Shown one piece after another: positions 1-64,000 of a stretch of DNA of 64,000 bases. The DNA comes from Odiellus spinosus. Taxonomy: Eukaryota > Arthropoda > Arachnida > Opiliones > Phalangiidae. Made by a program: the position numbers and the translations under genes. Under the pieces are notes generated by a model, which searched no databases, was not told the origin of the DNA, and was given only the letters and a program-made list of their open reading frames with translations. Where the stretch lies: positions 17,018,601-17,082,600 of the forward strand of contig OY987237.1 in the NCBI GenBank assembly GCA_963920705.1, read 5' to 3'. Within the stretch, counting starts at the first letter, position 1; every line of letters begins with the position of its first letter.

Positions 1-2743
1 AAAACGAGGCGTTGTGTGGAAAATTATATTTATTGAGGAGTTATTTTTATACAGTTTTTAGTTCCCTCGTATTCGCGACGCTAATTTTGCCACTATTCTT
101 TGAAAATGATATTATTTGAGGGGGATCTTTTAAAATATTTAAAAATAATTATATAAATTGAAATAACGGAGACTTATTTAAAATAAAGTAATATTCTAAA
201 ATGATTGGGGAGTCGGTAAGTACTATACAATTTAAAAACAATACCAAATGTATATTGTATAATACAATTAACACGTACATTTCATCAATAACGTCAGCTT
301 TTTTTCTTTTTCTAACATTTTTTTTTTTACAAATTAATAACGAACACAACGTAACAATTTAAATTTAACGATTTCACTTATATCATCATTAAAATCAATA
401 ATTTACGCTTCATTAATTTGACTAATTAATTTAAGCTCCGCGCTTTTAATTCTTAGTTATTAATTTTTATTTTACTGATATGACATGGGCTTTGATTTTA
501 AACATTTTTTTTCTCTTCGGAATACGATTAAGTCTCTTCTAATTACGCGGGAAAATTCCCGTACCAAGGTTGCCACGGTTCAGGAAAAAGTCAGGGAATT
601 TCAAATGAACCCAAAAAAGTCGGGGAATTTTAAGATATTTTAAAAAGTCACGGAATTTCAAGGTCTTTCGAGAAGCCAAGAAATTGCGATCATTATCCGC
701 GGAAAAGATTCTCAGCTGACGGCGTGTCAGTTCTATAGATTACAACAAAGATACGCCTGCAACAAAGTTTGACTTCCAACTTCTAGTATTTGAAAGCTTA
801 TATTAGGAAAAACCTTATTTGATAATACTAACGCGAATCGAGGTTAGTTTAGGGTTAAAATTGGTCGAATGTAACTTAATCGTATTCCGTTAAATGATAC
901 TAAAATGGTCCCTTCGAGAAAACGTTTTAAAAACTATTAGGTTAAACATTGTTTTGTACACGTACGCGGATAATAGGTTACTCGGATGACGTGGTCTACA
1001 ATTGTCGCGCGCGGGTCCCCGAAATAAATAAACTTTGACCCGGTATTCAAAAATAAAATTGATTAGAAATGGGTTATTCGTACTCGCTAATCATTGGTTC
1101 TCAGGCGAGCATTTTTTGCCCCTTATTGCCGCGACACTCGTCTTTGGTGCTCTAAGGGAAAGAGCGCCTGATTTAAGGGGAAAATGTAGTAGAGAGAGGA
1201 AATTGGTGAAACCCCTACACGGATGAGGGGAGAGGATTGAGGGGATGGGAATGGTTAATCAAACTTAGTTAGGCTTAGCCGAAATTTCACCATTTCTTTA
1301 AACTTTCGTGGACTTTTTCTAAAATTTCGCCGATTTGTTTACGAAATTATCTCGGTATAGTTAATTCGCGAACCCGGATGTCCAAATTTCCTAGAAAATA
1401 TCTTGGAAAAGTGTAGGTTTCATCGACTACGTATGACCACGAAAAATTCTGATCCTATCTAAGCCGCCATTTGGGGCTTAACTTAAAGAAATTAACTTTA
1501 TTTCGTAATGATATCATTCCATTACCCTTCAATTCCGTAGAGGTCGAGTCGCGTCGCGAATTCGGCCGTATCTCTGCCGCGAATAAAAATGACCAGCGTT
1601 GTTTTTCTAGGCGTCGTAGCTACCACGAATTTTATTCCCATTTCTATTTTTTCCGGGGAACTCTCGTCTAGGCTCGTTTTATTTCGTTCTATTTTTCCAT
1701 CTGGGATTTGAACTTAGATGAAAGCTCGACCTTCGCCGAAATAATCAGAGATTTTTCTCGAGTTTTGTTGGGAGGAGGGAGGGAGGAGATCTTGTAGTCT
1801 AGAAAGGATCCGTTTTCCTCTTTCTTCAGTCACTAATATTAGGACTTCTTTTCGGGTCAAATGTGGAAAAATGTAATAAACTAGCGTTTCATTATTAACG
1901 AAACGAAGAAATTTTGGAAGGTATATGACGCGTGCGCCTTGAAATCGTACGAAATTCCGCCATTTTCGCCTTTGAATCGAACCAACGAATAGGAGGAATT
2001 AAATTACGGCCAATTAAAAGACTTATTTAGGGAAAATGCTTCGAATTTTCGTTATGACGTCAATTATCGTAACCAAACTCAATCCTATAGCTCCGTGGCT
2101 TTTAATTTCTTAGGGGTGGCCCAATATTTTGACCTTAATTAATCCCTCTAAATCATAAAGGTACCGTATATAAATAAACTGAAAATTTAAAATCTTTTTT
2201 TATCATTTTCATAAATTTTTAAAAATAAACCGAAAATATTGAAAATGCGAGTTTTGTTTAAAGGAATGGGATCTCTTTTGAAACATCTTTTGTATTTCTC
2301 GAACAAAAGGGGATTAACAATGAAATATTTTGTCTTCGGGAGTCTTAATCCCATAGGGATTCGGTCGCGAATCAAAAGAGGAGAATAAAAATTCCCTATG
2401 GAAATTTGGAAGATATTTCGCTTTTATAACCTTAAAGAAACTTTGAAAAATATTTAGCTCGAATTATTATTTTATTTTTAAGATTTCCCCGGACGCCAAT
2501 TGGAAAAATAGACGAATTTTTCTATTTTTATAGCATTTTCTTACGAATATTTTTTTTTTTTTTTGATATTTCGGGGATGGTGAAATAATAATTGAACCGG
2601 AAAGGCTTACTCGCTTTGCCTTTTAGCGGAAAATGTTTTTTCCCCGTACGTTTTTTTATATATATATTTTTTCTTCCAAAAAACCTTGTATACGGTTGTC
2701 GCCGTAAAGAGTGGAAACTTGTAGAGATGGATTTTTCATCCTC
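1..2743. other. Gene-free AT-rich stretch left of the FGFRL1-like gene
   Basis: Only short unsupported reading frames on both strands. It holds one copy of the GTCAGGGAA repeat family (about 568-810) and T-rich runs near 2550 and 2750. No exon with usable splice sites was seen. Confidence 0.6.
568..810 (+). repeat. Repeat family 1 (GTCAGGGAA), 3'-truncated copy
   Basis: Begins with GGTTGCCACGG, has several GTC-GGGAATTT motifs, then a core CTCAGCTGACGGCGTGTCAG followed by a conserved AACAAAGATACGCC. The same core recurs near 7707 and 45271. Confidence 0.7.
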
Positions 2744-2749
2744 TTTATT
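2744..2749 (-). other. Polyadenylation signal of the FGFRL1-like gene
   Basis: An AATAAA on the minus strand lies about 34 bases after the TAG stop, followed by A-rich sequence on that strand. It fits a very short 3' UTR. Confidence 0.55.
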
Positions 2750-2782
2750 TTTTTTTTTTTTTGTTTTTATCTCTAGGTAGTC

Positions 2783-5700
2783 CTAGACGTTATCTCTAAG
2801 GAAGAAGCAATCGTATCTGTCTTTGGGCGAACAGTCGTGTAACTTGGCCACCACGGATCTTTCTTGGAAAATGGCTTCCGAATTGAAAAAGTGCGGCTTG
2901 TACGAAGACACGGTCGTCGTTTCGCAGAGCGAAGAAGGGTAAGCCAAACCACCGAATGAATCCGTCTCCGTGCTCGAACAACCTTACAAACGAACGAACG
3001 AAACGTCGCTTAGTTGGCTTTAGACGATTATTTTCGAGTTATTGAATTTTAAAAGGAGGGAAATAAGGAGAGCTTACCCAGAAATTCTTCTTTGGTGACG
3101 ATTCTAAAATTGGGAGGGGGGAAGGAACTGAAAGACGTTTGTTGCTCGACGGACTTGAGGGCGGGGCTTCCTCCGGAAGTCGCCGAGGGATGGGGATTGG
3201 TCCAAATTGTGGTGGTGCGTTCGCTGATTTCTCTGGCTCTTCTGGAGTGGCAGAGAATGGCTAGGGCCACGATGACCCCGACCAGGACGCCCACCGTGAT
3301 CGGGATTCCGATCATGACGGCGTCCGGTTGACCCGGTCGTAATACTACCGTTCGCTCCCAGTTCAAAATTCCCGCGTGTGGTCCTGGGGGCGAAGAACGA
3401 AACCGAAATGAAAACCAGCCTCAACTGGTACTCGAGAACGGGTCCTCCCCCAAAAACGGACCCCGAATATCTCGACATTTTATTTATCATTGTCTTATTT
3501 CAGTTTTAATGAGCAGTTTTTTTTAAGCATCCCTTTCTTCTTCCTTATCCTTAGGAAACTAAGACGTTCTCCGAGTAAATTCAACCGGTCGAGTTCTTCA
3601 AGCATCGACTCGGGATGAAGCTGGATGAAGACAACGTAACTCGGGTAATTACCTTAGGAGTTTATCAGGAGTTAATTACTTAACGCCTACGTTGGCGTTT
3701 TGCGGTTGAACCGCGTCATAGGCTTATATTGTAGACTAAGCCTACGTGGTTGCCCACAACCTACTTCTTACGTAATTATTACTGTTCGAATCTTGAAATC
3801 AGCTTTTCAAGATAATAATTATATTTTTCGGAATTATATTTACCGTTGACCCCCCCCCTTTGTTTTAATTTGACCTTTTTAAAAGCGGTTAAACGCGTTT
3901 TCAAAATAACTAGCGCGGTTTCAAGCTAAGTACCGGGTCTACATTCGGTTTTGTTTATATCTTTAACCGGGATACGTATCCAAGAAAATACCAAAAAACT
4001 TGAACTAAAAATGAAGTTGTAATACAAATCGTTGGAAGTCTAGAAACTAGGCTTCATTATGACTTTAATCGTAACTCGTATAAGAAGTAACGTTCGCGAA
4101 ACTTTCTCCAACAGCGAAATTGTTGTTCGGACGCTCGATAAATCTCGGGGAATGTTAGGCTTCGGCCTCAACGACTAGCTTTGATTAAGGTTGAATGGGC
4201 GGGGGGGGGAGGGGGCTCCCTAGTTAAGGACCAGTTCTAATTATCTTCCCTCTTCTAGCGCGCGTTCTTATTCCATCCCCCCCCACTTTCCCCCTCTCCA
4301 TCCCTACATCCTTTTCATACTGAACTTTTAGCTTAATTAACGGGTTAGTTTCTAACGTTCACTGTTTTTTTTTTTTTTTTTGTTTGAGAGCTAATTTACG
4401 ATAGAATTTTATTAGAAATACCTCTGGACTATACCTTAGGGCTTCGAGCTAAACTATCTCTACACTCTAATTCGGCGCGGTCTTAAGTTAGTCTTACTAA
4501 AAGTTTATAACCTTATTCTATAAAAGTAAACGTGGCTTAATACTATCAGCCAAAGTAAATGTACTGGTAGATTTTGGTTCTTAACCCCCTCTAACGGGCG
4601 TTCAAATAATGAACGGAGGAAGCGACACTTTGTAAAGAAAGCGGACGATGCTATTTTTATCTACACGTAATGAATCGTAATTGTTGAACGGCAATATAAT
4701 CTTAACAATGGATTAAGCCGATTTAGCTTTCACTATTTCGGGGGGGGGGGGGGTCTGAATCGAGGCTGAACGAAGGAATAAAATAATTCGTGCTCTATCA
4801 ATAGCGTAATCAGCGTCTCCTAGCCGCGATACCTAGTTTAGATTCCCAAAATCAATGGCGTCACCCGAGCCTTTAAAAAATATTTTCCAATCGTAATATT
4901 AAAAGAATTGGGTGGCGTTTGACCTCGGCCCCGTCAAACTCCGGCCCCTATACTTTTCAACTTGTTGAAGGCTGAAATAACACCTATTTTATTAGCAAAC
5001 TAATTTCATCGCGCCTCTAGCTTTCAATAAAGGGCGAGGGGGGGGGGGGGTTGTACGTTGTCACGTTAGAATGTGTCCCTTATCCATTGTTCAGGGTGCT
5101 TTGGCCTTGGATGACCAAGGATCCGTTCCTAATCGATAAAGCGAGATCCTTGTCCCACGAACTTCGATGACTAGATAGATCAGGAGGGAGTATAGAACCG
5201 AAAAAAGCCAACTAGTTGCCCCCCCCCCCCCCCGTGACCCCGTCCACTAAGACTAACTGACCGACGAAATAAGACCAACGAAAAGAAGGAAAAAAAAAAA
5301 AAATCACCAATGGAAGATTGATTTTTTTCTTTTCTTTTACTGTGGTCTCGCGTGTGTTTCTAGTCTTCGCTAGTCTTCGCGTCACGTTTCGTGGTTTCCC
5401 AAGTTCTTTCGTCGATGTATTTTCATTTGGCTTTTATTTAGCTTCATCCCCGAGCTTTATATCTTCCTACAAACGTACATCACGTCGAGGCGCTTAATGG
5501 ATGGGTTTTTTGTTACGAATAGGATCTTGTTGATGAATATTAAAATCCTTCCCCTTTTGTTCGCTATAAGAATTGTTTTGGGGTTGGGGTGGGGGGGGGG
5601 GCGTCTTACTCGGGACTGTTCCAAGAAAAAAAGGTAATGGGATAGTTGGAGCTAAAAATTGAACAGCTTTTAAATTCTTTTTCGTAATCACCCGATGCCA

Positions 5701-8700
5701 AAACGAGTAGACGATTTAAATATGGATTCTAGTCATTCTTGTTAAATCTGGAATGACCTAAACTTCTTCCAATCTTCGTTTTCGCGCGGTCTTTCGAGTA
5801 AAAGTACTTATTCCGGATCGAAAATGATCGTTAATTACGTTCCAGTTACGCCCCCTCGTAGTTCTATTACGTTTAATCGTAAGTTCAAAAGTGACTTACT
5901 GCGCATGACGGTGAGAAAAGCGCCTCGGTAACTGTATCCCAAACTGTTGGCGCCGACGCAGATGTATTTGCCGGAATCCGACTCCCTGGCTTCGCGAATG
6001 TACAACTTGTTTAAGAAAGAACCGTCGGGTTTCGATAAGACTCTAGACGATTTAAGGAAGCGGAAAGGTTCCCCTTGAACTATGATGACCCTTTGGCGCT
6101 GCTTGTTCGAATCGCCCCTCTTCGATCCCTCGGACGAAGCTTCCTTCAGAGACGCCAACTCCTTAGCCTCTAGTTTCTTTAGCCACTACGAAACGAAAAT
6201 TCAACCTTATTTAAATTAAGAATACGCGGGGAAGATATTAAATTTAAGGTAGATAGGAAAATATGCCAGGGAAAGTCCTAACGCGTTGTTTACTTTTACG
6301 GACAGGGTTCGTACGCGACCTGGAATAGTCAGGGAATTTGGAAATTGGCCCAAAAAGTCAGGGAATTTGGAAATTGGCCCAAAAAGTCAGGGAATTTGGA
6401 AATTGGCCCAAAAAGTCAGGGAATTTGGAAATTGGCCCAAAAAGTCAGGGAATTTGGAAATTGGCCCAAAAAGTCAGGGAATTTGGAAAGTGGCCCCAAA
6501 GGTCAGGGAAAAGTCAGGGAATTCGATAATTGGCCCAAATGGTCAGAGAAGATAAATATTTTGGTTCCGTATCAAGGAACCAATCAGTCGTAAAGTAATT
6601 ATTATAAAACTGAAAATATTTGCCTAAAGATTCGAGTTGTTTCTCATATTCCGAGTAAACTATCGGCTGACCCCGATGTCAAATAAAATGTGGGAATTGC
6701 CAGCGGCTCGCTCGTAAGAATATATTCGTGAAAAAGTATTAAAATTGGTCAGGGAAATTATTTAGAAATGGTCAGGGAAAACCTGAAAAAGTCAAGGAGA
6801 TTAACTTCCAAAATTTTGTACGAACCCTGTTTGATATCGTATATGGGATTAAACCTAGATTAATCTGACGTAAACTTTAATAACGAAAACCCCCTATCCT
6901 GAAAAAAGTTTCATTTCTCGGCTGTTTGGGAAAAATTGTCCGTGAAATTGAAATTAAATAATAGCATTAGGAAGTATTATTTAAGGAAAGTAAATTTAGC
7001 TTTGTGTTGTCTCGGCGTCATCGACTTCGGGCGAGTTCTTTCATTCCTCGGAGGAACTCTTCCTCGGAATTTCTTTAGCTTCCTCCCCTAATTAAGTTTT
7101 AACGTTTAATCCGATTATTCCCTTAATCTTAATCGCAATCGCTCGCTCTCTTTCTCGTACCTATACGATGGAACTAGAAAGCGCCTAAATTAATCTCGAC
7201 ACCCCGGGCCAATCCATGGGTAAACTACAAAATCTTCTTTTTTGTTCGAGGTACTCCCTTCGTCTACGCGTTAGAAAGGACCAATTAACGAGAGAGAGAG
7301 AATAAATTCAATTTTAGTTAATCTTGTTCCGAGTAGTGGTGGGAATCTCCAATAAATAAGGGCTTAGTATAGAGGGTCGTTTAAGAATTTTTAACTTTTT
7401 AAAGGGAAATTAGACTCCGAAGTGAACAAACTTTATCAATACATTTATAAATAATTTACGCTAATTACGCGGACAAAATAGAGACCCTTGAAAATGCCCT
7501 AACCCCTCACCTCGGGGTCAAACTCGTAAATGAACTGGAAATAAAAATTATTAGACTGGGTTGGCACGTCTTAGGGAAATTATAGGGTTGCCACGGGTCA
7601 GGGAAAAGTCGGGGAAATTTGAAAATGAACCAAAAAAGGTCAGGGAATTTTAAGATCTTTCGAGAAGCCAGGAAATCGCGATCATTATATCCTCGGAAAA
7701 GATTCTCAGCTGACGGCGTGTCAGTTCTATAGATTAGAACAAAGATACGCCTGCAAATGTTAATATTTATTTTTAAATAATAAAAAAAAAATAAAAGCTT
7801 AAAAATAGTGTAGTATTAGCTGAAACGGTCAGGGAAAAACCTGGAAAAGTTCGGGAATTTGTATCTGAAATAAACTGTGGCAACCCTGTTAGAGAATTTG
7901 TATCTGAAATAAACTGTGGCAACCCTGTTAGAGAATTTGTATCTGAAATAAACTGTGGCAACCCTGTTAGAGAATTTGTATCTGAAATAAACTGTGGCAA
8001 CCCTGTTAGAGAAATCATGACTTAATATTCTTCAAATTATACTTTATGATTTGGGTTTACTCGTAAGATTTTTCGTCGAAACTTTATCTTCCTTGTAAAA
8101 AAGTATTAACTTATTTTTTGAATATTTCATTACGGGAAAAATTTAAGCGGGGAAGTTTTGGAGCTGCCGCGAATATTAAAATTCCTTAGCGGGGATTCTT
8201 CCGGGTTAAAACGGCGACGTGATGGCCCTAAATTTGATTTTATTACCCTATAAATTTGGCCCAAAAGCGGCGCTGAAGTAAGCTTACTTTAGTCGAAATA
8301 AACCTAATGGACGAGAAATAACTACGTTACGATCAAGCCCCGAAAGTTCCTCCCGGCCTTTTAAGCTCCAACAACTCTTAAAATGAACTTAGAGAGTCCT
8401 TTTAAAGTTAAATTGTATAAAATTAAGCCCGAGTCGTTGAAAAGAGCTTAAAAATGGCTTGACTTTGCTCCTATATAGGAAACTTCTTTAACTTCCGTAT
8501 CGGCTGTTCGTTTTAAAGAGGAATTAACCGCTATTCAATTAAAGCGAAAGCTATTTTTACAATCGATTTAAGGTAAAACGAAGGTTACGAATCCCTATCT
8601 CGTTTATAAAAAGAGAGATTTAGCTTCGAATGCCGCGTGGATTAATTAAAAGGCGCTATTAATTAATCCACGGATGACGTCTATCTTGGAAGAGGAGAGT

Positions 8701-11700
8701 TAGTGACTCGGCCACGGACATCCCACTAATTAGTTAGTTAACGCGAAATTAACTCGAAGCGTTTATCAGGGCTAATCCCCCGGCGATTCTCGGCTTGAGT
8801 TTCGGCTCATCCGCTCAACAGAGACGAGATATACCCGCGATTATCGTTTCTTTATTCCCTAAAAGTAAGCGACGCGTTAAGTTTTTTGTAAATAAAAACG
8901 GAACTCCTTTAAAATCAGAGTCTAATTCTAGAGAATTCAACGTTAATAGTTATTTTTGTCGCGATCAGTCGTTATCAAAAAGGGGGGTAACTTATCTCTG
9001 ACTGGAAACGCTCAATTTCTCATTACGAGGGAAATAGCTAGACGAAACCCGTTAGGGACTTGGAGGTTAAGCCGGCAGTTTACCGAAAGGGAGTGTCCTT
9101 AGCGCGCCGGAAATTGATACTTCTCCAGTTTCTCTTTAAAGGTAAACAATAAGAGCCCCGAAACATCCCAACCGAGGGCAATTTGGGCCCACTTCCATTT
9201 CGCGAATGGATTTGTACGTACATTTTGAATTTCGATAAGAATCTCCTTCGGATGATTTATTGAACGTAATAGGATTTAGTTTAATCGCTCGGAAAAGGCT
9301 TCAAATTGCTTACGAATAATATAAAATCTGTTTGGCGAGCGATACAACCTAGGCTTCGTCGAATCTAGTAGTAGTAATTAAGCTTCCTCTAACGGCCAAA
9401 CACTGCCGATTCTCTACGTTCAAATCGGCTTTTGTTTTACTTCCCATCCCGTATATCGTCAAATTTTACTGGCATCGCGGTAAAAATAGTTTGTGACATC
9501 GAAAGAGCTATGATCTATTTGAGCGGGCCTACGGGAAAATTTGTCTAAAAGGTCAAGGAAAAGTTAGGGAATTTGACAATTAGTTTAAATGCTAAGGGGA
9601 AAAGCCTGGGAATTTGGGAATTGGTTTAAAGGGTCGGGGAAAAGGTCAGGGAATTTGACAATTAGTTTAAATGCTAAGGGGAAAAGGCAGGGAATTTGGG
9701 AATTGGTTTAAAAGGTCAAGGAAAAGTCCGGGAATTTGAAAATTAGTTGTCTATATGTCGAAAGCGTGTTTTATAATCTGATCGCGAATGTACGTTTCAA
9801 ACAAACACTATAGTTAAGGTTTATTAGTGACCTTTATGTGCGGAGGTATTTCGCTTCTGACTCTGCATTGAAATGTGGCCGAGGAACCGTACTCCACCGT
9901 CGTGTTTAGCGGGTGATATCCGGTCACCTCGGGCTTCGTTCCGTCTGCAACGACAAATAAACGAAAATATAACTGACCAATTTTATCATATCGCGAGAAA
10001 GATTCCTTTAAAGGGACAATGAAACCTAAAAATAAACGTAATCAAATAGGCTTAGCTGGATTATAAGGGTATAATGACTAGCTCCCAATGACGCGTTACA
10101 TAAAACGGACTCACCAATGACCTCTAAGACGAAGCTGGTGCTGATAGAACCGTAGGGGTTCCGCAGAACGCAGGTGTAATTGCCACTGTCTGATCTCCGT
10201 AGTTTTTCCAATTGTATGAACCATTTCTTCCTAATAAGTCGCGTCGAAATTTTGGAGTTTCGAGTTTCGTTAGCCTCGTGGCTATTGGAAGGCGAATCGG
10301 GGACCCGAGCTGGGCCGGGGGCCGAAGATTTTAGGCGAACTCCGTTTTTTAGCCAAAATATTTTGGGAGCGGGATCGCCCGTGCCCGCGCATTTCAGACG
10401 GACCGAACCTCCGGTTGAGCTCTGAATGACGCTGCCGTTGAAGCTCGTTACGAACGTGAACCTAGGCGGACCTAAGGACCAAAAATAGTAAAACGAACAA
10501 TTATGACGTCACGCGTCTCTCGTTGGTAGAAAGTTCCGCCTCTCTAATTACTCGTTAAAGATTAAACGAAACTCACCTCCCGAATCCGCCACTTCGGCGA
10601 ATTCTTCGCCATCCGTTTGGTTGGAACTGTAGTCGTACGAATCGCTTTCGTCTAAAAAGAAATAAGTATCCCTTTCAATATAATACATTTTTGAGGATAG
10701 GGATCAATTTTAACACTACGCTTCTAGTTTTCGCCAGTCAATCTTAATCGATTTGAAACGTTTACGATCGATCCAATATTCGAATCGCCAGAAATCGTTT
10801 TAAGCGTCACGCCCGTTATATAAATCGATTTACGGTAGCTTCGTCTATCGGTTCAGTCGAAACCCCGAAACGGTTTCGAGAAATCGAATCGATTCGAGAA
10901 AAGAATCCAGGGAAATGTTTCGAAGCGGTTCAAATCGATTCCAATGCTTAGTACGAACGCGGCTATAATATCGGGGCTTTCTCGGACTAATAGAAAAAAA
11001 CGCGTACGCGTGACGTCTAAACGAGTAGTTAAAATGAATCCTTTCTTTCTTCGCGTACGGCGATGCCCTTGTAAATAACGAGAACGACTACATTTCCGAT
11101 AAAAAAGAAAAAAGGTTAAATAAACCTGCCCTAAATGACAAATAGAAAGAAGCCCGGCTAATGTCTCGCAGTTTCACCGAGACATTACGAGAGGAGAAAA
11201 GGAGAGTTAGATAAAAAAAAAAAAAAGAGACCAATAAGAGGTCTATATCGAGCCTACAGATCGGATATGTTTAAAGAATAGCCTTAGAAACCAACGTCCA
11301 AAAGAGAAGCCGGTGTACGCGCCGTTGCCAAGAGAATGAGAGCGAGAAAAAGAGCGGAAAAGGGAGAATGAAACCGAACAGAGAGTGATTTTTGATCGAT
11401 TCCTTATATAGATTAAATCCAATCCAGCTATGTCTATTTTGATGGCAAGTTTTCAATTGATTTTCTAGTGCTAATATTCGTCTGTAAATTTTGTTTATCG
11501 TTGTATTAAACTCGAAGGAATCGATAAAAAAAAACTCGGTCTTTGTTAAGTTTCACTCTCCCTTTAACGAACCGCGCCGCCACGAAAAATCGAGATAATC
11601 GATGGGGGTTGTATACTGACCGATGACCAAAAGGAAGACTCGTATTTGCACGCTTCCGAAGCCGTTGACTGCCCGGCACGTGTAGTGACCGGTGTCCGAA

Positions 11701-11984
11701 GACGTCACTCTTCTAATCCTCAGGGAACCGGACGGGGTCAGTCGATATTTGCCCACCTCGCTCAGGGGCCGGTCGCCCTCGAACCACTCTAAGAATAAGG
11801 TGGCCGGATCGGCCCGCACCGGACACGGCAAGACCGCGTCCTGGCCCGATGATACGACCTTGCGCAAGTCATTGGTCGGTAGACGAAGACGAGGCGGCCC
11901 GTAAGCGACGGCCAAGAGATGGTCCGCGAGCAACCAGGACCCGACGAAACGCAGCCAGACTATCCGGAACGAGATCTTTCGCAT
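2783..11984 (-). CDS. FGFRL1: FGFRL1-like receptor (fibroblast growth factor receptor-like 1), complete, 7 exons
   Basis: Coding exons in transcript order: 11984-11621, 10651-10577, 10471-10115, 9944-9832, 6185-5900, 3383-3078, 2982-2783. All splice phases agree, giving 566 residues (human FGFRL1 is 504). Seen: signal peptide about 1-28; Ig1 with C54, W67, C103 ending in a NGFGS motif; an acidic linker (122-146) on its own 75-bp exon; Ig2 with C174 and C247; Ig3 with C292, W304 and C379, containing KPDGS-LNKL and DSGKYIC-GAN-LGYS blocks; a membrane span at about 420-443 preceded by an IGIP motif; then a tail of about 120 residues with no kinase. This order and the Ig3 and juxtamembrane signatures are those of FGFRL1, a membrane FGF-binding decoy or adhesion receptor lacking a kinase. 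The tail ends with YDCF (557-560), a YxxPhi-type sorting motif, and lacks the histidine-rich stretch of vertebrate FGFRL1. The start is the first ATG before the signal peptide. Exon 4 uses a poor donor (GTCACT). Identity is strong; ligand binding is inferred. Confidence 0.92.
4500..4660 (-). repeat. Repeat family 5 fragment
   Basis: TATAAAAGTAAACGTGGC, TTAATACTATCAGCCAAAGT, then an inverted GAGGAAGCGACACTTTG. A deleted copy in an intron of the FGFRL1-like gene. Confidence 0.5.
6302..6830 (+). mobile_element. Repeat family 1 element with 13-bp terminal inverted repeats
   Basis: Left end ACAGGGTTCGTAC (6302-6314) and right end GTACGAACCCTGT (6818-6830) are exact inverted repeats. The interior is made of GTCAGGGAA motifs, including the 29-bp array below. 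No transposase. It lies in intron 4 of the FGFRL1-like gene. No convincing target duplication seen. Confidence 0.7.
6328..6550 (+). repeat. 29-bp tandem array
   Basis: About six consecutive units beginning GTCAGGGAATTTGGAAATTG, then degenerate copies. The three overlapping reading frames here only reflect a unit length that is not a multiple of three. Confidence 0.95.
7584..8010 (+). mobile_element. Repeat family 1 element with GGGTTGCCAC/GTGGCAACCC ends
   Basis: The left end GGGTTGCCACGG is matched by GTGGCAACCC at the right. The interior shares the GTCAGGGAA motifs and the CTGACGGCGTGTCAG core with the copies at 568 and 45116. The right end is amplified as a 39-bp tandem array. Confidence 0.7.
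7855..8010 (+). repeat. 39-bp tandem array, four units
   Basis: Four near-identical 39-bp units, each starting GAATTTGTATCTGAAATAAA and including GTGGCAACCC, so the right terminus of the element itself has been duplicated in tandem. Confidence 0.95.
9535..9750 (+). repeat. Repeat family 1 copy with a duplicated unit of roughly 100 bp
   Basis: Two successive copies containing GGGAATTTGACAATTAG, AAATGCTAAGGGGAAAAG and GGGAATTGGTTTAAA. In intron 4 of the FGFRL1-like gene. Confidence 0.75.
10740..10960 (+). repeat. Repeat family 2 (AATCGATT-rich) copy
   Basis: Contains TTAATCGATTTGAAACG, TAGCTTCGTCTATCGGTT, CGGTTTCGAGAAATCGAATC and ends near TAGTACGAACG, the order seen in the copies at 47890 and 53040. 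It lies in intron 1 of the FGFRL1-like gene. Confidence 0.7.
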
Positions 11985-14900
11985 ACCACAAACGCGACGA
12001 AAACTGAAAAGAAACGGAAAAGACCCCGGATCCTAATTTAACAATTGGTTAAATAGCGATTTGAAATATCTTTTCTTTCCGCGTACGCTGGCTTCTATAA
12101 AATGTACGCTCGGTGATTCCGAAAGCGTTATCTCGTAGTGTCCCTTTAATACTTAAAACTCCTTCGTCTCCGGGCGTTTTAATCGTTCAAAATCCATACC
12201 GTGGATTCTAATTATAGAAAATTGCAACAATATTATTCGTTCGCTACGGTACTCGTAACCCGACAACCATTCCAAGGAGAAAGATAGGGATTGTAATCTG
12301 GCGTGGCTATTTATCGATTGAAGATTTTGACTCGGATCTCTCGGTAGCTAGGAACCTCCGTGTAGCCCGGGGACGCCAGATATCCACTGCTTTTGCATTT
12401 TTCCCTCGACATTTTTGACGTTTCTTTGTTTTATATACTAAGAACGTCTCTTTCTTTCCTATTTTCAAAAGACACCCATTTGTTTTAGCCGCTTTTTCAC
12501 CTCAATTCTAGTTACTAGGATACCATAAGTAAATAAGTTTGTAAGACGACATACTGCGGGTGACGATGAAGGGAGTCAGACCACAGTTTCCCCCCCAAAT
12601 ATTCTGAGATTTGTAGGGAAAGGGGGCCAGGACAGGTATATTCTTTGTAGAGTAAGTCGGACTCGACATCGCGACGGCCGGGCGAGACGCGTTCCTTCGT
12701 TTTGCGAGAGAAAGAGAGAGAGAGGGGGGAGTCGATTTCCATCGATACATTTTCATCCCGGTAAACGTCTACTTAGTTCCAATCTCAGCCGCTAGAGAGG
12801 GCAATTTCCAATTAAGAAACTTTCAGAACCAGGTACCAATCGTATTACGCCCCGTGTTGTAAACTCGAAGAATGATTTTCCCGCGAATTTGGCGACTCTT
12901 AACAATTCGTAGGAAATGTTTCGTATATTAGCGAAAGCTCTCGATCAGCGAGTATATAAGTATATAGACGTAAATACGGAGCGAAGTCAAAATGGCTCGA
13001 TATTGAAAGAGCCTTCGCTACTTTCAGGCTTTTATCGTTAGCCGCTGGTGCTGAGAACGAAAAAAATATGATGGTTCCTCCTCCTCCTCCTCCTCCTCCC
13101 GCGCATTCCACCCCCTCGTTTCAACAGCCCTAGCTCGAACGTCGGAAAAAGGCCCCAGCAGCGGCCCAGCAAGGTGTGGAAAGGGAACATTGTTTCGGAA
13201 AGGCGGCGTCCCAGTTTATTCAATTACTTTCTTCGTTGTAGCGCGGGTCGGAGATGGGGGGGGGGGGGAAGACCACCGGCTCCGACGACTTAAGGAGAGT
13301 TTTCACCAATCTTACGTTTAACTTCGAAGTAGCGAATCAGAATCCCCCTCTGCCCCACCTCTAGAATTAAAAAAAGTAGGTAATCCCGGGACCAGTGACC
13401 AAAAGATTTTGACTCGGTATAGACTGGTCATATTCGAAGATCCAATTATTGTACGAGCGTATTTGGTAAATCTACGAAAGGTTGGTCGTTTTTGAAGGGC
13501 CGTGAAAACGCGCTTTAAACGCCTTTCCCGTAACCTTCTCGGAAGTTGCCTCCTGGCCCGAGTTCCTCCATCTCACCCGCGCGCAATCTCCTTTCGGTAT
13601 AAAAGCGATGACATTTGGCGTCATCGTCTTCCGTACTGTTTTAGGCGAGCGCCGCGTGAACAGTCGTCGAGTTCCCTTATAACCTTTCTCTCCCTTAACT
13701 TCCACTACGCTCCTAAAATAAGCCCCGAAAAAAGACGAGTCTTCGCGAATTTAACGGCTCCGAAACAAATTGGGAGGGGGGGGGGGGCGAAAAGAAAGCC
13801 AACCTGACGCTTTTTATATTAAAAAGGTGAGAGCCAAATATGACAGTTCTTGGAAGGAAAAAAATATAAAAAGAAAGAGAGACGGAAAATTGGTTTTAGA
13901 ATGAAGGCTTATATTAAGAAATATCAAAATACGAGCTTCTCCCTAATATCTAAAAGAGTTCCGTGTAAGAAACGGATAAAAAAAAACATATTTTTCTTTC
14001 ATTATAACGCTGAAATTCTAAAACCCTGGTGGGTGGCTTCGCGTTGCGCTCCGAAGCGAGTAGGTTAGAACACTTTTACAGGCGCGGTACACTCTCAACT
14101 AGCCTCTTTCGACTCGTTAATCGTATCTAGGTCTTAGTTTATCGAAGCGGCTCAACCACCTTTTAAGCCGGTTCCCTTCAGCGTTCGCGGATTGATTCAA
14201 AATATTAAACCTAGCGGGGGGGAAACGGGATAAAAAGTAGTCCCGATGAAGGCTAGAGGAAAAAAACTCTTAGAAGGAAATGAAAGTTTAAAGAAGCCAA
14301 GGCCTACCGCCGGGCGGTTTTAAATTTCATCACGTACGCGTTTGACCTTTCTTTAGGCGCGCCGTAAGAGAAATCTAAGCTCGACCCGCGGCTGAAATTC
14401 AAACCCGCCACTAGTGTTTCTCGATTTGATCTACGGCGCTCTGGGAACCAAAACGAGACACGTCGGATAAGTAAGAAATAAGCCCTTACAAAGGCGAGCG
14501 AGAAAAGTTTCCGAACCAAGTACGAGAAGAAACTCTCTTTCCCCCGAACTTCTCGCTCCACTTTTATAGATTGATCAAAGTCTCGTTCGGACTTGATCGC
14601 GAAATATTGGCTTAGCTTCCTTTTAAAAAAAATGACGCCAAATTAAAATATCCACCTCAAACTGAATAATTAATTCGATTTTGAATAGTATTTTTTAATT
14701 GGCCGATAAATACGTCTTCGCGCGACCAATTGTTGCTAGATCCGTACGCTAGATACGAACGAGACTTAAGTTTGCTTCGAGGGAAAAACTTGAGAGACGC
14801 CCGATCGCTAGATACACTTTGCTTTTAAGCTTCTCCGAGAGACGCGAAGCTGGCCATCGTGGTACGCGAAGCTCTCGACATTTCTTGTCGGTGACGAGGG

Positions 14901-15999
14901 GGGGAATCTCGGTCTCCCGGGAGGAAATCTTTTGGGAAAAACCAACCAATCTTTGGTACGCGGTTTGTCCAAATCGCCATCAAAGATTAGATCTAATAGG
15001 AAATAATGTCGAAGGAGAATTCATTTACAAAGTTTTTGACGAGTTTACATTTAGATAAATTGGTTTCATATCGAATGCGAAACAATAATGTCCGTCCGTC
15101 CGTCCTGAACCTCCCCCCCCCCCCCCCTCTCCCAGATCTCGTACGAAAGTTTCGTGGAATAGAAGGGTCGTAATCTTGTGGCCGAAGGATGGGTCGTGTT
15201 TGAGTATTTGTGACCTCGCTCTCCTCGCGATTGAGTAAGAGGCCGATTCAATTTCTTCTTTTGGAAAGCGAGTTTCGAAAGATTCCACGTTTTTACGGCA
15301 AAAAGTTTTCAGTTTCCAATTTCGATTAAGGATAAAAAGCTAGCCGCGGATTCCATTCCGTATAAAGTTCTTTCAAATAAAATAAAAAAAAGCCAACGCT
15401 ATTTTTTACGATCAGAAGTTAATTTTTGGAAGTAACAAATTCGGAATACTTTGGGTGAAACCGTGGACTGAGAAAATAGGCTTCAAGAATGATTTAAGCC
15501 GGATGCGCGCTGACCTATTTTCACGCGTTTAACTTCTACGAGCGTGAAACGCGTGGAAATAGGTCTACGCGCGCTTCTATCTGACGACGCTAGATATTTT
15601 CCGAGTAAATAATTTTCCCGTCTCTAGTAGCGTACCATTCCTACATATTTGGAGTTTCAAAAGCTAAGAGGGAAAAGTGATATTTGAAACGCACCCCAGC
15701 ACCCCTAAGCGCGTACCAACGAGACGAATTTTTTAGCTAGCTTTCGGCAATAAAATAAAATAAAAAAGTACATTAGACAAATTGAGAAACGATGTTATTC
15801 GTTCGCCGAGCAAACCCCTTTCACCGCGCGGATATTTCATTTAGTTTGATTAAATATAAAGTTAAAACCTCAGGGGGAAAGCTCTTCCTTTTTTAATTCC
15901 GTTTCCCTTTAAGTTAGAACTGTAAGAAGAAATCCCAGGATTAGCGATTTAATTCTCCTCGCGTTCTTAATTCCGTAAATTAGAATCGTAATCATTTTA

Positions 16000-16174
16000 G
16001 AGATCGGGGTTTGGACAAGAAAATTTCTGATTATTTTATCTTTATTCGTAACTTAAAATTTTTCGAGAAAAGTCAATGATAAATCCAACGTAATAGCCAA
16101 TAATTTCCCGATTATTTTTTATGATTAACTGATTAACTGATAGTTGCGGATTATTTTGTCCAAACCCCGATCTC
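16000..16174. mobile_element. 175-bp hairpin MITE with TA target duplication
   Basis: Left end GAGATCGGGGTTTGGACAA and right end TTGTCCAAACCCCGATCTC are exact 19-bp inverted repeats, flanked by TA on both sides (15998-15999, 16175-16176). This is the hallmark of a Tc1/mariner-type non-autonomous element. No coding capacity. Confidence 0.8.
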
Positions 16175-17094
16175 TAAATCATTTTTAATAACTAGGGGTT
16201 GCCATATCTCGACCCGTTTTTTTAACTAACAGGCGATAGTAAAAAGTTCAGCCTTTCTAGTTTGAGTGAACGACGCGTCTCCTTATTTTTTTCCGAGTGT
16301 TTCGGTGTAAAAACGAGGAGGAAAAAAAGACTAGTTGAAGTCGTTATGTAAGAAGAATATGTCGGTACGTCATAGGCGCGTCGAAGCGGGGTTGGAGTTG
16401 GGAGGGAAAGCGTCCTTCGCGCGCTATTCAATCGATTCATTAACTAGAGATAGCGTCACGAATGACGCTACGGGAATAGACATTATTTTCTAAATGACAA
16501 AATCAAAGAGATATCTGGCATTCTAGCCTCCCGATTCCTGAAGGTGGAATGTAGAGAGAGAGTGGGGGGCGTCGCGCCCACTCAGCTCCGTCCAATTTGT
16601 AGAATGAACTTTCCCCTTTTTCGTATCTAGCGTAGAACTGGCAGCTAGACTCTTTCTCCGTTACATTCCTGATCCGTACCAACTGTAGATATCGTTAGAA
16701 AAGTTTTTCATTTTTTCCTTTCATTTTTTGTCATATCGCTTCGAAGCCTCGGTCGTTTTCCCTAAAAGCGGATTATGGGATCGAGAAATCGGAGATAAGC
16801 GGGTTTGCTTAATAACGACCATCGAGGCATCTTTTAATTTTATAGCTAGGAGTAATAAAACTCGCGCTTAACATCCTATCATTAGGAATTAATAATAAAA
16901 AAAAAAAATGGAACTGTCATAATTTTGTTTTGGAAGATCAATGGATTAAATTTTTTCAGACGCGCGTCTACTGATTTTCGCGAGCGTTTGTCATACGTTT
17001 CCGAATACGAGAAAAAAACTGAATTTTTAGGCGAATATTTCCAATTTAAAACAATTAATTTTTACAATTAAATTATCATTCAATCAAAAACATT

Positions 17095-17180
17095 TCCTTG
17101 AAACGTACCAAATTTATTTTCCTGGATTTTGGCCGACTTTTCGGGTTCATTTTCAATTTTCCTGACCTTTTTATTCAAAA
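17095..17180 (-). repeat. Repeat family 1 fragment
   Basis: The reverse strand reads AAAAGGTCAGGAAAATTG then AAAATGAACCCGAAAAGTCG, matching the family motifs in the copies at 568 and 7584. Confidence 0.5.
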
Positions 17181-17729
17181 CGTAACCCTTTTAGCGCGGG
17201 TCAAGGAGCTTGAGAACGAAATAGTTTTATGTCCATCATTCCTTCGAGTCGCGTTCGAAAAATAGCCAACCAAGAGACACGAAAAAGTTAAAAAGGGCGA
17301 GCTCTTCTTCTCGAAGCTCGAAATAGATGACGTTTAAAGGGAGGGGGGGGGGTCAAATATCCCTAAAGAGGAAATCCGCGTTTCGAAAAACAGGAATGAG
17401 ATTTCCTAAATCCAAGACGGTCGGACTTATCTCTCTGGCGTTGATAAAGCGCTTATCTTTCGATATTTGAGCAAATAAGGAGCCTCCTTCGCGTTGACCC
17501 CCATTTGCCCGAGAAAGAATCTATTTTAACATTGGGAAAGAGGGCTTTTCTACGCGAATTCGGATCCCTTCTTAGATTGTATATTCGTATAAACGTCTTT
17601 TTTATCCCAAAGTTTGGTTAAGAAGAATATCTGGCCGTTCGTTAGGGACAAATTGGTTTGGCAAATCTAGTCCTCGTCACTCCGCGCGGAACAACTTTTT
17701 TACCTTCCGACCAGGAAAGGTCCAAATCA

Positions 17730-17850
17730 CTCGAACCAGACGGGGGTGAGATGACTTTTTTGGGCTATTTTTAAGTGATATAGGCTGTGACTTAAAACTG
17801 GACCTTCGCTGATAGTATTAGACACTTGGCGTTGTTTACTTTTGTAGACT
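17730..17850 (+). repeat. Repeat family 5 fragment
   Basis: GGGGGTGAGATGACTTTTTT, ACTGGACCTTCGCTGATAGT and GTTGTTTACTTTTGTAGACT match the distal half of the family. Confidence 0.6.
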
Positions 17851-20800
17851 TTTGTTAATATATATATATTATGATATATTATTATATTTGTATGTATGGT
17901 TGATAGGGAAAAGCGTGTAGATAATGAATTAGGCCCCCGAGACGTCAAAAGCGAAAATTTGTAAATTGAATAAAGATCATCAATTACTGAGACGTATAAC
18001 CTACGTAATCCATTTTCAACAAAATACGCGCAAAAAAATCCCCTTTTAACCAAAAATAGAAATAGAAAAACGCGCGTAGAATGAACCCTGCCGCCGGGAT
18101 GAGAGCTTGTTACTATTTTTGGAAATATTTTCCACGAAAAATCCGATAAATAATGCTAAGCATGGCGCGCCCGTTATCTCTCTCTTGATACGGTTGGCCG
18201 CCCGCTTCGAGCCATTTTTGCCGCTTATTTTTTATAAGACAAAAATTGTGGATTTATTTGAATCTCCTTCCAGCCTTCAAAATGGCAAATTAGAGGCGGG
18301 AAAAAGGCTTAATAACACCGGTAAATCACCCTCCAAGTTTACAACGAGGCGTGTTACGATCGGTACACGTGGTTCCGGAAGTTTCGTCGTCGAGGAGAGA
18401 GGAAAGACTCTAATTGTTGGAGATATACGGATTTCTAAATTTCCCTCTCTAACGGTTGAGATTGGAACTAAGTAGGTGGCGCTAATATCGCGCCAAACTT
18501 TCTAGATTTCGCTATTGTAGATACAATACGGTCGCTTTCGCGCGGCTTTTTTCGTAAAAGTACTCATTATTATTAATATTATTAGTCCCCTACTAAAGCA
18601 AAGTTTGAAGCCGCGTTTTTTATCCTCGTTCGCCACTTTTTCATCCTTAAAAGGGGGTCCTTTAAAACGACTTCCTCTCTTTCATAGTTTCTTCCACATC
18701 ACCCACCCTGGTTCATTTCGTTTAATAGAGCCATCAACACCCCCGTCACTACCCGAGCAATCTTTTTCTATAGGAGACTAGGTCGTGGAACGCCGGAAGG
18801 TATCGCTAAGTAGGGCCATTTATAAAGAGAAGCCCAAGAATTGATGGAGACAACGAAATAATAAATAAACTCGGAGAAGGAATTTTGGAGGGGGCGCCAC
18901 CCCCCTACACCTCTTTTTTCCAAATCCCGATAGATGCCTTTCTTAGAACTAATACCCGACTTGCCGCCAGCGGAGCTTAGGGTCAATTTAAAGAGAAGAG
19001 CTATTGGAACGCGAGGAATCCATTACATTCTTATCTCTATTACATTCTTATCAATAAGAAATAGGAAATATCTCGTTGAACAACTCCGCATATTTTCCTC
19101 CGCGCTAATAATTCCGTTGTTCAAAGGGGGGGGGGGGAGTAACATATATTCAAGGACCGTATAACCAGTGTTCTTACAAACGTGGAAATTAAAAAATTTA
19201 AGGAAAAGTCCGGGAATTCGGGGAAATTTTAAGTTTGGACCTAAATGGGTTGTTTCATAAATAAAACTAGACACCTAAATTATTCCTTTAAGAGATTGAA
19301 ATAGTGAAAAGGAGGCTTCCTCCGAAGAGAGAGAGTACGAGACATTGGGGAATGGTTCCGAAGCCCGAAGGGTTTTGGAAGTGTAGGGTCGCGGCCGGCA
19401 AAGTCCTTTCAATTTGCTTAATAACGAAGAAAAGGAGAGGCAAAAATCTAAATGTCAACATTAATTCTTTAGAGAGAATTTCTCTCGAAACGAGTGAGAG
19501 GAATATTTAGTCGAAAGAGTAGCCCCATCATTTCCAATCACGCTCCCCCAGCTCGGGGTCGGGGTCGGGGGGGGGGGGGGGGAGCGAGGGGGGTGAAACC
19601 TTTTTGCGACTGAGGCCGCCAATAACTTTTAACAAATATATCTCGCTCGTAATTCAATTTATCATAAGTATTTAATCAAAGCGTCTAAGTTGGCGACAAC
19701 CGTCTCTAGAAGTCACTCGTCCCTAAAGACGAGGGGTGCCACTATAGCGTCGCGATGTAATTAATTTGGCCCTCCTACACGAATAATACTAGCATATATA
19801 TTCGTACTACACGCGTTACTTCGTGTCCGAAAATGAATGAAATCTTAAAAAAGTACAGACATAAATAGCGATAAATTCGAAGAGTTTGTTAATTTAATTC
19901 TAACTTTAAATTGATTGAAAATTAGGATTGAATGTCGCGGTTCAATCCCCCTTTAAACCCTAAACCCCTCGCATCCGCTCCGTCGTAACGCGTATAGGTA
20001 AAGCTAATAGACCCGTATGTCTGGACATCCTCCTACTATAAGCCGAACCTCGCTGTTATTATCGCTCGTAACTTAATATCACTCAAAGCGGGGAGGGCTG
20101 AAGGTGGATGGGATAGCGTAGCTAGAGAGAGCTTTATAGCTAAATGAAGGTACGTAGGTGAAGGAGCGCCCTCGGGACGCAATCGGAACCTCGAAATATA
20201 ATGAAAGAACTCGTCAGCGGCTTCATTAACCAATTAGAAGGGCCGCGCGTCCAAAAGTAAGCCCGGAGATGAAGAACCCCAACACTCGCGCGTTCGAGGT
20301 AATAACCCAACACTTCCTTTCCCCCCTTCTAACGCGCGTTCCAGAGGACTACTTTCATCTCAATGAGCTTTCACATCGAGTATCAATCCGCCTCGATAGA
20401 TTCCATCCCAACGCGAGTTTTTATATTTCTAACTCAACCAACAAATATCAACCCCATTTAGAGAGAGACGAGGACGCGGTTGCCCGACAATTTCAAATAC
20501 GATAATTCCATTCAAAAAACACGTTGGACTGGAAAGCGTGTTGATTTTAGGTAACTAGAAAATGTACCATCGCGTTTGAAGAATCTTTTACGGACCAACT
20601 TGAAATTTCGATCACTAATAGCTCGTGACAATAGATTAATAGGTCAATGGCTTATAATACAGAAACATCTTCGTTCTCATAAGCAAAGTTAAAAAAAGTT
20701 TTTGGAGAAAAATTGCGCGATTAATTTGGATAATTTCTATCCTCTCGTTCGTTGAAATATTCGAGTAAGCGTGAAGCGCTCGCCTAACGGTTGGCTAAAT

Positions 20801-21843
20801 ATAGTTTTCCCCATCTTCCAACTCGCTTTTATCAGATTTTGAGGCTGAAACGCTCTTTTCCCTAATGTCCGCCGTGTAATATTCGAGGCTAAATCGAAAC
20901 TAAAGGCCCGGAAAGTTTCCCAACGCGCCAACTTTCGCGCCTATAACTTCATTAGGAAAAGAGGACCAGGAGGAGGATGGGGCTCTTTTGTTCCGCCTAC
21001 ACGCTATACGTATACCAGGCCGCAAAATTTATAAATACGGCGCCAATTAAATCGCTTGTTGAATTTGGAACGAAGAGTAAATAAATTCGGAGTAGACTGA
21101 ATACTTTTTTATTAGGGTCTGATAAATTCTAGTACACTTTCCTTATAAAAATTGCGTCGCGATAAATCAAAATATTTATTCAAGGTTTGATCCATCTTAT
21201 CATTATTCTATTTCGGGATTTAAAAAACGTGCCAAAAAAATTCATTTTTTCTTTCTATTCTCAATTCCAAATCGGAGTTTGCGTCTTTGTGAAAATTGCT
21301 CGACTATAAAGGAACCGGAATGCGAAACTATTATTAGATGACCTTTCTCGTGATCCCGTGACCTTTTAAAGCTCGTTTGAATACTTAAATAAATATAGCG
21401 ATTACAATATTCTTATAGGAACTGAAAATATATTTAAAGCCTCAAATTTGTATCGATTATTCTCTTTGTAGACGCGCGGTCGGAAGAAATTAACATTTAA
21501 GTCATATATTAGCTAACTTTTAACAAACGCGTCGTGGTATAACAACGCGTTCGGAGTCGAGCAAATAAGCGCCAATAATAAATAATGGAAAATTCTGAAA
21601 GGGAGGGATTAAATTTAAGCCGACGGAACAAGTTTCGAGTGAAATATTTACGAGCTAAACATCGTTCGACCGAATTTGGCCCGCGGCTTTGTGGCGTTTA
21701 ATTATCACTAATTAGGGTAGTTCGTTAATCTACTCTCGAGCAACTCCGCGGAAAACGAACCAAACGGATTAACCGTAACTAGGATTCCGCCTTAAAGACG
21801 ACGTGGTTTCGCGTCCTGAACCCTAACCTCACCCTCCCCCCCC

Positions 21844-21846
<3 letters not shown>

Positions 21847-21876
<30 letters not shown>
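21847..21876. repeat. AT dinucleotide repeat preceded by a C run
   Basis: About 14 AT units immediately after CCCTCCCCCCCCC. Confidence 0.95.
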
Positions 21877-21878
<2 letters not shown>

Positions 21879-21884
21879 CAAAGG

Positions 21885-22175
21885 TCTATGACTTTATTCC
21901 GTAAAAGTAAACAACGCCTCGTATCTTAATACTATCAGCGAAGGTCCAGTTTGACGTCAAAGCCCATCGCTTAAAAATAGTCAAAAAGGTCATCACCCTT
22001 GTCTGATGGCTCGAGTGATTTGGAATCTTCAGCTCGATATTTTGAGTCTTGAAAAGAGAGGGATGGAATTTAGGCGGGCCGCGCTTGAATATATATCGGT
22101 CTTTCCTTCCAATTCCCGCGTTTCTCCAGAGAGTGTCGCTTCCTCCTTTGACTATTTGCGTGGCCACTAGTGCCT
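21885..22175 (-). repeat. Repeat family 5 copy, near full length
   Basis: Reverse complement of much of 35400-35620: GTAAAAGTAAACAACGCC, AGGTCATCACCC, GAATCTTCAGCTCGATATTT, AATTTAGGCGGGCCGCGCTT, GTGTCGCTTCCTCC. Confidence 0.7.
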
Positions 22176-24059
22176 CAAATCGCGCAGAATATACATTTAC
22201 CCCGGACCAATACTGACAGTATATTAAGCTACGGGCGTTGTTTACTTTCTACGGAATAAATTATAGACTTTTGGTGTTGATTATACTCCGAGTACAATTA
22301 CTAGAGTTGCTTAGGATTTGTTCTTACTTTTCAATTAATGGAGTGTTTTCACTCCATTGTTATACGAATATATATATTTCTGGAATTGACGATAATTTTG
22401 ACGCGAAAGGTATTGGTGACTTGATCCGGATTAAGTGGTGGCGTAGAATCAGCCATATTCTCTACAATAGGTGGGCGACCATAGCGCGATGACGCCTCGG
22501 TGTCCAGTTTGAAATCTAGAAAACGAGCGTGAAAACCCGTTTTTAAATCGGATTCTTTCCTCGATCCGACGATCCGGAGTCGAGGCGGTAGAAACCTAAT
22601 CCGCTCCTCTGAACGGAAGATGGTGTTAATGAAAGCGTCCAAGGAGCGCGCTTTCCCAACTCCCCCGGTTTCGGGCCCCGTTTTCAATTAGAGCGGTCGG
22701 ACTGCGTATTAAAGCGGTGACATTCTATCGGATTCCCCCGACTCCCAACGTCACGTTAACTGGAAGAACGCGTCACTAAGCCTCGGCCTCGAGTCTGGAA
22801 CTATGGAAAGGAAGTGGGCCTTTCCCGGAGGAATTAAGAGACTATATTTCGCGACGTTTTTCATTTCGATCGTAAAAAGGGAATGGGGGACTTAGACGAG
22901 GTTTTTGCCAGGAAGCGCGACAAAGGCTTACTTTAAAACAAAAGGAGGGGTTTCTTATATACGAAGGTAATTCGGTTGAGGCCGGAGGAGGTAGACGACG
23001 ACTTATGGACTGAACAATTCAATTTCGGGCCGCGCTTTCGTATAATCAAATTCGCCAAGAGTTACGAGTTCGGCCTGGCGCCAAATTTTCAAGATAATAT
23101 TAGATTTTATCAAATTTAGGGGAGTCTCGTTTTAAGGAATAAATAAGCCGGAAGTGTTTTCATTTTTCCAATTTTCCTTAAAATTAAAAGTAGGCTAGTT
23201 TTCTTAAGTTGCCGATAAATCTAAGAAACGATTAATTCAGTTTTGATCGCGTACAATTAAACCTTTAATGATTTGAGACATAAATTCTAAAGGAAATCAA
23301 AATTATTTCTTCTTAAATCAACTCTAACAACACGATCTTTTATTTAAGGGAAGAATTATCAAATTTTAATATTCCTCCAGTATCCCGTGAGAAAAAAAAT
23401 CAAATACTAGAACCATGTTGACCGTGTAAAGGTTTCACTCTCGAAAAATTGTACCTGCACGCCTGCTCCTTAAAATAGAGTCATTACACGCTTCACTAGT
23501 GACACGGATAGCCAAATTGCGGAAGCCTTAAATCCTGGTGGTTTATAATAGCCGTCGCTGCTACATCTTGGAAGCTGAGAATTTGGAGAAACCTAATCCC
23601 CAATAGGCGAGTGTAGGTTCGGCGATAACAATCCTCCTACCATTAAGCCTCGGCCATCTCTTCCTCGATAACGAGCGATCCCAAATAGACAGCCTTCCTA
23701 ACTGAGACTCCAAACTGGGGCCCGTTACTTTTTAAGATCCATCAAAACCCGAGCTGTCCAACGCGTAACTTATATCAACACGCCGCGCGCTAAGCCTAAT
23801 TTATTAACGGAACAAATATAGGCGGGAAAACCCCGCACGCGGGCTCCGAAATCTCCATTCTCTAGAGACACGCGTTCGCTATCTATCGCCTTCCCAATTA
23901 CCTAAAGCCCGGGTAACGATGGTGATTCGCCAGTTTACTCGATAACGCCGACTCCAAAGACATATATTATTAAAAACACCCATTTCTAATATCATCCCGG
24001 AATAGCGACTCCTTTAACGGAAGATATACGACTGATTCCAAAAATACGTGGTTGTATTA

Positions 24060-24250
24060 TTTCTAACCAACCTCGAAAAAGGCAAGATCTTACGTAGAAA
24101 CGGGTACTATTTAACGTCTCTTTTTGTTGGTTTCAAGGCTGGAAAAAGTATAATTAATCCTATACTTCGAACCAACCTTGAAATTAGGCAACATCTTCCG
24201 TAGAAACGGGTGCTTTTCAACGACTCTTTTTTCCGTTTCCAAGGTTATTT
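24060..24250. repeat. Repeat family 4 copy (CAAGGTTG / AACGGGTGC)
   Basis: CAACCTCGAAAAAGGC, CGTAGAAACGGGTACTATTT, then AACCAACCTTGAAATTAGGC and CGTAGAAACGGGTGCTTTTC: an internally duplicated unit of roughly 115 bp, shared with 52265 and 58490. Confidence 0.6.
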
Positions 24251-27200
24251 TTATAAAAATACCTATTAGAGATTTTGAGCTTAGAAAGTAGTTGATCAAA
24301 TGGGAATACAAATTTCGTGGTTTCGCGAAACAACTCGGTTTTTTTTCGATCGAATAGAGAGTAGGAGATAAGCGACAAAATGTATTTCGTTCGTGAAACC
24401 GTAAAGCCCCCCCCCCCCCCTCCCCCCAACAAATTAGTTCTTGGTAGGCGGGGGGAAGGGAATCGGTCGGAAATGGTTGTCGGCAATCACCATGGTTACG
24501 GGCTGGCGGGCTTAAATCCCCTCTAATGGCGGAATTCGCTACCGGACATCCCTTCGCGTTATATACGCTTTCTTTTAAGTACCAAATATTTCATCGGGAG
24601 GGTTTACCGAAAGCCGAAGTGGGGGACGATGCTTTTCTAGACGGGAAACGCGATAGCGCCGGTGCTGGGAGATCCTTATTCTCCCTGTAGTACAATGTCG
24701 CGTCGAAAATGAATAGGACCGGTGTATCCCTTGGCCAATAAAGATAAAACTGGAGTTTTACGATTGTCGCCATGGACGAATTGTTCCGTTTCAATAGTTT
24801 TTCGTGTTAAGGACGTAATTGTTCGCGTCCTACTCTAGTCACGCGTTCAACGCGAACTCACTGGCGAAAAAAGGACGCTCTTAATACTTGTCCTCGGTAT
24901 AATTCGTCCATGATTTATTTTAAGGGAGGAAATAACCCCGCGGCTCTCTCTCTTTCTCGCCATCCCTCTTTCTCTCTATCTATAGAAAGGAATACATCGC
25001 GTATAATTTCTTGTTTACATTTAATGGATTATCGTTAGTCGGAGTCGGACCATTACATTTTTACGAGAGAAAGCGAGAGAGAGAGAAAGGGCTGCGAAGA
25101 CAGATAAGGAGCGCGTCTTCCCTGACTAATAATATAGTATATCGAAGCGGTTATGATGAATAGACTATAAACAAAATAGACTTCTAATACGAGTCCGAGT
25201 AATAAATCGTATTCGTTTCTGCCCCTTCCTGGAACAGCGTGCTGGCTAACGATCCCCGTGACGTCGCGGGTTTAGCCACAGCCGTTCCATTCGGAACAAT
25301 ATCACGCGCTTTGACCACCGTTGTCAGCTTTCTTTCAATGTTGAAGCCAAATCAGTTTGGAACTAGCCCGAAAGAAGGATTTCCAGATGGCGCGACATCC
25401 CGGGGAAACGTATATTGGGTCGCGATGAAAGCGATCAAGCTGCCAATCGCGTTATTATTTTAATTTATCAAAACAGGCGAGGCGTTTCGAACGAAGAAAG
25501 ATATTTAATTACGCGAAAATGGCGGCGGTGATTGTAACGCTCGCGAGATGTTGATTCTCGTTCCTATCCAATAATAATCTCGCCAGTAATAAAACTGAAG
25601 AAATCGTACTCGAAGAATCTGATCGTTGTGGGAATATGGAGAAGCCAATGATAATTGCTTCGAGGTCTAGGCTCGCTTTTTTAGCTTTTCTCCGAGAGAT
25701 TTGCAAAGTTTCGATCGAATCGCTATACTTGGTTGAGAAAAGAGGTATACTGGCCGGGTATTATCTCTTCCTCTCTCTCTCTTAATCTCGCTCGCGTGGT
25801 TAAGATGTTTCTCCCATTCTAATTACCGAGGAATTAAGGGAAATCCCCCCCCCCCACTCGGGGGCGCTTCGGATCTTTTTCTCTCGACTTTTCCCCGTTA
25901 ATAAGCCAAAATTCGATATCGAAGAACGTCCGGGGAAAAAAAGAAAATTTCTACCAAAATAGTCTTTTAGGCGCGGATTTGTCGTCCGCATCCCCGACCT
26001 AATTACACTAATACCCCAATTTGACTAGCCGATAATTGAGCCAAATACTTCTTGTTCAATACGGAGATAAATAAAACGCGAACGCGCCTAAGATCGCGTC
26101 CAGATAACTAGTAATAATAATAAAATGACTCGATTAAGGGCGGAAGGGATTACGAAATATAAAAGGCGATTACAAAAATGATTACGTATATAGTTAATAT
26201 TACGGGTTAGTTCTTATCGTAACGAGCTCTACTTCGCCAATTACTCGTCCGCTACGGCTTCAAACACGCGTTCTTTCGTAAAATCCGACTTCCCTCGCAA
26301 AATTTGAATATTATCTTATTATTATTGATTCTTTACAATCGCGTACTCCTATTTCATTCGATGGCGAGTTTCCCTATAGATCTCGGTGTCGCCAATAGTC
26401 GCTACGTTAAAGGATGAGGAGCTTACTTAGGGAATGTTACCGTCGACGTCATCAGCTACGTCATAGCTCGTAGCGCTCGCGAGCACCGACCATTTCTTAA
26501 GCTTATATGATCTTTATCCGTGTTCTATATTTATGGATACGTCTTCAATAGGACGAGAGGTTATTCTAACCCTTTAGCCGCGGAGAATTTTGGTCGTCGT
26601 CGAAATCCCGTTTTAATTTATTCCGAAAGATAACGAATAACGGAATAAATTAACCAACAAGTTGAATATATTAACTCGTTAAGCCTCTACTAGCGATATT
26701 CGAAGCCCCGTATCCGAGGGAAAATAAAGCCTAATTAACATAATTTTAAATGGATTTCTTACGGCGCGTTTTCGAATCATGATTTTAGTTGGCCAAGATT
26801 CGAATGAAAGTTCGAAGGAGAACGCGTCTCTTCTTCTTTATAGGAATATAGGAAAGTTCTCCTCTATTTCTAGTCCCTTTAAAGGTCTTCGCGACGAGGT
26901 TATATACGGGCTTAAAAGACGGTCAGTCGCTGAATTATGAAAAGGCGTCGGCGCGAAAAGTCGCGCGATTACAATCTAGAACTTTTTTTAAGTCTATATT
27001 CGTTACAATCTTGGAAGTAACCGAAATTCCAATCACGATATTCTTTGTTTCTACGGGGGGTTTACGTCTCGCGTGTCTCCTTTCCCAAAAATATCCGCGC
27101 CGCGCCCACTTTGTACCATCGTCACGAAATCCCCAAACTTTGAAACTATCCTTCAAACATTTTTATTTTTCGCGCAAAATCTATTAATCTCGGAAGAAGA

Positions 27201-27429
27201 AGGAATCCTTCTCTTTAATACCGAAATATGTCTCCGGGGGAAACTTTGAAATCTCGAAGAGGTTTGGCCCACCTACCCGATATAAAAACAAAAACCTTTT
27301 CCAACAAAATGGAAAAGATTCGTTAATATCTTTGGCGTAGAAGCAAATTCGAGTGGTTAAACTTAAAAGGGAAACTAGGAGTTAAATATGGATTTTATTT
27401 TCCGAATCACCGCGTGTGAAAAAACCTAT

Positions 27430-27570
27430 TTGAGAATTTTTTGGGAATTTTTAGATACGTTTTTGACGTTAAAATTAATTACTTGGTAAAATTTTAATTT
27501 TAGTAAATATAAAATCGGAGCAATCGTATTATTTGAACGGCGCTCGTAATGTCTTAAGATTAAAAGAATC
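27430..27570 (+). repeat. Repeat family 6 copy (AATCGTATTATT)
   Basis: TTTTAGATACGTTTTTGACG, AAAATCGGAGCAATCGTATT and GGCGCTCGTAATGTCTTAAG; reverse complement of the copies at 30300 and 47035. Confidence 0.65.
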
Positions 27571-28149
27571 GATTGCCTAAGACCTTATTAAGCTTTCGTT
27601 TCAAATTTGGGACTAGGTAGGCGGAGTACTCGGATGTTTTAACTATACGCCAAACACCGCGTTATTCTTAGAAACCAAATCGATAAAAATCCCTCGTTTT
27701 TCTGGTTAATTCGGTCATTCCGCGTTTAAGCCGAGCGCAAATATCCGCTCTTAACTTTACCCGTTATTTGTAAATTAAGCGCGCGGCTCTGGAGACCATT
27801 TAGTAAGTGTAGAAGATTCGTATTTGGTTGCGGGCGCGTTAAAGGCCGGTCCATTGGGGGGGGGGGGGGGGGCTGACTGAGGAAGGCCGCGCGACTGAGA
27901 ACGAATGCTTGGAGAGGAATTAGTATTCTACGGTGACTTAACTTTGAACGCGTACATTCCCACGCGGCTAAACAATGATTTATTCTCATTTTCCGAGACA
28001 TTAGCGTCTCCGCCAAACCGCGGCCCGTTCACACACGGAGAGATTAATTTAGTAAGTAGACTCTCCCGTTTCTCAATCTCCTTGGTCAATGTCATTGGCC
28101 GCTATATAGTCCTTATACCTGGGGTTGATGAAAAATTAATAATTAGGTT

Positions 28150-28260
28150 TCATTATCCCTTTAAAGTCGTCTTTTTTGTACAGTAACAGTCAAAGCGAGG
28201 GAAGGTATTTTTAATTTTAAAGCCTGGGAAATTCGGTAGCGGATAAGGCCTTTAACTTTA
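28150..28260 (-). repeat. Repeat family 3 fragment (CTTTAAAG ends)
   Basis: CCCTTTAAAGTCGTCTT, TTGTACAGTAACAGTCAAAG and a distal TTTTAAAGCC match the order of the copies at 41125 and 46865, with internal loss. Confidence 0.5.
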
Positions 28261-30299
28261 TAACGTTAATCGAAAGCGTTCTTCGTCCGATTTTTGCAAT
28301 TAAAAGTATTTGGCGACTCGTCGGCTAGATTTCGAGGCTTCTCCGCTAGATTCTAAAGGTTGAATATGGCGCGAATTACGCGAGCGGGGCGTTTCCATAG
28401 CGACGAAGCGTAATAAACTCCCGAGCTCGGAGGAAAACGGCGACTAAAAAGCGTCATTCCGAGTACGCTTTCGAACCTCCGCTTCCAAATGGATTCCAAA
28501 GATGCCCCCGCGATAACGAAACCAATCGGGCCTTCTGACCAACCCCTTAGTTTAATCAAGATTTAAACGAGGTTTAATCGCGATTAACCTCGAGTTTATT
28601 GAACTGAGAAGGCTACGGAAACCCGAAAAGGCTATAAGAATAATGAATATAAAATGAGGCAACCTATATATAGGGGGAAGATTTGAGCCCGTTTAATATT
28701 TGTTCGTAAATATTTCTTAACGATGGATTAGATCGCTATTTAAAGGATAAGGAATCGATTGAAAATAACTCGTTGTTAGTTTTCTGTCTCCCTTTAAACG
28801 AACGGGTGGGTCGAGATTGAGATTAACTCGTAAAAAAAATGAATTATATTTATTTCATTTAGGTGGCGAATAATTTAAGCGCGACTAACCCTTTAAAGAA
28901 ATTCGGAGAAATTAATTTTTGCAATTTTAATTTTTTCCTAATTTATGGAAATCGATTATAAACGATTGGGAATTGTAAAAGAGGGTTTTGCCTTTGAAGC
29001 GAAATTCATTTTTCTTTCGCGAGAATATAATTGAAATCCGCTTTTCATAAATTGAATATTTGAGGATGATTTTTCAAAGCGACCAAATAATGAGTAAAAT
29101 TATAATAATGAGGCGGTTTCAACGCTGATAATTGGACAGTAACAATATTAGCGCCAACATCCATCCCCCTTTTAGCGTAGTTCAAAAACTTTTAAAATAA
29201 AAATCACGTTATTTAGGAGCTGGTGAACCCGAAGTCGTGGTTTTAAGGAGCTTCCGGTGTAGTTCTAATAGTAGTAGACGCCTGTAAAAGTGTTCTAACT
29301 CTCTGACTTGGAAGCGCAACGCGAAGCCAACCAACAGGGTGAACCGATCAATACCCGAGCTCGCCTAGAATGTAGACTTTCTCTCTTTCTCGTAGACTTT
29401 TTCTCGGATATTGTCGACTGGGTGGGGGGGGGGGGGCTCCATTACCTCCCAACCAATGGGATAAAGGTGTCTTTCGTGACGTTTCTCACCTTTTCTAGAT
29501 TTAAGCCGTGTAGACAATTTTTAGAATGAAGTTTGGGAAAATTTGAAAAAAGGTAGATATAAAATCGGAGCAATTGGAGTATTTCAGCCTTGAAAATGGG
29601 ATTCGTAATTCAGAATCCCATTTTTAGCTTCAAGTTTAACTTTAAACTGAAATTTAATAGACGCGAATCAAAACCTCAATGACGGGGTAAATCCAACCAA
29701 AAAAATTACAACAAAAAAGACTCGAAAGAGAATGGACTCCGCGATCTCGGATACGAAAATAAAGCCAGAAAAATGATAGATTTTGCGTATCACGTAGAAA
29801 AAGAGGTGTTACAAATTTTGGAAAAAATAAAATCAACGGATCAAAAGGGGAAAAAAAAACTAACGTATTTTCGCGTCTCCCGTTATTTGATCCGAGATAT
29901 ACAAATCCCCCAAAAAAGGGGTTCGGATTTCGTAAGCGCCCACCCACTTCTCGTACCCCTTTTTTTTGACGAGCCTACCCCCAAAAAATAATTCTCGGTC
30001 GAGCCAATAAAGCGGAACGGAGTTTCCTAAAGTGGAAAATCAAATTTTCTCAAGACGTCATTTCTCATTTTTCTCCGCTTATATCGTCTGAAATTTGATC
30101 GGCTCAACGCCAAAATCACGGAGAACGGATAACGAGGGAGGGAGAGAGACGGAGAAGGGTGCTGTATCTGCGCGCGGCCGAAAAATCATTTTTATTCCAA
30201 CCATATTTCTTAGACGTATTGGCGCGCTTTTTAGGGTAAAATTGAAGAATAAGATCTTGCTGGGCATCAACCGCCGGCTTATCGCTTCAATGTTAGTAC

Positions 30300-30430
30300 A
30301 TTAACAGCGCCGTTAAAGGCTAGAACAATACGATTGCTCCCAATTTATACCTATCTATCTAATTTTAGCAAACTTTCCAAATTAATATAAACACCCAAAA
30401 AATCTCTAAAATTTCCTTGACAGTTAAAAA
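30300..30430 (-). repeat. Repeat family 6 copy
   Basis: ACAATACGATTGCTCCCAAT, TTTTAGCAAACTTTCCAAAT, ACACCCAAAAAATCTC; collinear with 47035-47165. Confidence 0.65.
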
Positions 30431-33400
30431 AAAAAAAAAGATTAAATGATTTTTAACACTTACTGACCAGTTACGTCCTAAGTTTCGAGTCCAACTTGGA
30501 AGAAAGATTCCCCATTTTAAGATCCACGCGGATTCCTCGACATCTAGACGCCATTAGAGAATGAAAAAATATTAACGAGTTAATTAATAATATCCTTGAT
30601 TTAAAGCAAAAATTAAAAATGGTTTTCGAGAGCTATTACCGCGGGTCGCGATCCGTTAATAACGCTTGAAATTCATTTTTAGATAATTTTAACGAGATAT
30701 TAAGTATAACTCATTGTGAGAAATAAATCGCGAGGCCCAAATTCCACAGCGCAAATTTTGAATTGTTATTGGCTCCGTTGAGTTAACTCCTTTCGTAATA
30801 AACCAATTCAATAGTACTTTCTTTACGTTTAAGTATTTTTATTTGAATTAATTTTCGGTATTTGTGGCCATGATTTTCCTATAGATCAACAGCCGCTTAA
30901 TGTAGGAGTGTTATCTGGAAACACGCCCGCTATCCATCGCGCGATATCACTCGAACGGTGTCGATGGGACAATTTTGAATAAGGGGCTTAATTACGGCAA
31001 CAACCGGATATTAACTTGGTTCCTCCCTTCACCGCTCGGCTATAGATAGATAGTAGAAACAGCGATGGCTTTTGAATTGTAGTGACAAGGTCAAGACGCG
31101 AACAACGGATCGCGACATAAGGCGAGCTAAAAGGTCCTTGAAAGCGAGACATTGGAAAAAATCCTATTTCTCCCTGCATGGTTAAGCGTTTCCATTTTGT
31201 CTCGAGGACCTTGAGGGCAGCGAGGTAGAGAGGGAATAATTAATCCAGTCACAAACTTCTCGAAAGAAATATTTCCGTAATTAAAAACTGTCCAACGCGT
31301 ATTCGAGAACCGCCAAGAATGTCTCGCCTATATAAAAACGGGATGAAGGGAGCCAAATAGAAAAAGCGGAAGTATAGAAACGTTAACTTTCTCTTCGCTA
31401 TAGGATAACTACTTAAGTCGACTTTCGCCAAGATACGCGACGCTACGTTGCCCTAGAGATCTCCTTACCGAAAGCGTTCGCGTACATAGAATATTTTGAA
31501 ATTATTTTCGCTCCTTGGCTAGTCTTATCTCGCGCGTATACCTCCCAATTAGGCTCGTTTTCTAGCCCGACCGTGCCATAGTTGGAAACGATCGAGTCAA
31601 CCTCGTCCCGCGAATTCGCGGCGACTGGCCGAAATAGGATCTACCCTTAGAGAAGATACAACAGCCTTATTATTATTAACGAAGGCTTCTAAATCTGGTC
31701 GTTTTAATTAGCCGGCAGCGAGCGCGCCGTAATGGCCCGAATTTCTCATTAAGATCTCTCCTTCTCGGCTCCGGCTATTTTAATTAGAAACAAAAAAGAA
31801 GGCGAGGGCGGAGGCCCGGAAAAGGTGTTGGATGGTTTTTTTTTTTTTTACATTATTTTGGTTTTAAAGGGAAAATGAAACATTTTCCATCGGCTTTCTT
31901 GGCGCCCAAACTCCGAGTTAGATTCGATCGCGCGCGAATTATATTAGCAGAAGTATGCCTAAATGATCTTCGAGATTGCTCGACTTCCTAAAAGCCGCCG
32001 CGAATGTAGAAAGAAAACGTAGAAGTCATTTGTCCTCTCTAGGAAAATGTATTCCTAAATACGTTCTTTAAAAAGGGCTCGTATTCAACCCTGATCTTTC
32101 AAAGCCTCCCTTTTCGAAGCCGCCGCTAAAGGGACACTCCCAACGCCACTTTTTTACGGCCCCGCCGTGAAGAATCTAATCGCGATGTCGGGAATCTTCG
32201 GGGGCCCGGGCTTTTGACTTTTTTTATGGTGGGACTAGATAAATGAAACGCGTGTGACTGATAAAGAGCCAAGTTGCTCAAACGTATCGAAATCTAATCG
32301 AAACGACTATCGGAGTTAGAATCTGGCGAATCAACGGGCGCCCTCGACTAACATAAAGTTCTCTTAATTCCCTTTCGTTAAAAAGCGCGCTTTCCTCCGC
32401 TCGTGTCGCGGGGGATTTTATTAAGCTCAAGGAAGGAGGAGGGAGTGTTATTAAATGACGACTAAGATTACGCGTAAACAAATTTTTCATTTTCATTCTA
32501 CCTTCGCTAGACTTGAAATTCTAAAAGGAATTTCTTCATTTTGGGGACAAAAAAAAACTCGGCTTAAAATGTGAAATTTCCGCTCTAGTTGTTGTCGCGA
32601 TGAAGAGCTTTTATTCCAAGGTAATAGGACGAGTTTTTTCGATTGGCTTATCACCATCGCGAGAGAGAGATTCTTTTCCGACAAATTGGGGAAATACTCG
32701 AAGAAAAATTTATCCAATTACTAGGCAATTCTCTCTCTCTCTCTCTCTCTTTTTCTCGCTCGCTCCCTCGAACAAATACAAAAAATAAAAAGTTCTTATT
32801 TTAAACTTATTTCGTTTTTTTTTCCATCATCTCCGGTTTAAAACCTGGCAAGGCTTCGTGGAAGATTATAACCCGATAATTATAGCGAAAGAGAAATCAG
32901 ATAGACCCTTATTTGAGCGAAGAACTGAGAGGCGGAACTTAACCTCTCCTATTCTAATCTAACCTAACCCATTGGCTCCCTTTTTTACTTGGGGGGGGGG
33001 GGGGGGTGACTCGTCCCTGACCCCTCGGCGAAGGAGCAATTTTCTGTAAACTTCCGGGAATCTCTTAGGGAAAAGAAGTAGCGTACCTTTTACGCTTATG
33101 TATTGAAATTGACCTTTCCTCCCCCGTCCTCCTCATCCTCCCCGTCACTTCTTTCTCTCTAGCCTTCCATTAAATCTCGATGCAAATGGACGGATCTTAT
33201 AGGAATCCTCGACGTAACGCTTCCCTATTATACCTATAGCGACATCGAGAAAGGGAAAAAACAACCCTTCTGTCTAGAGTATCCCTGGGGAGATGATATC
33301 CATTCCTCCGAAAGGATGAAAAATAAAAAACCTTAGGCTATATAAAAGAATGGGGAAAAACGGAAAACAAGCCGGATAATATAAAACCATTTACATATCG

Positions 33401-33589
33401 CGATTTTAGTTGTAAAAACCAACTCGATTTTTACTCGAGAACGAATAAATTTCCAGGCCAAACTAGAAAAATGTTCCGCCCCTTAACAGTCGATCAAATC
33501 GCTCGGGATCTTCTTTAACTAATTAAGTTCAATTTTTAAAACACCGCTAAGCCTCGGCTACGGACGAACCTCGGGGCGAACCGTCTTAG

Positions 33590-33905
33590 CCGCGTTTGTA
33601 CTCGGCCTTCGAATCGATTTGAACCGTTTCAAAACGTTTCGCGAGAAGAGGAAACCGGCTTTTCTCGAATCGATTCGATTTCTCGAAACCGGTTGGGGAA
33701 CCACTTTCGTACAGATTCGCTTTCAACAACCGATAGACGAACGCTAAGATAAATCGATTTATAAAGATGACGCGTGACGCTTAAATCGATTCCGGGCGAT
33801 TCCAGCGTCGGTTTGATTTTAACGTTTCAAATCGATGAAGAAACTCTATAGCGTGACCGTATCGGTTACGGAACCGATTTGGATCTCTAGTACGAACGAA
33901 GCTCG
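33590..33905 (-). repeat. Repeat family 2 copy
   Basis: Reverse orientation: GAATCGATTTGAACCGTTTC, CGATTTCTCGAAACCG, AACCGATAGACGAA, then AAATCGAT near the far end. Confidence 0.7.
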
Positions 33906-35139
33906 CTTTGCCCCCCCGACTTTGTTGGCAAATATTATTAAATTTATTTCCGATACGAAATCGAATCAACGTCCGTAGAATTCCGTAGAACTTTACCGGT
34001 TATTAGCTTACAATTTCAAGGGATTAGATACGTCTGCTCGACTTAAACGAGGGCTTCGAAAAATTGGAAAGAAAAGTAAAGAGGGCGACGCTAATCTCGT
34101 TCTCTCTCTATTAAATTGTCGTTCGACTAAACCGGATTAAGAACTTCCTAATTAAAATAAGCTTCGAACAACTCCGAGTACGCGTCGTAATTACGGGACA
34201 TTCGAGACCCGTTCCTACTAGACCCCCACCCCGTTGAAATTCTCTGGAATCGATTTGCGCGTACCAACAGGTTATCGGTTTGATTTTATTCATTAAAATC
34301 GATTTTAATTTGGGCGAGTCTTTTGACTTCGCGACTGACTAATATATCAGTTTTTGAAGTTAATTAAAGTACTCGAATAAAAATAAGGCCAACCCTAAAT
34401 TCCCTAATCGTATTTAGTAAGGAATTGATTTGGATGGACGACGAACGAAGAAGGATCGAACCTGGCTTAAGTTTTTTGTCTCATTATAAATTGAAAAGCG
34501 TTAGGGTGTTATCGTCGGTATAATCGAGTCCTTTCATCTTTAAGGACCATCGAAGCTTTTTAAGGATGACGCGGGGGACGCGTATTAATCAAAGGGAGTT
34601 GTCCCCAAAAACTATACTTAAGTCTCTAGACGCGATCCCCTAAGCTCTTTCCCGTTTTTCTAGTCGCGACTGACGTCGGCAAAATGAAAGGGATTATGAA
34701 TTATTCAAAAATAGATTTTTAAACGTCTCTTTCTCTCTCTAAGCTCTTTCTTCTCGAGGGTCCCTTATTCATTTTGCGGTCGCGCCCAGCTAGACTAATT
34801 AACCAATTGTATTAACGTACAATATTTCTCTCTAGATTTCTCCCAATATTATTACCTCGATTTCTAATATTTACGCCGATGCCCGATATTTTGTTTATTA
34901 AAATGATCAATGTCAGTCCTGATTTGGAAAAGGGCGGCCTGTTTGGGAGGTTAAAGGTTAGGGGAGAGGTGAAGGACAGGACGCCAGCCGTTAAGCTTAC
35001 CTGATTGGTAACCATAGAAACGAATTCGGGCTAAAACTACTCTCGGGATACTCTTTAGAGAGATATACGGTTCGCTCTCTCGCGGGCGACCAAAGGTAAA
35101 ATTCCCAGAGCGCGAACCCGAAACCACCACACTGCACCG

Positions 35140-35192
35140 GAGGGAGAAAGAGAGAGAGACAGAGATAGAGAGAGACAGAGAGAGAGAGAGAT
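35140..35192. repeat. GA-rich simple repeat
   Basis: Interrupted AGAGAG/AGACAG tract. The overlapping serine/leucine-rich frames on the opposite strand are artefacts of it. Confidence 0.9.
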
Positions 35193-35399
35193 GTTTTCCC
35201 AATCAATATTACACTCTTTCGTCCGCGACTTCAAAAGGGTCAAAATTTGATTCGCAAATTGCAATTCCATTTAATTTATTTTTCCAATCAGCGCGTTTCT
35301 TCATTTATACGGATGCAATTTTATAGAAAAAAAAGGTGTCAACCATTTCCCTTAACCGACTCCCCGCGTCAACAAATAACGATGGTTGTGGATTAATAT

Positions 35400-35620
35400 A
35401 GGACAGTGTAAATAGGGAACGGAGGAAGCGACACTCTTGGGAGGGAAGACGATATATAGGCAAGCGCGGCCCGCCTAAATTCCCTTCCTCTCTCTTCCCG
35501 ACTCAAAATATCGAGCTGAAGATTCCAATTCACTCTAGACATCAGACAGGGGGTGATGACTTTTTAGGCTACTTGTCGTTGTTTACTTTTGTGGGATAAA
35601 GTCGTAGACTTTTGGTTGTA
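35400..35620 (+). repeat. Repeat family 5 copy
   Basis: GGAGGAAGCGACACTC, AGCGCGGCCCGCCTAAATTC, AAATATCGAGCTGAAGATTC, GGGGGTGATGACTTTTT, GTTGTTTACTTTTGTGG. Same order as the reverse of 21885-22175. Confidence 0.7.
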
Positions 35621-37014
35621 GCAACACCGAGCTTTCGCCTCCACTCCGGTCTAACCGAAGAATTCACCGAGACTTATTGGAGGCGATTCCTCGACTCGAC
35701 CTCCGACATTAGATTGTTTCGGAATCTCCATTGCCGTTTTAGCTAATTTAATTTTAAGGCCAGTATTTAACAGTCCGTATAATAAGCTTACAAACAAGTT
35801 CTAAGTTCCTTTTTGAATTTAACCCGACATCGAGTACGTAAGTCGAATTGTCGTAGAAGCCTCGGAGCTATTTTACTCCAACTCGAACTGAACAATTAGG
35901 GTTCTCGTTAAATTTCAAATTGGGGGATTTGGTGCGGGGGGGGGGCGCCCCCTCCGGGCGATTTAGCGACTCAAACGCCAACGTTTATGGATCGCGTCTT
36001 TACGGATATAATGAATGCCACGCTAACTCGCGATTTAATTAATAAATAAATAAACCTATAGGCGGTTGGGAACGGTATACGACACCGCGCCAAAATTATT
36101 TCGTCCAAACAAATATCTCGAAAAACTTGGCGGAAATTCTAAGGAACGTAAAATGGGTCTATTTTCATTCGGGGCTGACGAAAATTAAAGATAGAATAAC
36201 GTTGTTTGATGATAGGAGGGAATCTTTTCCGCGACACCACGGATAAAAATCATTTTTTTAAAATCACTTTTAATTTCGATCAACAATCTTTAATTAAAGT
36301 TGCGCGCCTGCGGCGGACAGAAACGACTAAAAATGAAATCGATAGTTGTCGGAAGCCTAGATCGAGATAAGAAAGCTAATTCGCGATTTCCAGTTGATCG
36401 CGCGACCATTTTTCGAGACTTAATTACGCTCAAAACGTCTCCATTTTATCGTACGATAATCGTATTGAAATGGAAATATATTTTGGAGGCATTTTCGAGC
36501 CGAAGATTGGCCCGTTATTAAAGCTTTAAAAGCTAATCGCGTCACGCGGGGATGGAACTAAAACTTCCCTAGATGTTTTCTCGAAAAACGTGTAAAAAAT
36601 GACGCGCGAGTCTTTCGCCGGAACAAAACATGCCCAGTTTAATTTTTTATAATGGTAAAGCTTTCTTAGGATCGAAGCGGGGATGAAAGCGCGATTTAGA
36701 ATCTAATATATAGGCGTAAAACTGATAGAAAGAAATTGCTAATTCTTTAGTAGGTCTACCATTTTTACTTTTAAAAAATTAGCTTTGATAAAATATCTGA
36801 CAAAGAGGGAAGCTAGAAAAAGCTATTTAAAATTATCCTAGATGAATTATTTATCGTTTTTAAATAAGATGAAAATAGTCCACTAAATAGTCTCTGCGCA
36901 AATTTTTAATTTTTAATCGGGTAGATGAGTTGAAACTAGATCAAATAAATAATGTAGAAACGGAAATTAACGTTTAAAAACTTAATCCGCCGCGGTATTT
37001 GGCCCTCTAAAACA

Positions 37015-37115
37015 CTCTTCCCTTACCGCCTAGCTTTGACTGTACTATTTCTTAGTGGTAACGTCGTCCGCTAAGCTAGAAACGAAAGGCGGCTTTAAAG
37101 GGGCAAGTAATCAAA
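37015..37115 (+). repeat. Repeat family 3 copy
   Basis: CCTAGCTTTGACTGTAC, GTCGTCCGCTAAGCTAGAAA and GGCTTTAAAGGGGC in the family order. Confidence 0.65.
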
Positions 37116-37556
37116 ATATTGTTAAAATCTTTTTTTCTCTCTCAAAACACGAAACTCTTGGAGAGCCCTCTTAATGTCTAATATTTTCTCTATAAACATC
37201 TCTCCATCGTAACCCCATTGACTCGTTTTTCCAATTTGGGCCGCTAGAGATAAATATTGATAGAAATTTTTGTTTCTTTACAATTTTCGGGGATTTTTTT
37301 TTTTTTTTTTTTTTTTTTGATTTATGATACGAGGGTTTTATATTTTAACCCCCAATTTTTTTTTTCTATAAATATTTTTCGGTTGAACGTTGAAAAGAGG
37401 AGAAACTAGGAAAAAAAAATCAATTTGCGAGTAGAGTTTGTTTTTGCATATTTTTTCCCCGCGACCATTTTTCTGTTTATTTCACTGAATAAAATTTTGA
37501 AAATCTTCGAGACCGAGTCGAAGCTACGCTATAAATTTGCAAACGGGGTCCTATAA

Positions 37557-37601
37557 CGTCGCCCACCCGCCCTATAACGTCGCCCACCCGCCCTAAGAGA
37601 C
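37557..37601 (+). repeat. 22-bp direct duplication
   Basis: CTATAACGTCGCCCACCCGC occurs twice in direct succession. Confidence 0.9.
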
Positions 37602-40600
37602 GATCGTGACAAAAATAAAAAGCGCTTTTCAACGATTCTACTTAGAAAATCGGCCGATACTATTTCTATCGCTGTCGAAGTTACGATAATAATTATCGAG
37701 ATAATTTAAATCTTTTCCTTTTAGTCTAGTCGCCGTTCCTTTATCGAGACGCCGAAATAAAATAAGGCTTAATCCGCGTTCTCCGGATCAAGATTTAACT
37801 CGGATTAACGTAGGCTAACGATAAAGTAAATCTCTCGGAAAATAAATCCATTTTTGGTACGCTGATGACCGGATTACGGAGAGCGTCTTCGGAATGTCCG
37901 ATATCGCGAAACTGCCGGGTGTCCAATAGACGCCGGACCAATTACGATTCGAAACTCGAGCTCGAGATTGTCCGCGATTCGAGGATTTCTACTCGATATT
38001 TGTTCCCATTAAACTTCGAGATACGTACGATCTTTTTGTCTCTGATCTCTCATCCGTAATAGCTGAAATTCTACTTCTAATCTATATCATAGCTACCCGT
38101 ATGATATAGATTATCCCACGCTGAATCCATCTAGAATTGATATACCGCTTGATTTGGGCGATTTGTTCATTTCGTAATAAGGGTATCGTGCGGGGCGTTC
38201 GCTGTCAACTCGCGTCGTAACATTTACTCCCGATAAGACTATATTCTACCTTTTATAGTTATTCGACGCCATTAAGATACGAAGTAACGAAGCCAAATGG
38301 CTTTTTTTATTTTTTCGTTCAATCAATATCTTGTTTCGCTATCGTTCGGATGATAGAAGGAGCTTATACGTTATTCCGCGCCCGTCGAGATACCAGAGTG
38401 CTTTCTATAGAACCTAATGGTTTACCGTTTTCCAGAGAGATAGCGAGGGCTGAGACGCGAAGGTAAAAACAAAATTCGACCATAACGCCAAAATAACGGT
38501 CGAGCGAATAAATTGACTTCTGGGAGTTGATACGCTTCGAAATAGCTCGTTTATACAGCTTCAATTTAAGGGGTTTGCTCTGGAAAAGTACCGATAATTT
38601 TAAAACTAGGCGACTTTTAAATCTTTTTTCAAATGTTGCCTTCATTTGGGGCTTAGCGGATGACAAATTGTACATTCAAAGCGATAGACTGCGCGTCGGG
38701 GAAGGTCCGTTCACGCTAGACACGCTTTCAATCCATTTCTAATCTTCAAATCCGTTCTTAAGTCGAATACGTCCATTTTTTGACAAAGAATCTCTAGAAC
38801 TGACCCCCAAACTTTCCATTTTGACCTTTCCAAAACGGGTTAAAACAGTCTCGAGTGTGAACGTGGCTTTTGTAATCTAATACGTATTTACAAACATCCA
38901 TAATTGACGAGAAATCTCTCTCTCTCGGTTCAAGAAGGGGGCGTTTTAGCGTTACCCTTTCTTCCCAACGCCTTGGCATCGTTAGGGGGTATACACCTGG
39001 GAGGTACTTAAGAGACGAGGGCTTACGACAGTCTCTTACCTGACGTTGTTTTTTTTTACATTCCTTATTGTCCTCGGGAACAGCAGTCTCTTTTGTCAAA
39101 CGGCGCCCGGGGAATTTCTTTTGGGCTTCAAGTAACGAGTGTCCTTTTCTTTAGAGCCCGGCTTTTCTCGAAAACAAGGCGAAGTCGAGAAAAGGTAAAT
39201 GATGTACTCGTTTCCTCTTCGGAGGACTTGACGCGTGTTGGGGGCTCGTCTCTATAACGAACGCGAATTTACCCGGCGTTTCTCTTCGCGACTGTTTCCC
39301 AAGAATCTCCCAGGTAGACTGTTAGAGGCGGGTTGGAAACTCTCCTCAGCGTCCTGTAGTGGCGGCTCGATTTCTCTTCGCGGCTAGTCTCTATACTGTC
39401 TCTCCACTCTCAGTCTCTCTTTTCCTCTCGGAAGAGTATTTACAGCCGCTAGGCTTTGCCAGTTCGTGTCCGGGTGGCGCTCTTTTTCTGACCAATCCAT
39501 CCCCCCACCCCCCTTATGACGTCCGCGGATACATGTTCTATTCTACCTAGCTTGGTACCACCCCTCGGGTCCGATTCCAAAATAGAAACGAATTTGACAT
39601 TTTCGTTCGAGCCATTTTTTGTCCGGAGTTAAGACTCGTAGCCCAATTATAAGAGCTCCACCCTTAAACGCGAACTATCAAAACTTTATAGGCCTAACTT
39701 ATAAAATGTTCTCGAACTGACGTTGATGAAAATGAAAGTGAAAACAACAAAAACATTTGGTTGTACGAATACTCGGTTTCTTATTTGCAATTCCAAATGT
39801 TTTCGCTCCAGTCGCGAAGTAATTGAAAAAGATAAGTCTGAGGTTTAAAGTAGTTTCGCGCGAGAGACGGCGCTGAAGCGACTATTTGACCTCGCCTAGA
39901 AGAGCGAGAATCAACCGCTGATTCGATATCGCTCGCGTACCAGTTTAAATTCCAAGCGATGACCCAAAAACACGCGTTAGACTCTACTTATTTCTCAAAT
40001 GTCATTTATTTAAAGTCTTAAGCTCAGTTTCCTTAAATTTATATAAAATGGGCCTAGATTTATGATCATTTTTAACTCTTTTTCCCGCGTTATTTCGTCC
40101 ACGCCTGAAACTTGATGGCGAATTTGTTGGGCATTACGGGGCGACATCTGTAGGTGTAGTTGTTTTAATTTTAACTAAACTTTAATTAAACTTCATATTT
40201 ATTTAAATCTAGTAAAAATATAATTTAATTGTTAGCGGGTTTTTAATTTAATTACTAAAAGTTTGTTTAAATTAATTTTGATAGGCGGCGACGTCTATAG
40301 ATTGAAGAAATTTTTGTCAACCTAAGATTAGAGCGGGCGTCAGCTTCTAGCTTTATTGACCTCTCCTATTTAATATCGTTGAAATAGCTGAGACTGGTTT
40401 CTATATAATCATTTCTATCAGGTATTTTATATTATAAAATTAATTTGTACCAAAATTATTCGAAATGAAAAAGTGTCATAGGTTTTACGAACTCGCGTCC
40501 GTATTCTTATTGGACGCTTACTTTGGTTTCCGGTAAACTTCCGCTCGCAGCTCGCTGATTGGTTATCCACCGTTATTGGAAATCAACGCCGATGCTAAAT

Positions 40601-40719
40601 CTAGATGTCGCCCCCGTCGTACGTCGTACCGTTTGGCGCGTTTTCGCGCGGGTCTCGAATGTACGAGTAGTTTTCCCCTTTTAACTTAAGTAGCGGGCGA
40701 ATCGATTTAGCGGCTAGCG

Positions 40720-40869
40720 TGGGCCGAACAAAATGTAGCTCTCGGGATCTTGGCATTAAGTCGCGCTCGTTCCGACATGTCCGTTGTTGATCGAATGGTA
40801 ACGGCGCTGTGGAAAAGGAGGAAAAAGATTAGATTGAAAGCAGAGCTTTCTTTCATTAGCATCTCGCTA
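40720..40869 (+). other. Possible 5' exon or leader of the SEA/MYND gene
   Basis: A strong donor (CTA then GTGAGTACG) ends a possible exon at 40869, 0.8 kb upstream of the first supported exon. An ATG at 40777 opens 31 codons to this donor in phase 0, but joining it to 41685 gives the wrong frame and reaches a stop in the following exon. It could be an untranslated leader with a short upstream ORF, or nothing. Confidence 0.2.
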
Positions 40870-41124
40870 GTGAGTACGTCTTTCTCCGAAGACTTTTGAA
40901 AATCTTCGCGTTCTAGGATCTAGGATCGCGCGGTCGTTACTCTCCGTTAGTTCTAGTTGTAGTTATCGCCGAATCGATCGCGAAACGAGCTACGATTCTT
41001 TCCTTCGAGATTAAATAGCGACCTTAATGACAAGGAGATCGCGTTCGTGACTCGGCGACCAATAAGAAAAGGCGAGATCTCCACGAAACTTCCAATAACT
41101 CTCCATTGGTCTCAGATCCTTTAA

Positions 41125-41300
41125 AGGGACAATCTGTGATTTTTAGATCCCCTTTAAAGTCGCCTTCTTTTCTAGCTTAGCGGACGACGCTGTACATAGC
41201 GAATTGTACAGTCAAAGCTACGCTACGTACATAAGGGAAGATAATTTTAAATAAATGGGCAAATTTAGAGCAGATAGGGCCTTTAAGGCGAAGAAATTTG
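41125..41300 (-). repeat. Repeat family 3 copy
   Basis: CCTTTAAAGGGACA, CCCCTTTAAAGTCGCCTTCT, CTAGCTTAGCGGACGACG and ATTGTACAGTCAAAGC. Reverse orientation relative to the copy at 49255; just upstream of the SEA/MYND gene. Confidence 0.7.
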
Positions 41301-41394
41301 TCCTATCCGCGCGAATCCGCGTCTATTTCCTATGTTTTAAACTTGGCTCGCTAAAAAGGAGCGATAAATCGATTGGTGATAGTCACCGATTCCG

Positions 41395-41645
41395 AAAGCC
41401 GAGTTCGTACTAGATTTTGAAATCGATTTAAACCGTTTCCAAACGTTTCGTTAGAGTCGCGCGAACGGGAAACCGTCTTTTCTCAAATCGATTTGATTCG
41501 AATTTCTCGAAACCGCTTCGGGAACCAGTTTGGTACCGATTCGGTTTCAACTGAACCTATAGATGAAGCTTCGATAAATCGCTTAAAACGATTCCCGACG
41601 ATTTGGATTATCGGTTTGATTTTCCGATTACAAATCGATTAAGAA
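41395..41645 (-). repeat. Repeat family 2 copy
   Basis: Reverse orientation: AAATCGATTTAAACCGTTTC, TTTCTCGAAACCGCTTCGGG, AAATCGATTAAGAAATG. It ends about 40 bases before the first supported exon of the SEA/MYND gene. Confidence 0.7.
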
Positions 41646-41684
41646 ATGTTATCTTATTTGTCGTCTCTTTTCTATTATTCTTAG

Positions 41685-44600
41685 GCTATTTACTTGGCAA
41701 TATGGAACGACGAAGCGACCTGGTTTCGTGGCGATTTCTTGACCAGCAATTCGTCCCCGCGTCAACGAACTATCCTAACACTCGACTCGAAACCGAGCTC
41801 GTCCGTCACGATGGACGACAAATTTATTCACCATTCGAAAGTAAGTCGATAGAACATTGACGGCGTTTTCAAATGGATCTTTTAGGAGAAGAATTATAGG
41901 GTACGCGTATTCGGAGGCGAAATTTCGCGTAGAATATAACACCATATATTTTAGAGACGTCGCGTTTTTAAAAATAATTAATTTGGGAGCGTGTGAATGG
42001 CCCTTTAAAAATGAAAGGCGGATTTATAGAAGTTGCGGGCTCGCGTACAAAACCAAGGTAGAACGCGTTCTTTGATTTCTAAATTCCATATTTCTAAAGG
42101 TTGATTTTGTTTGTTTCGTTCGATCGATGCGTGGACTTTTCCGTTTCTCGTTTTCTCTTTCGAGTGGAACGCGTTTTCAAAACATTTTTGAATAATTTAC
42201 GTTTTAATTCCCCGAATTCGAGTTAAGGTTTCTTCTAAACTAAAGCTACGTTCGCGCTAGGAACTTTTCGAGCGAATAATTATATTCTTCGTCTTTACTG
42301 TTGACCTTAAAAATTTCCATTTTGACCTTTCCAAAATGGTTGATAACGCGAAGTTTCTAGCGTGAACTCCGCTTAATGTTGATCCCAATTACAACCGCCG
42401 AAATAAGTTGGGCGGAAGAGAGGGAGCTTCGGTTAGCCGAACTATATTTGCCCCAATTTCGAGCGTCTATCAAATAATAAAAGATAAAAAAACATCAATA
42501 TAGGCGTCGTTTAACGCGATTTTTCTACAACAACAACAACAACAACAACAAATATCGCAACGAGAAAGCTCTGAGGGAAATTCAGTGAAGGGGTGGGGGT
42601 GGGGGATCTATTTCAGATAGACAATTGGCGCCTCGCTCTTTCGTAAAAATAAATGAAATAATAAGATCTAAATTATTGGAATGTAACTAATACGTTTCTC
42701 CTTGATGGAGTCTCGACCCTTAGCTAGAAAAGAAGCCGACTTTAAAGTCGATTTGTAAACTTTTCCAGGGAAAGCGAGAGGCTTCGACGCGGTGTCTCGA
42801 ATCCGAATTTCCAGTCGCGTATACTTCCAAAAAGTCCGCGCAATTTTTAATCGACGGCGACTTTGACGATATTCGGAGCGATCTTTTAAAGTTTCGCGTC
42901 TTTTTCATCAATTTCCTGAGAAAGAAATACCGAAAGGTCATTTGGTTGAACGTCACGGCCATTCCGGGTAATCGAAGAATCAAACTTCAAGCCATTCTTT
43001 CTCCCTTTAAACTCTAGTTAATCTAAACTGGTTTCTTTCTCATTTCCGTTAATCAATCAGGAAGCATCGTGGTCACGGCCGAAATGACGGGAAGCTCCGA
43101 GTGGTTGCGGGATACGACGAGTCAAATGGCCCGGGATGTCCGCGACAACTTGACGCTGACGTATCTTCCCGGGAAACCGTGGCGCGTCAAGAGAGCGGCC
43201 GAGACCGCTGCCAAGGTACGTTCAAACCTCTTTATGACGTCATCCCCCCTCCACTCCTCAATTTTTACCAAAAATAAATAATCAAAAGTACGCGACAACT
43301 AAGTCCGGGTTTTGTCGCGAACAAAATGAGTCATTTTGGCGCAATTATTATTAGAATCTAGTAGTTTTAACCGGACTAAAGCGGTTAGTTAGTTTTAACC
43401 GGCCGCCTTTGGTTGTAACTATAGAGATTTATTTTGGGGGGGAAATGAATCTTAATTGAAAACTCGTCCTCACCGTGATCCTCATTGGTTTGTTTCTCCT
43501 TATAGGACGAGACGAAGGAGAAGAAAGATGGTCAGGGGAATCTTCCTTTGGCTTGGATCGCCGCCATAGTCATTAACGGAGTTCTAGTGTTTCTATTCAT
43601 TCTTTTCGTGGTCTATTGTTATTGCCGAAGCAAAAAAAGAACGCGTAAGTAGCGAACTTTCAATTTGCAGTAGGAAAAAAAAAAACCAAATCCGTCCATC
43701 AAATCGAACCTAGTTTAGTTTTCAGTGAAAACTCTTATTTGGTAATTAAGGTTAAGTTCTTACGATATTTGGTGTTGATTTGTAAGGGGAGGGCGAGAAA
43801 CGTCTCAGGCTTACGGCATTAACTATTATTCTTAATGTATTAAAATTTGGGGTGAATCGTTTCATTATCCCTTTAAACGTATAACGTGAAATACAGTTGG
43901 AACGCGGCTTTAACTGGTAGCGCGCTACAACTCGTGTTCGGAGCCGTTCGACCTATCATCCTAATCTATTTCTCTTATTCGATAGCATTTACATATTTTT
44001 CATTGGTCAAAACATTTATCGCGCGCGCCAACTATATGGATTTATCGGAGACTGGTTGCCAACCCCTTTAACATTAAATTAGCCCCCCTCATTTCGGTCA
44101 ATATAAGTTTTCTCATTCGTTGGAGGGAAGGAGGGAGGGAAGGGTGCCTCGAAGGAACTATCGAAGGATCGTACCTTCTCCATTTGCCATTATCCCTAAT
44201 TTCTCGCTTCCTATACTCGGTACAATATTATAACCGCAAAATTAGTGGTGAGCGATTCCTTCTATCAGGCCGCGTTCGTACTAGGCAGCTTGGAATCGAT
44301 TTAAACCCTTTCAAAATGTTTCGCGAGAGTCGCGTGAACTAAGAACCGTCTTTTCTCTCAAATCGATACGATTCGGTTTCAACAATCGATACACGAAGCT
44401 ACCATAAATCGATTTATGCGCGACTATTTCTGGCGATTCGAATATCGGTTTGATTTTAACGTTTGAAATCGATTTCGAAAGGCTAGTGTGATCGTAGCTT
44501 TAAAGGGCTGTTCCGTTTTAACGCCGATTTAATCGCTCGGCACTCTTTGGAAATGGAACGCGAATTGCGTGCGAGGCGCAAAGGCTATTGATTTCGTAAT

Positions 44601-47600
44601 TGTAGAGCTCGTAGCCCCCCCCCCTCCTCTTCCCCCTCACCCCCTCGCGGCTGTGTTTTTCTCCAAACAGTTTATTCCGGTTGCCTTGGTAACCGTTTAC
44701 TCGTACACTCTACCTCGCAACCCCCCCTTAAGGTATAATGCGCCAAGAAACCTATCGAAAATACTTAAGAGCTTGATTTCGATAATGGCCGAGTAAGAAG
44801 CTAGTCCGACTTTCGGGGCTGTTTTCTCCAATAGCCGGGCCAACGACGATCGCCAAAGAGTTCTCCCCTAATTTTTCGGTTGAACAAACTTTTTTGGGGG
44901 TATTTATGGTTTCCCTAGTAATTAGTCCCTGATTGTCGCGCGGGGCGTGTTATGCCGAACATCGGGTTCCAACGGGTCGCCAAACTATACACCATGTGCG
45001 GTCGCGTCTTGAAGAAACTCGGAGACTACGTTTTCGACTACGAAGATCCAACAGGTAACCTAACCACCCACTGTATAACCCGCTTCGACGCGCTCCTCAA
45101 CGCCCGGAAACCTCGTGGTTGCCACGGGTCGGGGAAAACGGGGAAAAGTCGGGGAATTTGAAAATGAACCGAGAAAGTCGGGGAATTTAAAGATCTTTTA
45201 AAAATTCGGGGAATTTAAAGATCTTCGAGAAGCCAGGAAATCGCGATCATTATCCGTGGAAAAGATTCTCAGCTGACGGCGTGTCAGGTGTATAGATTAG
45301 AACAAAGATACGCCCGCGACAAAGTTTGGCGAACGCGATTATATAAAACAATAAAAGCTTAAAAATTGGGTAGTATTAGACGAAACGGTCAGGGAAAATC
45401 GGTGGAAAAGGTCTGGGAATTTGAATCTGAAAAAACTGAGCCAACCCAACGGAACAGTAAACAAAATTTACTAACTAATATTAACGCTAGAAATAAATAT
45501 AAAACTTAACCCGAAAAATAGGCTTAGCTGGATTGACACGGAGATCACCCGAAAATCCACCAATGGCATTGATCGATGGCTCTTATACGGGGGAATGGCC
45601 GCATCTCCATGATCAATATCGTTGCTCGCTTCTCCTTATACCTGGAGTTAAAGGCAATCTCCACGAATCCAGATAAGCCTGGATTTATTTCAAGATTAAA
45701 ATATTTATTGTTAAGTTAGGTTGCATTCTCCCTTTACACTTTTCTCTCAAAGCGGCAAACTTGTAGCTTCATCATAGTCATTAAGTTCAATTTCATTTTA
45801 AAATCGCTCGTATTTAATCAGATTTACCCGAAATTAACGTAACCTTCTCAGTTCAATAAAAACTCTTTATTTCGATACACTCCTCATCAAAATTACGATG
45901 ATTAGCTTCCTTTAAATTCTTAATTCAACTGTCTAAATTTTAATTTTATCTTATTTGATATATTAATTACTTTCAATGATTCACTAATTACTTTCAATGA
46001 TTCACTAATTACTTTCAATGATTCACTAATTACTTTCAATGATTCACTAATTACTTTCAATGATTCACTAATTACTTTCAATGATTCACTAATTAATTTC
46101 AATGATTCACTAATTACTTTCAATGATTCACTAATTACTTTCAATGATTCACTAATTACTTTCAATGATTCACTAATTACTTTCAATGATTCACTAATTA
46201 CTTTCAATGATTCATAATTACTTTCTATGTTTCACTAATTACTTTTAATGATTAATTGTATATGTATTAATTTATTATTTTTCCGCGCTGTCTGGTGATC
46301 ACCAGACAGCTGTCTGGTGATCACCACTTCGCCCGCAATTTTTGATTCGCGAAATAATTATTATTATTATAAACCCGAAGGTAAATGTGATTAAACCTTC
46401 GGCTCATCTAAAGAAGGTCTTTAACTAACGGCTTAAAATCAATACACTCTTGTTGAAAGGCGCGAATAAAGAAACGAGCGTTAATGACTTTATTAAAACG
46501 CGCGAATCTTTTTTCCCCGCCTCCTTCCCCCTTTGTAGTTTTAAAGAGAGAATAAAGCCTGACAAGCTGAGTGCTTTTGTTTTCCGTCGCTTCCTCTTAG
46601 ACTTAATTCGCTGCTAAAAAAGAAATAACGAACGAGTACTAAGCTATGGAAATCAATATTTAACTGACCCGGAAAGTACGAGCTCTCGTCCAATTAGATT
46701 TCAGCCATCTATCGTTTAAAGAGTGTCAGCAATCGCGCGCGTGTAGTTTAAAGGGAAACTTCGGAGCTAAAAATGGCTTTTTATATAAATTCGGGCCAAT
46801 CGTATTATTGACGCCTTTAGCGGCTCTTATAATAAATAATAATATAATATAAATAATATACGAAGGTATTAAAGGGATTATTCGCGATTTTTAAGCCCCT
46901 TTTAAAGTCGTCTTCTTTTCTAACTTCGCGGACGACGTGGCTAGTAAGAAAATGTACTTTCCAAAGCTAGGCTGTGTACACGCGCGAAGAACGAGTTAAA
47001 GGGGCAAATTTCAGAGTCAAACGCCGCGGCCTATTCTCTTAATGTTAGGACATTACGAGCGCTGTTGAATAATATGAAATAATACGATTGTGGCCTGAAT
47101 TTTTATTTCTATTCACATTTTAGCAAACTCTAGGAAATTAATTTAAACTCCAAAAACGTGTCTAAAAATTGAAAATTGTTGAATACGTTTCTTGGCACGA
47201 TGATTCCGAAAATGATTTCAAAAGCTGATTCATTTTTTTTTAGCTCCAAGTTTGCCTTTAACGTATAAATTATTGGTCAACAGCGTCGCGTTTGACGAGA
47301 CTCGTACCATAAATCAAGGCGAACGAAGAAACGAAAACGCGGAGATATAAGCGTATTACGTTACTCGGTTGTATAACACGAATGTTTAGCGGTCTTCGCT
47401 TTTAAACTCGCGTATAGATTAGTTTGAGGAACTGGCGCGCGTACTTGGCTTCGTGACGGCCAGGATTGATTGTATCGTACGCTTCCTAATTACCTTCTCG
47501 CCCTGGACTCGCGAAGCGTCCTTTTTAACTCGGACAACCCTACCCGTTCTTCGATATAGTCAGTCGAGCGCGCCGCGACCGAAGATTCCGAGAGATTGAA

Positions 47601-50600
47601 CCTCGTTGTTAATTAATTTCGGCTATTATCGGATTACGCGACTGATTATCGGATTATTTCGCTTAGAGCGCTTTAGCTCGTAAACGAAGGAATTGACCTT
47701 CGCTCATGAATTCGTTTTGGCAAAGAGCTAAGAGTATCTTATCGCCCAAGAATACTTCTAATCCGGAGAATGAATGCCATTTAAACGGTACGAAAGGAAA
47801 AACTTGTACAATAATTGGAGCTATTTAGACCTAAGGGTACGCGACCAAAAATATCAGCTTACCCTCTCGATCCCAATCCCAACCTCCCTCTAAAGATACG
47901 GTCACGCTAGCGTTTCGTAATCGATTTGAAACTAACATTCGAAACACCGGGAATCGATTTAAACGTCACTCTTATAGTAGCTTCGTCTATCTGTTGTTGA
48001 AATCGAATCGGTACGAAACTGGTTCCCGAAGCGATTTCGAGAAAAAGACGATTTCCCATCCACTCGACTCTAGCGAAAAGTTTTGAAACGGTTTAAATCG
48101 ATTCCAAGCTGTGTCGTACGAACGCGGCTTCTATGATTGTCAGCGCGCGAGAACCCCGTTTCCAATACATCCGCCCTCGAATGATCGCTTTGCCCCGAAC
48201 ATAAAAGCGCTAAGGGTGAAACGCTTTTACAGGCATTAACCCGCTCTGTAGTTGAATTTGATTATTAGGGAAGGGAATAGCGTTAATGAGAATGTTAATG
48301 GGGAACTTGTCCCGTTTCGTGTCTCGCTTAGAGCAACCGGAACGAGAAGACCCCTATGGTCGTCATTACGAGAGTTCGAACGAGAGGAGTTACAACGAAA
48401 AGGCGGCGAGCAACCCTCACCAGCGGGGCCGAATGCCCGGCACCGAAAGAGCCGCTCTCATCTCGACCGGAGCTCAAAGAGGAGCCGAACCGCGTTCCGT
48501 CTTCACCGTCGAAGACGAACGACGCCGGCTGCGAGACGAAGAAGACTTGGAAGACTACGAACCCGACGGTTACTCGACGCCCGTCAACCAACACCGTCTC
48601 GATTCCGACGGCCGCCCGCTCTCTAGACCCATCTCCTCGCCTCCTTACTACTTCGACGACGAACGAGACGTGAGTTCTTAACGACCTTACCGACGCCAGT
48701 TGACCCTAATTATACTCGAATGGTCGTAGCGTTTGCCGGCCACGGTTCGAACGAAAGGAACCGTGACGGATGAACTGGACGACGATCTCGAAGACGAGTA
48801 CCAAGAAAGGTCCCGTAATTACGGCGGTGGTGGCTACGAAGACCACTTGGACGACCCGCGCTCTCCCGGGGCCAATCTACGACCCAGTCCCGTTCCGGCC
48901 ACTCCCATTCACGGTTTCAAATCTCCTAGTCCAACGATGGTTATACGACAAACCTCTCCCCCTCCCCCTCCACCGCCGCCTCCTCCTCTATCTCCCGTTA
49001 AAACGCCGGAAGCCCGAATCGAGAGGTCCAAAACCCCCGAAACCAGATCCGAGACCAGGAATCTCTCCAGAGAAGGGTAAGAACTTTTTTCTATCCATTG
49101 GGAATTCGACGCAATGGGAATATACCAAATGGACCCCATTTCCCAGAAAAACTCTTCATTAAATCCCCCTTACAGTAAAAAGTTAGTCTCAAGAGGTCTT
49201 TGGGAAGTCTTTCATTATGTCAAGAAATCTTCGCGAAGTCTTAAAGACTCGCTCGATACTTTTGTAGCTTTGACTGTACAATTTATTACGTACAACTTCG
49301 TCCGCTAGGCTAGAAAAGAAGGCGACTTTAAAGGGGCTTTAGAAAACGCGGATAGTCCCTTTAAAGGCTGGTAAATTGTAGAGTGGATAGAGTTTTAACG
49401 CGCGCGAAAAAGCTTTTATCATAAGTGTAAGTAGTAGAGGGGTGGTCGCGTTTCCTCCCCAGTTTCTTAAAAGTATGACGTGTTTGGAAACGCGTTTCGC
49501 GAATTAGCTCTCCGTGTCGATTTCTTATTCGTTCTAATGTTTAAAACTGAAAACCTTTAAGACGATTGAGACGATGGAATAGAAGAGGTGGGGGGAGGGT
49601 GCGGTTTAGCGATATATTTTGCATAAATGTCTTCTTATTATTCTCGCGCTTCTGGATTAACATTTACGCGTATGTATATGGAAGACAGTTGGGAAAAGTT
49701 TGAATGACCCACTTTCGCAAAATTCAAATCTTTACGAGTTTCGGGAGAAGTTAGGAACGAAATATTCTTTTTTGACGCGTACGTGATCAATATGATTAGA
49801 AGGCAATTTTATTAAAGGCTCACGAACGGAAAAATATGGAAAAAAAATGATTTTCCGCTAAAAGTGATAGATCGGGGAAAAAACCCGATTTAAAACATTT
49901 CGGGAGGGGCCAATTCAAATCGACTTTTTTGTGGTTAATTTTAATAGAAAGCAAACGGTACAAATGTTTATAGATTCGCTTTCAGGCTTAAATTTAATTA
50001 CGTCGACGAAGAAACCCCCATTTCCTATCAGTGCGCTAAATTTCTCCCATTTTTAACCGCGGGACATTAAAGAAGATGAGCGCGACATCGTACCCATTTC
50101 TCTCTCGTTTGAAAACGATTCGTCTAATTTGACGCGAATTTCAAATCCTCTATACGAGAAAACGCTCGATTTTTCGCGAGTTAAATTTGCTACGGCGTTT
50201 TTCCGAGACCCGTTTCAACGGCGGCTATTGTTTAGGGAAGTAATTTCTTTAGGCGCGCGTGTCCCTTTAAGAGAGCCGTATATTTATAGCGCGACGCTAT
50301 TGGTTAGAAGTTGGTTTTTTTTCGGAGAACAAGGGGGGCTCATTGTCATTCTAAAAAGGATCTTTACGTTGTAGAGTTCGATTTTTGATTCGGTTTTTCT
50401 TAATCAATTCTCGATCCGGGTCCCGCCTCTTTCTAGTAACTCGATCTAAACCGGGGTTTTTATTCTTTCGAGATAATCTTCTATCCGTATCCGATCGTCA
50501 TTGTCCTTCGGTGGCTCGCTCTTAGAGGAGACTGGGTCGCTAGAACTTCCCAGAAGTTTCCGATTCTAGCTTTCGAACCCTTTCATTTATTTATTATTAG

Positions 50601-53600
50601 GTCGAGATAAATAGATTTTTGGAGAGCTCGTTCTAAAATGGGGGATGGCGGCGAAGAGTAGGTTGGGTCAAATTATATATCGAACAAGCGCTAATGCCGC
50701 GTCGCGTTTGTTTTGTTTTTCAGTTTCTATTATCGCGACCCCATGGACATGCCCGCTGTCAACGCTATCGTCCCCGAACCCGTACCCGCGCCTATTACGA
50801 ACCAAGAAGGTACGTAACTAGATCTCTTATCGAATTAACATTCTACAAACCCCTAGAATACCCTTGAGCGGAAATATAGAGCGTTTTGAACAAATATCTG
50901 GGAAATCTTGCTCCTAAATCGGGCAAAGATTGGGGAAACTCTTAAAAAATAGTTGACTTCGAAGTTGAGCGTTATCAGCTTCGGAAATTACATTATTCCT
51001 CCCTCTTAGATCTCTTTCAAAAACTTTACTCGTTGTTTTTGGGGGGGGGGGGCGCTCCTTTTAGACAAGCGGGCTTATAAACACGCTCAGTCAGAAGCAA
51101 ATAGGTAGAAGTGACGACTAAGCCCGCGGTCCCTCTTGAACTAGTAGAAACTTCGTCCCTCGTAGCGAATAAACGAGGAGTTAGCGCCGAGAAATATTGA
51201 TTTTTGTCGTCCAATTTGTATTTTTCAGCTTGGCAAAATCCTCAAAAGACTGACGCCGTCAATGTTGGTGAGTAATTACTTTTCAACTTCTGTTCGTTCG
51301 TATACGTCAGTCCTATTACGCTTAAGAGTCGAGTAATACTAGACCCAACTTTACTTCGTAATAAAGTTTATTCTTAATTAGCCAGAGTGTAAACGTATTA
51401 ACAAATACCTACTTAGAGTTGAGAATCGGTAATTGGGCCAGTAATTTGCCATTAGCTACGCTAAATAATTATTATTTAAATATGTTTAGATTAAAAGTGA
51501 ACAAATTGAGATAAAAAAGGTTAAGTTTAACGCGTTTTAAATCGTCTACTCGGTCAACTTTTCGGTATGATTAGAATTTGAGTGGGATTAGCCGAAAGAA
51601 GCGTAATTCACCGCCTATCTACCGGAAACTATTTTTATAGTGCATATCAGACATTGACAACTTCCGGAAACAAAAAAAAAAACATTATTTTGATGTTTTT
51701 TGCTAGTTTTAGGTCAGGTCAGGTCAGGTTAGGTCAGGTTAGGTCAGGTCAGGTTAGGTTAGGTCAGGTTAGGTTAGGTTAGATCTGACCTGACCTGACC
51801 TAACCTGACCTGACCTGACCTGACCTGACCTAACCTAACCTAACCTGACCTGACCTGACCTGACCTGACCTGACCTGACCTGACCTAAAACTAGAAAAAA
51901 ACATCAAAATAAAATTAATGTTTTTTTGTTTCCGGAAGTTGTCAATGTCTGATATGCACTATAAAAATAGTTTCCGGTAAATAGGCGGTGAATTACGCTT
52001 CTTTCGGCTAATCCCACTCAAACTATAATCATACCGCCTTTTCAATAGTTATTCTTGTACGTTAAGGACGTCTTAAAGGTCTTATATGCTCTGAAACTTA
52101 CCCCTTTAAAATGCTCTTCCCTTACGCACGCGGCCCAGCTTTGACCGTACAATTTGTTTCGTACAACGTCATCCGCAAAGTCAGAAAAGAAGGCGACTTT
52201 AAAGGGGATTTGAAATTCACAGATAGTCTCTTTAATTTTATTTTTCACGTCATATCAGAAATGGTTCCTATTATAAAATAACCTTGGAACCAACCAAAAA
52301 AGTCGTTAAAAAGCGCGGGTTTCTATCGAAGATGTTGGTTTTTTTCAAGGTTGTTTTAAAGTATAGGATTGTCTATACATTTGCCAACCTTGAAACCCTG
52401 AAAAAGAGCCGTTGAATAGAACCCGTTTCTTTGGGCCGCGAGGTGAAGAGGAAGGTTGTAGATAGGATGACGGGGAGTCTTATTCTCCTTAGGCGAAACC
52501 GGGTCGCGACCAAATATGGTGTCTTTTGGGCAACTCCCGTCCGCAACGTCAGTGTATATAGCCTCAAATACGGGTTGGTGTGTTGCTTGTTATAGCGCCG
52601 GAAGAGAAAGCGGCTCAGATGTTCGACATCTACCTTCTTAAAGAAGGATCCGGAGTTAAAAGTAAAAAGGGCCAAATAGCTTTGAATCTGGAAGCCCCGA
52701 TGACGTTGACGCATTTGAGGTCGGCGCTGAACGCTTCGAGCAATCCCAAGATCAAATCATTCGCGAAAAAGAAGTATACCTTCATGACGGACGAGCTGCG
52801 TTCGGTGGACCTCCCCGAAGGCGCCCTCCTAGTCAAAAACTTATATCCATCGAACGCCATTTACGTGCGACAAATCGACGATGGTAAGCCACCCCGTACA
52901 ATTATTTCGCTAAATTCATTTGTCGCGAAATTTCCGCGACCTAAAACCAGTTCTTTGTGACAGCGACAAAATTTAATTTTAGTTTTGGTCCATTGCAATT
53001 CGCTTTAAAACCGAATCAAATTGATTTAGTTTAACCGATTAAGCTAAGGTCACGCTACCATTTCTTAATCGATTTGAAAAGGTCAAATCAAATCCGTATT
53101 TGAATCGTCAGGAATCGATTTAAAGTAGCTTCGTCTATCGATACGAAAGTAGTTCCCGAAGCGGTTTCGAGAAATCGAATCAAATCGATTTGAGATAAGA
53201 CGGTTTTCCTTTTGATTTAAAGGCCTAGTACGAACGAAGCTTTAGAGTAACTTAATTCTTTGGCGCGGTTTTTGTTTTTCAGAATGGCAAGCGCCGAAGA
53301 AAAAAGAGAAACTGGCCGGTATGTGTTCTCGATATTAGCTAGACAGGTGGTGCGAGATCTTAGTTAACCTCCCATTTCGCCGCAGACCCGATTGAGCCGC
53401 GACCAATTCCCAAAACGTACTCGGTCAATCTGTATCGAAGCGATCGGGGCGTCAAGGAATTCGTTGGAGAAATTTCTTTACCCGACGGAGGACCATTAAC
53501 TTTAACCCATTTGAGAAGTACTCTTTGCAAAGCGCCATTGAGTGTGGAAGGAATGGCGTGGAGGGACTACGTGTTCTTGTCCGAAAACCTGGAAGAAATC

Positions 53601-54782
53601 TTGGCCCCGGAAGGAGCCCTCTTGGTCGATCTACTTTATCCCAATCAAGAAATCGTGTTTAGATTAATAGACGACGAAACTGGTAAAGCCCTTCGCAATT
53701 ATTATATTTCATTTGTATTTTCTTGCCCTCAAAAACTAAATTCGAGTTCGTTTCGCCCTAATTATTTCCCCACGACTTATTTTAAGGCGAATAAGTAATT
53801 TCCGCCTCCAAATTTAATCTTAAAGCCACGATAATTAGTCGTAATCGAAACTCTTCTATTGTAGATAAAAAAGCAAACTCCAAGAAAAGCAAAACGCAAG
53901 CGGGTAAGCTCTCGTATTTTCTCGAACACCAGTGACCGTTTTGACCCTTTAAAGGTCTTATCTGCTCTAGAATTTGCGCGACTTGAAAATAATATTACAT
54001 TACGCGAGCGCGGCCTAGCTTTGACCGTACAATTTTTAGCTACGGCCAAGGAAAGAAGCCGACTTTAAAGGGGAATTAATAAACGCGGATTGCCCCTTTA
54101 TGATAAGCTTTCCCAGGGGCGATTTAAAATTGTTAATTAGACAGAGTTACCTCACATTTCTAATTTACATCCAAATTATCGTTTCTAGCCGCGGCTTTTA
54201 CAATTTTAAAACGTTTTAAAGTTTTCTAATGACGTTTTTGTTCAACAGCCAATGGACCCGGAGCCCCAAAAGCGCCGGCGGAAACGAAACGAAAGGACTT
54301 TGTCTACAGTAAATAATTTTGTTTTCTATTAAAAGAGGAATCTCTTAGCGCCCAATTGATCTCTCTACGATTTAATCGCGGGAAATTGAACAAAAATTCC
54401 CGAAGTTAAATAAATAATTTTTCTTTTTCGTTTTAAGTTGGACCAATGGGAATGTGCACCGCGGCCGAGTGCGAGAAGGCCGCGAAGATCAAATGTTTGG
54501 ACTGCGGTCAAGTCGGGTACTGCACCACGAGACACATGAGGGACGATCAATTCACGCACAAGCGCTCCTGTTACAGTAAGTCGCTTATTCGTTTCAACTC
54601 TATTATCCCCCAACCAGGGTGATTGTTAATAACCTAACCTTTAACTACATCTCGGACCCAACCCGCACGCACGCACGCGCGCACTCCTAGGAACCGAGCA
54701 CTCTTATCTCTTTTTCCCTCGTTACATTTTAACACGCGGTTCTTTTACGATTTGTTCGTTAGAGCCGCAGTGGAAACATTAA
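41685..54782 (+). CDS. Single-pass membrane protein: SEA domain, TM, proline-rich region, two beta-rich repeats, MYND-like zinc finger
   Basis: Reconstructed exons: 41685-41840, 42815-42967, 43061-43215, 43506-43644, 44926-45054, 48269-48669, 48730-49076, 50724-50809, 51229-51267, 52596-52883, 53283-53318, 53386-53682, 53865-53903, 54249-54308, 54438-54575, 54763-54782. Every junction keeps frame; 12 of 15 introns are phase 1. From the first in-frame ATG (41702) it gives 821 residues. Seen: a SEA-like ectodomain (about 45-125) with the GSIVV autoproteolysis-type motif at 98-102, NVT and NLT sequons, a furin-type RVKR at 139-142, a membrane span at about 166-189, an acidic RS-rich cytoplasmic stretch, ten prolines at 449-458, two related domains (about 535-622 and 645-733) and a Cys/His finger (776-814). 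The 5' end is uncertain: no signal-peptide exon was found, and exon 1 opens with two bases of a split codon, so an upstream exon probably exists. The exon at 44926-45054 is less sure. Two adjacent genes cannot be fully excluded. Function unknown; a cleaved cell-surface protein with a cytoplasmic scaffold is inferred. Confidence 0.75.
42529..42552 (+). repeat. CAA trinucleotide repeat
   Basis: Eight or so CAA units about 260 bases before the second exon of the SEA/MYND gene. Confidence 0.9.
44275..44490 (-). repeat. Repeat family 2 copy
   Basis: GAATCGATTTAAACCC, TTTCGCGAGAGTCGCGTGAA, AACAATCGATACACGAAGCT and TTTGAAATCGATTTCG in the same order as the copies at 33590 and 41395. Intronic in the SEA/MYND gene. 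Confidence 0.7.
45116..45442 (+). repeat. Repeat family 1 copy
   Basis: GGTTGCCACGGGTCGGGG start, CTGACGGCGTGTCAG core and a degenerate GCCAACCC end. It begins about 60 bases after the exon at 44926-45054 of the SEA/MYND gene. Confidence 0.7.
45961..46255. repeat. 21-bp minisatellite, about 14 units
   Basis: Units of ATTACTTTCAATGATTCACTA repeat almost exactly with a few single-base variants. The minus strand has an open frame only because 21 is a multiple of three. In an intron of the SEA/MYND gene. Confidence 0.95.
46288..46326. repeat. 22-bp perfect palindrome followed by a partial second copy
   Basis: CTGTCTGGTGATCACCAGAC plus AG at 46288-46309 is its own reverse complement, and CTGTCTGGTGATCACCA follows directly. 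Confidence 0.9.
46740..46845 (+). repeat. Repeat family 6 fragment
   Basis: AAAGGGAAACTTCGGAGC, AAATTCGGGCCAATCGTATT and GACGCCTTT; matches the 27430 orientation. Confidence 0.55.
46865..47010 (-). repeat. Repeat family 3 copy
   Basis: CCCCTTTTAAAGTCGTCTTC, CTAACTTCGCGGACGACG and ATGTACTTTCCAAAGCTAG. Intronic in the SEA/MYND gene, next to family 6 copies. Confidence 0.65.
47035..47165 (-). repeat. Repeat family 6 copy
   Basis: TTAATGTTAGGACATTACGA, GAAATAATACGATTGTGGCC, TTTTAGCAAACTCTAGG, AACTCCAAAAACGTGTC. With 46740-46845 it brackets a family 3 copy in inverted orientation. Confidence 0.65.
47890..48130 (+). repeat. Repeat family 2 copy
   Basis: GGTCACGCTAGCGTTTC, TAATCGATTTGAAAC, TAGCTTCGTCTATC, GAAACGGTTTAAATCGATTC, then GTCGTACGAACGCGGC. 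In the intron preceding the exon at 48269. Confidence 0.7.
49255..49370 (+). repeat. Repeat family 3 copy
   Basis: TAGCTTTGACTGTACAATTT, CGTCCGCTAGGCTAGAAAAG, GGCGACTTTAAAGGGGC, GCGGATAGTCCCTTTAAAGG. Intronic, 180 bases after the proline-run exon. Confidence 0.75.
51563..52036. mobile_element. 474-bp foldback element with AGGTC/AGGTT pentamer core
   Basis: Long nearly full-length inverted repeat: CGGTATGATTAGAATTTGAG at the left, with its complement ending CATACCG at the right. The two arms (about 150 bp) also share CTATTTACCGGAAACT-type and CTTCCGGAAACAAAAA segments. The centre near 51783 is a block of about 70 bases of AGGTC/AGGTT units followed by about 105 bases of their complement. Intronic in the SEA/MYND gene. 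Confidence 0.9.
52060..52240 (+). repeat. Repeat family 3 copy
   Basis: CCCTTTAAAATGCTC, CAGCTTTGACCGTACAATTT, AAGGCGACTTTAAAGGGG and AGATAGTCTCTTTAA. It abuts the AGGTC foldback element ending at 52036. Confidence 0.75.
52265..52415. repeat. Repeat family 4 copy
   Basis: ATTATAAAATAACCTTGGAA, GTCGTTAAAAAGCGCGGGTT, GATGTTGG, TTTCAAGGTTG, GCCAACCTTGAAA, GCCGTTGAATAGAACCCG follow the order of the copy at 58490. Confidence 0.65.
53040..53245 (+). repeat. Repeat family 2 copy
   Basis: AAGCTAAGGTCACGCTACC at the left and TAGTACGAACGAAGCTTTAG at the right, imperfect inverted ends suggesting a small non-autonomous DNA element. Intronic in the SEA/MYND gene, about 40 bases before a 36-bp exon. Confidence 0.7.
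53940..54110 (+). repeat. Repeat family 3 copy
   Basis: CCCTTTAAAGGTCTTATCTG, GCCTAGCTTTGACCGTAC, GCCGACTTTAAAGGGG and GCGGATTGCCCCTTTA. In the intron between the 39-bp and 60-bp exons of the SEA/MYND gene. Confidence 0.75.
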
Positions 54783-56252
54783 CCGTGATAATAACTCATT
54801 TCGTTGAAAATCAAGAACAATTATCGATGACCTCCTCGATTTCTAAAACGAGTTTTCCGCCTCCTTTTTAAAGCGGCTAATTTACACCGAGTCATTGACT
54901 CGTTTACCGCGAAAGCGAAAATCTAAAAAAGTCATTTTTTTTTCACACGGCGAAAGCAACTCGGTGAAAATAAGCGGACGAACAAAGAGGTACAATTTTT
55001 TAATCAAAAGTGCGTGAAAAAACTCGAGTTCCACGTCTATTTTTATGAAGCAATATTTTTTAAATTACCAAAAGCACCGTACTTTACAATGGGACGAAAA
55101 AAACAAACTTGGAAAGAGATCGCGTTTATCTAAAGCTTCTAGAGAATTCGAATTATGGTAAGGTCAAACTGCGAAATTTCGGGGTCAACTTTATATTAGT
55201 TGACCCCAAAATTTCAATGGTGAAGAATAAAACGCGTAATTAGGCCGTTGATTGACAAGGTTGATCACGCTCAATGTTCAAAAAATATAGAACATCAATT
55301 TAATAACGCAAATTTCGAGTAAATAATTAAGCTACGATTAATATTAACACAGTTTCGCTTCAAACGAATCGCGCTTTTTTAAAATACTTATTTATATTTC
55401 TAGAAATATATTTTGCTAATTAAAATGCGATCAGAGTACGCGCTTCGTGAAATTCTAATTAGGTCAATAAGCTAGATAATTGTTACGAAGGTTCCTGATT
55501 AAAATTGAAAGAGTAGTTTTTGCTTTAGCCTATTTACCTTTTGAATTCTAGCGAAGAAAATTCCTTATAAATTAATTAATAATTAATTTTTTCCTGACCT
55601 TTGCCAGTTTACTGTTTGACGTTTAAATACACTTTTTAAGAAGCGCGAAGCGGAACTCATTTTGTATAATTTATTCAAAATATATAGTTCTCTATCTAAC
55701 AATGTCTGTCGGTCTGTCTGTCTTTTTCTTTGGGAAAAGATAAGTCTATTCGTACTCGCTTTCAGTATAGAAGGACGAGTTTTTATTCATTTAGGCTTAA
55801 TGATAGTGGATAAGAGAGAAATTCCGCCGCTTTTCGCGTTTTTAATAAGCGCTTTAATTTAAATTTGGTTTCTTCAATCAAATTATATCTTAGTGAAAGA
55901 AAACATCGCTTCTTTATCGTTGCTAATGAAGACATTTTGTATAGAATTGAAACAAAGTAAGAGGAATTTCCATACTTTTACTAAATTAAGATTGAAGCAC
56001 CGTATATAATCTGAAATTTGCACCTTTAAAATGCTCCACCTCCCTTACTTTGACATCTTAGCTTTGTCTGTACGAATTAAAGTCAACGTCGTCCGCTAAG
56101 CTAGAAAAGTAGGCGACTTTAAAGGGGGATTTAAAAGTCTCGGATAGTCCCTTTAAAGGGGGCGAAATTTCTTAACCCAATTTTAATCCCTCAGACGAAC
56201 CCCAAATGTAAGAAATAGTTAAAAATGACTAACATATTGTCATTGAGAATAG
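54783..56252. other. Intergenic region between the SEA/MYND gene and CIAO1 (tail to tail)
   Basis: The two genes converge here. The region is AT-rich, with a hairpin at 55173-55215 and one CTTTAAAG-family repeat at about 56015-56160. No coding exon was seen. Confidence 0.6.
56015..56160 (+). repeat. Repeat family 3 copy
   Basis: CACCTTTAAAATGCTC, TAGCTTTGTCTGTACGAATT, CGTCCGCTAAGCTAGAAAAG, GCGACTTTAAAGGGGG, CGGATAGTCCCTTTAAAGG. Between the SEA/MYND gene and CIAO1. Confidence 0.75.
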
Positions 56253-56258
56253 TTTATT
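56253..56258 (-). other. Polyadenylation signal of CIAO1
   Basis: A minus-strand AATAAA lies about 40 bases beyond the CIAO1 stop codon. Confidence 0.6.
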
Positions 56259-56297
56259 GGGCAATTTAATTTACAATTTTAATTGGTACGATATTAA

Positions 56298-57774
56298 TTA
56301 ATCATCTCCGAGTATTTTCCATAACTTGACTAAACTATCATCCCCCGCCGAAGCCAAGAGCCCGGATATTTTAGGGTTCCAAGCGATACCATTTACGTCT
56401 CGCGAATGAGCTTCTTGTACGGAACAAGCCAATTTGTAGTTGGGGGCGTCCCGTTCGCTAGTTTCCTCATCTTCTCTGAAGATTCTAACGCAATCATCTC
56501 CGCAAGCGGAAGCGATTAAATTCGTTAGATGACACCTTCGCGCGTAAAGGAGAAGAAAGATATTAAAAAACTATTCCCCTATCTTAGAATAAGAGATTCG
56601 AAATTACCAGGAAACGTCGTAAATAGTTCTTAGATGATATCCTGATAAGGTACAAACGCATTTCCATCTCGGTTCCCCGTCAATCGGGATACCTGAATTT
56701 AGATTATAAAAATTTAGCCTACTACTAATAATCCAAAGACTCTCCCTGTACGCATTTTGTCTTTTTCAGATCTCTACGATGATTGGACGAAGTCAAAAGA
56801 AAGGGGGAGTCTTTCGTACAAAACCCTCTTATAAACTTGCAGGAATTTTCTCGGTTATCGTATTCCTGCCAGATTTTTAAAGTCTTGTCATCGCTGCACG
56901 AGACTAAGCGATCGCCGCTTTTATTAAAAGCTAAGGACCAGACGGTTGACTCGTGAGAAGTTAAAGTAGCGCAACAAGACCAATCGTCTCCGTCATCTTT
57001 ATACGCTTTTATCGAGTTGTCGTAGCTGGCCGAAAACAATAACTGAAAATAAGAGAGAGTCAATTTGACGGGGAATTCTTTAATAATTGGAGATATTTTA
57101 ACTCACGTTTTTAACTGGATGCCAAACAACTTTCTTGACATCTTGGGAATGGGCGTGAAGAACGCTGGCGCATTCGTACTCCTCATTATCATCAACTTTC
57201 AACCAAAAACCAAAACATTAGCCCAAAGTTTCCAATTGAAAATAAGCCAGCCTAATTAAAATTACGGGGGAAATAGTGGCAATAGGGAGGGGGTCTTTTA
57301 TTATATAGTCTTTTAAAATGACTTACCTTCCCAAATCCAAACGCTTTTATCTCTACTAGAGGTGGCGAGTAATTGTCCAGAAGGGGACCAAGCCGCGCTT
57401 TTTACTTCATTTTCGTGTCCCTCCAAAGTCGCGTTACATTCAAATTCCCCACTTTTTTTGTCCCAAATGCAAGTAGCCCCGTCGAAGCCCGTACTCGCTA
57501 AGTAATTGCCGCAAGGTGACCAAGAAACTGATCGAACCGTTCTTTGATGTCCGTCAGTTAGAATAGTCTTACAAACCCAAGAACCTTAAAGAATCGAAAT
57601 AATTTTACATTTAGCCGTTGTTTTAGGTAGGATTATTGATTCACCTTCTTCGGTCCACAATCTAATAGTTTTGTCACCCCCGCAACTAGCTAAAACAGTT
57701 CCGGACGGGTCCCACGCGACGCACCATACTCTATCCTTGTGTCCTTTCAAAATTTCTATACTTTCTAGTTTCAT
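56298..57774 (-). CDS. CIAO1: CIAO1, WD40 component of the cytosolic iron-sulfur assembly targeting complex
   Basis: Exons in transcript order: 57774-57645, 57584-57327, 57195-57107, 57042-56820, 56692-56608, 56535-56298. Phases agree at every junction and give 340 residues (human CIAO1 339). CIAO1 is the seven-bladed WD40 propeller that, with MMS19 and FAM96B/CIAO2B, delivers Fe-S clusters to cytosolic and nuclear apoproteins. Seen: repeat signatures along the whole length, including [12 protein letters not shown] (blade 1), [20 protein letters not shown] (blade 2), [15 protein letters not shown] (blade 3), [11 protein letters not shown] (blade 4), [10 protein letters not shown] and [11 protein letters not shown] (blade 5), [15 protein letters not shown] (blade 6) and a final WNPK-SGLLAS-GDD-LVKLWK. 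These match the CIAO1 family blade by blade. The exon 4/5 junction was chosen as donor at 56819 and acceptor at 56693 because only this keeps the frame and the usual spacing. Transcribed divergently from the FAM177 gene. Confidence 0.97.
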
Positions 57775-57931
57775 TATTGCGGAGCTTTCAATTAAAATTA
57801 ATATAAAAGGGTAAAGATAGCGAAATATTTGTACGCAAATTGCGCTCGTAATTGTAAACAATGATTGACGAATAGTAGCAGACTATAAAGCAGGCAGACT
57901 AGCCTAAGATTCTATACCATTAAGACTAATC

Positions 57932-57985
57932 ATAGCCTCCTCGATCACGCGCTTCGGCTGCGCTCGCGCTATAGAAGCCTCGGCA
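57932..57985 (+). repeat. 54-bp inverted repeat, left copy (CIAO1 side)
   Basis: Begins ATAGCCTCCTCGATCACGCG and is the reverse complement of 59671-59724 with one mismatch. It starts about 158 bases upstream of the CIAO1 ATG. Confidence 0.9.
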
Positions 57986-58489
57986 AAGAAAAAAATTAAC
58001 ATGTGTTTGAGAGAATAAATAGGAAATTAAAACTCCCCCAAAAGACGGCGCGAAAAAGCACTAAAATGTAGGGGGGAAAAGTCGAGGGGAGAAACAAATT
58101 CTTGTCTAAAGTTTTAAATTTACGCTCCAGCTTCCTGATTTTTTAACCACATCTAATTAAGTATGTACGGATAATTTACAAATTAATTCCGAGCCTTTGA
58201 GAATTACAGATTTGGCGTTAATAATTGTTGAAACTAGCGAACCTATTATTTTTCTTTACTGACGGAGCTTTTTGCGGTTTTCACCTATTGCGCGGGGTTC
58301 TTTTTAAATCTAAAGCTTTGATCCATCAACACAGGCACTGCAGTCACGCTGTAGATGCTATTTGATTTTTATGACAATATAGGCTTACTATTTTTCTCAA
58401 AAACAAGTGGTAAAAGTAATAAGGTTGCAATTGTGAGAATGGATAAGAGAGAGAAATTACTAAATTTTGAAGCCGGGTAATAGGCCTTA

Positions 58490-58680
58490 TTATAAAATTA
58501 TCTTGGAAACAAATAAAAGAACCGTTAAAAAGCACCCGTTTGTATTGAAGATGGTCCCTTTTTTCAAGGCTGGTACAAAGTGTAGGATTTTTCTATACTT
58601 TTTCCAGCCTTGAAAAAAGAGCCGTTAAATAGAACCCGTTTATACGGAAGATGGGACATTTTTTCAAGGTTGAGACGTAG
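58490..58680. repeat. Repeat family 4 copy
   Basis: TTATAAAATTATCTTGG, ACCGTTAAAAAGCACCCGTT, TTTTTTCAAGGCTGG, CCAGCCTTGAAAAAAG, GCCGTTAAATAGAACCCG, TTTTTTCAAGGTTG. The CAAGGCTGG/CCAGCCTTG core can fold back. Confidence 0.65.
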
Positions 58681-59109
58681 TCGAAATTTATGTTATCGTC
58701 TATTCGGGACAACTCTGTTTTCAAACCACTCTTCCCTGTTTCGGCGCGAAAATCTAAATACGGCGGTCTTCTCTTGTCTTTTCGTAGGATACAGTTGTCT
58801 AAAAATTTTGAGAGCTCTATGATGGGTATTTATTTCCTAGTAGTACATCACATTCTTGTACACTAACTTGTAAGAAATCCCTTAATATTTTCGTAAACAA
58901 TAGCATTGTGGAATGAGAGTCCCCAAATAATTTGAGATTCTCTTTAAATTTAAAACATTCACCACCATCTTAACCTGTGATAATAGTAGTGGTATCAATA
59001 TGTTGTAAAAAATATATTTATAAAACTATACCAATATAAGATTGCCCTGAACAACATTTTTTCCAACCTAGTTATTTAATCTAATCTAGGGTTGTAAGGC
59101 GAAATATTT

Positions 59110-59492
59110 CCCTAACCAGATTTCGTAATTTTAGGGTGATAAATTTAAATTAAAAATTAATTATCAATTAATTATCAATGTAAGGTGGTAGCGTGTAAGT
59201 TGTGAAATTTTGGGAGAAGTTTTTTTGCCGTTTTCAAAACGCCATACATAGTTATTTAACTATAATGAGAGTAGATTAACACTAATCTATTATCATTATA
59301 GTTAAATACCTATGTATGGCATTTGGAAAATGGCAGGAAAACTTCTCTCCCAAAATTTCAAAACTTACCCGAGTTAATGATTGAAGCCCCAAATTGTACG
59401 CGGTAAAGCTTTGCACACGCTACAATCTTACGTTGATTTTTAATTTTTTACTTAAAAACTAATCACCCTAAAATTATGAAACCTGGTTAGGG
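59110..59492. mobile_element. 383-bp foldback element
   Basis: Left CCCTAACCAGATTTCGTAAT and right end, whose reverse complement begins CCCTAACCAGGTTTCATAAT, continue into TTTTAGGGTGA. Inner arms around CCATACATAGTTATTTAACT and their complement form the hairpin core. It is nested between the two 54-bp inverted repeats. Confidence 0.85.
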
Positions 59493-59670
59493 AGATAAAA
59501 TAAACTAATTTGCAAAACATGTAATTTAATTGTGGCTTTTAAAAATCATTAAAGACCTGAACAGGGCAAAACCCTTCAAATTTGGTCAGTTTCCCCCCTT
59601 TGAGGCGTGCATCAGTTTGGGGGAGTTTTGTAAATCTCGAGAATTCATTTATTCGCGATTTTCGGCCGAT

Positions 59671-59724
59671 TGCCGGGGCTTCTATAGCGCGAGCGCAGCC
59701 GAAGCGCGTGATCGAGGAGGCTAT
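59671..59724 (-). repeat. 54-bp inverted repeat, right copy (FAM177 side)
   Basis: Reverse complement of 57932-57985 except one base; GC-rich with CTTCGGCTGCGCTCGCGC in the centre of the forward sense. It lies about 290 bases before the FAM177 ATG. Together they bound 1.7 kb that may be a terminal-inverted-repeat element. Confidence 0.9.
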
Positions 59725-60013
59725 GGACTAATAAAGTAAGTGGTAGCCTACCGGTGGCTTCGGTACGTATCTCTGAACCTGGCCGTAATATTAAGGGAAA
59801 TAAACGCTTATTTCCCATCAAAGCTTTAAAAAGAACGGAGTTAGCAGACGGCGGATGGCAATTTTGGCACCTAAAAGGCTTACGAGTTAAAACACGGTAT
59901 GTTCGCGATTTTCGATCAGTTTTAAAAGTATATTACTTAATAATACTTATTTAACGACTATTTGAATATTTAGAAAGACAATGAATGGCCCAACTCGTTC
60001 TTGAAGACTAGAT

Positions 60014-62117
60014 ATGGGTTTTGAAGAACAAGACCTAGACACGAACGGTCCTTCATCCCCTATTTCAATGGGTATCTCCTTCGCAGAAATTCCTATTTCG
60101 GAGAAGAAGAAAGCTCCGAAGAGAATATTACACTTCAGCGATGGTGTTTTAGAAGAATATAGTACGGATGAAGAGGATGTGATTGACGAGGCTCCTCGAA
60201 TAACGGCCGTAGCTGACCCGGTATGATCAAGCCTTTATCATTCTAATAATGACGTAATGATTTGATTCTCCTATTTATTTTCTCGATAGAAAACAATGAG
60301 ATGGGCGCCTTATTTTTGGTACTTGGCTTTAACTCTTGGCAGTAAAACATTAGCTGGTAATGTTGTCATTAATTAGATACGCGTGATTGGTAATGCTCTT
60401 CCCCTATAAACGTCCTTTAGAGATTTAGCCGATGTATCTCGGATCGTTACCCGGGGAATTGCCATTTCCCATCAAAGATATCTCGCGATTATTTTGACCT
60501 TTTTCAGAGGAGTAGGCAACCAACTGAATGAGATCCGTAAAGGGAGATGATGACGATTCCTGGGAGGTTGCCTTCCCTCTTTGGAAGGATCAAAATAAAC
60601 GCAAGAGGTCTTATTGGTAAATATGTTTGTACTAAAGACTATTTTGTTCTAAGTATGCGATTATCTTGGCGAGAATCTGGCGTACTTCTTCGGGATCACC
60701 ACTCCAAAATACCAATACGAAATTGACGAGTATCAACGCGTCTTACAAGAAGTAAGAAATTACAATTTTTAAAGAAGATCATTACGCGATACGTCGGGGG
60801 TAAACCAGGGATTTGGTCTGAGGACTTTGCAATAGAATATTTTAATCTCAAATGTGTTTTGTAGAGAAGACAACACGACCCGCACTCAGAAAAAACCTCC
60901 AAAATTGAAGGCTTAATAGTTCAGGCTTCCTTAAAATCAAGGAATTTGGGTTTCTTTACTTTCTTATAAAGAAATAATTAGCCGCTTCCATTTTATGCCA
61001 GTATTCTTTGCAATTTAAGTATAGAGGGAAGTCGAGTCTTAGCAATAATTATAATTAGTTCTAGTTTTAGCCCTAAACCTTACCTTTTCCCTTATAATCG
61101 CTAACTTTGATCAAAAACCGAAGCCGAAGCTTAAAATCTATAATGAAATAGATTCTTTTCCCCCCTGAAGTTTGGTTTTGGTTAAAAGTAGGCCTGTGCG
61201 AGTACTCGACGAGAGTCGAGTACTCGGTCGAGTCTCGATCGAGTACTCGACTCGAGACTCGAAAAGCAAAATTTTGGGACTCGAGAAAACTTTCGAGTCC
61301 TAAAAAACTAGATATTAGGACTCGAGATGGACTCGAACCTAAGCTTACCAGTTAGTCGAGTCCTATTTTGAATGCCTCACACCGAACCCTTCAAAGATCG
61401 ACCACCCAGGGCTACGTGAGAAATTCATTCTATACGCGTTTTGGTATTCCCAATATTTCACTAAAAATAAGGTGTATGCCAGCTTTGTACGTGCTGACAA
61501 ATGAAGGGGGTATATACTATATACCTTCGTTTATTTGGATGACCCTATTCGCTCTTCAACAAAAGAAACGCCTTTTTTTTAGTAAACATTAAACAAAATA
61601 ATATTTTGTTTAATTCAGAGTTTATTTTAAAATTAAGAGGACTCGATTAGGACTCGAAATCATAGGGAGGACTCGGAATGGGACTCGAAACATGGTTTTT
61701 AAGCCGGTTGAAGGACTCGAAGACTCGACACTAGAGTCAAAATTAGACTCGAGACTCGAGATGTCGTTTGGTTTGGACTCGAGACTCGACTCGAGACCCT
61801 AAAAATTGGACTCGCACAGGCCTAGTTAAAAGCGGGAAGGTCATTCCGTAAAATCATTTCTTTCGTAAATGTATTCTTTAAAATAGGAAGAGGAAGAAAG
61901 GGAACGGGCCGAACAAGAAATAAAATCCGGTTGGGTTACGACCCATTTACCTCGAAACAATTCGGGCAGCGAAGTTTCCTCTTGCGAAACAACCGTCGAA
62001 AGTTTGGACAGGATAGAAGTCGAACCTTCTTCGTTGAGTTTAAATTTAAGTCCGGCCCCGACTGTTTCATTCCCAAACACTCCCGCCAAAGATTCCAAAG
62101 ACTGGGAAAGATTTTAA
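60014..62117 (+). CDS. FAM177A1: FAM177A1-like protein, complete, 4 exons
   Basis: Exons 60014-60220, 60290-60356, 60654-60751 and 61887-62117 join in frame to 200 residues (about 213 in human FAM177A1). Seen: an N-terminal Ser/Pro-rich segment, then PKRILHFSDG and LEEYSTDEED (the family signature P-R-I-HF-G-EEYSTDE), WAPYFWY, VCDYLGENLAYFFGITTPKY (the most conserved block, residues about 91-110), QYEIDEY, a charged EEEERERAEQE helix after the intron-3 junction, and a Ser-rich tail. The FAM177 family is conserved in animals; human FAM177A1 is linked to the Golgi and a neurodevelopmental disorder, but its biochemistry is poorly defined. The ATG is the first in frame after an upstream stop. Intron 3 carries a 636-bp hAT-type element. 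An AATAAA near 62350 is a possible poly(A) signal. Confidence 0.95.
61189..61824. mobile_element. Non-autonomous hAT-type element with exact 8-bp target duplication
   Basis: 15-bp terminal inverted repeats TAGGCCTGTGCGAGT / ACTCGCACAGGCCTA, flanked by GTTAAAAG at 61181-61188 and 61825-61832. Both ends are filled with ACTCGA/GACTCGAG motifs. An 8-bp duplication is the hAT superfamily hallmark. No transposase is encoded. It sits in FAM177 intron 3, 60 bases before the last exon. Confidence 0.92.
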
Positions 62118-62439
62118 AGACTCTGTCTTTCCCTTATTTTGTAAACGAAATTTAAGAATCCAAATTAAGTAGCTTGTTTTTAGTTCAACCTTCTCCCCTC
62201 TTCCCTCCGATAATTATAATTAAATCGCGATTGCGTAAAATGATTAGAATTTATATTGGAAACTCATTCAGCCCCGTTAAAGTTTTTGTAACCATTTTTT
62301 CAAAAATTTATCAGTCATTATATTGAAAAGGACGCTTGATTGAAATTGCAATAAAAATGCGCTTTTCAATTTCGTGAAAAGCGTTATTTAAGGTATATAA
62401 GCCAATATTGACTCGTAATTCTAAGCGATCAAAACGTGC

Positions 62440-62732
62440 CAGGGTTCGTACCTGGAAAAGTTTGGGGATTTGGAAATTGGACCAAATGGTCGAGGAATTG
62501 TTGAGCTCTATTAGATTCGAAAGATTTTCTCATATTCCGAGTAAAAATTAAACAATTTTAAAATATATATTTAGTTCCCTTTTAAATAACGCGTATTATC
62601 CGGGAAATTATTCCGTAGAGAAGCGTCTCTAAACGTTGGAGATGTTAGAATATTGATTGTCAAGAGCTCGTTTGTAAGAATAAACCTGGAAAAGCCGGGG
62701 AAATTAACTGGAAAAGTTTCGTACGAACCCTG
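62440..62732 (+). mobile_element. Repeat family 1 element with CAGGGTTCGTAC ends
   Basis: Left CAGGGTTCGTAC and right GTACGAACCCTG are exact 12-bp inverted repeats shared with the element at 6302-6830. The interior has TGGAAATTGGACCAAATGGTC. Located 320 bases downstream of the FAM177 stop. Confidence 0.7.
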
Positions 62733-63464
62733 ACATTCGCTTTTTGAATATTATAACAAACCCTAAACACCCAGGCTTAGTATTTCTTCTATACCTTACT
62801 ATTAATTTCTATTTTAAATTTTTTTTTCATATATTTTCCCGTTAATTCCCAATTTTGTCCTATTTTTCCTATTTGTTCCATTTCTATTTACCGCGACAGA
62901 CTAGGAGTTCTAAAATGCCTTAGTTTCTCTTTCAAGTTTTACCTCCAAAGGATTAAACCTTGGAAATTTAGTCTAGTATTTGTATATTCCGATTTAATTT
63001 TATTTTACCGGGGGTTTACGGAACAAAGAACACTTATATGGGGCCCCAAACCACCAAAAAATCTATAGAAATATAACAAAACGTCTGTAATAGTATCAAA
63101 AAAAACTTCTATAAAAGTAGAATTTCTATAAGATTAACTTTAAACTTATATAATAATAATAATATCAAAAACTTCTATAATAGTATCAAAAAGTTATAAA
63201 ATACTTTTATAGAAGTTTTATTAGCGCCATTGCGAAAAATAGAAAAGTTAAACAAATTTTAATTTATTTTGAGATTTATTTTTGCCCTTTAATCCGTTGA
63301 AACCGCAATGAGGTTTGGGGAAAACTTTTCAAGCCCCTTTTTCTAACTTTACCGAATTTCCCTTTTAAAATAAAATCCTGGGGAACGAGGTAGAGGTATG
63401 GGGCGCCAAACCCCCAAAAAATGAAATCTCTATAAAAATAAAATATAGAAGTTTATTGAGCCGT

Positions 63465-63587
63465 GCGCAGTAAAAATAAGAATAGTTCTCAGACTATAGT
63501 TTTGGCTTATTTGGGATATCATCAGGGTATCAATAAATGCCCTAAATAAGCCAAAACTATAGTCTGAGAACTATTTTTATTCTGCGC
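63465..63587. mobile_element. 123-bp hairpin element
   Basis: GCGCAGTAAAAATAAGAATA at the left is matched by its near-complement ending CTGCGC at the right. The arms of about 50 bp include GTTCTCAGACTATAGTTTTG and leave a loop of about 25 bases. Likely a MITE; no clear target duplication. Confidence 0.85.
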
Positions 63588-63761
63588 AATAAATATTAAA
63601 TACCGTTGAAAAAAAAAAAAAACATTTAGAATTTCTACTTTTCTAGATGTTTTTCTTACTATTATAGACGTTTTATTTAGTCTTAAAAAAAAAAACAAAG
63701 AGTATATTGTTATAAAACGTTTAATTAAATACGTAATACAGGCGGAAATTAGACCTCTTGA

Positions 63762-64000
63762 CTAGTCGCGGGCGGACGTCGTTTCATCGAGACTCCGAAC
63801 GCGATGAAACGCTTTGTCATCGAAGGAAACCCTCCGATCTATCATTTCGCTTAAACCGCTTCCGCTGGCCAAACGAGCCGTTTTTAAATACTCGTCGAAA
63901 GACGCGTTGGTTTTGGCGATATTCGACAAAGCCGAAGGTTCGTTTAACCCCAAACTGTTAATGGAGACGGCGCTGTTATTAAAAATTGGTTTCGGTTCCA
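63762..64000 (-). CDS. C-terminal exon of an unidentified gene (partial, runs off the window)
   Basis: The minus strand is open from the right edge to a TAG at 63762-63764, giving 79 codons (78 residues plus stop) with no stop. Composition looks coding: balanced polar residues, an acidic-aromatic FDEYLKT helix-like stretch, and basic/serine segments such as DRRVSFDD and RVRSLDETT that resemble phosphorylation-rich tails. An AATAAA on the same strand at 63672-63677 lies about 85 bases downstream of the stop. I do not recognise the family. No acceptor is visible before the window end, so exon start and upstream protein are unknown. Confidence 0.6.
   Translation of the reverse strand, partial: EPKPIFNNSAVSINSLGLNEPSALSNIAKTNASFDEYLKTARLASGSGLSEMIDRRVSFDDKAFHRVRSLDETTSARD

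Follow-up and report, generated by a model that had tools for sequence, protein, structure and literature searches.

A probable membrane protein with a SEA-like ectodomain and a MYND-type zinc finger on its cytoplasmic tail in Odiellus spinosus

Introduction

Dystroglycan has a cleaved SEA-like juxtamembrane region, one membrane span, and a proline-rich tail with a PPxY motif. DEAF-1, BS69/ZMYND11, and ETO, which carry MYND fingers, are nuclear or cytosolic proteins, and we know of no ubiquitin-like or MYND domain in the tail of MUC1, MUC16, Notch, or GPR126. According to an excerpt of PMC6954182, SEA domains undergo autoproteolysis at a GSVVV or GSIVA motif located in the loop that connects strands 2 and 3, and GPR126 has a furin consensus of (R/K)-X-K-R. 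In the MYND finger of DEAF-1, an extract of PMC3555993 describes M512, E514, T516, Q529, and W533 (DEAF-1 numbering) as conserved positions that are important in ETO for corepressor-peptide binding, and the contacts of BS69 with PXLXP include Q546 and W550 (PMC4742278, in excerpt).

Here, we analyzed a window of 64,000 nucleotides from contig OY987237.1 of Odiellus spinosus. A sequence-only reading of this DNA had proposed a gene joining a SEA ectodomain to a cytoplasmic MYND-like finger. Our analysis indicates that the locus is best read as encoding a membrane protein whose cytoplasmic tail carries a MYND-type finger. We put the probability that span and tail form a single gene at about 0.75; the complete architecture, with the SEA likeness counted in, appears somewhat better than an even bet.

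Results

Genomic context

The window holds two further genes on the - strand. One encodes an Ig-domain surface protein (2786–11987), with Ig (I-set) domains at 11619–11987 and 10107–10415, a weaker Ig match at 5895–6170, and a span at 3067–3339. The other, at 56262–57777, adjoins the 3′ end of the gene under study and encodes a CIAO1-like WD40 protein (WD40, 152.6 bits; PDB CIAO1, E 8.8e-12). CpG is over-represented in the window (observed/expected 1.51) and TpG/CpA is depleted (0.61); such a CpG excess is unusual in animal genomes. Rfam gave no match at gathering scores across the whole window.

Several repeats lie in and around the introns. A dispersed repeat of ~100–130 bp is found in direct and inverted orientation within introns and upstream (41118–41251, 49264–49367, and 52105–52235), with inverted pairs 82–87% complementary, and similar stretches were seen by eye near 37040, 46900, 54030, and 56060. 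The intron before the first ubiquitin-like domain contains a palindrome (51563–52036) whose 129-nt arms, 93% complementary, surround a TTAGG/CTGAC-type array, and the intron between the membrane-span exon and the tail contains a 21-bp tandem repeat (45964–46253; 13.9 copies, 96% matches).

Gene model and coding potential

When the gene was rebuilt from the sequence, the 16 exons at 41685–54782 (+ strand) formed a single open frame of 821 residues ending in a TAA stop codon at 54780–54782, and all 15 introns were GT–AG, in agreement with the earlier proposal of 15 introns in one frame. Beyond these 16 exons, a candidate start exon at 40777–40869 had been missed. An AATAAA lies downstream of the gene at 55226. 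Coding-likeness was scored using codons trained on tail and Ig-gene exons, with 3000 stop-free stretches, taken as non-coding, as background. The features are as follows, with the evidence for each in brackets.

40777–40869, + strand: proposed first exon with ATG, basic n-region, and start of the hydrophobic signal sequence (would join 41685 in phase 0)
41685–41840, + strand: exon, remainder of the putative signal sequence and ectodomain start (frame; p 0.0037)
42769–42967, + strand: exon, SEA-like part a, with the helix homologous to P0001, a metagenomic protein described below (frame; p 0.024; P0001 alignment)
43061–43215, + strand: exon, SEA-like part b, with the G/SIVVT motif, whose G codon is interrupted by the intron, and with RVKR at 43183–43194 (0/3000 background stretches as coding-like)
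43506–43644, + strand: exon, membrane span (~43548–43625) and basic stop-transfer RSKKRT (frame; P0001 match; codon score alone p 0.11, not significant)
44926–45054, + strand: optional exon, either a cassette, as in the earlier model, or an alternative first exon from ATG 44952 (poor acceptor; coding-like)
48332–48669, + strand: exon, cytoplasmic tail, charged, with PPYY motif (frame; coding scan; next-exon ranking)
48730–49076, + strand: exon, tail with proline run at ~48957–48995 (frame; coding scan)
50724–50809, + strand: exon, tail (frame; coding scan)
51229–51267, + strand: exon, short W-containing linker (frame)
52596–52883, + strand: exon, predicted ubiquitin-like domain 1 (frame; duplication)
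53283–53318, + strand: exon, short W-containing linker (frame)
53386–53682, + strand: exon, predicted ubiquitin-like domain 2 (duplication; predicted fold)
53865–53903, + strand: exon, basic linker (frame)
54249–54308, + strand: exon, basic linker (frame)
54438–54575, + strand: exon, variant MYND finger (Pfam score; DEAF-1 alignment)
54763–54782, + strand: last exon, KPQWKH and stop TAA (frame)

The weak codon score of the membrane-span exon may reflect the scoring of a hydrophobic segment with mostly soluble training sequence. A free coding scan, whose training set took in most of the exons that it later ranked, placed part b, the segment from 44952, the exons at 48332, 48730, and 50724, both ubiquitin-like exons, and the MYND exon among its best 70 stretches; part a, the membrane-span exon, and the short linker exons were absent from these 70. 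All exons between 51229 and 54575 have phase 1 at both ends, a pattern as in genes built by exon duplication. Likeness between the two W-linker exons (51229 and 53283) is only suggestive: its shuffle p is 0.006, but 20 of the 797 windows in this protein score at least as well.

The exon at 40777–40869 is the likely first exon and would begin the signal sequence, since its product joined to that of 41685 reads as basic residues followed by LSFISISL-AIYLAIW. It was the sole hydrophobic candidate among the five phase-0 ATG-to-donor stretches with a donor score of at least 8 between 20.0 and 41.6 kb; when the donor threshold was lowered (15 and 23 candidates), a stretch at 22.3 kb outscored it, and its codon score is background-like (p 0.33). 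No Pfam family (E to 0.1) matched the three + frames of 28.0–41.7 kb, with stops read as X, and the ectodomain therefore appears short.

Proline run and paired domains of the tail

The proline run proposed earlier consists of ten consecutive prolines, and 11 of the 12 S/T-P sites of the model fall in the tail. The two beta-rich domains, previously described as related, are indeed duplicates, with 39% identity and a BLAST E of 9e-21 in a single comparison. Both are predicted to be ubiquitin-like (beta-grasp). As every Z in the fold comparison of the ubiquitin-like model was below 8, we claim no single fold family, and the Foldseek list for this model also contains DIX, FERM, and PI3K chains. 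Neither domain matched any Pfam family, and a sequence search of the PDB with domain 2 returned nothing credible.

A variant MYND finger

The finger scored 26.2 bits against PF01753 (curated cut-off 22.7; 25.6 bits with the last exon added) and 27.6 bits against zf-Mss51 (PF13824; cut-off 27), so the Pfam profile confirms the MYND-like assignment. A PDB search by sequence gave nine matches, two of which were weak matches to DEAF-1 (E 0.047 and 0.18), and the AF2 model of the MYND exon alone had a pLDDT of 57. Aligned with DEAF-1, whose C4-C2HC ligands are given in the extract of PMC3555993, six of the eight zinc ligands are identical; C528 is replaced by H, and C504 by A with a Cys two residues upstream. 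The second zinc site is complete, with equivalents of C515, C518, H536, and C540.

At the five corepressor-binding positions, the finger has K, K, L, M, and Q, and thus none of the five residues. The BS69 contacts Q546 and W550 correspond in a motif alignment, restricted to these two contacts, to the Q529 and W533 positions, which here are M and Q, with F beside the Q. The protein's own proline run had been suggested as a partner of the finger. The tail does contain one PxLxP (PPLSP at residue 445), but the known pocket is missing, and the absence of all five binding residues makes binding of the run in the known mode unlikely.

Ectodomain and membrane span

One protein among 5.8 billion, P0001 (171 aa, from a 1787-base contig of a JGI metagenome), matched at E 3.8e-12. 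The membrane block from LP to KK shares 28 of 32 residues with P0001, or 28 of 34 if the two following positions are counted. With this block removed, the ectodomain still aligned to P0001 better than all 3000 shuffles, through the helix DLLKFRVFFINFLRKKYRKVIWLN; the first 40 residues of P0001 were equalled by 1 of 3000 shuffles when compared with the ectodomain, and residues 37–108 alone by 2651 of 3000. Because P0001 carries ectodomain helix and span in a single metagenomic ORF, read through without a splice, both are parts of the same protein. The unity of ectodomain and span in the earlier claim of one membrane protein with a MYND tail is thereby supported, and the proposed join from span to tail comes from splice sites and frame. 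The span (43548–43625) is more conserved between the two proteins than the ectodomain, of which a single stretch aligns, and the identity of the membrane block suggests that the span may be more than an anchor.

The proposed SEA ectodomain kept its motif and juxtamembrane position but gained no profile match. GSIVVT lies at model residue 150, and the span begins at about residue 216. PF01390 did not match the predicted protein in Pfam at E up to 1 or up to 10, where HMMER filters drop most weak matches, and a six-frame search of the animal's own genome with PF01390 gave eight hits, none in the window, where the domain, sought exon by exon, is split by an intron. A PDB sequence search with the ectodomain returned nothing credible. 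'SEA' is thus used here only for a likeness in motif and position. RVKR lies some 40 residues C-terminal to the putative cleavage loop, and three of the five N-glycosylation sequons of the model are in the ectodomain.

Alternative readings of the locus

An ectodomain of another fold, with GSIVVT as a coincidence, would be compatible with one gene and is a serious possibility, a little short of even. The missing SEA profile match and the weak matches of other Pfam families, all below cut-off, favor it, as does P0001, which has no GSxVV at the aligned place. Conversely, GS[IV]VV occurs only once in the 127,996 six-frame residues of the window, and that occurrence falls within exon 43061–43215, ~65 residues before the span. 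The connection between span and tail raises a separate question. In a next-exon test, codon training was restricted to the Ig gene, ubiquitin-like, and MYND exons, and the tested sites were excluded from splice-score training. The exon at 48332 topped the 161 phase-1 exons reachable from the membrane-span exon with a score of 46.7, and the best phase-1 alternative outside 48262–49076 scored 10.4. Frame agreement is modest evidence for the join, since entry into the 48332 stretch scored nearly as well in phase 0 as in phase 1 (42.2 and 47.4, respectively); phase 2 gave 16.0. When each was left out of training, the GTAAGT donor of the membrane-span exon (43645) ranked 18th among 2988 GTs; among 3456 AGs, the acceptor preceding 48332 ranked 96th. 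From these splice signals and the frame, we infer that the span is joined to the tail.

Read past its donor, the membrane-span exon meets a stop after two codons, and a short-tailed protein could therefore end there. A rival reading places two neighboring genes at the locus: one for a small membrane protein that stops after RSKKRTRK at ~43653 or continues into a short unseen exon, and one for a cytosolic protein with two ubiquitin-like domains and the MYND finger starting at ATG 44952 (or 48286). The exon at 44926–45054 fits such a start, being coding-like (p 0.0017), more so from ATG 44952 (p 0.0007; score 10.5, against 5.9 from 44928), and having an acceptor that does not stand out from random AGs (rank 1644 of 3456). 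Nor does the beginning of the tail match anything in P0001. We nevertheless consider two genes unlikely, as the strong GTAAGT donor would be superfluous in the upstream gene, and 43.65–44.95 kb contains no AATAAA and only two ATTAAA. Moreover, the acceptor before 48332, with coding from the first codon, suits entry from the membrane-span exon, and the extension at 48286–48333 from the upstream ATG is not coding-like (p 0.26). The P0001 peptide further reads S-K-L after CRSKK, just past the conserved block, which is what read-through of a GTAAGT donor could give. The exon at 44926–45054, proposed earlier as internal, is thus retained as coding-like, but its internal status is doubtful. Given that its donor is also in phase 1, it could serve either as a cassette exon or as the start of a cytosolic form. 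One gene could accordingly have two promoters, giving a membrane form (43644 to 48332) and a cytosolic form (ATG 44952, with 45054 joined to 48332) that share the tail of two ubiquitin-like domains and the finger. This arrangement, compatible with the best explanation, is possible but doubtful. The donors at 43644 and 45054 both match the acceptor before 48332 in phase, the segment 44952–45053 is coding-like, and the acceptor before 44926 is poor; however, phase agreement has a one-in-three chance, and the accepted acceptors at 43061, 48730, and 53386 rank 1082, 1616, and 1411, showing that acceptor ranking is noisy. A single gene joining span and tail remains our preferred reading.

Searches for relatives

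The sequence-only reading had called for a search for the same architecture elsewhere, and no relative of the tail was found: among the 5.8 billion proteins, neither the whole protein nor the ubiquitin-like–MYND part had a homologue at E ≤ 10, with 7993 candidates sharing most words and 3128 candidates scored, respectively. In the animal's own genome (443 Mb, 286 contigs), ubiquitin-like domain 2 gave two matches, both at this locus, and the SEA-like and span part gave four, three in the window and one on C8 (E 1.2). The C8 match was rejected as a paralogue because it is a repeat-like stretch with stops. No relative of the membrane block or of the ubiquitin-like pair was confirmed in IMG/VR and GTDB contigs, collections that hold few or no animal sequences.

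'SEA domain' and 'MYND' never occurred together in the literature searched, nor did MYND with transmembrane receptor, cytoplasmic tail, and ectodomain, and broader searches, judged on titles and the starts of abstracts of the papers listed, gave no relevant match. The earlier statement that no family is known with a MYND finger on a SEA-type tail holds to this extent, but ubiquitin-like domain, MYND finger, and span are already joined in USP19, and 'SEA' is here a likeness.

Discussion

We propose that one + strand gene, from ~40777 or further upstream to 54782, encodes an 809-residue membrane protein with, in order, a signal sequence, a short SEA-like juxtamembrane ectodomain, a conserved single span, and a cytoplasmic tail of ~560 residues. 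The tail would comprise a proline-rich stretch, likely disordered, together with two ubiquitin-like domains and the variant MYND finger. The ectodomain may be cut at G/SIVVT, or at RVKR by a furin-type protease, and could be removed by force or ligand, while the tail may act as a scaffold whose proline motifs, ubiquitin-like domains, and zinc finger gather cytoplasmic partners at the membrane. The signal sequence, cleavage, topology, and scaffold role in this scheme are drawn from sequence features.

Should span and tail prove to be joined, this would be a cleavable surface protein whose tail bears tandem ubiquitin-like domains and a MYND-type finger. Ectodomain loss would then be linked to modules with known roles in transcription and in ubiquitin pathways, and the locus would be a concrete place to look for such coupling. 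More speculatively, and quite improbably, a cleavable receptor might be paired with a cytosolic scaffold made from an internal promoter, so that shedding and promoter choice set the location of the scaffold (membrane versus cytosol or nucleus), with the conserved span as the functional core.

The protein resembles Dystroglycan in its juxtamembrane SEA-like region, single span, and proline-rich tail with PPYY; P0001 weakly matches DAG1 (PF05454), at 13.0 bits, below the Pfam cut-off of 23.3, and the window protein gave no match to this family in Pfam at E up to 10. With the membrane mucins MUC1 and MUC16, Notch, and GPR126, it shares a domain near the membrane with G/SIVV, like the GSVVV or GSIVA of the excerpted PMC6954182, followed by a span. 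It differs from them in giving no SEA profile match, and from SEA-type cleaved proteins in that its RVKR lies outside the putative cleavage loop. In common with DEAF-1, BS69/ZMYND11, and ETO, it has a finger above the PF01753 cut-off and a complete second zinc site, whereas its first zinc site is altered and the corepressor-binding residues are replaced. USP19, as described in an extract of PMC13349892, likewise has a ubiquitin-like domain together with a MYND finger, and some of its isoforms also have a membrane span. However, USP19 is a deubiquitinase with a C-terminal ER span, whereas here the span precedes the tail domains and no USP catalytic domain matched in the five pieces scanned by Pfam, which left out the short linker exons after 52883. 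Compared with these systems, the novelty here would be the tail, carried by a surface protein that is otherwise SEA-like.
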